A program made the position numbers and the translations under genes. DNA of 64,000 bases, from positions 71,431,836 through 71,495,835 of the forward strand of contig OX419757.1 of the NCBI GenBank assembly GCA_948567375.1, written 5' to 3'. The notes beneath the pieces were generated by a model. It ran no database searches, was not told the origin of the DNA, and saw nothing but the letters and a program-made list of their open reading frames with translations. The DNA comes from Lunularia cruciata. Taxonomy: Eukaryota > Streptophyta > Marchantiopsida > Lunulariales > Lunulariaceae. Below are positions 1 to 64,000 of the stretch, piece after piece (positions within the stretch are counted from its first letter, which is position 1; each line of letters begins with the position of its first letter).

Positions 1-899
1 TTGAGTCTTTCGTAGGGACGGCAGTGTCCGTATATTTGGCAAACACACGAGATGTCAATTTCTACGAGGATATGATTGCTAGTGTAGTTAACCCCACTCA
101 TCAGAAGCCAGTGAAGGAGCTTCTTACGTCAGTCTGCAATGGTGCAGTGGAGACTCTGATTCGAACATCTCATGAAGTGATGTCAGTGGGTTCCTCGGGA
201 CCCTCCCAGAGTAACCCCGAGTGCGCTGTAGTTGATCTAGGTAGTTCCCATGCTGATAGTGAGAAATCGAGGTTTATCTCGGAAAAGACCAGCTACTTCC
301 TAGATACCGGGCATCCACAAAACGAAGATGAGGATCTTGGAAAGGGCGACGGATCTGTCGATAATTTCGTGACCGTAACTCCTGGTCCTTGCACTCCAGA
401 TAACAGTGAAGTACAAAGAACTATTTCATTTGACCAAACTCCTAAGGTTGAGAACCTATTGAGAGTAGCCTCCCACAAGGGGGATGAGGTAGAGTTGGTG
501 GCCTCCACTAGTCGTCAGAACCATGGGAATGGAAAGGCAATAGTAAATGCAGACAAGTCTGCAGGAGGTTCACAAACTTGGGTTGATGGGCTCTCACGAA
601 CCCTAGCTGTACCAAGCAATCGCGCTCTCGTGTTGGATGTTGCTGGTACCATGACTCATGAAGCAGTTCGGTCAGCATTTGAAGTTGTCGCGGAAAAGGT
701 CCCGTTTCCATTTCGAAGTAAAAAGAAAGAGGTTCAGAAAGAGGAGCAGGCGTCAACTTCGACAGTTGTGAAGATTGTTACGAAGACCGGAGATTTGGCC
801 ATCGCTACTGCATCAAAAGTCATGGTCGTAATGACAATGTGTCTAGCGCTTTGTTTGCACACTCTAACTGGACCTGCTCGACTTGCGCAATCTTTGTGA
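1..899 (+). CDS. PP2-A10-like (PHLOEM PROTEIN 2-LIKE A10 family) protein, 5' truncated by window
   Basis: The frame is open from base 3 and ends at TGA 897-899, giving 298 residues of the C-terminal part. I recognise the Arabidopsis PP2-A10 (At1g10150-type) family. The block beginning FVGTAVSVYL and running into the NP(x)H..VK(x)L(x)SVCNGA(x)ET(x)(x)RTSHEV segment (about residues 3-60), the conserved LAVPSNR motif (about 200-206), and a hydrophobic C-terminal segment around VMVVMTMCLALCLHTL all match. The middle, about residues 60-190, is acidic, serine-rich and probably disordered. The family has no settled biochemical role despite its lectin-like name; the C-terminal hydrophobic stretch suggests membrane anchoring (inference). 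A GTG at 24 is not the start, because homology continues upstream of it. No stop or frameshift is seen. Its 3' end is the source of the fragments at 11.1 and 30.3 kb. Confidence 0.85.
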   Translation, partial: ESFVGTAVSVYLANTRDVNFYEDMIASVVNPTHQKPVKELLTSVCNGAVETLIRTSHEVMSVGSSGPSQSNPECAVVDLGSSHADSEKSRFISEKTSYFLDTGHPQNEDEDLGKGDGSVDNFVTVTPGPCTPDNSEVQRTISFDQTPKVENLLRVASHKGDEVELVASTSRQNHGNGKAIVNADKSAGGSQTWVDGLSRTLAVPSNRALVLDVAGTMTHEAVRSAFEVVAEKVPFPFRSKKKEVQKEEQASTSTVVKIVTKTGDLAIATASKVMVVMTMCLALCLHTLTGPARLAQSL

Positions 900-3361
900 T
901 CACTGCGTCGTCTTCTCTTTGTTTCCTTTGGGGCTGCTATATCACGATTTCTTAAGGTCATGGTCACTGGGAGCCAACCTTCATGCATTGCAGTTCAGGC
1001 CTGGGGGTAAGCGGTTAGTGCTGGATACTTGCTACTTCTGGACTATCACTTGAGCCACCTGGTTTGTTGGGGACTCCGAAAACACTACTTAGTTTCTTAG
1101 TAAATTTATACCGCGTAGCACAATCTTCTGGGTGCTTGTATAGTATCTACACTTCTGTGCAAATTGTAAACAGGTGTGAGAATAGCCTCACATCGATGCT
1201 AGTGGCAATTTAAGCTTATACAATTCATCAAATTGGCATAATTCAAACCAGAGGGTCTACTCACTGCTTTGCCAAGTTTTGTAGGTTCTCTGTGAGCTAG
1301 CTTGCTTGTGTGAGAACGCATATGGATTAAATAACGTATCTATTAAATAGTTCTCTAGCACACTACTCGCTGGTCGTATATATATTCGGATTTCCATTGC
1401 TAGATGTTGCGAAAGCGTCAAGTATTAGTATAAAGCATCAAGAAGAATCAAGCGTTGTAACATACTGGTCTAGAAATCGTCACTATACTGACCTCGGTCG
1501 TGTCCCTAATACCGATGATGATTCCTATGCACTGCGTTTACCTCCTGTCAATCAGAAAGTTTCTGACTCACCAAACAGTAATCTTTGCGCTTGTTCACAG
1601 GTTCTGGACTGTTCTTCTTTGTCAATGCTAGCTCGTGTTAGCTGGACTTCACTCCAAATACTGAGCTGATAAAAAGAATGTAGTTGAGGGTGTGATACGT
1701 TCCTCAATACAATCAATCCTGTGGCAAGTGGATGTTGCTTGAATTCTCTAGTGGAGGTAAGGTCTCCAAGACCTCGCGCATCTGTGTCTGTTTTATCTCA
1801 AGCAGCGCTTCAGTCTAACTACCTTTTCAACTACTTCATGTCAGGTTCCTCAAGTTATCGCTTCAGGATTCACGATATCTTACTGCATAAACAGCTCATC
1901 TGCAAATCAGGGTAGTACACTACGAGCGAGAGACTACAAATTTTGTGTATTCGTCCTATCTTTCGAAATACAGATATTTTGGACAGTTCATTTGTAGCCG
2001 TGGTGCACGTTTGCGTCGTGCATGTTCACGGTTGCAGGAAATGTTTGATAATCACTCAGTGCGGACCACATAGTAACATTTTTTTGAACAAAGTACTAGC
2101 TACTTGGTTGTCCTGTTTGTACTAATTTACCTATGTGGGTATTTAAATTTTGCCACGTTCTATTTGATCATGATACATCACATATCAGTTTTGTTGTTGG
2201 ATCAAACTAGTTGGATGTTTGTTTCCGGAGGGTTGGTACTTAGAGGATAATTTGGCCTTGCTGACAGAAGTGTTTAGACCTGGTCAATTGAGGTAGAACC
2301 TCACAATCTGCACAATCTCAAGACTCGCAAATTGCTCATGTACACGTTGCTCTCACAAACTTGATTCAAGGAAACACAGGAGACCTGGGATTGTTGAAAT
2401 CTTGTGAGGTAGAATTCTTATCATCTTAACGCAGTTTAATTCCGATAAAACACGCGGGTTGTGACCTTTCGTCAGGCAGCTAGAAAGCAGTTCGTGGCAT
2501 GAATCCCTCAATGATTGGTGCGAAGAAAGAACTTGCGCCTTCTTCAGCTTTGATTTTCTGAATCCAAAAATCCGTGGGGTTTGCCGAAACAACCAGGCCA
2601 CCGTGATGGGCGACTGGATATTCCTAGCAGTTTCCCAAGTTTTGAAGTGGAATGAATTATTCGCGAAACATATAGGTAAGGTTTCCAGAAACAATTCTAC
2701 CTCCTATTTACCACCTCTTCCAATCACCGAGATTGCGCACAAGACTCTCTCCTTAAAGTTCCGATCGCTGTCATCACACAAGGAAACATTCTCTTTTCAT
2801 GCTTGTTCATAAGAATTGTGGAACTCATCATGGTGCATGCATCATAGCCTGGTACAAAGCAATATGTATACTAGTACTATAAGCTGAATTCTCCAATAGA
2901 AGTTCACTTTGGAAAAGTGTGAATGCCTAAACTCGTTAATATCTGCCCTGGTCTGATACCGCGCGTCACAGGGGTTTACTAGCTAGTGCTCTCTGTTACA
3001 ATCACCAGGGCTCTGCCGTAAGGAAATACGTACTGGTTGAATCTGTTGTAAAGTTTACAGTATTTACAATATACACAATATTCACTTTGGGCCGTGGAGA
3101 ATTCGCATACTAGGATCTGTGAGGCACGAATGCTTATTTTGGGATAACGGTTAATCCGGTATTAATCGCCAGTGACAGAGTTCGGAGGTGAGTAGAAAGT
3201 CTCCTTCAACAGTCATCATGGAAACCAATATTCCCCCACCCAAAATGAATCTGATAATGAGTAGCATGCATCCAACTTTTTTAAACTAGGAGAAGAAATG
3301 AAAGCGAAGATCGCCATACTCGAGTTGTACCCTGACGTCGACATGACCTAGTCTAACGCAC
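900..3361 (+). other. 3' flank of PP2-A10 and spacer, conserved in unit B (and partly C)
   Basis: I see no convincing gene. The stretch 900-1915 aligns by eye with 11330-12420 and, from about 1207, with 38815-39320. Shared landmarks include a block around 1130-1160, one around 1250-1300, and one around 1725-1790. An open frame at 1397-1669 is not kept in the other copies, so it is probably not coding. The 3' UTR of the PP2-A10 gene must lie in the first few hundred bases. Confidence 0.6.
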
Positions 3362-5460
3362 TTGCTAAAGGTCAGTCTGTGGGAGCATCATCCCGCTTTA
3401 GGTCGTAACAATCACGTTTTAGCTATTTCCTCGAGCTCCTCCTGTGTGGTCGCCGAGGATTTCAGTGATGGAAGAAACTGTGAAAGCGTTCAGAATGTTT
3501 CTATTCTGAGTTATGCCGAACTAGTACTCCTTACTGAAAGTGCCGATCAAATGAACCATCTTATTCAAGCACTCACAATTCCTGGCAAATGTTCAGGTTT
3601 GTCATTTCGAGATATTCATACTTGTTGACTATTGAACAGGTACACTGTCTTGTACTTGAATCAGCCTGATTTTATGGTTAGGGGGAAGGCAAGCGAACCA
3701 CTTAGGTTTCATTTTATTTCTGCATATGAATATCGTTTGCTGGATCCAGGAACCTTGAGCAAATTGAGAAAACATGAAGAAGACTAAAGAATCGACCAGG
3801 GTTAGAACGTTCAGTAATACAGCGAGCATCCAGACACATCCAGAAGAACGGGAGGCAACGGGAATGAAATTTGCTGCTGATCGATTGCATCCGGCATCTG
3901 CGTGGAACTCTACAGCGATTGTTCATCCGGACTCAAGACTTGGGACTCCAACCTAACCGGGCTCGCTAGAAGGTGCAAATTGTTGTCAGAACATATAACT
4001 AATATGAATCCATCTATTCTTCATGACATTATGTTACCTGGTTTCCTATTTCATGTTTCGAATTGATCTTGGGTTTACGTTTTGCTTCCGGAGAAACTTA
4101 ATGATAGAGTTTATGTTTTGTACGAGCCCGATAACCAGGCATCACCAGATAGGGAGGTTGTCTTTTTCCATGGGTTAGCTCCGGATCACTACGAGCATCT
4201 GTACAAAGAGACATGGACATCATCAACTGCTCAAGAGTGTTGGCCGACGTTATGGTTTCCCAAAGCATTTCCCAGAGCAAGGATACTGTCAGTCTCATAT
4301 GACTCATGTGTGACCAAGACGGCAATGCAGGGTGTTTTCGATCTACATAATGTCACATAACATCGCCAGAAATCTCATTGAACTTGCCAATATCGCCAGA
4401 ACAATTATCCAGTTCTACTGATTGGTCACATTCTAGGGGGCATCATAATCAAAAGTCTATGCGCTTATGTGGAAGGAGTATTGAGCAGTGGGGTGACTGG
4501 AGTTGCTCCAAGGAATATGCAAAATTCTCAAAGAGCATGGGAGGAGTCTTCTATTTCGGTACTCCTCATCAAGGTCTGGAACTCCTGAGCTTCCGGGCAG
4601 GATCCTGGAAGAACGTAAAGCATGACGGAGAGTGGTACAATATATGGAACCTCTGCAGAAGGACTTGCCAAGAATTAACAATACTTTCCGTAAGCTAAGG
4701 GCAGAGTACGGGTGGAGAGCCTCTGGAGTAGGAACTGCGCACGCAGGTACCCAGAGGTATGTCCTTACTATGATCGCGCTTATCTGCCGCAGAAACAAGA
4801 TACTTGAATATCGGAGGTGTTTATTTCGACTAAAGGAACACTCCCAACCGGAGCGTTTCCTACAGGCTGAGGTTGGTTTGAGAACCTACAGGTTCTCATC
4901 AGAAACATCAATATCTTTTCCAAACATTCTGACATCAAAACTAGTCTCGGATAACTCCAAGATACAACCTGCCTAATATGCTAACCACTCCCACAACTTG
5001 ATCGGTATCCTTGGAACGATCAACAAAGGGATAGAAGAAGAGTGCGCCTTGAGTATCACCATTATTGAGTATCATATCTTGAGTATCACCATTATTGAGC
5101 CACCTGGATTCTCTGCGCTGGAGTGGGTGTGGCTTGATTGTAATCAATGCCAATTGCTGACAGATTATAGAGTGTCAAATCAAGTGTTGATTTGATCGAG
5201 TGTGATTTGAGTTGCACAAGCAAACTTATTATTGTGGCACTTTAGAGTCCATGTATGACTTATGTATGAGTTGTGCTTCTATAGTTTTTGATGTTGATAG
5301 TGATGTATGTTGTATAGCAATATATATACACTCGACAAAGTAGGCTAAACAAGTAACTCAATACAACTCAACACTCAACTTTTAGTACTATGAGAAAAAT
5401 TCTATGGGTATCAAATGACATATGATTCATAAGCTTTACAAGAGATTTTGTAGTAGGTAT
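3362..5460 (+). pseudogene. HNL copy A: alpha/beta-hydrolase NB-ARC receptor, broken and internally deleted
   Basis: This is a degraded copy of the hydrolase-NB-ARC gene at 13.3-17.3 kb. A leader exon (about 3385-3598, donor after ...TTCAG) is followed by a coding exon opening at ATG 3774 with KKTKESTRV, which soon leaves frame. The hydrolase exon is readable at 4087-4360 (LNDRVYVLYEP, VVFFHGLAP, SVSYDSCVTKTA). It then stops and shifts frame repeatedly to about 4770. The nucleophile-elbow position reads GHILGG (Ile codon 4430-4432). Homology to the following intron ends near 4935. The whole NB-ARC region is missing, replaced by about 450 bases, and a short 3' match to the HNL tail resumes near 5388. 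No functional product is expected. Confidence 0.8.
4936..5387 (+). other. Foreign filler replacing the NB-ARC of HNL copy A, with a 22-bp direct repeat
   Basis: This segment has no counterpart in HNL copies B or C. It contains an exact 22-bp direct repeat (5048-5069 and 5078-5099, unit starting CTTGAGTATCACC) separated by 8 bases. The 3' part carries a TATATATA run near 5320. No gene is recognised. It marks the deletion that removed about 2.5 kb of receptor sequence. Confidence 0.55.
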
Positions 5461-6495
5461 TTTCTATGGGTCCTATGAATGAGGTGCTTGATTGTATGGT
5501 GAGTTTTACAAATTGGGTTAGCCCAAAGTTTTCTAGTAAAAAATTAGTTATGTATCTGAGCAGTTTAAAACATCTATTTTCTACATTTATTTATGTTTAT
5601 TTATGGATACATACCTCTTGTGACTACATCATAATTCCAATAACATTACTATAAGATATTTCTTGGAGCTTGTAGGAGTTGATGAAATTCTGTAAATCAA
5701 AACCAAAACCCTATCTTTTTAATTAAGGACTTGGTGACAATGAATTTTTTATTTCTCATCCATTATAATCAATGCATTATAGTGAACTTATTGACCATCA
5801 TTGGTGGGATCGCATGTCACATTTACTGGTAAAGAAGTATTAAATTTCAAAAGCACATTAGTGAGAGTCTACCAAGCAACATTTTATATTTTTATCCTAG
5901 CATATAAATTTGGAAGGATGTAAGATGTGTTTTATTTTCATGTGATGCCCTTGGTAGAAATTTTTCTACCTCCTTAGGATTATAAGTTTGAAATAAAATA
6001 ATTGAGAAGATGTATAACACTTAACTTAGTAAGTACAATTTTGTAACTTTATCTCCACCTTTGACAAACAAATTTCTCTTTCTCTCTTTATGATTTTTAT
6101 ACAAATTCAACTGCAATTTATGATTTTAGCATGACAAGCTATTTTGGCATAGTAGACTTCCTCTTTAATTTGGAAATGGATGAGCTTTGCCTTTTGTGCA
6201 AAATTATAATACAAGCATGTGGAGAGATATTGTTATCAAATCCTTGTAGTTTTTGCTCCATTCAATTCACATGCACTCATAAAATATAGTATGAACACAA
6301 GCCAATCCATGTTTTTGTTAGTGTTAAGTTGCAAAATAATTTAACTAATGAACAATATAATAATCAAAGTTAAGGAAAATCTTTTTATTTGCTATTTCTT
6401 GATAACATCTCACACAGACAACTCATAGAAGAGGAGTATCTCATTACTATCTCTCAACAACCATACGCATTTGAGCTCTTGACCTGCTCTAGATA
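5460..6495 (+). repeat. Downstream flank of HNL unit, duplicated at 49.53-50.65 kb
   Basis: It aligns collinearly with 49530-50645. Matching landmarks are the stretch around 5600 (TTTATGGATACATACCTCTT), the one around 5945-5975, and the one around 6385-6480. The two copies differ by many substitutions, and this copy is more AT-rich. On the minus strand the 49.5-50.4 kb copy gives several short coding-like stretches, but none in this copy is long. This pairing shows copies A and C of the HNL share the same original downstream neighbour. Confidence 0.7.
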
Positions 6496-8182
6496 AAAGA
6501 AAGGCCAAAAGGGAAAATAATATACCCCAAAAGAAATAAGAAGAAAGAATACAAGAGTACCAAGAAGTGCAAAAGGAGATAACAAGCACAAGGTCTGAAA
6601 AAATAGGACTAAAATCAGAGGAAGAACTACAGTCCCTTCCAAACAAGGAGAAGAAACAAAGTAATCTCCAGCTAAATTGTTTGATATAGGTCCTCCAAAG
6701 GTATATCTAATGAAGAGAGAGAGAGAGTACCCTAGATATGATGGGAGCTCCTACTACTGATATTCATGTACAAAGGCATAATGCCTAAGAGCACTATAAA
6801 CTGATGGAGACTCTTCGTAAAAAAATAAGAGGTGAGCATAGCTAGAGAGACAACCATAGCTCCTCTCTCCTATTGGGAACCATGTGCTACCTCTTTTGAA
6901 GGAGGCAATCAAAGTGGTGTTGAAGATACTTGAACATGTCTACAACCAAAGGTTTAAAGAGATTAGAGGATTACTGTGCTATATAATGATGCTCCTTCCT
7001 CTTGACAGTGATGATTATTGCAACTCCCACCTGAATGTCAGCTCAAACCAATGTCTCTACTTGTAGGAGGTTCACATATAAAGTAGGGTATGTCATATGT
7101 CTCTAAATTTGAAGACATTTGCCCTAACTTGCCAAGGAGGTGGTCCAAGCATATCTAACTACTTCTCAATCTGTACTTAGCATTGAGTAGATTATAAAAT
7201 CTGCACTATTGTATCTTGGATGACATTATAAACTCTAGTTGGCTCTCCAACTATGACACGTAGTAAAATATGTATGTTATGTGTGTCATATTTAGATTCA
7301 CAAACACATTGGTTTGGTAGTCTTGGAAGTGCTAGGTATGGTAAACCCAAATACAGCAGTAGTGCATATTAAACTCCTCAAACTTGAAGAAAAGTCTTGA
7401 ATCAAGGGGAGGCATGGAGCCTTTCTCTCTGCAAGAGAGAATCCTAGCTTTTATAAGGTAAAGGTGCAAAAAATAAAGATGAGAACAGCTATACATGCAA
7501 GGCCTAGTAATAGGTCACAAGCCAAAACAAAAATATGACTAGAGATTATATGTACCCAAATCCTTTATTATGATAGCAAGAGAGGACAACCATGATGCAA
7601 GAATTTATATGTTGATAGGGGGCAACTAAAGCCCATGCTCCTGCAGTTGCTTGTGGAATAGCATTTTGCAATATGAGCCTTCATAGTGGGAAGAGCAAAT
7701 CTATAGTTTGCACAAGTTATCTAATAGCTACTTGAGCTCAAATAGCCCTGTTAGAAGGGAGAAAGTGTGGCATATGGTATAATCAAACATACATAGATGG
7801 GGTAGGAGTAATCTATGGATGGGTAATTAAGTGCCCAATAGGAGGCTCTAGGGACGTAGTATCTTTCAAAAAGGAGGAGATCAATTGTGTGTCCTCCAAA
7901 TGAGGAAGTAAATGAGCATGGGTTATAGCTTGAATTGATGTGTTTAAGATAAATGAGTTACAAAAACCATTCTCTACTAACGGAGAGCCTAAAACCCTCA
8001 AACTTCATATTGGGAAGTATGGGGAGTGAGGTCCACATATGGACTCCAAACCTTGAATTCATGGAATACACTATCCAAACCTTTCATTGAAGTGCTTCAA
8101 TAGTGGACCTTAGAATATATGTCCTTCTGATCCTTGGCTTTGTCTAGGTGACCAATTAGGTGAAAGTCAATGTAGAGCAGAA
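6496..8182 (+). other. AT-rich spacer with an A/G-rich dispersed motif
   Basis: No gene is recognised. At about 6490-6590 there is an A/G-rich motif (AATAATATACC... followed by CCAAGAAGTGCAAAA) that recurs at 11960-12090 and, inverted, at about 8925-9010 and 27990-28060. The rest, 6.6-8.18 kb, contains only short uninformative open frames. About 8025-8110 weakly resembles 9390-9480 and 28615-28720. Confidence 0.5.
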
Positions 8183-11125
8183 ACTCAGATTATTTCGACA
8201 TAGAATCTGTTTTATTGTTCTGAGTAGTTGTGTGATTAGAGACCAGATTGCGAGGTAATCCAGCCGTGATCTGAGCTCGAGGAGAGCATATGAGTCACCC
8301 AGGATCAAAGCTACTGACGAGGCGACCACAAGCAAAGATCTCAACTTTTGGAGGTGCTATGCAATCTCCAAACTCCCCGATCTCCCCAGAAGTCAGACAC
8401 CGTTGTTAGCAAGCATTTTGTAATTTCATATGATGGTGACGCACTTGAAGAAGATTGAACTAAAGCATTTAAAAAAATTTGTTTCTTAATGAAATGCGTT
8501 TTTTTGCCTATAAGAATGTAAACTCGGATTTGCATCAACAACATTGATTCATTGTTGAAGTTTCTTATTTTTATTCATAAAAGGTCAAGATGGAATTTCC
8601 GGCGTCAACACATTCATTGTTCAAGTTCGTAATATTCTTAACTTTAATCATGTATTGTCAAAATCAAGGATGTAGTTCCATGAACTCAAGTGATGTGAAC
8701 TCCTCTGCAGAAGTTGACTAATTCGTCATATTTGAATTTCTGACATATTAAGTAGTGTATGAACTAATGTCAGGAGAGTAAAATACATAGTAGGCAAAGG
8801 TTGAGTTCTCACACGATACTTCAGACCTTAAAAATGAAATGATTTAAAAACTAAATAACTTTCTGCTTAAACTTCCTCTGATCCCTTTCGCAACACTCTC
8901 TTTTCTACAGTACCTTTGTCTCGTGCTCGTTTTCCCCTTTTGCCCTTCTTAGTACCTTGTGCATTTTCTGTCTTCTTCCTTCGAGGTATACTACTTGGCC
9001 TTCTGGCCCATTTCCCTTTCACCTTACAAGTAGCTGAATGTTTTAACATATTTCAATCAACAGCCGGAAATAGTAGTTTAGATAGACCCTTTTGCCTTGC
9101 GATTCGTCCCAATAAAGAACTTACTCTCGTGTGTCAAATGCCACCAAAGTTTCCGTTCAAAGTCTTCATGTTTATCCCACTACTACTCCAGCCGTAACCA
9201 GAAGCTTCTTTCGACACAGCCCATTCGGCTATCAGGACGATCCTAACAGAAACCAAAAGCTTCTTTTTACATCGCCCATGCTAGTATGACGTCCCTTAGC
9301 AGTGGGTGGACATGTGCTGGCACATGCACAATCAGGTTTTCATCATAGGATATGTACAAAGAGTGCCATAGTAAAGTACATGGTAGGATATATACATGAG
9401 GTCGACATGGATTCCAAATCTTGTATTTAAGAGTCTGAATTTGTAAACCCAAGGTCATTAGGTAGAGTGTAAAAGCAAACAAGGCTTGAAGTACATGCTC
9501 CAAAGGGCGCCCTGTATGGGTGTCATCTGAAATTGATGGAAAGAGAATAGATGGGAAAGCATTTACAACATCCCGCAAAATGGTGTAGTGAGCCATGGCA
9601 AATAGAGGCCCCCTAAGTGATCTTCTTGGTGTGTGACTTTTGGAGATGCTAGTTGTGTGAACTCCCTTATGGTAGAATGGAAACTATATAACAAAGGTGT
9701 CTTGATGCAATAGAATTGTGCACAAAAGCGATCAAAGAGTGGATTCTATTTCTTATTCAATGAAGAGCATGAAACATTACTAGATGAGAAATGGTATTGA
9801 AATCATTTGTGACATCAAATTGGACAACCATCTATTGGGTTGGATGTTCAAGAAAGCTTGAATGCCAACAATAACTATCTTGTAACTACCTAGAGTATCT
9901 ATTCCAAACTAATGTGGAAATAAAAAGGTGAAATTGAGTGTCAAGTTGTAAGAAAGTAGTACATGGGACTAAAAGTAGGTAAACATACTCAATAAAAAAA
10001 AGAGGGAACACCATATGTCTCCTTTCAAAGACCAAGGAGACCGAATGCACCAAAAGATTGAGCAACTCTATGTGGCACTAGACTTAAAGCAATGCATTGA
10101 CAAAATGCAAAGAGAAAGGAGAAGCAAGAATTGTACATGTTGAGAGAGATAATCATGTAAATGCTCAAAACCAATCTCAAAAACCTAGACATTGAGAAAT
10201 GTTGGAAATGGAGTAAAGCATGGGCAAAGAAAGACTCCATAATCTTTAGCTCCTTATTTGGATGACAGTCATGAACGAACGAAGGCCATAAGTGGTTGGT
10301 GGGTGTAGAGTCTAAAGTGCAGATAAAGTAACAATGGAGAAGTGTGTTTGTCTAGAGGGTAATAGTGCTTGGACTGCACATCTATACTCAATCACCTCAC
10401 CTAACATCTAGGAAAGATGAAGCTGATGATGCTTTGAAAGTAGAGTGTGGGACTATGAGGTATAAGAAAGAACCATAAATATTGCTTCCAAATTTCAAAG
10501 GTTACTTCAAACCAAAACTTGAGATGTGGTCAAAATCCAAATGTGATCATAATCTCCACCCAAATACATTGATTTCAAGGACTCCAACTTCAATCTGTCA
10601 TATCAGATTTGTGATCAACTCAAAAGTAGAATTTCTTCAATACAACACAACCTGAGTTTGTCTACTCTATCGTTCCAATTTCAAATTATCATAAGCTTTT
10701 GTAGAGCTCTTGGAATCCTCCAAAGTGTTTGCTTGGTTATAGATTAGATCCGGCTTCAACTGATCAGATCTTGGTCACTAGTTGCTCAGATCCCACATTT
10801 TGTATCTCCACCTTGTAACTTGTAACTTGTCTGTTCCTCTGTCCACAAATGCTTTCTCAAACTCTCTTGAACATCCAAAACCCTACACTCAACTTGGTGG
10901 ATCCAAATTTTTGCAACTTGGATTCTTAGCAACTCTTCCTTTTGGTACATGGAGCTCCAAAGCCTTGAGTGAGTTTTCTTGTCACTCTCCTTCTACAAAA
11001 TGATGTTAATGGTTAAACCCAAATCTGTTCATAAATAAACACAAGGAGGATAATAAGATACGGGTTCTCCATCACCTACTCCATGAACTTGGGACAAAAA
11101 TGAACTACCATCCAATTGCACTCTA
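8183..11125 (+). repeat. Segmental duplication, copy B (partner at 27250-30340)
   Basis: About 3 kb align end to end with 27250-30340 in the same orientation. Landmarks are the block at 8185-8400 with 27245-27470, 8575-8720 with 27650-27790, 9070-9260 with 28110-28300, and 9800-11110 with 29040-30330. No protein family is recognised in it. The open frame at 8916-9197 is not preserved in the partner. Identity is roughly nine bases in ten by eye. The left edge is near the shared CTCAGATTATTTCG, and the right edge is where the PP2-A10 fragment starts. Confidence 0.75.
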
Positions 11126-11330
11126 GTATTAGATGTTGTTGGTACTCATCAAGCAATTAGCTCTGAAGTTATCAGAAAAAACACTTGAATTTATCCTAAA
11201 AAACTTGCCGTTTTTATTTCAAAGGAAAAGGAAAAAGTTCAAAGAGAAGAGGTGTCAACTTCAACAATTGTGACAATTGCTACCAAGACCTACGAGTTGG
11301 CCAATCTTTGTGGTAAGGCTTCTTCTTCTC
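11126..11330 (+). pseudogene. PP2-A10 3'-end fragment (copy B)
   Basis: The sequence matches 623-920 of the PP2-A10 gene: the stretch coding for ALVLDVAGT, the basic FRSKKKEVQKEE region, and the VTKTGDLA region. It then jumps across an 88-bp deletion (equivalent to 801-888 of the gene) straight to AATCTTTGTG. Frameshifts and stops abound and no 5' part is present, so it is non-functional. The same deletion is present at 30.3 kb. Confidence 0.75.
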
Positions 11331-12889
11331 TTTGCTTCCATTGCACTTCAGGCTTAGGGGTGAGCGTTTAGTGCTGGAATACTCGGTCATTTACTTCTGG
11401 ACTATCAATTGAGCCACCTGATCTAAAAATACTTCAGAGTTTCTTAGTAAATGTTTACCGCATAGCACAATCTTCTGGGTGCTTGTATAGTATCTGCACT
11501 TAAGTGGAAATTGTAAACAGGCGTGAGAATTTGCGCCACATCGATGCTAGTGACAGTGTAAACGTATACAATCAAATTGGTGTAATCCAAACCAGAGGGT
11601 CTACCAACAGCTTTGCCAAGTTTTGTAGATTGTCTCTATGAGCTAGCTTCCTTATGTGAGAAAGCATCATGGAATATCTAGAAGGTATCTATCAAATAAG
11701 TTCTCTAGCACCATACTCTCTGGTCGTATCTATATTCGAAATTCCATTGCTGCATGTTGTGAAAGCATCAAGGATTGGTATAAAGCATCAATAAGAATCA
11801 AGTATTGTAACACATTAATAAGAATCAGTATTGAACACATTGGTCAAGAAACTATCACTATACTGACTTCTGTTCCGTCTATAATACCGATGTTGACGCC
11901 TATGCTCTGCGTTTACCTCCTGTCAATCAGAACGTTTCTTACTCACCAGAAAGTTATCTTCTCAATTGTCCAGAGAAATATAGCTAACAGGCGCAATAAT
12001 ATACCCAAAGAAAAAGGAGAAAAGGCACACCAAAAAGTGCAAATAAAAGGAAGAATCCAAAAACTCAATAAAAATGATCCGAACAGTCTATAACCTGTCA
12101 CAGGTTCTAGACCGTTCTTCTTTGTCAATGCTCACTCGTCTTTAGCTTGAGTTCACTCCACCTACCGAGGTGAGTAAAAGTAGTTGAGGATGGGATACGT
12201 TTGCCATACAACCAATCCTGTGGCAAGTAGGTGGTGCGTGAATTCTCTAGTGGAGGTACGGTCTACAAAACCTCGGGCATCTGTGTCTGTTTTGTCTGAA
12301 GCAGCGATTCACTCTAACTACCCTATCAACTACTTCCATATCAGATTTCTCAAGTTATCGCATCACGATTCACGATATCTTACTGCATAAACAGCCCATC
12401 TGTAAATCAGGGCATACACTACGCGCAAGTGACTACAAGTTTTGTGTATGACTTCCATCCTTCGAGATACAGATATTTTGAACACTCCATTTGTAGCCCT
12501 GGTGGACGTTCGCGGCTTGCATGTTCACTGTTCCAGGAATTGTGTTTAATAATCAATCAGTGCGGACCACACAGTCACATTTCTTTGTAAAACGTACAAG
12601 GAACTTGTTTGTCCTGTTTGTACTAACTTACATACGTGAATATGTAAACTTTGACGCGTTTTACTTCACCATGGTACATCTCATTTCGGTTTTGTTATTG
12701 GATCAAAGTTCTTAGACGTTTGCTTCCCGTAGATTTGATGTTTAGAGGATAATTTGGCCTTACGGGAACCCCCCAGAAGTGCTTAGACCTGGTCAATGGA
12801 GGTAGAATCTCACAATCTGCATGGTTTCGAACCTTACAAATTGGTCATGGACACGTTGCCTTGATGGTTCATAGCCGTGGCTGTGAACC
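11331..12889 (+). other. Spacer of unit B, homologous to 920-1920 and 38.8-39.3 kb
   Basis: It is collinear with the PP2-A10 3' flank of unit A. It differs by an A/G-rich insertion of about 130 bases at about 11960-12095, belonging to the dispersed A/G motif also seen near 6.5 kb. Open frames at 11656-12093 and 12184-12390 do not agree in frame with the other copies, so I do not call them genes. Confidence 0.55.
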
Positions 12890-13095
12890 ATCTTTCCTCT
12901 TTAGTTCGTAGCAATTACGTTTAGCTATCCTCCTCGAGCTCCCCCTCTGTTGTCGCAGAGGATCTCAGTGATCGAAGAAACTGTGATAGCGTTTAGAATG
13001 TCGCTATTCTGAGTTCTGCGGAACTAATAATTACTGAAGTGCCGATCAAATGAACCATCTTATTCAAGCACTCACAATTCCTGACAAATGTCCAG
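12890..13095 (+). other. Probable leader exon of HNL copy B
   Basis: This stretch is conserved in all three units (about 3395-3598, 12890-13095 and 39335-39515) and ends in each copy at the same consensus donor, TCCAG or TTCAG followed by GTTTGTCATTT. The next acceptor candidate is ...GACTCAG at 13241-13247, 24 bases before the coding ATG. In-frame stops occur here, so it would be untranslated sequence. Conservation across decayed copies reflects common descent and does not prove function. Confidence 0.45.
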
Positions 13096-13271
13096 GTTTG
13101 TCATTTGAGATTTTGATACTTGTTGACTGTTGAATATGTAAACTCTCCTGTACTTGAATCAGCCTGAGTTTATGACTAGCGGTAAGGCATGCGGACCGCG
13201 TGGATTCTATCTTGTTTCCTCATATGAATATCGTTTGCTGGACTCAGAAACCTTGAGCCAATCGGAAAAAC

Positions 13272-16200
13272 ATGACGAGGACTAAAGAATCGACCAGGGT
13301 TGAACATCCAGTCATACAGCGAGTATCAAGACACATCCAGAAGAACAGGACGCATCGGGTGTGGAACTTGGGGCTAATCGATTACATCCGGAATCTGTTT
13401 GGAACTCCACAGCGATTGTTCATCCCGACTGAGGACTTGGGACCCCAACCTAACGGGGCTCGAGAGAAGGTGCAAATTGTGATCAGAACATAGAACTGAT
13501 ATAGATCCATCTATTCTTCCACATATTCTATTACTTTGGTTTTCTATCTCATGTTTCGAATTGATCTTGGGTTGATGTTTTACTTTCGCAGAAACTTAAT
13601 GACGGAGTTTATGTTTTGTACGAGCCCGACAACCGAGCATCCCCAGATATGGAAGTTGTTTTTTTTCATGGGTTAGCTCTTCATCACTACGAGCATCTGT
13701 ACAAAGAGGCATGGACATCGTCAAGTACTCAAGAGTGTTGGCCATCAGTATGGTTGCCCAAATTATTTCCTGGAGCAAGGATACTGTCAGTCTCGTATGA
13801 CTCGTGTGTGACCAAGACCGCAGTGCAGGGGGTTTTTGATCTACACAACGTCACAGAGAACATCACCACAAATCTCATTCAACTAGCCAATGTGGGCCAG
13901 AAGAATTGTCCAGTTGTACTGATTGGTCATAATCTAGGGGGCATCATAATCAAAAGTCTATGCGTTTATGTGGAAGGAGTATTGCGCAGTGCGGGTGACA
14001 GGGGTTACTCCGAGGAATATGCAAACTTTTCAAAGAGCATGGGAGGAGTCTTCTATTTCGCTACTCCTCATCAAGGTCTGGAACTCCGAAGCTCCCGGGC
14101 AGGATCCTGGAAGAAGGTAAAGCATGACGGAGAGCTGGTACAATATTTGGAGCCTTTGCAGAAAGACTTGTCAAGGATTAACGATACTTTCCGTCAGCTA
14201 AGACTACAGCACGGATGGAGAGCCTTTGGAGTAGGACCTGCACACAAGAATACAGAGGTATGTCCTTACGCTGATGGCGTTTATCTCCCGCGGAAACAAG
14301 ATATCGGAGGTGTTTATTTAGACTACTTAAACCCCTAACCTCCGCTTTTCCTACAAGCTGAGGGTAGTTTGAGAACCATAAAATTAGAGGAATTGGACCT
14401 GTGAAATAACCATCTCTTTTCCAAACATTCGGGTTCTTTCTAGTAGGTGATTTTGTATTCCAAAATTCTTCAAGCACGTCTCCCAGAATTCTTATTTCTT
14501 CATAGTTAGGATTCACGCCTGCGGCACTTGTACCAACGAAGTTTTCATGTGTCGCAGGGACTTCATGATTTGGAAGAAGCGTCATGCAGATATGATACGG
14601 ACAGTTTTTTTATGGCTGAAGAGGATTCGGAGAGCATTTGCAAGCTACAATCTGAATCATCATCGACATTTCAATTTCTTGTTCGTTTCATAGAATCCAG
14701 CCGCCATGGCTCTACTGTTACAACTTTAAGTCTTCCCTTCAAGCAGGATTCTCGGTATGTGCCGTTAAGCGGAACTTTGCAAAACCTTCGTTCCGCCCTC
14801 CAGCGTGACTCGCAAGTCGTGCTGCTCTATGGACCGCCTGGTTCTGGCAAAACATGCTGCCTGCAGTATCTCGCACTACAGTACCAACAAGAGCTGAGAG
14901 ATTCCAAATCACATGTAGACGAATGTTCTTGTTTCTTGCCCAGGGGTGGAATTTTCTACGTTGTATGTGGACCGGAAACATCTGCCGAAGTAGTGAAGGA
15001 TGACATCCTCAAACAAATAGGGAGAAATGCGCAACGTGGATTTTGTCAGCTCGGGAAAGGATTTCAAACAGGTGATGATCAGGATGACTGGAACCAGAAT
15101 AACGGTTCAAGACTGAGTGTGCGACACAATCTGCTTCGGGACCGGTATCATCTGTTCTGCATGAAAAAGGCACTGATTATACTGGATGGAGAACCAAATG
15201 TTGGTCTTCTGCAAGAAATGGTGCAATGTTCTGAGGGAGTGAAGTTCCTTGTCGCTTCGGAAAGTTCAAATGGTTTTGGGGATTGCGTCTGTGTAAAACT
15301 GGATCAATTGAAGGAGGCTGAAGCCGAGCTAGTGCTGGTCAAACATGCGAGTTTTGAAGGTGAAGTGATACCGGACCAGTTAAAGGTATGGTCAATTACC
15401 TTCGAAGTTCAGATTTTTTTTCCTTTACGGTATGCTGTTTGATGCGTTCTGTGTGGTGTTTCCTTTGACTCTTTCATGGTAGACTTGGTGGTTGAAGCAC
15501 CCCCAGTACGGAACGAAAGGAGGACAATGTTGGAAGCTCTTAATTTTTGTGAGCCTCGTGACTCGTGAATGCCTCTGTGCAGGATGTTACTCATAACATT
15601 CTCGTACTTACTGATCGGAACCCTTTGGCCATATCCACGTTGGCTGCGGCAATACATCCTGATCGGAGAACTTCAGTCGCGGAGTGGAAGGACATCGAAA
15701 GGACTTATTACAAGCTTTTGCAAGCCGACTTTTTCCGAGCTGAAATGTTTGGGACAAGATACCGAAGACGAGTCGACGAAGCGATGACGGTTGCTGTAGA
15801 CCGATTAAGACAGCAGTCCGCCATGGCGGAGAAGCTGTTATATCTAATCTCAGCATGCGGTCGAAGAGTCGACACTTACGGGCTGTACCTGCTTGCTAAA
15901 TTCACATTACCGGCTACATACGAGTGGGAGACGGTTTCTTCATGCATCCGCCTCCTAGAGAGTAAATTACTTATATCACGTGAAGACTACAACAAATATC
16001 CACTCTTCTTCAAGGGTGCGAAACAACAGTATCTCGAATCTCCTGGCGGTGTGCGCACAAAATTTATTCTTGACAGGGGGCGAAACTTCCTTACGGAGAT
16101 TGTGAAGAAAGGAGATATCAAGTCAAGAGGCGGCTCGGCAGATGAGAATGATGACGCAATATTTTCGACATGTCTGCTGGCAGTTTTCGGGGAAAAGCAA

Positions 16201-16644
16201 ATCGCGGAAACCGCTCTAAGAGCCTTAGGGAGCGCCTTCGAGTTTAACCCTTTGCTTGGATTTGGGGGCTGGTTGAGACCCTTGTTCCAATGGATGTACA
16301 AGTACCTTGCAGAAGAACCATACAAAGAGCAACCTTGGTTTTCATTGGTGAGGAAGGTAAGATTCAGGTACCGAAACTATGAATCAAATGACAGCCCTGG
16401 GAAAGGAGTTGTCCAGGAGAGAAATATATAACTTTTGTCATTCCCGAAGTTTTCTAGACAGATATTCTGAAGTTTGCATAGCAATAGGATAGACTTTGCA
16501 TAAAGACAGACGTTAAGAAGGTGTGAAGGTCCCTGCCACTGTTGAATCTCGTCATGTCTGAATTTACAGGTAGCCGTTTGTTATGCGACCCAGAATGTAG
16601 TGGATATCGATTCCATTAAGCAGTTGATAACCATCTATTCATAA
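13272..16644 (+). CDS. HNL copy B: alpha/beta-hydrolase-like + NB-ARC immune receptor, ended by an in-frame stop
   Basis: Five exons join in phase 0 with GT-AG introns: 13272-13469, 13592-14257, 14558-15385, 15583-16356, 16570-16644 (846 residues). Residues 67-288 form a SERAC1/lipase-like alpha/beta-hydrolase fold (VVFFHGL, YDSC, then GHNLGG at 178-183 where GHSLGG is expected, then ATPHQG). The nucleophile is Asn180, so catalysis is unlikely. The NB-ARC has Walker A GPPGSGKT (380-387), Walker B ALIILDG (Asp498), an RNBS-B-like KFLVASES (517-524) and a GLPLA-like NPLAIS (577-582), followed by a winged-helix-like segment (LAEKLLYLISACG). No canonical MHD motif is seen; FILDRGR may sit in its place. 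By family knowledge this is a cytoplasmic NLR-type switch. I see no LRRs. Exon 5 meets TAA at 16642-16644, where copy C reads TCA; the frame stays open for 204 more codons. It is either a recent pseudogene or a truncated receptor. Confidence 0.8.
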
Positions 16645-17256
16645 AATTTTCCTTCCGACGATTGGCGCGGAATTCCAGCCGCAGAGTCTTCCATTGTTCA
16701 GTACATCAAGGACGTTTGTGGCATCGATCTACAGTATCCGCAGCGCAACCCAATGGTGCGTTTGTACGAGTGTTTTGTACGCGGCCAAGGCAAACAATTG
16801 ATTGAGGCTATTTCCGCTACCGTGAAGATGATATTGCGCCGAGGAGATAGATCAATTGTTCTGAAGGTGGATCCCGGTGATGAGGGTATTCGGATCAAGA
16901 GGGCTAAGGGAGATCTGGATGATTACGGAGGCCCGGAGAAACTGATATATGAAGATTTGGATGATCATAGTTTTGACCCTGATTTCGAGTTCAGGTGGAC
17001 GGATTGGAGCGATGAAAAGTTTCCAGACCGACTTCCCGCTGCATGCGCAGTGGTCGTGGAAAGGTCACTAGAAACTTCTAGTACTAAGAGAAATTTTCAT
17101 TTCCAAATCTTTGATGGGCAGTACCTTGGGATAGAAGAGATCGAGAACCGTTTGATGCACGTTCTTAGAGTCCGATGTTTAGGTGTTAAATATTTTTATC
17201 TTCCAAAATCCATTTTAGGTGTTCAATATTTTAATCTTCCAAAATCCATTCGTTGA
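16645..17256 (+). pseudogene. HNL copy B C-terminal domain, downstream of the in-frame stop
   Basis: The frame of exon 5 continues without another stop to TGA at 17254-17256 (an internal Met codon lies at 16753). The sequence includes LYECFVRGQGKQLIEAISAT and AACAVVVERSLETSSTKRN. The same segment is present in copy C (48545-49500), so it belonged to the ancestral receptor. I recognise no named domain; it is not LRR-like. From about 17098 onward copy B departs from copy C, and the last 25 codons are built from an imperfect duplicated stretch (about 17185-17212 and 17219-17248), so the original C-terminus was probably replaced here. Confidence 0.6.
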
Positions 17257-17687
17257 AACGAATATTGTACCCGGGAACTCAAATGCACAATATTACTCCT
17301 CAATATTCAGTATTTTGGAATTGAATGTTACACTTCCAAGATAACTATCTTTCTATCAAATATCCAAATTCATCAACCCAAACATCTGAATTTGTGAACG
17401 TGGATACCCAACAGCGTAGAGTACGTCCATTTTTGCTGATCAGAAAGATATTTAGCTCAGAACCTTATAAGGACACCGGAGTCATCAACTTTCTTTCTTG
17501 TTCTTGGTGGAATTAAACGTAACAAAATTTGAACAACACTAAATCCATATTGAGTGCATCAAATTGGGAGAAAATAACATATAGTACCAATTAACCTACT
17601 TGAATGCACAATAACCGATTATTGTCAACCTAAACCTGTAAAAACCTGTGTATGGCCACAGCATCTATACAATCACAGACACGAAGT
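17257..17687. other. Convergent spacer between HNL copy B and P450
   Basis: This is an AT-rich stretch with no gene recognised. It must hold the 3' UTR of the minus-strand P450. It is absent from units A and C, so the P450 locus is either the original neighbour of copy B or part of a later rearrangement. Confidence 0.4.
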
Positions 17688-19927
17688 TTAGAAACTGATT
17701 CCTGAATCCTCGTAAACTGACTTTTCTTCGCGTGGGGTGATAATAACCTCAAAGTCATTTAGCATCCCTATGGTTGCCCCAGTAGGAGCCTCGTCTAATT
17801 TGATATCCTCGGGTTTCATTCCTTCTGGAAGGGAGAAATTGCACGTTTGGAGAAGCTGCGCCACGCTGAACTCAAGGAAGAGCCTCCCCATATTCATGCC
17901 CGGACACACTCTTCGACCTGAACCGAACGGTAGAAACTCAAAACTGGATCCCCGAAAATCAATGGAGCTCTTTAAGAACCTGCTCGGATTGAATTCTAAA
18001 GGATTCGGCCATGATTTTGGATCCCTCATAATTGCGTATATATTCACGAGCACTCTAGTTTTGTTGGGTATGTCGTAACCATCTATTTTGGTCGCCTCGA
18101 TATTCTCATGAGGTGGTAGAATTCCTAAAGGAGGATGGAGTCTAAAGCTTTCGTTTAGAACTGCACGAAGATAAGGCAGATTCTCGAGATCTGATTCGTC
18201 TACGAGTCTATCCTTCCCTACGACGAGATCAAGTTCGTCTTTGAGCCTCGCCATGACATCAGGATGCCGCATCAGCTCAGCCATCGTCCAGAGAGATGAA
18301 TTTGATGAGGTCTCAGTACTTCCTGTAATCATATCCTGCGACATTCCGTTGACAGGATTTTAGTGACAGAAACATAAATTACGTTGTAGAGTACATAGAA
18401 TTTGGTTCAAATTTGTGCACTGAAATCCTTCTTCGTAAAGTGCCAAGCAGCTTAAGTTGACGAAAATCTAAATGAATTGCCTGACTTCCAAACCTTGGTA
18501 CTGTCAAACAAACGAGTAGCAGAGGTAAAGAGCCGGCAGTTCTCTTCGTCGAATCAATAATCGCCCCAAACAGAAATTGTCAAAATTTAGTCACCAGCGG
18601 GCAGTCTTCTTGCAGTTCGTAATTTATATTGGAGTGTAATCTGATTACTTGAGATAATTACCAGAGCGGTGATTCAAATTTAGGAATACTTACGAATAGA
18701 AGTCCTTTGATCATGTCGTCAGAGAGGCAAGGTGTTTCACCAGTAATACTTCTGTCCCGTTGAAGTTGAAGTAGCACATTAGCAAAATCCATCTGTTCGT
18801 CCTCTCGGACGGTTCCCGACGAATATCTTTGACGATACTCTTGAAGCATATTCTCAAAAAACCTATCAATGTTGAAAGCTGCCCTCCGGAGTTTTCCCTC
18901 AAAGCCATCTAAATCGAGTCTGCGGAGCCAATGTAGAAATTCTGCAATTCCATAGAAGCCGATGGTGATGAGCTCTGCTATAACCACGGGGAAGGGAACC
19001 ATCTCACTCGTTTCTTCTTTCTGCAACAACTTTCGTTCGTACAATTTTCTGCTGAACATCAGTCGGGTTATGTTGTTGAATGAAATTGCTGCTAATTTGT
19101 GCCTCAAATTGACCGCTTTGCCGTCATGGCCCTCTCTCAGTAAATCCTCCACACCAATGTTTACTTCGTTCCTCCTAACTTCCTGCCCACAGTTACCAGC
19201 GCAAGTGTAATGCCATGCACTTGTGATCGAGTACTTAGTCTTTCAACACAATCGGCAGACATTTACCGATTCGGATGACTTCAATGTACCAAAATGGAAG
19301 TTGGATGTATCCAGAGTCCAAGTGAAACGGCAGATTCCTATCCTACCGCTTCTTATTCTCTGGTCCATCATTGCTACTATATTCGCATGAAAAGACATCA
19401 CTGGAGGGGGCATTTAGTTCCCATGAATTATGAAAGTGAGAATATGTTAATACCTTGAATTGCTGTACCCGTTTCGGACTGAGGAGCTCCGTAGCGGAGA
19501 TTTTCCGGAGCATGCGGAAGCGATCACCCAAGGGTGAGAATAGCAGGTCCTGAGAACCATAATGCATGACATCTCCGTATAGAGTTTTTGGACGAGAGGC
19601 GAAGATATGGTCCTGGGTCTTGAGAACTTCTTTCGCCATTTCTGAAGAGGAAACGACGACCATTCCAACTGAACCCAACCTGAAATCCATGAGTGGTCCA
19701 TATTTTTCAGCGAGTTTCTGAAACATCTGATGGGGTGGTACTTTGTTGTCGAGGAGGAGAAGGTGCCCAATAACTGGCCATCCTGGAGGACCTGGAGGCA
19801 GTCGAGGTCTGTTTCGGTAGTTTCTGTAGAAAACCAGAAACACCAGAGCAACAGCAGCGGCAGTTAGAAATGCAGCGTAGTTTCCCACTACCCCGTCAAT
19901 CCATAACTTTGACGGTGCTTCTGTCAT
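17688..19927 (-). CDS. Cytochrome P450 (CYP71-clan-like, A-type), intact three-exon gene
   Basis: Exons 19454-19927, 18694-19182 and 17688-18335 (minus strand) join in phase 0 with GT-AG introns to give 536 residues. An upstream in-frame ATG at 19969 would add 14 residues. I prefer 19927 because MTEAPSKLW leads directly into the membrane anchor (about 19-36). The proline hinge PPGPPGWPVIG is at 44-54, the I-helix TGSTET at 325-330, ExxR as ESFR at 383-386, the PERF-equivalent PSRF at 438-441, and the haem loop FGSGRRVCPG at 458-467 with Cys465. All signature residues are present, so the enzyme should be a working ER-anchored monooxygenase. The substrate cannot be told from sequence. The I-helix has Ser-Thr-Glu where Thr/Asp-Thr is more usual. 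It lies convergent to HNL copy B and has no duplicate in the window. Confidence 0.92.
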
Positions 19928-20400
19928 CCTTCTGCCTGTACTCAAGGCCCAGGATGTTGATTTGTACACACTCGAAGGTTAGTTTCCAATGTTTGTATCC
20001 TCTTCGATTTTGAAACGTTAACTTCACCTCTTGCTGTAGTAGGGTTAAATATCCTTCTGTGCAATGCCAGGACTTGCAGAGAGATAAACTCGAATAAACA
20101 ATGGATGCGAGATACATATTCGAAGCTCAAGAAAAGTGGTAGTTCAACTATTCAATGGCTTCGAATCTCTTTACAGATATCAGCTGTTGCACACTAGGCA
20201 CTTTTACACGTTTCCTAGATGGGGAGATCTACTACTCAATACACTCATTGGAACTAAAGCAGCAGAAACGATTATGCTCGAAATCCACTTTCCCGGCATG
20301 ATGTACTGGTTTTGCAACAAAGGAACTCACTTTACCTGCATGCATACAGATATCTTAGTTTAATGTCATTCCCAATCAACATTGGTCATTTATGTCATAT
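19928..20400 (-). promoter_or_regulatory. Upstream region of the P450 gene
   Basis: It lies immediately 5' of the P450 start. No clear TATA box or operator-like element could be picked out by eye. GC content drops sharply above 20.35 kb, which suggests the gene's upstream region ends there. Confidence 0.3.
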
Positions 20401-22469
20401 TTTACAATAAAAGTGGTTCACATTGATAAACAAGATTTAAATTTATAGCTACATGTAAACAATCAAGTCAGTTCACTATTTTAGAAGATTATGTGGAACA
20501 AAGGAATTCTATACTACCTATAAGAATAAAGTGTTTGAATTGAGGAATGAGATTTGAAGCATCATCCACATATGTTATGTACAAAATATAGTATTTTAAA
20601 TGTGCATCTCTCTCATTCAGGATCTAATTGATATTAACACTAAAAACCATGGACTAAAAAGAAGACAAATAATCAAACTCTATGATAATCCTTCAAGGTA
20701 TCTCTAAGACCTGAGAAATTGTTCATTAGAAAGCTCAATGAGAGAAAGATAATGAAAAGGCTAAAATAAAGAAAGAAAGAAAGAAATTGGAAGCAATTGG
20801 ACACAAATTATAAAATTGAGAATGAGAAGATAGTTTCAAAATGACATTTGACCCCTTTATATATATTTGAACATGTAAAATTTACTTGTTACTAGAGTAA
20901 CAACAATTATTACAAAAATTTATTTTTTTAAATCTAAGGGTATATCTAAACTCATAAGAATAACTCCTTTGAGGATTTGATCTTATCTTGACCCAACCAT
21001 TGAGTTAATTTGCTATCTTTGTACTATAGAAAAATCTGCATCAAGATGGATTATAGAAATAAAATTCTCAACTCTTTCCCAAAGCAAGATATCCAAAAAC
21101 CACATTAAACTAAAATCCCAATTAATCCCAAATATATATATTCCTATAGATGTTATATAAAGTCAAAATATGCTTTCCATTTAATTTTTGTACACCTAAC
21201 TAGGAGCTAGAGCACTATCTTTGATAATATTGAAATTTTTATCAATAAATATTGGTTTATGTAAGATATACTCATCCTATTAAAAAATCCAAGACAAAGT
21301 ATATGGTAATAAGAGTTACTGTGCAAAATTAAAATACAACATTGACCATATGAATTTTGCTTTATGCATAATAAATTGACACATTTTCTACTCTTTCCTC
21401 ATTAGATTTGGTAATATCTACTGATCTTACCATAGACTAGAGCCAAATTTCACAAAGATATAAACTTGGCTTATTTAAATAACATATAGTGTAACATGAG
21501 TCCAAATAATAAATGGTGAGATTTTTTTCCAAGATGAGAAGTATGGTAGTTTTCATGGTGAATTAGGCATTTGACTTTAAAGCTCATCTAATACTGTATA
21601 GTACAAAACTTATGTTCCATCATAAAAACAACAAAAAATTGACATTGATTGGAGGGAGAGAGAGTTTGAGTAGCACAATTGACTCAAGCAAAGTTTTAGA
21701 AAACATGTTGTGAATGCTAAAGGCACCTTACTCAACTCCTATCATTAATGTGAACTAAATTGTGTGTGCTACATAATTACACAAAAAATCAAATTTTTTT
21801 GTTATAATCATCTAACCAATTGCCTTATAGTCACAACTACTCCAGCTTTCTTACTTTTAGAATTCTCTTCTATGAATTATGGCTTTAAGCAAAATTGCTC
21901 TCCATTTTGAGTAACTTGGAGTTGAGCTTACTAAAATACATAAGGGATCTAAATGTTGTAGGTAAATTGGTCCATAATTTGTGTCCAACCTGGATTTCTC
22001 ACCCCTCTTAGGTTTGCCTAGCTTCTTATCTTTGGTTGTGGTGTAGATCTACTTACTTACCTTTGCTCAAGTTGCTTTATTTTCACTAAACTTACCACTA
22101 TTTTGACTTAAAAGTTCAAAATAATTTGGGTTATGTGCTCTTAATAATCTTTATTTCTGCAACTAGCTTCTCCATATCCAATTTAATCCTTGATGTTCCT
22201 ATAAATTCTTCTCTTAATTTCACAATATTGTTGTTAGGGTCATGCTAGAGCTCCTTACACTTTTTCTCTATCATCTAAAGTGCTATGAGAGCAAATTTCT
22301 TCTCCATTTTATATTGTAAAGCCTCATAAAGACATGTCTTACACTCTACCAGATCTTTGCTTTAGGCAAGTATAATACTTGACTCTTAGCAGCCAAATCT
22401 ACAAAGCTTTTGTATTTCTTTTGCAGTTTATCTTTTCATCCCATCCTCATCTCCATCTTTGTTTCACTT

Positions 22470-22524
22470 GAGCATAATAATATATTGAGCAAGTATATAA
22501 TAATACTTGCTTCATATTATGTTC
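22470..22524. repeat. Imperfect inverted repeat (hairpin)
   Basis: The left arm at 22470-22496 (GAGCATAAT...GAGCAAGTAT) pairs with the right arm at 22503-22524 (ATACTTGCTTCATATTATG...) around a 6-base loop. Arms of about 22-27 bases contain a few mismatches and one small bulge. In such AT-rich DNA this could be chance or a MITE/hairpin remnant. Confidence 0.4.
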
Positions 22525-23216
22525 AAAACCGCAGATTGGATATGATGTCATTGGACCAAAGTGGTCATGGTCTCTAGCTGGTGAAGAGCATTATTGCTTT
22601 GGGTTTAGAGGTGAAATTGCACACAACTAGACCATATAATATGAGAATCTCACTTTAACTTTGGATTTGGATCCAATGAAGTTTCTTTTGAAGACAAAGA
22701 AGGTTTAACTTAATAAGTACATGTTCTTGTTGGAAAGGGAGGGAAGAAGAATTAAAAGCTGGGTTAAATAATCTTAAGCTACTTCTTCTGTTCCCCTTCA
22801 ACTTTGACTTGAAATTGTACATTCTAGTACCTTCTTTACTCTTTTAAATCTCTGTTGCCTTGATGCAAGTGGAGTAGTTTCTTGCTTCAAGTTTTTCTAT
22901 CTTTTATTTTAACCTCTTATTATGTTGCATTGTAATGTCCCGAGGATAGTAGAGAAACATAGAATAGAAAACACAAGTTTCACACTCAAACTCTAATGCC
23001 CCAAAGGAGCACCTTGGCTTTATTATATAGCAAAGTAGAGACACTCAATGGAAGCATAACCCTTGAATCAAATACATGGATTTATGACATGTCATTGATC
23101 TCCACCCTCATATTAGATGCATGTAAAATATACCTGAAATCTTTAGAGGCAATTTCTAGGGATTTTGAGGCAATTTTGAGGGTACTTCAAAAGGGATTTC
23201 TGCTTTATTAGTGAAA

Positions 23217-23480
23217 GTACCCTTTTGGTGATACCTCTTTTTGATATATGTAGTCCATCATGTGTAACATCCTTCCAGACATTATCAAACCAAATTTTAC
23301 CTCTAGATCATATGTCGAGCTATGGTTCTAAAGTTTTCAAGTTTGTTTTGATTTTTGCCCTATTATTACAAGTACTCTTTTGGTGATACTTCTATCTGAT
23401 CTATTTATTCCATCATGTGTAGCATCCTTCCAAAGGTTACCAATCCAAATTTCACCTCTAGACCATATGTCTAGCTGTTG
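23217..23480 (+). repeat. Two diverged direct repeats of about 115 bases
   Basis: The segment at 23217-23334 and the one at 23368-23480 share a series of blocks in the same order: CTTTTGGTGATAC, CCATCATGTGTA, CATCCTTCCA, CCTCTAGA.CATATGTC. Spacing is about 150 bases. Neither codes for anything recognised. Confidence 0.5.
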
Positions 23481-26400
23481 GTATTACATGCACTCAAACA
23501 TTAAGGATGAGTTTTTTTCTTTAATAAACATATCTCTATGGTTCTTGTACAAATAATCACCAAGGATGCTCTACTCATAATTTCAAATTGGAATCCTATC
23601 ACAAGTTGAACATCTGCAGCTTTTATAGGAAGCGTAGGGAGATATGAGAGGGGGCAAATTGAGTATTATGTTTATTGTCAATTTTAATTTTAAATATCTC
23701 ATCCTAATTTGGTATATTCATTTTCACCATTATCTCAATGAATTTGAGTTCAATAGTGAATATATCCAAGTAACATCTTCTTAGAACACTTTGGATCAAT
23801 TCCTAATACAAACTTGAATGAATAAATTCTTGTATTTTGAACTCCTTTACTCAAGTGCTCAAGACCACACCTGCTCAAGACACTACAATTTTATCTATTG
23901 CATGCTCTAGAGCTTTCCATGCTAGATCTATCTATTTTTGTGGCCATGCTTGGATATAATGTAGTTAAAAGATAGTAAAGTTTTGTTTTGGAAGAAAATT
24001 AACTTTAATATGAACTTAGGGTAAATGTTATACCATTGCAATATCAAGACGTGTATCCTTTAAGGATTTTGCTATTTTATTAGATGGCACAATATCATCA
24101 AAATTAATAATCACATAGTCCATAATGACATAATATTTTGAAAATCTGCATATTAGATTCAAAATCCAAATCTATCAACTTGGTTAGATCCTCTGTATAG
24201 AATGTTAAGCTAGAGAGATAAGCATAAATTTGTTAGTAAATCAAAAATAACCCATGAATGTGTAAATAAGCACTTGATTCCTAAATCCTAATTCTCACTC
24301 ATAGTAAACAAGAATTGGGATTTTTACAATCAAGAATTCTTTGTATATATATCTTGATCAAACTTAGGTTTCAAATGATAATCCACATTTCCTCTCCATG
24401 TAAATAAATTTGGATTTTTCTTCCCAAAAAATGTGACTCAAAATATTTCTTTTATATATAGTTTCATTGATTGAATTGCTATTAGATTTTATTCTATAGC
24501 CAATTGTGATAAGATTCCACTTTACAATTTGTAATCTAGAGTGAACACATCTAGATCAAACACAAAGTTTAACTTTCTTGAAATATGAAGCAAATCAACA
24601 CTTTCCACTTGCTACCGTATCACAATGGGCTATAGTAATAAAATCTAACAATTAGTATGTATTTTAAAAGATATATACTAATAAATTGAAGAAAAACTCC
24701 AAATGATAGAATTTTTTTAAAATATCTGAAAATTAAACTTAGTGGAACTATACAAACATTTGATTTTCTTCCCAACCCAAATTAAATTTAAAATTTGATT
24801 GTAACTTCTTGCCAAAAATAAAGCGTTATACTACTAACTAGACTTGCTATTATTACAAATTCCAAAGTTGCATTCTTCCAAATACAAGGTTACTCCAAGG
24901 TTATATTCTAACTTTCATGTATGTACTCAATTTTTTTCTTTATCCAAAAATTTATTATTTAGAACATAGAATAATCAAAACAGAAAATTTTATGCATTTT
25001 AAAGAGCTCCATTGATTTTTCCATTGCCACCATTTTTTTCACAAGGTAGGTAAATTTTTTTGCACTTTATTGCTTATACTTGGCAAATTAAGTAAAAAAT
25101 CCTTGCTATCTTGATTTCTTTGGTCTTTCTTTATCAAATGCTCCAGCCTAACACATTGCACTTTAGGGTTTTTATGAGTTATTTAATCTATGTTAAATTC
25201 TTCTCTAATTGCATTTTCCAGTTTTGGGGCTCCTCTAGTTGCTCAATAGATCTTGTGATGAAATATCAAAGCCTCTAAGCTTAGTCCTAGTAATCTCTTT
25301 ATGTGATGAATGCTAAGTTGGTGCATCAAAATCCTATCCTTATCCTTCAGATAAAATAATTTTGCAGTAGATTGACATTGAAACACGCTTACTTCTCGTA
25401 TAGAACTCTCATAAAGATAGAAGTTTCATGTTAGAGTTCTCATAACTATCAAAGTGTCAAGAAATCTCTTAGCTATCATTGACAAGAGGGTAGAATCCAT
25501 CTCTAAGTCTTCCTTCACGAAAACTTCCTCCTTTGATAAAATAAATATGTTTAATACTATTCAAAAAAAATTTCTCCCACATAATACAATTTTTGTGTCT
25601 CCCAAGCAGCTAACTACTGATTGTAAGTGTGGTGCACACATTTTCAATCCAATTAGATCAAATCCAATTTATAAGTTGTGAATTATATCCGAGCAAAAGA
25701 ATTAAATTTAGAAACTATAAACTAATTTCATTAAATATCTTAGAGAAATAGATAAGTGAAAACTAGGTCTACGAATGCTGAAGTCGGGAGCGAAATGATC
25801 TCTACTCTTTTTCCCCTAAATGAATAAAAAATGTCAACTTTGGGTACCTCCAAAATATGCTACTAACTTTCACAACTAAGTTATATGACTGAGTTCATAT
25901 AACTGAAGGGAAATTGAGACTCATGGTCTAGCTCCTATATGAGAGTAAGGGGTTTAAAGGGGTGCAAAAACCAACATAGTATTTCTGATATTTTCTACGT
26001 AATTCAATAAGTAACCAAAAAATAGCATTTTATTAAAACGAACTTTATCATTGGTATATCACTGAATAAAATTTAGGAAAAGTGGTGATATCATTTAGTC
26101 AAATATCTGAAACAGGCACATCAAAATATCATCTTTAACAATTTATACATTCAATCAATACATTATATTTAAGATAAAATATTGCTAGATATTTATAATG
26201 CAAAGGTCTAACGATAGGAAAAAAAACTCTTAAACAAGTCAATACAGAATAAAATTTATAATTTCTATTCCCAAAAATTATATGTATATATGTAGCTTTA
26301 TATTTAACTAACTATGTCAGGGAGTGCAAAATCTAGTCAAACCATTCTTTGATCTCAAATCTGTTACTCAGAAATTTTAGAGCACTTTTTAGTGGGTTAA

Positions 26401-27249
26401 TTGTTTAAGTACTGGAAGTAAAACTGTTAACCAGGTTAATACAGATTTAAAAATTAATTTTTAATTAAAATAAATTTTTTTACCAATTTATATAACGAGC
26501 CATATCGACGAGGGAAATATCCTGTCATATACTTATTTGATGTCAAATCCTTTATGCGTCGTGCTTGAGAGCATGTTTTAGGGAAATCGATCGTTTGAGC
26601 AAAGCAAGTACGATTTCGATCTGGTTTTACATAGATTAGAGTAAGAGCAAGACCTAAATAAGGTGATGAATGAACCATCTGTGCGAGCTAATAGTATGTA
26701 TTTTAATTTCATTCAGTGACTTTAGATGTCCAGTGGAATGTCCTTTTAACGCTCGCATACAATGGTACTCGTATCCCAACGAAAGATTTTGCATATACAA
26801 GGACATTGGATGGTCTAACGCGTCTGTGCTTAAATCCAATCAAGGATGTCACTTACGTAAGAAACACATATTAAAGAAAATTTATATTCTTAATACTATT
26901 ACAAAACTAAATCTAACTATGCTTGTATATCCTATCACGGAGTACCGTACAGTTCATTCGTAGGCGGGCAGGCCGATTCATTAGGATTCTTGAAGGGTCG
27001 TTTCTACTCTTGATACTGCAAGAAACACTACATACTTGTCAACCGAGAGAATCCTCGGACTTTTGTGCAGACTTGGTTAATCGGTTGGAACAAAAATCGA
27101 ATGACGAATTAGTCAGTTCTATGTGTGAATCCTTAAGTGCCATAAGGACATACATTCTAAGCTCCAAGATTGTAGCACTTTAACGATTTCTCGGCACGTT
27201 CGCACACAAGAGACAGCTCCACAAATGCCCCAAAAGTCTTCGAAGGACT

Positions 27250-30200
27250 CAGATTATTTCGCCATAGAATCTGATATATTGTTCTGAGTAGTTGTTTGCT
27301 TGGAGACCAGATTGCGAGGTAATCCAGTCGTGATCTGAGCTCCAGGAGAGCATCTGAATCACCGAGGATGAAAGCTGTTGACGAGGCGACCCCAAGCAAA
27401 GATCTCAACTTTTGGAGGTGCCATGCAATCTCCAAATTCCTCGATCTCCCCAGACGTCAGACACCATTGTTAGCGAGCATTTTGTATTTTCATATGATGG
27501 TGACGCACTTGAAGAAAATTGAACTAAAGCATTTTAAAAAGAAGTTTGTTTCTTCATGAAATGCGTTTTTTTGCCGATAAGAATGCAAATTCGGACTTGC
27601 ATCAAAAACATTAATTCATTTTTGAAGTTTTTAATATTCTTAATTTCATTCATAAAAGGTCAAGATGGAATTTCCGCCGTCACCACATTCATTGTTCAAG
27701 TTCTTAATATTCTTAATTTTAATCATGTTTAGTCAAAATCAAGGATGTAGTTCTATGAACTCAAGTGTTGTGAACTCCTCTGCAGAAGTTGAGTAATTCC
27801 TCATACTTGAATTTCTCACATATTAAGTAGTGTATGAACTAATGTTAGGAGAGTAAAATACATAGTAGGCAAAGGTTGAGTGCTCACACGATACTTCAGA
27901 CGTTACAAAGAAATGATTTAAAAACTAACTGATTTTGTTCGTAAACTTCCTCTGATCCCTTTCGCAACACTCTCTTTTTTGCAGTACCTTTATCTCGAGC
28001 TCATTTTCCGCTTTTGCACTTCTTAGTGCCTTGTACATTTTTGGTCTTCTGGCTCATTTCTCTCTCACCTTACAAGTAGCTGAATGCTTTAACATATTTA
28101 AATCAACTGTCGTAAATACTAGTTTAGATAGACCCCTTTTGCCTTGCGATTCGTCGCGATAAAACAACTTACTCCCGTGTGTCAAATGCCACCAAAGTCT
28201 TCGTTCAAAGTCTTCGTGTGTATCCGATTACTCCAGCCGTAACCAGAAGCTTCTTTCGACACAGCCCATTCGGCTGTCAGGACGATTCTAACGGAAGGCA
28301 AAAGCTTCTTTTGACATCACCCATGCTCGTGTGACGTCCCTTAGCCGTGGCTGGAGATGTACTGGCAAATGCACAATGAGAAAAAGGCGACCGCGTAGGA
28401 AAAATGAAGGATGGGAAGACCCCATCAAGCCGTACAAGGGAGAGACAAAAAAGGTAACATGGGGCTAAACCCCAATAGAGTCTGTATGAGAAATCTGCCC
28501 TACCAAATGCACAATCAGGTTTTCATCAGCGGGAATCAAACAAAGAAAGTGCATGACAGGAGATGTACATGATATGTACAAGGAGTGCCATAGTAAACTG
28601 CATGATAGGATATGTACATGAGGTCCACATATGGATTCCAAATCTTGCATTTATGAATCTTGACTTATAAAACAAGGTCATTATGTAGAGTGTAAAAGCA
28701 AACAAGACTTGAAGTACATCCTCCAAAGGGCCCAAGACATGGGTGCCATCTAAAATTGATGGAGAGAGGCGCTTTGGAAAACAGTTATAACCTCTCACAA
28801 AATGGTGCAGTGAGCTATGGCGAATAGAGATCCCCTAGGTGATCTCCTTGATGTGTGACTTTTGGAGATGCTAGTTGTGTGAACTCCTTTATCATAGTAC
28901 GGTAAATGTACGGTAAATATACAGTAAAGGTGTCTTGATGCCATAGAAATTGTGTACAAAAAGTATCAAAGAGTGGAATCTATCTCTTGTTCAATGAAGA
29001 GCATAAAACATTGCTAGATGAGAAATGGTAATAAAATCACTTGTGACATCAAATTGGACAACCACCTAGTGGGTTGGATGTCCAAGGAAGCTTGAATGCC
29101 AACAATAACTATCTTCTAACTACCTAGAGTATCTATTCCAAACTAATATGAAAATAAAAAGGATGAAATTGAGTGTCAAAGTTGAAAAAAAAATAGTATG
29201 TAGGACTCAAAGTAGGTAAACATACTCAATTAAAAATTGGGGAACACCATATCTCTCCTTTCAAAGACCAAGGAGAACAAATGCACCAAAAACTTTCAGC
29301 AACTCTATATGGCACTAGATTTGAAGCAACACATTGATGGAATGCAAAGAAAAAGGAGAGGCTAGAATTGGGCATGTTGAGAGAGACAATTATGTAGATG
29401 CTCAAAAACAAATCTCAAAGGCCTATCCATTGAGAAATATTGGAAATGGAGTAAAGCATGTGCAAACAAGACTCTACAAGCTCTAGCTCCTTATTTGGAT
29501 GATAGTCATGAAGAAAAGAAGAAAGACCATAAGTGGTTGGTGAGTGTAGAGTCTATGTTATAGACATCGTAACAATGGAGAAGGGTAATAGTGCTTGGAC
29601 TGCATATCTATACTCAATTACCTCACCTAACATCTAGGAAAGATGTAGATGATGATACTTTGAAAGTAGAGTGTGAGACTATGAGGTATACAATAGAACC
29701 ATAAATAGTGCTTCCAAATTTCAAAGGTTACTTTGAACCAAAACTTGAGATGTGGTCAAAATCCAAATGTGATCATAATCTCCACCCAAATACATTGATT
29801 TAAATTACTCCAACTTCAATCTGTCATGTCAGATTGTTGATCACTCAAAAGTAGAGTTTCTTCAATACAACACAATCAGATTTTTTCTACTCTATAGTTC
29901 CATTGTCAAATTATCATAAAATTTTGTAGAGCTCTTGGAATCCTCCAAAGTATTTGCTTGGTTGTTGATTAGATCTGGCTTCAACTGCTCAGATCTCACA
30001 TTTTGTGTCTCCACCTTACAACTTGTAACTTGTCTGCTCCCCTTTCCACAAATTCTCTCTCCCCCAAATGCAATCCCAAACTCTCTTGAATATCCAAAAC
30101 CCTACATTCAACTTGGTGGATCCAAAGTTTTGCAACTTGGATTCTTAGCAACTCTTCCTTTTGGTACATGGACTTCCAAAGCCTTGAGTGAGATTTCTGG

Positions 30201-30340
30201 TCACTCTTCTTCTACAAATGGATGTTAATGGTTAAATCCAAAATTTGTTCATAAATAAATGCAAGAAGGATAATAAGATACATGTGCTCCATCACCTACT
30301 CCATGAACTTAGGGCAAAAATGAACTTTAGATGATAATCT
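27250..30340 (+). repeat. Segmental duplication, copy C (partner at 8183-11125)
   Basis: It is collinear with unit B in the same orientation. It carries one clear insertion relative to B, the 125-bp element at 28378-28502. No coding function is recognised. It runs directly into the second PP2-A10 fragment, exactly as in unit B. Confidence 0.75.
28378..28502 (+). mobile_element. 125-bp SINE-sized dispersed element with 12-bp target duplication
   Basis: The element is flanked by identical CAAATGCACAAT copies (28366-28377 and 28503-28514). Unit B has a single CACATGCACAAT at the matching place (about 9331-9342), a natural empty site. The body contains GGCGACCGCG, GAAGGATGGGAAGACC and a self-complementary GGGGCTAAACCCC. 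Related copies lie at 37684-37806 (minus), 48850-49050, 50775-50860 and 51045-51130. The size and the 12-bp duplication suit a retroposed SINE-like element. I see no clear pol III A/B boxes, so the class is open. Confidence 0.65.
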
Positions 30341-30556
30341 CTAGCATAAGATGTTGTTGGTACTTATCAAGTAATTCACTCAACACTTGACAATATTATA
30401 AAAAAGGTGTCATTTTTATTTCAAAGGAAAAGGATGAAGTTCAAAGAGAGGAGGAGGTGTCAACTTCAACAATTGTGACAATTGTTACCAAGACCAACAA
30501 GTTGGCCAATCTTTGTGATCAGGCTTCTTCTTCTTCTCCTCTTTGCTTCCATTAGG
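30341..30556 (+). pseudogene. PP2-A10 3'-end fragment (copy C)
   Basis: This is a second fragment of the PP2-A10 3' end with the same left breakpoint and the same 88-bp internal deletion as the one at 11126-11330. It is cut at about 30556 (GCTTCCATTA), where the composite insertion begins. No product is possible. Confidence 0.75.
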
Positions 30557-30599
30557 AGGTTTCAAAAATAGTTTTAAGAAGCTCTGTATATTTTCATAT

Positions 30600-31500
30600 A
30601 GATTATTATAAAGTGTTGACTAAATTGGTATGGGATGCGGGCTGGAGGAAGAAAGGATCCCACTATGGAGTTCATCCAAGTTCCTTACTATTAGCAAACT
30701 CCATAAGAGGTGGTTTGTATGAAATAAGGGATATGGAGTTTTCCATTGGCACACTATAAAGCATTAATTATAGGGTTAATAAAGTATCTGGTTTAGGATG
30801 AATGTGGTAGCCACCAAAGGGCATGATGAATATGGGGTGATGTATGAGAATAGATGAACATCACAAGATGGTGAGATGAACGAGGAGGACATGATTGAGA
30901 AAATTGATTGCGGAGTGGGAAGAAATGTGTGCGGGTTGTGTGAAGGTTAGAAGAAGGAAGTGAATTTGGTTGAAGTGCAATCTAAATTACTCAACTTCAT
31001 TATTTGAAAATTCTTTGTTCAACAAGTACAAGTTACAAAATGAATATTTTTATCTTGCTCTCTTGTTAATTGTGCAAAGAACGTAAAGTGTAAAGAGTAG
31101 AGCATGCCAAGAGGTAGCACTTCACATGTGTTATTTTTGTTGATTCAAGAATCAAGGAGAACATGCCAAGAAGTATCACTTGTGGAGAACTAACAAGAAA
31201 CATTAGGAAATTTATACAATGGATCATAAAATTAGATTTGGAGATATCATAGCAAGGACTAGAAGATGAAGATGAAGAAGGAGATTTAGATATGCTAGAA
31301 TTATTGATTAGTAGGTGGGAGTATGCACATACACATAGATACTTAGAAACCCTAGTTAGTACCCTCATAGTCAGAAATTTGTAATAAAATATTTTAGAAA
31401 TCTAGATGTGAAAGCCTTTTACTAGCTACTAGAATGGATGTGGATTCCTTTCCAACATTAGTAGATTTGATAAGAATGCACAGTGTTTATGGAAAGAACT
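30600..31500 (+). other. Left part of the composite insertion, no gene recognised
   Basis: Mixed-composition sequence upstream of the transposase fragment. Open frames here (for example minus 31066-31368) look like chance. It may hold the 5' part of the decayed transposon. Confidence 0.3.
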
Positions 31501-31504
31501 ACCA

Positions 31505-32050
31505 ATGAGAGCAAACACCTGTATGGAGAAGAGTAGAATATTTGTAGGTTTTGCACACAAAGATTTCCATGGTTGTATTGGTTTGGTAGATGGAACACTA
31601 TTTCCTCTCACAGCTCGACCCACCGTGGATGGAGAAATCTATTTCAGTAGAAAGTGCTCATATTCCATAAACTGCCAAGTGATTTGTTATGATAAAAGGA
31701 GTATATACATTTTATAGGAGTTAAGTGTTCTATATCTACATTTTGTTTTGTTCTTTTGTTCAATTCATTAGCATTGGTGCGCCTTCTTGGAATGATTTTA
31801 TTAAAGGTTAGATTGGATTTGTTATTTGCAAGAATGCTTAGGTCATGTCACAACATGACTTCTTTAAAAAAATCATCAATGTAGAATGATTTGAACCAAA
31901 GAGGGGGATATCACAATTTTGAGGCCAAAGACTACCTTTTAGGTGATTATGGTTATTACTCCACTTTCAAGTAGGCCCAAACGGAGGCCCAAGCAAGAGT
32001 TCAACAAATATTTGGCAAAGGCAAGTGTGATAAATGAGCATTGTCTATGA
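31505..32050 (+). pseudogene. PIF/Harbinger transposase fragment (DDE_Tnp_4-like)
   Basis: The frame at 31505-31717 reads GCIGLVDGTLFPLTARPTVD followed by YFSRKCSYSIN and VICYDKR, the first catalytic-Asp (DGT) region of Harbinger nucleases. Downstream, through stops and a frame change, about 31780-32040 still shows the second conserved block (KDYLLGDYGYY, with the second Asp in the LGD motif) and then AQTEAQARVQQIFGKGK, equivalent to the NEAHARAR..ERAFGRLK block with the catalytic Glu. No N-terminal part is readable. It is a dead fragment. Confidence 0.7.
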
Positions 32051-32529
32051 GTATTGAAAGCTGTATGGTATTCTCTTGGTGAGTTGAGAGTGTAAATTAA
32101 TGACAATGGTAAAAGTGCATATTTTTTAAAGTGGGTTTCAGTTTGTATTATTTTACATTATTTTTTAATCAATAGATTAGATGTTTGGTCAATACACAAT
32201 TGTGGATTTATAGAGGAACCTCAAATAGATTCAAAAATGTCTTTTAATGGAATAGAGCTTTGCAGAGAAGAAAGTAGGTCAAAGGTGATGCAACAATGCC
32301 TTGCTCATCATCTCGTATACTAGGATGAGAACATGTTTCTCTATAATAAAAATACCATTCTTAAATTCTTCATCTTATAGAAATCTAGTAATGTTTTGAG
32401 TAAATTTTCCATAGCTATTCATAAACACCAAGTTTAGAAAAAAATTATTCATATGTTGATGCCTTGACAAACACCAAGTTTACAAAAAATTATGTTGTTA
32501 CTTGAAGGATCTAATGTAAGAAGGCAAGA

Positions 32530-32860
32530 AGGCACTGGGTGACACCAAATGTACACTTCTAGATGCTAGGTGATACCCAATGTGCATTGGAAGTCATTGG
32601 ATGGCATTCGGTGACACTCAATGTGCATTAGAGGATGTTGAATGCCATTGGGTGACACCATATGTATATTGGTTGGTAAGGATGAGCCAGCCAATGCTTG
32701 CACGTAGACATTGGTTGGCCTTGGTTGCCACCTGGTGTAGTATTTAAATTAGGCTTTTGCCTATTGGTGCTCAATGGCACCTATCTTGTTTCCATGCAAT
32801 GGTGCGGTCGGTGCTCAGAGGTGCACCGGTTGGTGACATGATGTGTTGCTTGTTGTCATC
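32530..32860 (+). repeat. Cluster of short GGTGACACC/CAATGTGCATTGG-type repeats (left)
   Basis: At least four imperfect copies of a unit of about 30 bases occur, around CACTGGGTGACACC, AGGTGATACCCAATGTGCATTGG, TTCGGTGACACTCAATGTGC and TTGGGTGACACCATATG. A similar cluster lies at 36945-37275. Subterminal repeat clusters of this kind flank some DNA transposons such as CACTA elements; this identity is inference. Confidence 0.45.
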
Positions 32861-34513
32861 GTTTGTTGCTGATGATTCTTAAATTTTCTCCCCAAATTTG
32901 GGTTCTTCTTAGTGAAATATGAATTTTCTAAGTGCGGGATATAGATTTATTTTGTCATGTGGGAGGCTATATAAACCCTCCTCTTCCAAAGATGTTTTAC
33001 AATTCTTAAATTGAACCATTTTGGGGAGTTTTTGGAGAAAGAATTATTTGCACTTCAGCTTCATGGTTTTTGAAGGAGGAGAGTGTTTTTCAAAGGAGTT
33101 GAGCATTTTGGAGTTTTCAAAGGTGTACTGTTCAAGTTCAAGTGCTGTTTGAGTTTCTAGGAAGAAGAAGGAGTTTGAGTGGTGGAGTTCAAGAGAGATT
33201 GGCATTTTGAGAGACAATTTTCCTTTTGGGACCAGGATTCAAAACTGAGCAAAAGGAGAAGAGGAGAAGTGCGGCTTATGAGAAGAAGTGAGAGGTGAGC
33301 AGTGAGCAAGGAGCAAGAGCAACTAAGAGGAGAGCAAAGAGCCCAAGAATTTCCAAAATCCAATTTCCTTTGAGTTCCTAAATTTCCCTATAATCTCCAT
33401 GGCAAAAATTTGGGGTTATGAGAAGATTGTAGACAGTGAGGACATGAGAAATACTCTAGAAGGAGATTGGTTAATTGGATTCCACACCATTCAACATCCA
33501 TCAAACTTCATACAATGGTGTTGGATGGACAAAAATCAAACTTGAACGACTGTTGTTGGAATCAAGGAGGTCAATCTTGATGCAATTGGCCTATAAATAA
33601 ACTTTGGCCTGCATTATCTACATCTAGAGGTATTCTTTTTTCTTTACTCAATTGTTTTCCCCATTTTCAAAAGTTCAGTCTCCATTTCAATTTTTCTTGA
33701 ATGTAATTGGGTCTCAATTATTAGCGCTTATGGGCATCACCCTGCACCGATTGGGTCTGTTCTATAGCACCTCCCTGCATTTGCTCATATCACCCTTTGT
33801 TATCTTGCATCATCCACACTTAAAACCCTAAACCTTGATCCTATCTTGTCGTGCCGACAAGTGTCATTCAATGCCACTTTGTGTTTTTTGAGTGTTTCCT
33901 ATCTAGCAATGGTGTCCAACAATGCTTTGCCTGGTTGGCAAGAACAGTAGGCATCTCTTTACATCACCGCATGTAATGACACTTTACTTTTGGGGCTTGC
34001 CTTTGTCATATTGTGGCACCCCACGGCAATCTCTCAAGAATTTCTTGTCTTGGAGTGGCCACAAGCGGCATCTTGCTGCATCCCATCACTTTTTGCCTGC
34101 TTGGGAAAGGCCTCCATGCAATGATCAACATCGTCTTGTATGAGTAATAAGGCTTAAGGCTTTTTGGTTGGTGGTTTTTGTAGGTTCTTGCATGTATTGA
34201 GTTTGTGAGTTCTTAGGACAAGAATTCTTGCACCTGTTTTGTTAAAGGGAGGCAATTTCAATTATAAGTAGATATAGTTAGAGATGCACTTACAATCCCA
34301 AGATGGAGGATACCAAGAAGGAGGATTGTTCCTTACATAGCCTTACATAGCTGTTTCAGATTGGTTTCTATAAAGAGATAGGGTTGCAAAGAAGTATTTG
34401 ACAAGGCAATGTGTGTATCTTGCTTTTAGGGATTTCTTCCAATTGATGGGTGCACTTGTTGCACCAACTATTTGACCCAAGATTGAACATGGGCATTTTT
34501 TTCTCAACACCAA

Positions 34514-34831
34514 GACAAAGTTGAGGAGATTTGATGTGGAGAATTACAATTAGGGGAGTTAGCATTTCAAGCTATCACTATAGAGGTGGGGAGTTTGCAA
34601 ACCCAATTGAGCAGACCTAAGGGGCACAAGTTTAGAGTCACCTTCCTTGGGCAGATACTCATTCACCTCTTTGTGGAAAGACGTTTCATTCCGATGGAGG
34701 AAGTGATGTTCTTGAGTGATGGAGAGAGGAAGAGATTGTACACGATGAAGAGGATGATGATGATCATGAGGATGCAAAGTGAGGACAAGAACAAGAGTGT
34801 TGATGATGGGGAGGATGAGGACTATGAATGA
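34514..34831 (+). pseudogene. Unrecognised coding-like fragment with acidic tail
   Basis: The frame is open from before 34586 to TGA 34829-34831. It reads GHKFRVTFLGQILIHLFVER, then a run of Met/Lys/Arg and an acidic end (DDGEDEDYE). I recognise no family. It lies inside the composite insertion between the two short-repeat clusters, so it may be a transposon-borne gene remnant. Confidence 0.3.
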
Positions 34832-35239
34832 TTGATCAAATTTGAGTTTTGGCATATTTTTGTATGTTTTCATTGTTTAAAAACATACAAAGTTCCTTGT
34901 ATATACCATTACTGTATTTAATAAACGAATCAATTTAACATGCCTTAATTAATGAATGTGTGTATTTACTTGATGGATGACTATATATACCACTTGTGAA
35001 TAGGTGTTCAATAGATTCATGTTGAGATACATGCCTTACCAATAATGAGGTTATTGAGTGATAATTTTAGAGAGAGAGTCTCTTCTCCATCTTCATCCTT
35101 GAGATAGCTCCTTCTCTCTATTCTTCCCCTTCTCCATCCGTGGAGAGGGCACCTCATCCCTCACACTTCAGAGTACCTTCTCCTTCTTTTTCTATTGACA
35201 TCTTGTATGTTTTAGATTATTGTGTTTGAGTGGTTGAGG

Positions 35240-35772
35240 AGGGAGAGTGACTTTTGGTTGAGCGGGAGAGTAGATTGGAGAGTGCAGAGGAGTAAGAGAG
35301 ATTAGTGCTTGAGCAGGAGAGTATATTGGAGAGTGTAGGGGAGCAAGAGAGATTGCTTGAGTATGAAAGTAGATTGGAGAGTGTAGGGTAGCAAGAGAGA
35401 TTAATGCTTGAGCGTGAGAATAGATTGGAGAGCTTGGAGGAGCAAGGTAGATTGTTAGTAGAGAGAGAGAGACTCCTTTGTGAGCAAGAGGATACTCTTG
35501 CAAAAGAGGAGAGGTATCTGACCTTTATTACTTATGAGATGGAGAGGGAGCAAAGATTAGTTGACTTGGACTCAGACATCTTAGGTGTCGTTGCCATGGT
35601 TGAGGATTATAGGGTCCAATTACAAAATCATACACAAGAGTTAGCATTTGCCATGGAGAGGTGTGAGATTCCATCTATTCAGATAGAGGAGAGTGAGAGT
35701 AGTCTAGCTCAAGTGAGAGCTTGTGTGGCTTATCTTGGACTGAGATTATGTACTATTGCTTGCAAAACCTAG
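35240..35772 (+). pseudogene. Coiled-coil protein fragment with tandem repeats
   Basis: A unit of about 51-57 bases is repeated about four times at 35260-35450, coding for LE(R/Q)E(S/N)RLES(L/V)EEQ(E/G)RLL-type heptads. Only the last copies lie in a clean frame (35404-35772, 122 codons), which continues as a Glu-rich helix (LLVERERLLCEQEDTLAKEE) and ends at TAG. The repeats make an extended coiled coil. The preceding copies contain stops. No family assignment is possible; low-complexity coils of this kind occur both in transposon accessory proteins and in host proteins. Confidence 0.4.
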
Positions 35773-36354
35773 ACCCACAATGAGATGTAGATCCAAACCA
35801 ATGCCACCCATGTGTTACCCCATAGTATTGTGACTTGAGATACCCAAAATTTTGCCTCCCATTCCTTACCTTGTAGTGTGGTGACTAAGGGGAATCAAAA
35901 TTGAGTTTAGAGAGAAGCTTTGTCTATTAGGAAAGTATATTCCATATATTCTCTTCTTAGGCTTCCTACAAAAGAAGATTATTGTTGGGGATGCTACTTG
36001 TTGGCATTATTATTGCTTTGTGATAGTATCGATTTCTGTGCATGGGAGAGCTAGACAACTAGGCATGGCTGGTACCCTCATACACAATTAAGGCCATCAT
36101 GGTGTTAGCCATTTCATCCAGTTTTGTTTGTTACACTTAGAGGTTATCTCGTGGATAGATCTTACTCCAGATGGAGTGGAGTGGTTGCTAAAGAGCATGT
36201 GGTAATGGTTAAAACTCTTGGAGGAGTTCACACCGGGTCTTGCCTCATGGCCTATTTGTGTTTTGTAGATGTCCAACAAGATGATTAGTACAAAGGACTT
36301 AGATTTAGGTCATGTGAGCATCTCACTTCATTAGGTTTACCTCTTCATGATCTT

Positions 36355-36768
36355 TTGATCTTGGACAATTATGCACTCTCTTATTGTAGGAACCATCCAC
36401 ATGGTGATATCCATCCTACCCACTTCCATCCTTACAAGGCAAAGAGAATATCATATACTTGGTCATTGGATCCCTTGATGAGTGCTTTAAATAGATCTTT
36501 CCATGATGATCAGCCTCTTGTTAGTTGGGCAGAAGAGGAATGGACATTTTGTAGATTGAGTTCTTATAGTAGTGACCCATATTCACTTCTTGCTAGTGGT
36601 ATCAAGCACCGACACTTAGATAAGAGCAAGTGGCACCTTTGGTGGTCATTGAGTCCATTTTGGATTCAACATCTTGTATATGGATGTAGACTTGAGGATG
36701 CGGTAGCAACACTTAGACACCATGTTGCATCTCCCTCTTCTTCTTCACCTCCTTCTCCTCTAGCATAA
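36355..36768 (+). pseudogene. Unrecognised 137-codon frame in the composite insertion
   Basis: The frame contains HPHGDIHPTHFHPYKAKRIS and a Trp-rich middle (KSKWHLWWSLSPFWIQHLV) with a Ser/Pro-rich end. Its composition looks protein-like and it has no repeats. I do not recognise it. The ATG at 36355 may not be the original start, because coding-like sequence continues upstream in another frame. Confidence 0.3.
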
Positions 36769-36944
36769 TGACTAGCTTTAGCGGATCCACATTTATACAC
36801 ATCTTATAAACCATATTCTTTCTCATACTTTTATTTCCATTCTCAATTTCTCCTCGTAAAACTCTCATATCTCTTTTCATGTGATATTTATCACTTGTGC
36901 CTTGACACTTTGCACCACAAGTGAACTTTATTTTTGGTGTCACA

Positions 36945-37275
36945 TGGTGCCTATGTGAGCCACCCACAAACAATGGGTGCTATCCTGCATTGCCCTAGAG
37001 CCAACCGGCCATACTTGGCTTTGACACACACTTTGACATGTGGCACCTAGTGGCATTGGGTGGCATCTTGCAGCATTGGGTGCCTATGTGCACTTCTTAA
37101 TCCGTGTTACCTAGTGCCTATGTGCATCATGCAGCAACAACGGGCACCATTGCACATTGCTCTAAACCCAACTGGCGCTACTTGCCTTTGGCACAAAGTT
37201 CAAGGTGTGGCACCTAGCAACACTAGGCGGCATTGGCATGAGTCAGCACCATTGGGCACCGATGAGCGGCAATGC
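36945..37275 (+). repeat. Cluster of short GGTGGCATC/TTGGGTGCC-type repeats (right)
   Basis: Several imperfect units occur (GTGGCACCTAGTGGCATTGG, GCAGCATTGGGTGCCTATG, GTTACCTAGTGCCTATGTGC, GCACCATTGGGCACC). They resemble the cluster at 32530-32860. Together the two clusters bracket about 4 kb holding the coiled-coil and Trp-rich frames, as subterminal repeats would. Confidence 0.45.
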
Positions 37276-37683
37276 ACTTCTTAGTCATAATAAAGAGTCT
37301 TAATCAATTCAATTTAACTTGTCTTTATTATAAATATACTTGGGTTGCATTGTGGTTGTATACTATTTGCTATCATTAGAGTATGATGAATTTGGAGTAG
37401 TACTTTTTTGCTCCAGACAGTAACTTGTAGTAGAAGGATTGATTTCAAGCTGAACTTGAGTTAGCACTTTGAAATAGTGGCTTATTTCCTTAAGAGATTT
37501 TCTTACCCATAAGAGAATCATTTTGATTTCATGAGTGCATGATTTGACTATAAACTCATCTCCTTGAACTTGTGTTTGTCTTCCCTAGTTTCCTTTTATC
37601 AACACTCAATTTCTTCTCAATTTCAACTTTCATCTTCTCTATCTCTAATCTTCTAATTTCTTCTCTATATCTTAGGTGCAATA

Positions 37684-37806
37684 GGGCAGATTTCTCATAA
37701 AGACTCTATTGGGGCCTAGCCCCATTTTACATTTTTAGTCTCTTCCTTGTATGGCTTGGTGTGGTCTTCCCATCCTTCGTGTTCTCTACACGATCACCTT
37801 ATTCTC
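37684..37806 (-). mobile_element. Dispersed 125-bp element, minus-strand copy
   Basis: The reverse complement matches the element at 28378-28502 over its whole length, including GAAGGATGGGAAGACC, GGGGCTAGGCCCC and AATAGAGTCTTTATGAGAAA. The flanks are T/C-rich and a target duplication could not be fixed. Confidence 0.65.
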
Positions 37807-38074
37807 TTCTTTATCTCTAATCTAACATGCTTAGCTTCCATTTTCATCAACGTTTTCTCTCTTTTCCTTATGTTTGTAGCTTCTGGTTCAGCTAGTCATA
37901 ACCTCTCCTTGGATTCTATAGTACTTACTTTCAACATGGTGATTTTTGCTAAATCTTGAGACAATGACATATTAGGTGATATTTGGGATACCTTACTTGC
38001 TAATATTCCACCTTTTCTCCTCTTTGGGTAACATTTTACTTCTTGTGCAAGGAAAGTGCCCTTTGACCTATCCC

Positions 38075-38540
38075 TTATAGTGGAGGTGGTGTAACAAAAG
38101 GTGAGTCCTCTATTGGTGTGACAAATTGTGACTTTCCCTTGAGTGATCGGATTCCATTATCCATGTTCACACTAGGTATACTTTTCATCCCTTGGGTGTT
38201 TGGGACAAACGAGTCCGGGAGCACCACCTTTGGGAAAGATGGGAATTGAGAGCCCTCTTCTGCACCTTCATGGACCTCCTCAGACACCAACCTTGCTCAA
38301 ATTGGAATTTAAATATCCCAAACTTACTATAGCAAGTGGACTAATGTTTTCTTTATTCCCATACATGGCTTCCATTCTAGCAAAATGTGTGTACATTCCA
38401 GTCAATTTATCTTTTATAGTTCTCCATTCTTTGCCATATTCTATGAGACATTCTCTAGTAGACTTTTTTTTTAGCTCCCAAGTTTTTTTGTACAATTTCA
38501 TGTATCTCAACCATTTCTTGCAAAGCTTATCATTTGTCAT
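38075..38540 (-). pseudogene. Candidate Myb/SANT-like partner protein of a Harbinger element
   Basis: The minus-strand frame 38280-38540 reads KKWLRYMKLYKKTWELKKKS then KEWRTIKDKLTGMYTHFARM and NKENISPLAI. This Trp-spaced basic layout resembles Myb/SANT-like DNA-binding proteins of the kind carried by PIF/Harbinger elements. It continues in a shifted frame into an acidic, Pro/Ser-rich stretch (38075-38290), as those proteins do. Its presence within 7 kb of a Harbinger transposase fragment, in opposite orientation, supports the reading. It is broken by a frame change between the two parts. Confidence 0.4.
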
Positions 38541-38804
38541 AGAAGTAAGAAATCCTTATCCCTCATGAATCAAAAATGTTACCATGAAACTAAAAGCAAT
38601 GGATTTGTGAATGTGCTTTTTGTAATTCTCACCATGAATATATGCAAAATGCGTGGGATACTCCAAATAATCTAGTATTTGGTGTGGTATCCATATATTT
38701 TGTTTTTCTCGAGTTTTAAAGAAGTGTATAGTTGAAACCGAATTGAAACCACATGGTGAAAAAAAGGAAGAATTATGTGTTTGTGTCAGACCCAATGAAA
38801 TTTA

Positions 38805-39334
38805 CTTTGTGTATGGCAATGAAAGCTTATACAATTGATCAAATTGGCATAACCCAAACCTGAGGGTCTACCCACTGCTTTACCAAGTCTTGTAGGTTGT
38901 CGTCGTGCGCTAGCTTGCTTGTGTGAGAAAGCATCATAGATTATTCGTAACGTATGCATCAAATAGTTGTCTTGCAGCATACTCTGGTCGGACATTGCAT
39001 AAGTATCAAGGAGAATCAAGCATTGCAACATACTGCTTTCGAAATCTATCGTTGTACTGACCTCTGTCTTGTCTAGAATACCGATGTTGATTCCTATGCA
39101 TTGCGTTTACCTCCTGTCAATCGGAAAGTTTCTCACTCACCAGATAGTTATCTTCGCACCTGTCCACAGGTTATAGACTGTTCTTCGTTGTCAATGCTAG
39201 TTCATCTTAGCTTGAGTTCACTCCACATACTAAGCTGATATAAACGAGTTGAGGATGTAACACGTTATCCATACAAGTAATCCTGAGGCAAGTGGATGTT
39301 GCTTGAATTCTCTAGTGGAGCATCTTCCCTCTTA
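38805..39334 (+). other. Spacer of unit C resuming after the composite insertion
   Basis: It aligns with 1207-1760 and with the matching part of unit B (about 11560-12260); landmarks are AGCTTATACAATTGATC, GGGTCTACCCACTGC and TTGCTTGAATTCTCTAGTGGA. It is slightly shortened against the other copies. It runs into the HNL leader exon homology at about 39335. Confidence 0.6.
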
Positions 39335-39696
39335 GATCGTAGCAATCACATTTGAGCTATTCTCCTCGAGCTCCTCCTTTATGATTTCAGTTATCGAAGA
39401 AACTGGGATAGCGTTCAGAATGTCCCTATTCTGAGCTCTGCGGAAAGAGCACTCCTTACTGAAAGTGCTCGAAATGGACCATCTTATTCAAACACTCACA
39501 ACTCCTGGTAAATGTTCAGGTTTGCCATTTTGAGTTTTTGATACTGTTGACTTTTGAACATGTATTCTGTCCTGTACTTGAATCAGCCTGATTTTTATGG
39601 TCAGAGGGAAAGCATGCGAACCGCGTAGGTTTTATCTTATTTCCTCATATGAATTTCGTTTGCTGGATGCAGAAACCTTGACCAAATCGCGGAAAC

Positions 39697-42600
39697 ATGA
39701 AGAAGGCTAAAGAATCGGACAGGGTTGAACATTCAGTCATACACCGAGTATCTAGACGCATCCAGAAGAACGGGACGCAACGGGTGTGGAATTTGGGGCT
39801 AATCGATGGCATTCGGTATCGGCTTGAAACTCCACAGCGATTGTTCATCCTGACTGAAGACTTGGGACTCCAACCTAACAGAGCTCTAGAGAAGGTGCAA
39901 ATTGTTGCCAGAACATACAACTAATATAAATCCATCTATTCTTCATGACATTATATTACCTTGGTTTTCTATCTCATGTTTCGAATTTGCCAGTGGTTTA
40001 CGTTTTACTTTCACAGAAACTTAATGATGCAGTTTATGTTTTGTACGAGCCCGATAACCAAGCGTCACCAGATATGGAGGTTTTTTTTTTCCATGGGTTA
40101 GCTCCTGATCACTACGAGCATCTGTACAAAGAGGCATGGACATCGTCAAGTACTCAAGAGTGTCAGCCGTCGTTATGGTTGCCCAAATCATTTCCTAGAG
40201 CCAGGATACTCTCAGTCTCGTATGACTCATGTGTGACAAAGACCGCAGTGCAGGGTTGTTTTGATCTTCACAATGTCACAGAGAACATCGCCACAAATCT
40301 CATTGAACTTGCCAATGTGGGCCAGAACAATTGTCGAGTTGTACTGATTGGGTACAATCTAGGGGGGGCATCATAATCAAATGTCTATGTGTTTATGTGG
40401 AAGGAGTATTGAGCAGTGGGTGTGACAAGAGTTGCCGCGAGAAATATGCAAAATTCTCCAAGAGCATGGGAGGAGTCTTCATTTCGCTACTCCTCATCAA
40501 GGTCTGGAACTCTGGAGCTCCTGGGCAGGTTCTTGGAAGAACGTAAAGCATGACGGAGAGCTGGTACGATATTTGAAGCCTTTGCAGAAGGACTTATCAA
40601 GAATTAACGATACTTCCCGTAAGCTTATGGTACGGCACGGGTGGAGAGCCTCTGGAGTAGGACCTGCACACAGGAACCCAGAGGTATGTTCTTACTCTTA
40701 TCGCGCTTATTTGCCGCAGAAGAAAGATACTTGAATATCGGAGGTGTTTATTTCGACTAATTAAACACCCCCAACCTCACCCTTTCCTGCAGGCTGAGGC
40801 TGCTTTGAGAACCATAAAATTAGAGGATTTGGACCTGTAAACCATCGATCTCCTTGCCAAACATTTGGGTTTCTTCTAGTAGGTGATTTTGCCTGCTGAA
40901 AACCATCAAGCACGTCTCCTAGGATTCTTATTTCTTCACAGTCGTGATTCTTGCCTGTGGTACTTGTACCAACGAACTTCATGTGTCGCAGGGACTTCGT
41001 GATTTGCAAGAAGAGTCATGCAGATATGACACGGACAACTTTTATATGGCTGGAGCAGATTCGGAGAGCATTTGCAAGCTACAATCTGAATCGTCATCCA
41101 CATTTCAGTTTCTTGTTCGTTTCATAGAATCGATCCGTCATGGTTCTACTGTCACAACTTTAAGTCTTCCCTTCAAGCAGGATTCGCGGTATGTGCCGTT
41201 AAGCAGAACTTTGCAAAACCTTCGTTCCGCCCTCCAGAGAGGCTCGCAAGTCGTGCTGCTCTATGGACAGCTTGGTTCTGGCAAAACGTGCTGGTTGGAG
41301 TATCTCTCACTCCAGTATCAACATGAGTTGCGAGATCCGAAATCACATGGAGACGAGTGTTCACTTCGCCTACAGGTGGAATTTTCTGTTGTGTGTGGAC
41401 CTGCAACATCTGCCAACCACGTCCAGGATAACATCCTCAAATAAATAGGGAGAAATGCCCAACGTGGAGTATGCCAGCTCTTAAAAGGATTTCAAACAGG
41501 TGATGATCAGGAAGACTGGAACCAGAATAACGATTCAAGACCAAGTGTGCACCACAGTCTGGTACGGGACCAGTATCATCTGTTCAGCATGAAAAAGGCA
41601 CTGATCCTACTGGATGGAGAACCAAAGGTTGGGTCTTCTGGAAGAAATGGTGCAACGTTTTGACGGAGTGCAGTTCCTAGTCGCTTCGGAGAGTTCAAAT
41701 AGTTTTGGGAATTGCGTCTGTGTAAAAATGGATGGACTGAAGGAGCGTGAAGCCGAGTTAGTTCTGGTCAAACATGCGGATTTGAAGGTGAAGTGATACC
41801 GGGCCAGCTAAAGGTATGGTCAATTACCCTCGAAGATCAGATTCTTTTCTTTTCTTTTCGGTATGCCGTTTGATGTGTTCTGTGTGGTGTTTCCTTTCAC
41901 TCGTTCAAGGTAGACTTGGTGCTTGAAGCACCCACCCGTCGGTACAAAATGAAAGAAGGACAATCTTCGGAGCTCTCAATTTTGATCAAAATCGCGAATG
42001 CCTGTGTGCAGGGAGTTACTTATAACATTCTCAGGCTTACGGATGGGAACCCTTTAGCTATATCGACGTTGGTTGCGGCAATAAATCCTGATCGGAGAAC
42101 TTCAGTCGCTGAGTGGAAGGACATCGAAGAGACTTACTACGTGCTTTTGAAAGCCGACTATTTCCGAGCTGGAATGTATGGAACACCATATCCAAGAGGA
42201 GTCGGCGAAGCGGTGACTGTTGCTGTATACCGATTAAGAGAGAAGTCCACCTTGGCAGAGAAGCTGTTATATCTAATCTCAGCTTGCGGTCGGTAAGTCG
42301 AAATGTACACGGTGTACCTGCTTGCTAAATTCACCTTACAGACTAGCTACGGAATGCAGATGTTTTCTCTTTGCATCCGTCTCCTAGAGAGTAAATCACT
42401 TTTATCACGTACACAGAGCAAATATCGATCTCGTTGTTTAAAGACGACTGTGAAATTCCAATACCTCGTACGTCCTGGCGGAGTGCGCAGAAGATTTATT
42501 CTTGACAGGCGTCGAAACTTCTTTCCGGAGACTGTGAACAAAGGAGAAATCAAGTCAAGAGGCGGCTTGGCAGACGAGAATGGTGACTCAATTTTTTCAA

Positions 42601-42732
42601 CATGCCTGCTGGCAGTGTTCGCGGAAAAGCGGAAACCGCTCTAAGAGCCTTAGGGAACGCCTTGGAGATTGAGTGGTCTTGTTTTCAGATTTGGGGGTTG
42701 GTTGGCACCCTTGTTTGAATTGATGTACAAGT
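39697..42732 (+). pseudogene. HNL copy C, 5' and central part
   Basis: Exon equivalents are 39697-39894 (clean, 66 codons), 40017-40683, 40992-41813 and 42012 onward, matching copy B. The hydrolase exon carries GYNLGG at the nucleophile elbow (Asn codon 40356-40358), then a two-base G-run expansion near 40366-40372 and a one-base loss near 40480. The NB-ARC exon has Walker A as GQLGSGKT but a premature TAA near 41441-41443 (CAA in copy B) and further shifts. The segment after DGNPLAIS is readable to about 42296, then broken. At 42732 the copy is split by a copia element, resuming at 48253. It is a non-functional allele-like relic with the same exon plan as B. Confidence 0.8.
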
Positions 42733-42786
42733 TGTTATGTTTGGATTGCTATAAGTGACTTGCCTTGTTTGAATTGATGTACAAGT

Positions 42787-43746
42787 TGTTATGTTTGGAT
42801 TGCTATAAGTGACTTGCCTGCTCAAGAGCAAGAGTAAAACTTGACTGATGGGGAACTCCTTATTGTATCATGCGATGATGGGCAATCACTTGTTTAGATA
42901 TATATTCAGTCACTTCTAAGGTTGAGTATTAAAGTGACTAGATATCTTGAGTGTTCAATACTCGCTGTCCCGTAGGTCTATATTCAGGAGTTTAGACGGG
43001 TGTAGAGGGACTATCTCTGTGTGTGTATATATATATACATATGTGCAGCAACACCATCCTATAGCTCTTGCATTGTTCCATCCTCTATTCCCGGCTAATT
43101 CCCTCCCTATTATTTTTCCTTCGCTCTCTGCCTGATTCATGGGACCTCTGGTGTATACAGAGTTCCTACCCAACTCCATCCCACCCAACTCCATCCCACA
43201 TTTTTTATTTTTATCGTTCACGCACTGCTTATTGGCCGTCTTTTACATAGCGTCACTTTTTTCTCGCAGTTGTTTGCATAGAGTTTTTGATTTCATGGTG
43301 GTTTACTAGTTTAATAGCCATATGTTATTTTCAATTTGTTTCAATCATGCCTTTGCTTCAAGTTACATTCGATGCATTCTACCTTAAGGATTTCTCACTC
43401 TTCTAGTATTGTGAATTATGTACATCTTGCTCACCGATCATTTGCACTTCATGAGGTCTGGATAACCCGTTCCCATAATGGCTTCTGTTCTTGTATACCT
43501 ATATGTACATATGTGCAATGAAAATAAAGGTTCGAAGACTGGTGTGAGCCTGTTTCAGCCGTGGAGATAGCTTCCCCATAAAGGCTTCTATTCTCGAATA
43601 CCTATATGTACATATGTGCAATGGAAATAAAGGTTCGAAGGTTGGTGTGAGCATGTTTCAGCTGTGGAGGTAGCTTCCAGGGGACAGGGAGTGAACCACA
43701 TTATTTCCTATTAGTCCTCTGATCCTTGGGACTGTATTTTCTAACA
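42787..43746 (+). repeat. 5' LTR of the copia element
   Basis: It shares its first 240 or so and last 150 or so bases with the 3' LTR. It is about 540 bases longer because of an extra block near 43045-43505 and a duplicated stretch of about 110 bases (CATATGTGCAATG..AAATAAAGGTTCGAAG occurs twice, near 43508 and 43612). A TATATATA run near 43027-43038 is a plausible promoter. Confidence 0.8.
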
Positions 43747-46700
43747 ATTGGTATCAAGAGCTTAGTTGGTCCTGAAGAGGGCCTTGAGATCTCAGGGTGC
43801 AGGGAAGTGGGTCCAAAAGCAAGTCCACAGTAAAGCAATGGCAAGGATGATATCCATATCAAATGCTAAATTTACAGTGGAGAAGCTTGATGGGAAAAAC
43901 AATTTTGGAAGTTGGCAACTGAAAATGAAGGACCTTCTTGTCCAGCAAGGATTGCATAGAGCACTAAACAAGGAAAAGGAGGACAAAAGTGATGAGGATG
44001 GGGAAGATGAAGATGGGGAAGATGAAGATGCAGATCTCAGAGCTATTAGCACTATTAGGTTGAACCTTGTTGATGAAGTGCTATACAATGTTATGAATGA
44101 AGAATCTGCACAAAAACTATGGGCCAAAATTGAGAATCTTTATATGACCAAGTCTTTGACAAATAGACTGTTTCTTAAACAAAAGTTGTATATGTTGTGG
44201 ATGAAGGAAGACCAGAGTATTATGGAGCACCTCAATGCTAACCAAATCATTTGTGAGTTGATGAGCATAGAGGTTAAGTTAGAAGGGGAGGATAAGGCAT
44301 TGTTGTTATTGACTTCACTTTCCCCATCATATGAACATCTGGTCACAACTCTTCTATATGGGAAAGATGATATAAACTGTGAGGAGGTCACTTAAGCATT
44401 ATTTTCCAATGAGATGCAAAAAAGACTCAACCAAGAAAAGACAAATTCAGAGGCTCTATTTATCAGAGGAAGGACAAGAGAGAGAGACCAGATCAGGAGT
44501 AAATCAAGATTCAAGTTTAGAACTGGAGGTTTTAAAGGCAAGTGCTGGATTTGTGGGAAGGTTGGACATTTCAAGAAGGATTGTAACAACAAGAGGCTTG
44601 AGTCCAACAAGGATAAAGGTCAACTTTTAGATCAAGCAAGCATTGCTGAGTCATTTGGAGTTGTGGATGATGTTCTATGTGTTACCCAAGACAAAGATCA
44701 ATTTGAGGAGTCATGGATATTGGACTCAGGTTGCTCTTACATATGTGTCCAAATAAGGAGTGGTTTCATGAGTAAAAATCATTCAATGGAGGATCTGTAA
44801 TAATGGGGAACAACATGGCTTGTAAAGCTATTGGCATTGGTACAATATACATTAAGATATTTGATGGTATTGTGAGGACTCTTGCTGATGTGAGGCATGT
44901 TCTTGAGTTAAGGAAGAATTTGATATCACAAGGCACTTTGGACTCAAATGGTTGGAGGTGGGGGGCAGAAAATGGAACACTCAAGGTATCAAAAGGAGCA
45001 TTGGTTGTAATGAAGGGCAAGAAGATAGGAAATCTTTATGAGCTTGTTGGAGAGACCATCACTGGAGGAGTGGCAAGTACTATTTCTGAAAATGAAGATC
45101 CCATAGATCTTACTCAATTATGGCACCTACGTTTGGGTCATATGAGTAAAAGGGGTCTAAGTGAATTGTCCAAGCAACAACTTCTGAAGTGCCTTAAAAG
45201 TTGTAAGTTAAAATTATATAAGCATTGTGTAATAGGGAAGCAATGGAGTGTAAGCTTTTCCACAGGAGTTCATTGCACAAAGGGAATTTTAGACTATGTG
45301 CATTCTAATGTTTGGGGTCCTGCACCTATAGCTTCAAAATCTGGAACATTATATTTTGTATCTTTGGTTGATGATTATTCTAGGAGAGTATGGGTCTACA
45401 CTATGAAGCAAAAATCAGAGGTCTTCTTTCTCTTTAAAAAATGGAAGGTGATGATGGAGAAACAAACTGGAAGGAAAGTGAAGTGTTTGAGATCTAACAA
45501 TGGTAGAGAACACAAATCTGGAGAGTTTGATACATATTGTAAGAGTGAAGGGATAATTCATCACTTTACCATATCAGGTACTCCTCAAAAAAATGGTGTG
45601 GCAGAGCGGATAAATCGTACACTCTTGGAGAAAGAAAGAAGTATGTTAAGCAACGCCGGATTGGAGAAGAGTTTTTGGGTAGAAGCTATAAATACGGCTT
45701 GTCATTTGGTAAACATTTCTCTCTCTACTGCTATTGAGTGTAAGACACCTATAGAAAAATGGACAGGTAGGCATGTTGATTACTCTTCACTTAGAGTATT
45801 TGGATGCATAGCTTATGTTCATATTCAACAAGAACAAAGGACAAAGTTAGATCCCAAATCTAGAAAATGTATATTCTTGGAATATGAGAAGGATACAAAG
45901 GGATATAGATTATGGGATCCAGAAAGGTGTTGTCTTTTTGTGAGTAGGGATGTAGTTTTTGATGAGACTAGTACAATGAAGACTATTATTATAGCAAAAG
46001 AAAAGAGAAAAAATTTTCACTCAGATTTTGTTAAGATAGATATTGATCTTGGAAATGAAGACATTTCACCTCTTGTAGATCTACCAAGTGAACCATTAGA
46101 AGAGCAAAGCCCAAAAGTGATTCATGAACATAGGTATCCAAATAGGGATAGAAGACTCCAAAGAGATTTGATGATTCATTTGTAGCTTATGTTCTTCTTA
46201 TGGAGAATGGTGAGCCTTCTTCATATGAAGAGGTAATGAAAGATCAAAAGTGTCAAAAGTGGCATTGTGCAATGGAAGAGGAGATGAAGTCTTTGGCCAA
46301 AAACCAAACTTGGAGACTTGAAAATTTGCCTATGTGAAAGAAGGCAATTGGTTGCAGATGGATATTCCGAAAAAGGGAAGGACTTCCAAAATCAGGTGGA
46401 GATAGATACAAAGCAAGGCTTGTAGCAAAGGGTTAAAGCCAAAAAGAAGGTATTGACTTCAATGAGATTTTTTCACCAGTGGTAAAAATCTCTTCAATTT
46501 GTACACTATTGGCAATAGTTGCATTGCATAACTTGGAGTTGGAGCAACTAGATGTTACAACTGTTTTTTTACATGGAGAATTGGAGGAGGAGATTTACAT
46601 GCACCAACCTAAAGGTTTTGTGGTACCAAGGAACCAGAACCTGGTTTGCAGGTTACAAAAGTCTTTATATGGACTAAAGCAAAGTCCAAACCTTTGGTAC

Positions 46701-47825
46701 ATGGATTTGATGCTTTCATGTTGAAGCAAGGATATAACAGAAGTGAATCAGATTGTTATGTGTACCTCAAGAAGCTACATGGACCTAGAGTATTTGATTT
46801 AATCATCTTGGTACTATATGTGGATGATATGCTGATTGCTGCAAAGGATATGGTTGCGGTGGAGAAATTGAAAGCACAACTTGGTAAGGAGTTTGATATG
46901 AAGGACTTGGGTTCTTCAAAGACGGTACTTGGGATTGAAATCCACCGAGACAGGAGCAAGGGAAAGTTATGGATATCTCAAAGGAGATATTTGGAAAAAA
47001 TACTTGCTTGGTTTGGCATGGAGAAAGAAAAACCAGTGAACACTCCAATGGTAAGTCATTTCAGGATATCATTGTAGCAATGTCCATCAAATGAGGAGGA
47101 GAGAAAGGAATGTCAAATATTCCTTATGCTAGTGCTGCTGGGAGTTTAATGTATGTTATGGTCTGCACTAGACCTGACATCTCATATGCTGTGAGTATGG
47201 TGAGTAGATACATGGCAAATCCAAGAAAACAACATTGGGAAGTTGTGAAGTGGATACTTAGTTACTTGAAAGGGACTATAAATATTGGCATTACCTTTGA
47301 TGTGGAGAAGGACCAAGAAGGAGGAATTACAGGGTATGTAGATTCTGATTTGACCGGAGACTTGAAGAGAAGGTCTACAACAGGACTTGTTTTTACACTT
47401 GTTGGTGGTGCAGTAAGTTGGAAGTCTATTCTCCAATTTATTGTTGCTCTTTCTACTACAGAGGCAGAATATATGGCAACAATTGAGGCTGCCAAAGAGG
47501 CAATATGGCAACAACGATTAGCCAAGGATGTAGGACTCCCTAATATGAAGTCCACACTTTTTTGTGATAGCCAAAGTGCTACTCACTTGGTGAAGAATCA
47601 AGTATATCATTCAAGGACAAAGCATATTGATGTAAGACATCATTTTATCAGGGAAGATGTGACAAATGGTGAAATCAATTTGCAAAAGATTGGCACAGAG
47701 GTAAATGCAGCTGATATGTTGACTAAACCTGTTCCTGTTGAGAAGTTCAAGTTATACATGAACTTGCTCAACGTTCAATGTTGCTCTTTGGGATGATAAG
47801 GTGGATACAAGCAAAAGGTGGAGTT

Positions 47826-48247
47826 TGTTATGTTTGGCTTGCTATAAGTGACTTGCCTGATCAAGAGCAAGAGCAAAACTTGACTGAGGGAAACTCCTTA
47901 TTGTATCATGCGATGATGTGCAATCACTTGCTTAAATATATATTCAGTCACTTCTAAGGTTGAGTATTAAAGTGAATAGATATCTTGAGTGGTCAATACT
48001 CATGAAGTCCAGCAGGTCTATTTTCAAGAGTTTAGACGGATGACAGAGGGACTATCCCTGTGTATATATATACATATGTGCAATGGAAATAAAGGTTCGA
48101 AGGCTAGTGTGAGCCTGTTTCAGCCCGTGGATGGAGTTTCCGGGACAGGGAATGAAGCACGTTATTTCCTGTTAGTCCTCTGAATTATGTTTAATGGGCC
48201 TTATGATGTGCTATTGCGAGGGGTCCTTGGGATTGTATTTTCTAACA
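47826..48247 (+). repeat. 3' LTR of the copia element
   Basis: 422 bases long, starting TGTTATGTTTGG and ending TTTTCTAACA. It carries a segment of about 45 bases near 48183-48227 that the 5' LTR lacks. The right target duplication CAAGT follows directly. Confidence 0.85.
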
Positions 48248-48252
48248 CAAGT

Positions 48253-49529
48253 GCCTTGACAAAGAACCAAAAAAAGAACAGGTGAGGTAGGTGAGATTCT
48301 GGTACTGAAATCATCAATCGATTGACAACCTCTGGGAGAGGAGTTGTCGAGGAAAGATATATATAACTTTTGTCCTTCCCGAAGTTCGCTAGAGGAATAT
48401 CCTGAAGTTTGCATTGCAATAGGATAGAGTTTGCAGAAAGACAGACGTTTAGAAGGTGTGAAGGTCCCTGCCACTGTTGAATCTAGTCATGTTTGAGTTT
48501 TATAGGTAGCGGTTAGTTATGCGACCCAAAATGTAGTGGATATCGATTTCATGAAGCGGTTGATAACCTTCACTTCCTCAAATTTGCCGTACGACGATCG
48601 GCTCGGAATTCCAGCGACAGAGTCTTCCATTGTTCAGAACCTTTTGCAGGTTTATTACAATCGTCTAGACGACAGCCCAATGAAGCGTTTGTACGAGAGT
48701 TTCGTACGCGGCCGAGGCAAGCAATTGCTTAGGCTTATTTCTGCTACCGTGAAGATGATATTCTGACGGGGAGATAGATCAATTGTTCTGAAAGCGCATC
48801 CCGGTGATGAGGGTATCGCGATCAAGAGGGCTAAGGGCGATCCAAATCTATAAACAAAGAAGGCAACCGCGTAGGAAAATGAAGGATGGGAAGACCCCAT
48901 CAAGCCTTACAAAGGAGAGACAAAAAAAGGTAACATGAGGCTAAACTCCAATAGAGTCTAGATGAGAAATCTGTCTTACCTTACAAAGGAGAGACAAAAA
49001 AGTAACATGGGCTAAACTCCAATAGAGTCTAGATGAGAAATCTGTCTTATCGTACCTAATATATCTAAGCTATGCAAGTTTTGTATTATCTACATAGAAC
49101 CCGAGTATCAAATAAATATCATCTAATGTGATTATTTTCCTATGGATTACACTCGCCATTGTCTCTTATATAACTATGGACACATATTATCTAAAATATA
49201 TTATAAAACAATGAATGAAAATGGTACCTTCTTAGGGCAAAGAGGTCTAGATGATTACGGAGGCATGGAGAAGCTGATTTTATGAAGATTTGAATGATCA
49301 TAGTTTTGACCCTGCTTTCGAGTCTGAGGTGGCGGATGGGAACGATGAAATTAGATTTAACGCCGACTGGGAAGCAGTTGCAAGAACCCCACGGCAAGGA
49401 ATTCTAAGACCAGAAGAGTATCCAGACCCAATTACCGCTGCATGCGCAGTGGTCGTTGAAAGGTCCCTAGAAACTTCTAGTACTAAACGAAATTTTCTGT
49501 GGGCAGCTAGTGAAGTACAACTTGTATGA
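48253..49529 (+). pseudogene. HNL copy C, 3' part resuming after the copia element
   Basis: After the copia right end, homology to the HNL copy B exon 4/intron 4 region resumes. An acceptor (TTTATAG) precedes the exon 5 equivalent at 48506, which reads through SSNLPYDDRLGIP, where copy B has its stop, and on to LYESFVRGRGKQLL before meeting a TGA at 48764-48766 (CGC in copy B). An insertion of about 380 bases lies at 48845-49225. The tail then reads AACAVVVERSLETSSTKRN and ends at 49529. Copies B and C thus carry different stops and are intact at each other's stop. Confidence 0.75.
48845..49225 (+). mobile_element. Insertion with two tandem partial copies of the 125-bp dispersed element
   Basis: It is inserted in the HNL C tail between sequences that are adjacent in copy B (after GGGCTAAGGG, near 16912). 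It contains GCAACCGCGTAGG and GAAGGATGGGAAGACC, then a repeated block (TTACAAAGGAGAGACAAAAAA near 48908 and 48978), then about 170 AT-rich bases. An AGGGC(A/T)AAG(A/G)G-like sequence on both sides may be a diverged target duplication. Confidence 0.55.
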
Positions 49530-50163
49530 GTGAGGTGTCTCGTATTATGGCGAGTTTTACAAACTGGTTAGTCCACGGTTCTGCTAATAGAAGAATAATT
49601 ATATAATGGGCGGTTTAAATCAGCGTTTTCTACGTTTGGTTATTTATGGATACATACCTCTTGCAACTGCATCGTAATTCCAATGACATTGCCATAAGGT
49701 ATCTCAAGGAGCTTCCAGGACTTGATGAATCATAGTTCCATATATCAGAACCGAAAACCCGTCTTACCGTTAAGGACCTTGTGACGTCAATTTTTCAGTT
49801 CTCCGTCGCAAAATGTGTTTGATTTAGCTCGAATACTTCTATACTCCGTGAACTCATTAACCAACGCTTTGACATGATTGGCAGGATCACATGTCAAGTT
49901 CACGGGGTATAGAAGAATGAAATTTCCGAATCCCACTAATGTCAATCTACCGAGCAACATGCTATATCCTTATTCCCAGCACACAAAATAGAAGCATGTA
50001 CTACGTTGTCTATTTGCATGTGGAAGTCCGCGGTAGAAATTCTTCTACCACCTTACAGTTTCGAGTTTGGAATGCTATGATTCAGAAGACCTATAACACT
50101 TAAAACCTTAGTAGTACAATCTTGTAACCTTCTCACCCTTGACAAAGTACATTTGGCATTATG

Positions 50164-50223
<60 letters not shown>

Positions 50224-50645
50224 TTTTGACAGTTTCCAGTGTCGGTTATGGTTTTACCGTGACAAGCTAATTTGGACCAGGAGACTTTCTCTTTAAATTT
50301 GGAAATGGAGTTCGAGCTTTGCCTTTTGCCTTTTACCAGATTCGAATGAGAGCGTACTAACAGATACTGTATCAAATCCTTGTATTTTTTCCCCTCAATT
50401 CACCTGCAATCACCCCTACAATATAACATGAACACCTTCCATCCTATGTTTTAGAGCGGGTGTTAAGTTGCTTAATCATTAAGACTGTCGAACAAGAGTC
50501 AATATAATCATTAGAGGTGAAAGAACCTCTTATTATTCGCTATTTCTTGATAACATCGAACGGAACGCAGCTATAGATGAGGAGCATTTTACTGCTAGGT
50601 CTCAGCAACCAGACGCCTTTGAGCTTTTGATCAACTCTAGATGTG
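49530..50645 (+). repeat. Downstream flank of HNL copy C, duplicated at 5.46-6.5 kb
   Basis: It is collinear with 5460-6495. On the minus strand it shows several coding-like stretches broken by stops, for example LYPVNLTCDPANHVKALVNE near 49910-49850 and GELRGKKIQGFDTVSVST near 50395-50345. These may be exons of a decayed minus-strand gene that I cannot name. It includes the (AT)n tract at 50168-50220. Confidence 0.55.
50168..50220. repeat. (AT)n microsatellite, about 26 units
   Basis: An uninterrupted alternating AT run, absent from the paired copy at about 6080. The open frame through it (Ile-Tyr repeats) is an artefact. Confidence 0.95.
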
Positions 50646-50774
50646 AAATAGTAGCATTGAGTTGGCTTTTCCTTGTAGAGGAAGGTCATAAAACAACATG
50701 CTATTGGATGTTTTAGAGGCATACCAATCTACCAATATACCGTATGAATGAATGTAAAGAAAGTAAACGCGAGG

Positions 50775-51130
50775 CAAACAAGAAAACAAAAGATGAAAAG
50801 ACCCCATCAACCGCGCAAGAATAAAATCTTAAAGATAAAATGAGGTTAATCCACAATGATTTATCATATAATGTCATCAATAATAACAAGTTATTTTGTT
50901 ATCACCAATATACTGCTCTTAGAACTTCCGAACTATGCAAGGAAAATACAATTCGAGAAGCAAAAGAAGAAGGAATATGGATGCAGCCAGACGGACGGAA
51001 GCAACCACAGTTTGTTAAACTTAATGAGATAAGGTAACTGAACTGGGGACACAGGCGACCGCGTAGTATAACAAGAAGGATGGGAAGATCCCATCAAGCA
51101 AAGGATAAAACAAAAATACAAGGATAAAAC
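50775..51130 (+). mobile_element. Two diverged copies of the 125-bp dispersed element
   Basis: One lies at about 50775-50860 (GATGAAAAGACCCCATCAA, later AAATGAGGTTAATCC) and one at about 51047-51130 (AGGCGACCGCGTAG, GAAGGATGGGAAGATCCC). Between them and just after are repeated short blocks (GGAATATGGATGCAG, AACCACAGTTTGTTAAACTTAATGA at about 51003 and 51194). That second copy implies a local duplication of about 190 bases. Confidence 0.5.
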
Positions 51131-51234
51131 GAAAATGGATGCAGCCAGAAAGGAATATGGATGCAGTCAGACGGTCAGCAACCATGGAAGCAACCACAGT
51201 TTGTTAAACTTAATGACATCAGCTAACTCAACTT

Positions 51235-54050
51235 AGAGCGTAAGTGGGGCGGCTAAATGGTTCCACCCGGCGAGCATAGTTAAAAGCCCGCGAGATGCGC
51301 GTGACGGCGCTGCGAGTCCAGTGTGGAAGTGAGGTGTACTTGATACTTTTGAGGTAGGTACGGACCTACCTCCAAAGCTGCAACTAGGCTGTATAGTGAC
51401 GTGTACATCCGAAATTAGTCCACCGGCCAGCTTTAGCAGGTCCACAAACAGCTTACTTGCCAGATGGCGCGTTCCCACTCGTTACTGTGACGCATGGAAG
51501 ATACGTCGTCGAGTGAAAGTCTTGACAACTGCCCAGTCATTCATCCAGGTGATTCTGCAGACTGGAGAGGACAAACTAAACTTCTAGAGGGCTTGAACTG
51601 GATGAGTGAAAAGGCAGACTAGAAAGCCCAATAACGAAAAGATTCCCTGGAGAAGTTGGACGGGAGTAGAGCACATGATAGTGACAATATGAATATCGTA
51701 GCATTCTTCATATTAACGCAATTTCCACGTGTTTATAAAGCAGAATAGTGTTGGCTCGAACGAATCACGATATTTTGTGACGTTTCTGATATCTCGTTTC
51801 TAATATCCACATGTTGACGAAATATCAGAAACAAATGCTACAGCGTTTGGTTAATCTTTATATTTTTAAGGCATGGAAGGAATCATCAAGCAGTAACCTG
51901 GCCTTTGGAATAGACATTATGGTATCTTCGGTTCCTTGCAATAATCGCGATATAAGTCTTTGAAGATTTGAACCAATTATTTTATGGGTTTTTGGGAAGC
52001 ACTTATTCTCCTGTTTATAGAGAATATTTTAATATATCCTTGGCATATCTATTAGTTGAAGTAATTAAATACTTGAATTTTCACTTGTGTCTTTAGTGTC
52101 AGAGATGAATTGAACTGGGTACTGGTGACCTCAAATATGGTCTTGATTTTGTCTTTTTTGATATTTGTTTTCCTTCCATTGGGCTATATAGTTTACGTCT
52201 CCTTCTCTCCAGTATGCACTGGCTGCGGCTATTTCTCACATATCTTGAGGTTGGTGAACGATTAAAATTTGATTTCAGAGAGTGAGAAATTAACCACTTA
52301 CTTGGTTTGTCAATTTCCTTTGACCAGGCGTACTCAATCATTATGAGACTTCCGTCGAGCACGAAATCTGACGAAATGATCAATCGTACGAAACAACAAC
52401 TGCAGCAAACAAAGTCTTGAGCATTCATACTTCTCATGAGAGTTTACCCTATCACGAGATCCAAACTGTCCTGAACTCTATAAAGTTCGAGTTCGTACTA
52501 TAGTATGCTATGATACAGCGAGGTCCTATCATTTCTATCAGGATCCTGGCATGCTTTATGAGTATCGAGAGTTCGAGAAGAAGGAATCAGATACTCAAAT
52601 ATTGTATTCAAGATCTTCCTCTCAAAGTTAAATTGAACTCGAGGAAACTTGTGCCCTTTTATATGTAATTCTTCACAAACTGCAACTCATACTTCTTGTC
52701 CAACAGGAGCACAATATCTTCACTTTGTCCACTAAACCCTCGAGTGTGAAGAAAGCAGGTTATAAATCTTCATTTTGTCCACTGAAACCTCGAGTATTAA
52801 GAAAGCACGTTATGAATCTTGACACATATTGTGGTGAAATCTGACTAATCTTCGCGGCGATAAAGGAGCCGGGACTTTGAGGCTAGGACCTCCCACATAA
52901 GTGGCAACGTAATTGAGAAATTGAGAAACTGTTCACCTACTATAGATTGCCATCCGAGAAGTACGAGACAGATCTGTAGTGGGTAAGGTCCTGACGCCCG
53001 CAAAGCAATTTACAACAATTTCGATCAACTCTGCGGCTCGAGAAAGCATGGGAGCTGCATTACTTATTTAGACGTGGACTTCTCTGTCTGCTTTTAGACG
53101 AGGGTGTCGCCGACTCAGCTCACCGGAAGGCGGTGTCCACTCCCAACACTCTAACGTGGACTTCTTCAACTATGTGTTCTACTTTGATGTACTATGATCG
53201 ACTTTACTGTGGAAGTCTAGTGACCACATTGACTGCGGTAGATTCTTTCAGTCCACGAGATCCACTACAGTACTACTGAACGCCACGGTACTTTGCTGTA
53301 TCGTGCGCTGTCCAGTGGCGTTACGTAGTACTGAGAACAAAGTTTCGATGAAAATTGTTCTGCTCGTTCAAATATCGCGCTCGAGAATCCGGTACTTTTG
53401 CATGTGGAATCTAGAAATATTCAGGTCCTAAACGTGATGTTCTTTTGGGTGATGATTTTCATAATCACGTTACGTATTTTCTCTTTCATGCATGATTTGC
53501 ATAGGTTTTAAGATGTCTTTTCTCCCGACACAATGCTTTTGAACATGTGGGATGGACTTATGTGCCCTTTCTCCTGATGAGAAGTTGAGAAAAACTTTAA
53601 AGTAGCGATGAGACTAGTAATGTTGGGATATACGCAAGGACTTAATTCGCCCCTATTATCATGGCTATATATCTTAGAATTTAGTAGAGGCAACCACTAT
53701 TCAGAACCCAACTATCATCTCCCATGATTCAAGTAAAAAGATTAACTCAAACTGCGTACTATTTGCTTTGCTTTGTTCACCACTCCGGGCTCCTCGAGCT
53801 CCCATGTGAAATTGGCGACGATTAATATCGAATAATTTTGTAAACCATATGCTTGAAAAATTCCTTTTAAGATAGAACATAAGTTGGACAAAACATTCAT
53901 CAAAGCGGCACAAAAGGCTCATTATGCTTTTATGCTAAGTCGTTGTTTATTCTAAAGCTAAGCGGTAGCCATCTACACAGTAGATTAGGGCTGCGTAACC
54001 CAGTTGGTTCAAATAGGCGGTAACCCGACTCGTTTGGAACCTTCTCGCAG
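51235..54050. other. Spacer upstream of LKR/SDH
   Basis: GC content rises relative to the repeats before it. No protein family is recognised; the longest frames (minus 51233-51478 and minus 52099-52437) match nothing I know. Structures seen: a perfect 9-bp-arm palindrome GAGGTAGGT-ACGG-ACCTACCTC near 51350, and an imperfect tandem duplication of about 57 bases near 52708-52820 (CACTTTGTCCACTAAACCCTC and CATTTTGTCCACTGAAACCTC). Confidence 0.45.
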
Positions 54051-56014
54051 ACAGATGTAGAGGGGATTACGGTATTGTGCTCACGTCGTACCAACGCTGT
54101 TCTGCTGCCGCTGCCACTGCTGCTGCTGCTCTTTGGGCGTTCACCATCGATTCTTTCCGCCTCCGCCTCTCCCGGTTAAGTTCGATTACGAATTGTGGAC
54201 TATTCGGATAAAATTCTGTCGTGTAAGTGCTTTCTGTTTTGGAAGTTGCTGTTGGAAATTGAAGTTCGAGGAGTCAATCTGAGGAGTGAAACCAAAGAAA
54301 TTGTTTTTGCGCTTTGTTATTTGAACCCCATTGCTGTACTGTTGCTGCAACAAGAGCTTCCGGAGCTCCATCGAGATTTGTCGTACTTCTCTTCGTTTTT
54401 GAGGTATCTCCGAGGATTGTGATTTAGTTCAATGATCTGCACAATTTGGCTCCTCTGTAATTGTGAAGTGTGCTGGAGATACTAGAGGTCAATTTTCCTG
54501 TGCGTTTGTTTCTCTGCGCTTAATTCGAAGACGATGGTCTCAATCTGATGAGAATTGATGCTGTGCTGGTGTTTTCGCGTTCTATGGTTCCTCTGTCTCC
54601 TGTTCTTGGCGTACCTTGAGGTCGTAAAATGTGCAAGTGATAAATGATACACGCGGCGAATTTCTCTAATTCCTAATGTTTATGGATATCTCCGGAGTGT
54701 CCCGTCATACTCCGACCTCGATTCCTCAATTCAAAATGTCTTGCAATTTTCTTCCGTGTCTTGTGGTGTACAACTGCTTCTGTCAAAGAGTTGTGTACTT
54801 AATCCTTCGCAAAAATCCTTTTCCATTATCTAGATCTCGACTGCCGATCGTTGGAGTTGGTTAATCCCTCTGTTCCAACTTCAAGTGACTGCTGTTCATT
54901 TGACATATCGTTGCGTTGTGTATGCAGGCTTTTTGAATCAAATTCCCTCGTCCGCAGCCGATTATGCTCTTGAATCAAGTACTACTTTAGTTTCGCGGAA
55001 GCTTCTACTATTGTTACTAATGCTCTCACCCTTGGGGCATCGTTCTCATTCAGAGTGAATCGGTAACCACATTTCCATTTTCTCGTGATTGTACACATGA
55101 AGGAATTCACGTCTATCTGCCTGGGGAAACTCATATCACAGCTTTCAAACGATTGCAAGATACGGTAGATTATGTCGCTTGGCTCTTTCGCGGAAAATGG
55201 TAAAGGAGGATCTAGCATACTCGTCAGACATTAGAAAGGTTCAAATTTATTACAATTATGCGAAGCAAGTGAGAATTTCCACAAATTTCCGCGTCTCAGC
55301 TGAGCGAATGGAGGAAGTAGAGAAACAGGGGGTCAGCCGGTAGAGATCACCTCAAAACGTGCTTCTTTCTGGTGAAAATCGTTTAAAGTTCTGGAAGCTT
55401 TACCTTCTGGTGAACTAGGACGTCAGATCGATTAGTGAACGTCACTGGTGAAAGGTGTATTGAGGTAATTGTGAAAGTCGCTGCGTCGGGGATGGCGGTA
55501 TAATATTGTGAATTTCTAAATATGTTGGCGTCTTGAAACCAGAATACATGCGGCATTGCTCACTTTCAAGACTGGCTCCTTACGGCCGTGTTGGACATCC
55601 TACAATCGAGTGTGAATGGAAATTTTTGTTCTAGACTTCGAGGTTGTATTGAGGATCTGCTATTTTTCTCGTTCTTAGGCAAACTATTGTGTTTGTGTTT
55701 TATAGTTCCACGATAGAACTATGTCATGTCGTGTCAAGTCGGAACCATGGGTTAAACACCAAGGGTTCCATAAGTATGCATCACCTATATCAATTACACC
55801 GAATTCAATACTAGTTTGTCTCGCCTGGGTGGGTTGACTTGGTTCTATCAGTCTAAGGCCTCCTGTGTTCGTCAGAGTCAATCTAGAACAAAGAGGAAAT
55901 GTCCTGCTTAATCACATATGCTTGAATGACTCTCTTCTTGCTAGAAGCGAATTAGCCCTAATGCATTATCAGGGTTCACTCATACGGTATTGCTTCACCA
56001 AACTGCAGGGGATT
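54051..56014 (+). promoter_or_regulatory. Promoter/5' leader region of LKR/SDH, probably with a leader intron
   Basis: A pyrimidine- and CTG-rich stretch at about 54095-54180 looks like a plant 5' UTR exon. A good acceptor (ACCAAACTGCAG, ending 56008) lies six bases before the LKR/SDH ATG, which argues for a leader intron. Its donor is not certain; GTTAAG at 54175 is a candidate and would make the intron about 1.8 kb. Open frames at 54195-54422 (plus) and 54982-55218 (minus) are unrecognised and may be chance. Confidence 0.4.
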
Positions 56015-59000
56015 ATGACGCCTGGGAACGGTATAAGAGAGAATGGACATATTAAAGCGACATATGACAACTTCACGCGTGGAAATGGAGTGGTGGGAAT
56101 AAGGAGGGAGGAGCACAATAAGTGGGAAAGAAGGGCACCTCTAACTCCTTCCCATTGTGCTAGGCTTCTAAATGCTGGACGAAATGGAGGCAGGGGTGGA
56201 GCTCGTCGTGTCATCATTCAGCCCTGTACCAAGCGCATATATTCAGACATGAAATACCATGAAGTTGGTTGCGAAATTTCAGACGATTTGTCTGATTGTG
56301 GCCTGATCTTAGGAGTGAAGCGGCCGCAGGTGTGAACGATTCTGTTTTTCTTTGACGTTTGCTTCAATTCCTAGATGGAGTATGTGGCTGAATCTACACT
56401 GTAATAAAAGTTTCATTCATGCTGAAATTAAGTGGATAGCTTCAAGGATATCTTGTAAACTTAAACCCGGCACAACACTAATAATTTACAAATTTCTATT
56501 GTGCTGAAATGTGGCTTACTATGCCATATTTCTTTGTGCAGTTAGGTTCACTTCTGCCAAAGAGAGCGTACTCTTTTTTCTCTCACACGCATAAAGCACA
56601 ACCGGAGAACATGGCGTTGCTCGACGAGGTACAGGGCTTCTGTTTAACAAGCTCAGCATGCGTACCTAGCTGATTAACCAAGTAGTGTAACCGAGACGAG
56701 AGCCTGAAATGCAGGTTCAAACCAAATGAGATGAGATGTTTTTCTGCAAATACAATGAGACCTGAAGTTCTCGTCTTGCTATTTGGGCAGCTGGTGAGAG
56801 AGCTCGAAATTTTCACTTCATGGAGTCTCAAGGGAATAAAAAGTCAGCACCAAGGGAACGACAGGCGTTAATATTTTGTGGCACAATTACTGATATATGC
56901 CTTAATTTTCATTTTCAGGTACTGGACAAGCGGGTCTCATTGTACGACTACGAACTCATTGCGGGAGAGAATGGTGAAAGGCTTGTTGCTTTTGGAGAGT
57001 ATGCAGGCAGGGCTGGGATGATTGACTTCTTACGAGGACTGGGTGAAAGTAAGCAAACTTCGAATACATTTCTGGACTAGTGTTCTGTCCTTTTAAGACT
57101 ATCATCTCTATATCAATGAATTCTTACAATTATGGAGCACTAAGTAGAAAGTAAACAAAAACAAAGTAAACCATAACAGAGGTTTGTTAGCTCGCTGTGA
57201 CCGTATATTAAAAGAATGACCAGTACCGTGGGTGGTTATCTTTGCAGGGTTCTTGAGTCTTGGCTTCTCCACTCCTTTCTTGTCGGTAGGATCGTCATAC
57301 ATGTATTCGTCACTAAGTACAGCAAAAGCTGCCGTAATGGCAGCTGGGGATGAGATTGCAAACAATGGACTAGCGATTGGAATCTGCCCAATTGTTTTTG
57401 TGTTTACTGGTTCAGGAAACGGTGAGGTCTTGCTTTGCGCTCATATTCCATCGCTTAAGCTTAGACCAATTAAACGTGTATCAGAGCGACCTTTTGTTGT
57501 CCGATCATATGCGTATCATCTCGGTGTTATAACTGCACCGAGATCTTAAATTTTTTAGCCTAGACTTTTAGTTCTTTTATCATCAGAGGTCACGTGTAGG
57601 TCCACGTCAGAGCCGGTGTTACTTTGGCAATCCCAGAGATGCTCTACGAGGGTAGTAGCACTTACGGTCGCCATCTCTGAACGAGTTGACTTGCGATTCA
57701 ATTCCCTGCCTCGTCTTTCTGAGTATGACTGACTCCGAGCATAATCGCTACCACCATAGAACATACGTTAGACGTATGAGTACTACCTGTCAATCTGCAA
57801 GTCAGACTACCCAGCGAGCGACATAGGTTCTCAAATGGCTTGACTGTTCGTATGTTATTGTAGTCTCACGTGGTGCACAAGAAATATTTCGTCTATTGCC
57901 CCATAAATTCGTGGCGCCGTCTGATCTTCCTCGGCTCTATGAAGACATGAGCAATTCTTCTGCAGATGACCTCTTATTGAAAAGAGGGAAAGCCAATTTT
58001 CAAGTTTTCGGCTGCATTGTTGAATCTCGTGATATGGTCATTCCTACCGACTCTTCGAAGCAATTTGATAAGGTGAGTCTGTTCTACGACACAACTCAAA
58101 ATGTCTTTGCCATTGCAGTAAATCCTCACTCAACTTTGCAATCGTACCTTTAACTAAGCGGCCTATGCTATACATCTGCTCATGGATCACCAATTCTTTA
58201 ACGTTCATCACGAGGGAAGGAGAGAAATAGATATTGTACGCTTGATCACCTCAAAAGTGGTAGACACAGTAAGAGTTTTTGTTCAAGCCATTTAGTGACT
58301 TATTCTATGCTTCCATCCAGGCTGATTACTACGCTCATCCTGAGCATTATCGCTCTATTTTTCATGAGAAAATTGCGCCATACGCCTCAGTCATTGGTAC
58401 GTGCAATTTCCGTCTACTGGGCAATTGCGGGTAGAAGTGATCAACTGGGGATCGAGAAGCATGGATTGGAATTCCAAGTTATGAAGCATCGTCCATATCA
58501 ATGTTCTGTTGTTTCTTGCGCAAAGCGCATCTGGACTATCTACGCTGTCTAGAAAATTTAACTGCTCGCTAAATTCTCTGGGTTAGTAATCGATGCTGGA
58601 TTCTGCTTGTCTGTGTCCCTTGTTCTGTATCATCTTTCCGAATTCCTTGTTTTTTAACCGTCATAGTCTACGTCGTACGTGTCTATGGTTTGTTTGAAGT
58701 AGGATGATGCGACCTCATGTAGAGAAATACATTTAACAGCCGTGGTAGACCTCTTCTTTGATAGATCGAAAGTGTCCAAAACATTAGCTTGACTCAATTC
58801 AAGTTTTATTTTCGCTTTTCTGCTAGTGATACAAGCAACTAGACTCACAAAGGCTCTTGATGGATCTTCAGAAGGCATTTCGAGCTTCTGAGTTGATCAA
58901 CAGAGTGGTAACCGACTCACGGATTTTCATGATTGTAGTAAACTGCATGTACTGGGAACGAAGATTTCCGCGATTGCTCGACAACAATCAACTGAAGGAG

Positions 59001-62000
59001 CTGACTAGTACCACTCATAGCACAAATAGACATAGGGGCAGATTCTTGGGAGTTGCGGATATAACTTGTGATGTGCAAGGCTCCATCGAGTGTCTCCATG
59101 AGGCAACTTGCATTGAAAAACCTTTTTTCAGGTACTTCGATGTGATTGTGTATTATAAGATTGGAGTTCCTGATTCGACTTCTTCTATCCAGCAGCTGAT
59201 GGAAGGTAGTATAAACATCACAGTTCAAAGCGATAGTGCTTGCTGTGGGCTGTTTTATCTGCAAGTTGCTACCTTAGTTCCTTAGCTGTAAGATGAAAGA
59301 GTCTTTCATATAACAAACGCGGGTGAGGTCCACGAGCGTCCAATCCAAATTCTATCTAAAGTTAGTCAAACGACAGAATGCTGATAGTGCCTTTCTGAAC
59401 CTTGCTCGATTTCAGGACGTTTACAATAAGAATCCCATACTACATATGAAGCGAAAGGGCTTTCTAACTTCGAACGGAAGCTATTTTTTATAACATTTAC
59501 CATTGGATACTTCTTTGCGCAGATATGATACCTCATCTGGCACTTACCACACTGATATGGATGGAGACGGAATATTTGTCCTGGCGGTTGATTGTCTCCC
59601 AACAGAACTAGCAAAAGAGGTGGGAATTATTCCATCCTGTGCCCAGCATACTGACGTAAAACTTAGTGAGCTAAATCTGCAAAGATGTTTTGTAGCTAAT
59701 CAGCTTTTAGGAGTTGTTACAGTTTGCAGCAATGCTGAACCATTGCCAATTCTCTACTCGTCTTCCATGGATACTTATTAACGTATTCGAGTTCGTTACG
59801 TGTGGCAGGCAACCGAGCATTTTGGAGATGTTCTATTGCCGTTTATTTGTAGTATGGCCCATGCCCAAACTCCAGAGGACATGATGCAGCCCATCAAAAG
59901 AGCATGTATTGCTCATAATGGCAAGCTCACCCAACTATATGAATACATCCGAGTCTTGAGAGAAGCAGAGACAAGGTATTTCTAGAGGAATCTACAATCT
60001 CGACGTCGTCTAAGAGTATCGCAAGAAGCTGGGGCCATCGTTCTTGTTAAATGACGAGTTGGCTTGCTTGTGGAATACTGGTCGTCAAGTTGTCAGGGAA
60101 CTTCTGCTAGTACTGGCGTGTTATTTACATCCTTTTTCCGCTGGTAGTGGCTTTTCTGAAGAATCCTTTTCTCGTATGACTCGCTTTCCACTAGTTTAAT
60201 TTTACAAGTTTAACAAATCTCGGCTTTACAGGAACTCTATGTCACCGACTATGTCGAGCCACCAACAGAATGGATCAACTACCAGATTGGTAAGAGTGCT
60301 GTGTCTGAGCAAATTCCGAGTCTTTTGAATATTTCCCTTGATTTGCTATGTAAAATTGACGGGAAATCCATATGCTGCTCTTACATTATTCGTTGCCGCT
60401 CTTATCATATGCACATTTCTGTTTTAATATACAACGGATGCTCACATCCGTTGTAGAAGTAGAAACGCAATTTAAGCTGAAGGTCAGGCTATCCACGTAT
60501 GTTAAATTCATCGGCTTCTTGTTTCGCAAAAACCGTTTGCTAAAAGTCAACGTTCCAATTTCGTAACAAGAGGTGAACCAGGATATGTGAATACTGCGAG
60601 AAACATGTCAGTCACGAAATGTTATCCTTACGGGTGTGACTGACTAATCAATACTTGATACTCTGTGTTTCCAGGTTTCTCTCAGTGGGCACCTGTTTGA
60701 TAAGTTTCTGATTAACGAAGCTCTAGATATAATATGTAAGGGAGGCGGGCGATTTCGTTCGGCTACATGTAAAGTTGGCCACAATGACGATGAAATATCA
60801 CACGCCGAACTTCAGGTAAGCTTGAACTGAATTCACTGCTGATGTGTAAAGGGTTGATTCCGAGTAGCATCATTGCTTGTGTAATTGGATTAAGAAAGTG
60901 GACACGCGAGCTACAGATAAGTGGGAATGTTGGTACGGCAGAGCGGCGACGTGAAAATCGCATTTAAAAAGATGCTATCCACCCTAGGTCTACAACTCTG
61001 GGAATAGCAGTCCAGTTAATTCATCTATTTAAAGCCTACGTCCAAAGACCACCGCTAATTTTCGAGCCAGTTCTGTCCTGGGGCGTCTACGCTTCACGCA
61101 ACAATGCACGGGCATCTGATCCGATATGCCACCGCTAGTGCTTCTCACAGTGCGATCTGTTACTTCCTAGCTATTTACTGCAACCGTGACATTCTGGCGC
61201 CACTGCGATTTAATTGATAGGAAGAGCGGTTTGTAACTGTTACTACCACTTACATCTGGTCGTACTACCCAATAGCGACATAAATTTCCACGTCAAATTG
61301 GAACATCAGCTGGAGAAGGAACAGAGTTCGGAGTTCAAAGTGGCTTTGTAGTTGAGACAGATGATTCTTGGGCGTCCGAGGCGTATAATCCTTACTTAGC
61401 CAAATCCCACTTGTTGCAGGTTGAAGCAGACAGTGAACAGAAACTCGATGAAATTCTTGATTCGCTAGCCGCAATTGCATCGCACAAAGAGAAAAATTGC
61501 GTTGGGATTTTGAGTGCAGGACGAAGTTCAGATTCACGTAGCGACTTGTCCTCCAGAAGCTTGCGGACCATGGACGAGAGTGATCAAGATGCCATGAAAG
61601 TGCTGATATTAGGGGCAGGGCGAATGTGCGAACCAGCAGTGAAGTATCTGGCTTCCAAAGGAAGTAGTTGTCCTCCAGGCGGAAGCAGTGATCAAGATGG
61701 CGTGATCATGCAGATTATTGTGGCATCTTTGTTCCTACAAGATGCCGAGAAGGTAGTGCATGTCTGTTTTGGATGTTTACGACGTTGGACGTTGCTCCGA
61801 TTATTCTTACATGCATTTTGCGAACCTCTTGGATCGTTACTATATTAGAGATCGTAGAGAACAATCTCTGAAAGGGACTGTGAATTCGTCCGAACTAGAG
61901 TTATGACATATTGTCACCTTGATCAGCTTTTACAACGTTTGCCTTAACTCTTTCTGAGCTTCATTCTAAATTGATTGATGAACTGTATTTCTTCTGAAAA

Positions 62001-64000
62001 CGATCCGTGTTTTAACTGGCAATCACGACCGTAGCTCCTTGCTACTGCGTGCATGACAATCTCATCCAATTTGGTTTTGTCTGGTAGGTTACTGCAGGAG
62101 TTCCTAATGCGTTTCCTATACAGCTTGACATATCCGACGGTGCTCAGCTACGGAGATGTGTTTCCAAGGTAAACGGTTATGTTCTCTCGTACTGTAGATT
62201 GAAGGGTACTAGTGCTATAAGTGATAACTTCGGGCTGTATGTCTGAGCTAATATATTTATGATGACAAGGGCAACGGCAAGGGCACTTAAACATTATCGG
62301 TGTTTGTACGCAGGCAGCCGTAGTAATCAGTCTGCTTCCTCCAGATTGCCATATACCCATCGCAAAAACCTGCATTGAGGTGCATTCTTTTCAAATGCTC
62401 CTTTAAGTTCATGTTTAACGCTGCTATAATTTAATGTAATAAGTTTAATGCTGATGCTGTTCACGATTCTGCAGTAAGCGGAATTTTAAGCTACATGTAA
62501 CTTGACTTTGTAGTCAGTACGCTCAGGTTGAAAATATTAGAATTATTGTTTTACCGTTAAAGGTCCTAAAAGCTCAACAATGAGCAAGGCACAAAATCAG
62601 CATTACTCTTTGCAGAAAATCCTAGTTGTTGAATTGTTTCTTTGGTGGCGTTTGCTTTGGAACAGCTTCGAAAGAATCTTGTCACAGCAAGCTATGTAAG
62701 TTCAGAGATGGACGCTTTACATGAGGAGGCTAAACAGGCTGGAGTCGTTATACTTTGTGAGATGGGTCTTGATCCTGGCATTGGTGAGTAATTTAAAAAG
62801 TATTGGGATTGGAAATTAAAGCTTTCATTGTTGGCAACTTTTGTGGTTCAATCTATATTCTACCTAGAATGGACATCCTTACTCATCAAGGTTTATCAAA
62901 TTCTGTTCTTCTGATTGAAGATGAGATGGGCAGAACCCATAGAGTGGGGCAAGAGAAGGACTTGAGGAATCGCGGACACAGGTACTCCAGAATCTGTGGT
63001 ACTAATTGCAGAATTGTCTCTTTGTGCCCCTGTGTGCAGATCATATGATGGCCATGCAGATGATTGACACGGCCCACTCTAAAGGGGGTCATGTACAATC
63101 ATTCGTGTCCTATTGTGGTGGCCTGCCCTCTCCAACGGCAGCCAATAATCCTCTTGGATACAAATTTAGGTGCTCTTCGACCCACGACATAACGATAAAG
63201 AGCTGTCTCTGGAAGTTCATTTTCTAAAATGCGAGCACGATACTGCGAAAATTGTGCAAATTGTGATTCGTGAATGTGTCTGTTGGACTGTTTGTTATCC
63301 ATCTTGTCAGCTGCCTTCTGGTGCGTAGACTCGATGTGATGCTGATTGCCTCACGAAACGTCATGAAGAGACGAACGAAATCTGAGGAATCGAGGAAATC
63401 TCAATTCACTTCAGCTTGGAAAAATTTGTCAGAGGCACCAGAGTGACTGTCCTTCCTCTATGGACTGTATTCTAACTGTGTGAAACTGATCGCTAAATCA
63501 GCTGGAACCCTGCTGGAGCTATCAAGGCTGGACGCAATCCCGCTGTCTATAAGTACAAGGGCAACATAATAAAAGTTCCTGGTGAGTGTCAGCAGGTCTT
63601 AAAACTTGAACTCCAGAGTGATGTAAGTACGGCCAAGTTGAAGGCCATCAAGAGAATATATCTCCCTTAGAACTTGTCTGTCTGTACAATGCAATGGGTG
63701 TAAAAGTCTTTATGGATTGAATTGCATTGTCGTCGACGCTGCAAGGGGTTGTGGTTGATATGCCACCTCTTACCCCCGTTGCCTTGTGAGCACGATTTGT
63801 TGGTTGAGTTCGCACTTAACGTAATTCAGTGGAGACGAAGTAACCCTCGAAATTCAGAATTGGCGGAAAATACATAACCAATCATGGATATTGTAGGATT
63901 CGGTGCACCTGAAATTCGTTGCAACTGCTCAATATGCAGGTGATGATTTATTCGCATCCGCTGTTCGTCTGAGGCTTCCCAACCTTCCGGCATTTGCTCT
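56015..64000 (+). CDS. LKR/SDH: Bifunctional lysine-ketoglutarate reductase/saccharopine dehydrogenase (LKR/SDH), 3' truncated by window
   Basis: Eighteen coding exons join in phase with GT-AG borders: 56015-56329, 56542-56628, 56919-57048, 57248-57421, 57864-58072, 58321-58396, 58939-59131, 59523-59619, 59809-59975, 60232-60289, 60675-60815, 61420-61752, 62088-62168, 62314-62379, 62666-62783, 63040-63169, 63502-63581, 63940-64000. That gives 838 codons against about 1064 in Arabidopsis. LKR (about 30-475) shows [35 protein letters not shown]-type [18 protein letters not shown] and DMDGDG. A linker follows, then SDH from about 605 with the nucleotide-binding [36 protein letters not shown] and [12 protein letters not shown] makes saccharopine from lysine, 2-oxoglutarate and NADPH; SDH oxidises it to glutamate and aminoadipate semialdehyde. 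The start at 56015 is chosen because a splice acceptor lies just upstream. No lesion is seen. Confidence 0.95.

What the first reader, a model, noticed from the sequence alone, without database searches (positions are those of the whole stretch)
13272..17256. Hydrolase-NB-ARC receptor family whose hydrolase has lost its nucleophile serine
Seen: the nucleophile elbow reads GHNLGG in copy B (Asn, codon 13931-13933), GYNLGG in copy C (40356-40358) and GHILGG in copy A (4430-4432), while the surrounding fold (VVFFHGL, ATPHQG) and the NB-ARC motifs are kept. Known: active lipase/SERAC1-type hydrolases have GHSxGG there. Inference: the serine was lost before the local duplications, so this branch of HNLs carries a pseudo-hydrolase, perhaps a binding or decoy-like sensor domain instead of an enzyme.
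Basis: partly seen in the sequence, partly recalled or inferred. Interest (0 to 1): 0.8.

Follow-up and report, generated by a model that had tools for sequence, protein, structure and literature searches.

The report
Plant immune receptor with dead hydrolase
A plant immune-receptor-like gene, probably from a bryophyte, carries an enzyme domain that has lost all three residues it would need to work, yet selection appears to have kept that domain after the loss, which suggests it became a binding part rather than an enzyme, although this gene copy now also carries a premature stop.

Summary
In detail: the nucleophile codon is AAT (Asn) in copies B and C and ATT (Ile) in copy A, at the stated positions. 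The hydrolase domain continues into exon 3. Against 83 prokaryotic and viral-contig relatives (nucleophile Ser in 83 of 83, acid Glu in 79 of 80, His in 79 of 80), copy B has Asn, Pro and Ser. Copy C has the same three codons, so the active site was lost before those copies split. Copies A and C are broken pseudogenes. Copy B kept 822 codons open (8.1 stops expected if neutral) and shows purifying selection on the hydrolase exon after the loss (19 replacement, 19 silent changes; P 0.0009). But copy B has an in-frame TAA in exon 5 where C reads TCA, so it may be a truncated or dying allele. Architecture and phase-0 introns partly fit the hydrolase-NBS class of bryophytes. No plant collection could be searched, so whether other plant members keep the triad is untested. 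A binding, scaffold or decoy function is inference.

The parts
13272..13469 (+). Copy B exon 1 (66 codons, phase 0); no constraint seen (8 replacement, 2 silent changes on the B branch)
13592..14257 (+). [quoted passage not shown]
13931..13933 (+). Nucleophile position, codon AAT (Asn); Ser in 83 of 83 relatives
14237..14239 (+). Catalytic acid position, codon CCT (Pro); Glu in 79 of 80 relatives; alignment here less certain than at the other two sites
14558..15385 (+). Copy B exon 3: last ~47 residues of the hydrolase domain, then P-loop (GPPGSGKT) and first part of the NB-ARC-like domain
14627..14629 (+). Catalytic histidine position, codon TCG (Ser, EDSESICK); His in 79 of 80 relatives
15583..16356 (+). 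Copy B exon 4: rest of the NB-ARC match (to residue 605) and the region after it; no significant constraint between B and C
16570..17256 (+). Copy B exon 5 reading frame; no Pfam match in the part after the stop
16642..16644 (+). In-frame TAA (codon 847) in copy B; copy C reads TCA at the aligned place
986..4929 (+). Copy A: duplicated segment with exons 1-2 only, frameshifted; elbow ATT at 4430-4432, acid site ACT at 4734-4736
38814..42786 (+). Copy C, 5' part: hydrolase, NB and following exons with frameshifts and stops; elbow AAT 40356-40358, acid site CCT 40663-40665, His site TCG 41061-41063
48281..49497 (+). Copy C, 3' part, separated from the 5' part by a Copia-type element

Best explanation
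This is a local cluster of three copies of a hydrolase-NB-ARC-like receptor gene whose N-terminal alpha/beta-hydrolase became a pseudo-enzyme in their common ancestor. Nucleophile Ser became Asn, the acid Glu became Pro, and the His became Ser, while the fold and its HG, elbow-glycine and TPH landmarks stayed. After the copies split, selection still kept copy B's hydrolase exon, so the domain had a job that needs no hydrolysis by this triad. I think the likeliest job is non-catalytic: the hydrolase fold as a binding or contact surface (ligand, effector or partner) in front of the NB switch, as in other plant hydrolase-fold proteins. Copies A and C later decayed, and copy B now carries a premature stop in exon 5. 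Shown: the residue states, their sharing between copies, the selection signal, the predicted fold of exon 2. Inferred: absence of activity, the binding role, the immune role.
For: Ser 83/83, Glu 79/80, His 79/80 in relatives against Asn, Pro, Ser in B. A profile of 51 relatives scores the spliced B domain 100 bits and places B's Asn and Ser on the catalytic Ser and His columns with high confidence. In a bacterial relative's model (pLDDT 87.7) the invariant S114, E206 and H237 sit at the elbow, at the end of a late strand and after the last strand. B's exon 2 model (pLDDT 79.8, pTM 0.80) keeps that topology as far as exon 2 goes, and Foldseek's 50 listed matches are mostly serine hydrolases, esterases and thioesterases. 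B and C share AAT, CCT and TCG. B branch, exon 2: 19 replacement, 19 silent, P 0.0009; B-C pair, exon 2 P 0.0011, exon 3 P 0.0007. 0 stops in 822 codons against 8.1 expected.
Against: An in-frame TAA truncates copy B. Exon 1 shows no constraint and exon 4 none that is significant (P 0.78 and 0.41; dN/dS 0.85 to 1.27 and 0.78). Comparators are prokaryotic or viral contigs at about 19-34% identity; no plant relative was available. The acid alignment is only moderately certain, and acid and His were not anchored on a solved structure: the printed PDB alignments cover the nucleophile half only. Copy B was picked as the most open copy, which inflates the stop and indel statistics. Six to eight other conserved columns outside the search pattern have changed too at the 0.9-0.98 thresholds counting the three catalytic ones, so targeting of the active site is only weakly supported (P 0.03 to 0.07). 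No expression, activity or ligand data.
Confidence: 0.6

Rival explanations
1. Ordinary decay: all three copies are pseudogenes in a transposon-rich region, and the lost catalytic residues are part of that decay.
For: Copies A and C carry frameshifts and stops; copy B has a nonsense codon in exon 5; exons 1 and 4 look nearly neutral; exon divergence is not far from intron divergence.
Against: Two of the three changes need three substitutions each and are identical in B and C. Copy B's exon 2 is constrained on its own branch (P 0.0009) and exons 2 and 3 are constrained between B and C. No stop in 822 codons with 8.1 expected. None of five B-specific indels in the shared region lies in a coding exon (P 0.017).
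Confidence: 0.27
2. The active site was lost class-wide: many or all plant hydrolase-NBS receptors of this lineage lack the triad, so nothing special happened in this branch.
For: At least seven substitutions separate B's three codons from an active triad, so the loss is old (codons; genetic code). Cell death by two Marchantia hydrolase domains was reported without a hydrolase active-site mutant in the section that I read (PMC11218826 section 8), so the literature seen here does not show that catalysis matters.
Against: From recall, not from a call: plant members often read GHSFGG or similar. Not testable here.
Confidence: 0.3
3. The domain is still an enzyme with a displaced or different set of catalytic residues.
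For: The fold and several pocket landmarks are kept: the HG motif, elbow glycines and TPH.
Against: Nucleophile, acid and general base positions are all changed. The one His near the exon 3 start (LHDLEE) is Arg in copy C (DNA). A Gly after the HG motif, 82 of 82 in relatives, is Leu in B and Pro in A and C.
Confidence: 0.06

Closest known systems
Hydrolase-NBS-LRR (HNL / Hyd-NLR) class of bryophytes (PMC3352924; PMC11218826)
   Same: N-terminal alpha/beta-hydrolase followed by an NB domain; two phase-0 introns before the P-loop
   Different: Triad residues lost; no LRR found in exon 4 or in exon 5 after the stop; NB-ARC score just below Pfam's cut-off; one further intron falls inside the NB-ARC match, a place not named in the class description that I read
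Bacterial hydrolase-headed conflict proteins (PADLOC DUF626_VIII; PD-Lambda-4, PDC-M54A; ABC-three component proteins)
   Same: Exon 2 matches the same hydrolase profile (E 4.8e-8) as five of five bacterial relatives scanned. In 3 of 8 relatives scanned with Pfam an AAA or STAND-type NTPase match follows the hydrolase, one of them above its cut-off
   Different: The bacterial relatives keep Ser, Glu and His; the plant gene has introns
EDS1/PAD4/SAG101 lipase-like family
   Same: Plant immunity proteins with an alpha/beta-hydrolase fold used for contacts (PMC9528080, passages)
   Different: Not NLRs; EDS1 and PAD4 keep the SDH triad according to that passage; no sequence relation tested
GID1 gibberellin receptor
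   Same: A hydrolase-fold plant receptor without enzyme activity, attributed to loss of its active-site His (PMC3531792, passages)
   Different: Keeps Ser and Asp, which contact the hormone, according to those passages; that it is free-standing without an NB domain is recalled; no sequence relation tested

Membership tests
Hydrolase-NBS-LRR (HNL) class | N-terminal alpha/beta-hydrolase domain | tested here: met
   Profile of 51 relatives 100 bits, AF2 model of exon 2, Foldseek matches to hydrolases; Pfam hydrolase families alone stay below their cut-offs
Hydrolase-NBS-LRR (HNL) class | NB-ARC domain | tested here: inconclusive
   Pfam NB-ARC 22.2 bits over residues 368-605 against cut-off 23.5; AAA_22 above its cut-off
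Hydrolase-NBS-LRR (HNL) class | Two phase-0 introns before the NB domain (number and phase) | tested here: met
   Introns after residues 66 and 288, both phase 0, precede the P-loop; class rule from PMC3352924 section 8
Hydrolase-NBS-LRR (HNL) class | Intron places: one inside the hydrolase, one between hydrolase and NB domain, one behind the NB domain | tested here: inconclusive
   Here the intron after residue 66 lies ahead of the part aligned to relatives, the one after 288 lies inside the hydrolase by the bacterial alignment, the one after 564 lies inside the NB-ARC match (368-605) and the one after 822 behind it. Marchantia positions were not available for comparison
Hydrolase-NBS-LRR (HNL) class | C-terminal LRR | tested here: not met
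   No Pfam match at E up to 10 in exon 4 or in exon 5 after the stop; the class paper allows truncated members
Hydrolase-NBS-LRR (HNL) class | Groups with bryophyte HNLs in a tree | not testable with these tools
   No plant collection; no genome held for the window
Active serine hydrolase of the SERAC1/DUF676 type | Nucleophile Ser in the elbow | tested here: not met
   Asn in B and C, Ile in A; Ser in 83 of 83 relatives
Active serine hydrolase of the SERAC1/DUF676 type | Catalytic acid after a late strand | tested here: not met
   Pro in B and C, Thr in A; Glu in 79 of 80; alignment moderately certain
Active serine hydrolase of the SERAC1/DUF676 type | Catalytic His after the last strand | tested here: not met
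   Ser in B and C, site absent in A; His in 79 of 80
EDS1 family / GID1 family | Sequence membership | not tested
   Used only as functional parallels

The most novel reading that the evidence does not exclude
A lineage of plant NLR-type receptors turned its N-terminal effector enzyme into a catalytically dead, selectively maintained sensing or decoy domain, the hydrolase counterpart of a pseudokinase or of GID1, in a receptor whose hydrolase has bacterial relatives with an intact triad at the head of anti-phage-type NTPase proteins.
Probability: 0.4. Interest if true: 0.7.

Novelty: new variant of a known kind. Interest (0 to 1): 0.52.

Why it matters
What the hydrolase of bryophyte hydrolase-NLRs does is an open question: a review says little is known of its precise biochemical function (PMC10952240, passages). 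The Plant Cell study that showed cell death by two Marchantia hydrolase domains reports no hydrolase active-site mutant in the section I read (PMC11218826 section 8). A natural receptor copy that lost all three triad residues, yet seems to have stayed under selection, is a ready test of whether catalysis or mere folding is needed.

Tried and rejected
No whole genome is held for the window, so paralogues elsewhere in the genome could not be collected. A viral-contig scan with exon 2 alone found no relative; with the alignment it gave three. No phage record matched at E up to 1. Comparison with PDB sequences gave for exon 2 four weak hits, the best a fumarate hydratase (E 0.00055) that I take for a local chance match around GHNLGG, and for exon 3 mostly AAA+ P-loop matches, E 0.0057 at best. 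A profile of 51 relatives matched 12 PDB sequences at E up to 0.1, esterases and lipases by name, and the three printed alignments cover the nucleophile half only. The protein queries were in the wrong frame and were not used; its DNA map was.

Literature: searches (open-licence PMC full text only). One search listed no paper; one search listed one on another hydrolase family. I read passages or single sections of PMC11218826, PMC3352924, PMC10952240, PMC7145615, PMC9528080 and PMC3531792, none as a whole. 'Serine' does not occur in the main text of PMC11218826 or PMC3352924, so neither treats the nucleophile by that word. I make no wider claim of absence.

Considered and rejected: that the Asn is a one-step fresh mutation (possible for that codon alone, not for the acid and His codons); that copies A and C are independent functional genes (both are broken).

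Limits of the statistics: the chance that all three catalytic columns fall among B's changed columns is 0.02 to 0.03 with every conserved column, but 0.03 to 0.07 after leaving out the nine columns at and around the elbow that the search pattern fixed, so targeting of the active site is not proven. The stop-codon simulation starts from copy B itself and takes the B-branch rate from 652 non-coding sites. Branch changes are assigned by majority among three copies without an outgroup. Pooled exons 1 and 2 give P 0.0055, exon 2 alone 0.0009, exon 1 alone 0.78.

Rows left out: 8 of 12 plasmid hits were fetched; the other four were of the same genus or species as fetched ones. One of the eight, L003, ends before the His site. 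80 of 126 genome-contig relatives were returned by the tool. In one search, 3 of 83 had gaps at the acid and His sites (L053, L071, L086), and the one exception at both sites, L034, looks like a frame break. One search kept 58 of 83; alignments A2 and A3 hold 53 and 51 of those. Padloc was run on 5 and Pfam on 8 bacterial relatives.
Full report
What was checked. This model is mine, from splice-like sites and open frames. The fifth exon carries an in-frame TAA at 16642-16644, where the aligned codon of copy C is TCA. The predicted product is therefore 846 residues. The frame stays open for another 203 codons after the stop.

The three copies. A self-comparison shows one segment present three times: about 986-4929 (A), 11339-17500 (B), and 38814-42786 continued at 48281-49497 (C). 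C is split by a Copia-type element (integrase and related Pfam matches at 44776-46182) with a 265-base direct repeat at both ends, 89% identical. A has lost exons 3-5. A and C are broken by indels and stops. In C a two-base insertion lies one codon after the elbow codon. Only copy B is open through the whole hydrolase domain.

The exon 2 reading frame matches Pfam only weakly (Abhydrolase_6 19.1 bits, DUF676 15.8 bits, both below the cut-offs), but tblastn against plasmids found relatives in 12 records at E up to 1. Eight were fetched. Their alignment with B shows that the hydrolase domain ends about 47 residues into exon 3, where bacterial motifs of the type DHxxICKP (7 of 8; L003 ends earlier) match B's DSESICKL.

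All three catalytic positions are changed. A pattern scan that allowed Ser or Asn at the nucleophile returned 80 loci of prokaryotic genomes (of 126 found) and three viral contigs. Nucleophile Ser is found in 83 of 83, the acid Glu in 79 of 80 and the His in 79 of 80; three loci have gaps at the last two sites, and the single exception, L034, looks like a frame break. In B these positions read Asn, Pro and Ser. A separate profile alignment puts B's Asn and Ser on the catalytic Ser and His columns with high posterior confidence and the Pro on the Glu column with moderate confidence. In 51 relatives S114, E206 and H237 are invariant, and in the model of one of them (mean pLDDT 87.7) they lie at the nucleophile elbow between strand and helix, at the end of strand 200-206, and after strand 231-233. 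[quoted passage not shown] no coordinates were available to measure distances, and the printed PDB sequence alignments reach only the nucleophile half.

The fold is kept. With 53 relatives as alignment, exon 2 of copy B gives a model with mean pLDDT 79.8 and pTM 0.80, with the elbow between strand 108-113 and helix 116-133 and the acid position just after strand 210-214. The 50 Foldseek matches listed are mostly serine hydrolases, esterases and thioesterases, with query TM-scores of only 0.32 to 0.55. Of 29 columns at least 95% conserved in relatives, B keeps 20; all three catalytic columns are among the nine it changes. The chance of that is 0.02 to 0.03 over all conserved columns, and 0.03 to 0.07 once the columns that the search pattern fixed are left out, so targeting of the active site is suggested, not proven. 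A Gly near the HG motif, 82 of 82 in relatives, is also changed: Leu in B, Pro in A and C.

The loss predates the copies. B and C share AAT, CCT and TCG at the three sites; A has ATT and ACT at the two it retains. CCT and TCG are three substitutions away from every Glu or His codon, so they cannot be fresh decay in B and C separately. Asn alone would be one step from Ser (AGT).

The domain was still selected after the loss. On the B branch exon 2 shows 19 replacement and 19 silent changes (25% silent expected if neutral, P 0.0009), against 28:12 on the A branch and 20:12 plus one stop on the C branch, neither different from neutral (P 0.30 and 0.11). Between B and C exon 2 (P 0.0011) and exon 3 (P 0.0007) are constrained; exon 4 is not (P 0.41), nor is exon 1 on the B branch (P 0.78). 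Pairwise dN/dS for exon 2 is 0.37 to 0.52. A neutral simulation expects 8.1 stops in the 822 codons of exons 1-4 of B, and none is there (P 0.0002). These figures are softened by the choice of the most open copy and by assigning changes by majority among three sequences without an outgroup. Still, constraint on a lineage that already lacked the nucleophile is what separates a pseudo-enzyme from simple decay.

What it is. Hydrolase before NB domain, and two phase-0 introns before the P-loop, fit the hydrolase-NBS-LRR class described from Marchantia (PMC3352924, section 8 read). The fit is not complete: one more intron falls inside the NB-ARC match and one behind it, the NB region scores 22.2 bits for Pfam NB-ARC, just under the cut-off of 23.5, while AAA_22 passes, and no LRR was found. 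The class is said to be abundant in liverworts, Sphagnum and Ceratodon (PMC10952240, passages read). The organism of the window was not identified by any search, and 'bryophyte' rests on the gene class. Exon 2 also matches a PADLOC hydrolase profile (DUF626_VIII, E 4.8e-8) that all five bacterial relatives scanned match too; one of these five is otherwise PD-Lambda-4-like and one PDC-M54A-like. In 3 of 8 relatives scanned with Pfam an AAA or STAND-type NTPase match follows the hydrolase (one above its cut-off), one carries an ABC-three component C-terminal domain, and five carry TPR repeats. So the pairing of this hydrolase with an NTPase occurs on both sides, and these bacterial partners keep the triad.

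How it most likely works. I favour a non-catalytic role: the fold as a binding or contact module in front of the NB switch. Precedents are GID1, a hydrolase-fold receptor without activity, attributed to loss of its His (PMC3531792, passages), and the lipase-like domains of EDS1 and its partners, which serve for contacts (PMC9528080, passages). Shown here: residue states, sharing, constraint, predicted fold. Inferred: lack of activity, binding role, immune function. Against it stands the premature stop in exon 5 of copy B, which may mark a recent null allele, a truncated but working form, or a sequencing error.

Verdict. It is a new variant of a known receptor class rather than a new kind of system.

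Noticed in passing
window 43766-47796: Copia-type retrotransposon coding region inside copy C, flanked by 265-base direct repeats (42786-43047 and 47825-48082, 89% identical)
   Followed up: partly
window 8183-11342 and 27247-30553: A second repeat pair of about 3 kb, 84-87% identical, of unknown nature
   Followed up: no
window 5474-6494 and 49525-50642: Downstream flanks of copies A and C match at 67%, which suggests that A lost exons 3-5 by deletion between retained flanks
   Followed up: partly
window 17688-19978, minus strand: Cytochrome P450 reading frames directly downstream of copy B (Pfam p450 in two reading frames)
   Followed up: partly
window 55838-61848: Reading frames resembling plant lysine-ketoglutarate reductase/saccharopine dehydrogenase (AlaDh_PNT_N match in the first; the enzyme name is recalled)
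   Followed up: partly
window 15167-15265 and 16060-16090: Copy B's NB region lacks some textbook NLR letters (LDGEP at kinase 2, VASESS at RNBS-B, ILD where MHD is expected); motifs recalled, not tested
   Followed up: no
L001, L010, L026, L029, L036, L043, L048, L059: Bacterial relatives of the hydrolase head quite different proteins: PD-Lambda-4-like, PDC-M54A-like, ABC-three component and TPR proteins, so the domain looks like a mobile module of bacterial conflict systems
   Followed up: partly
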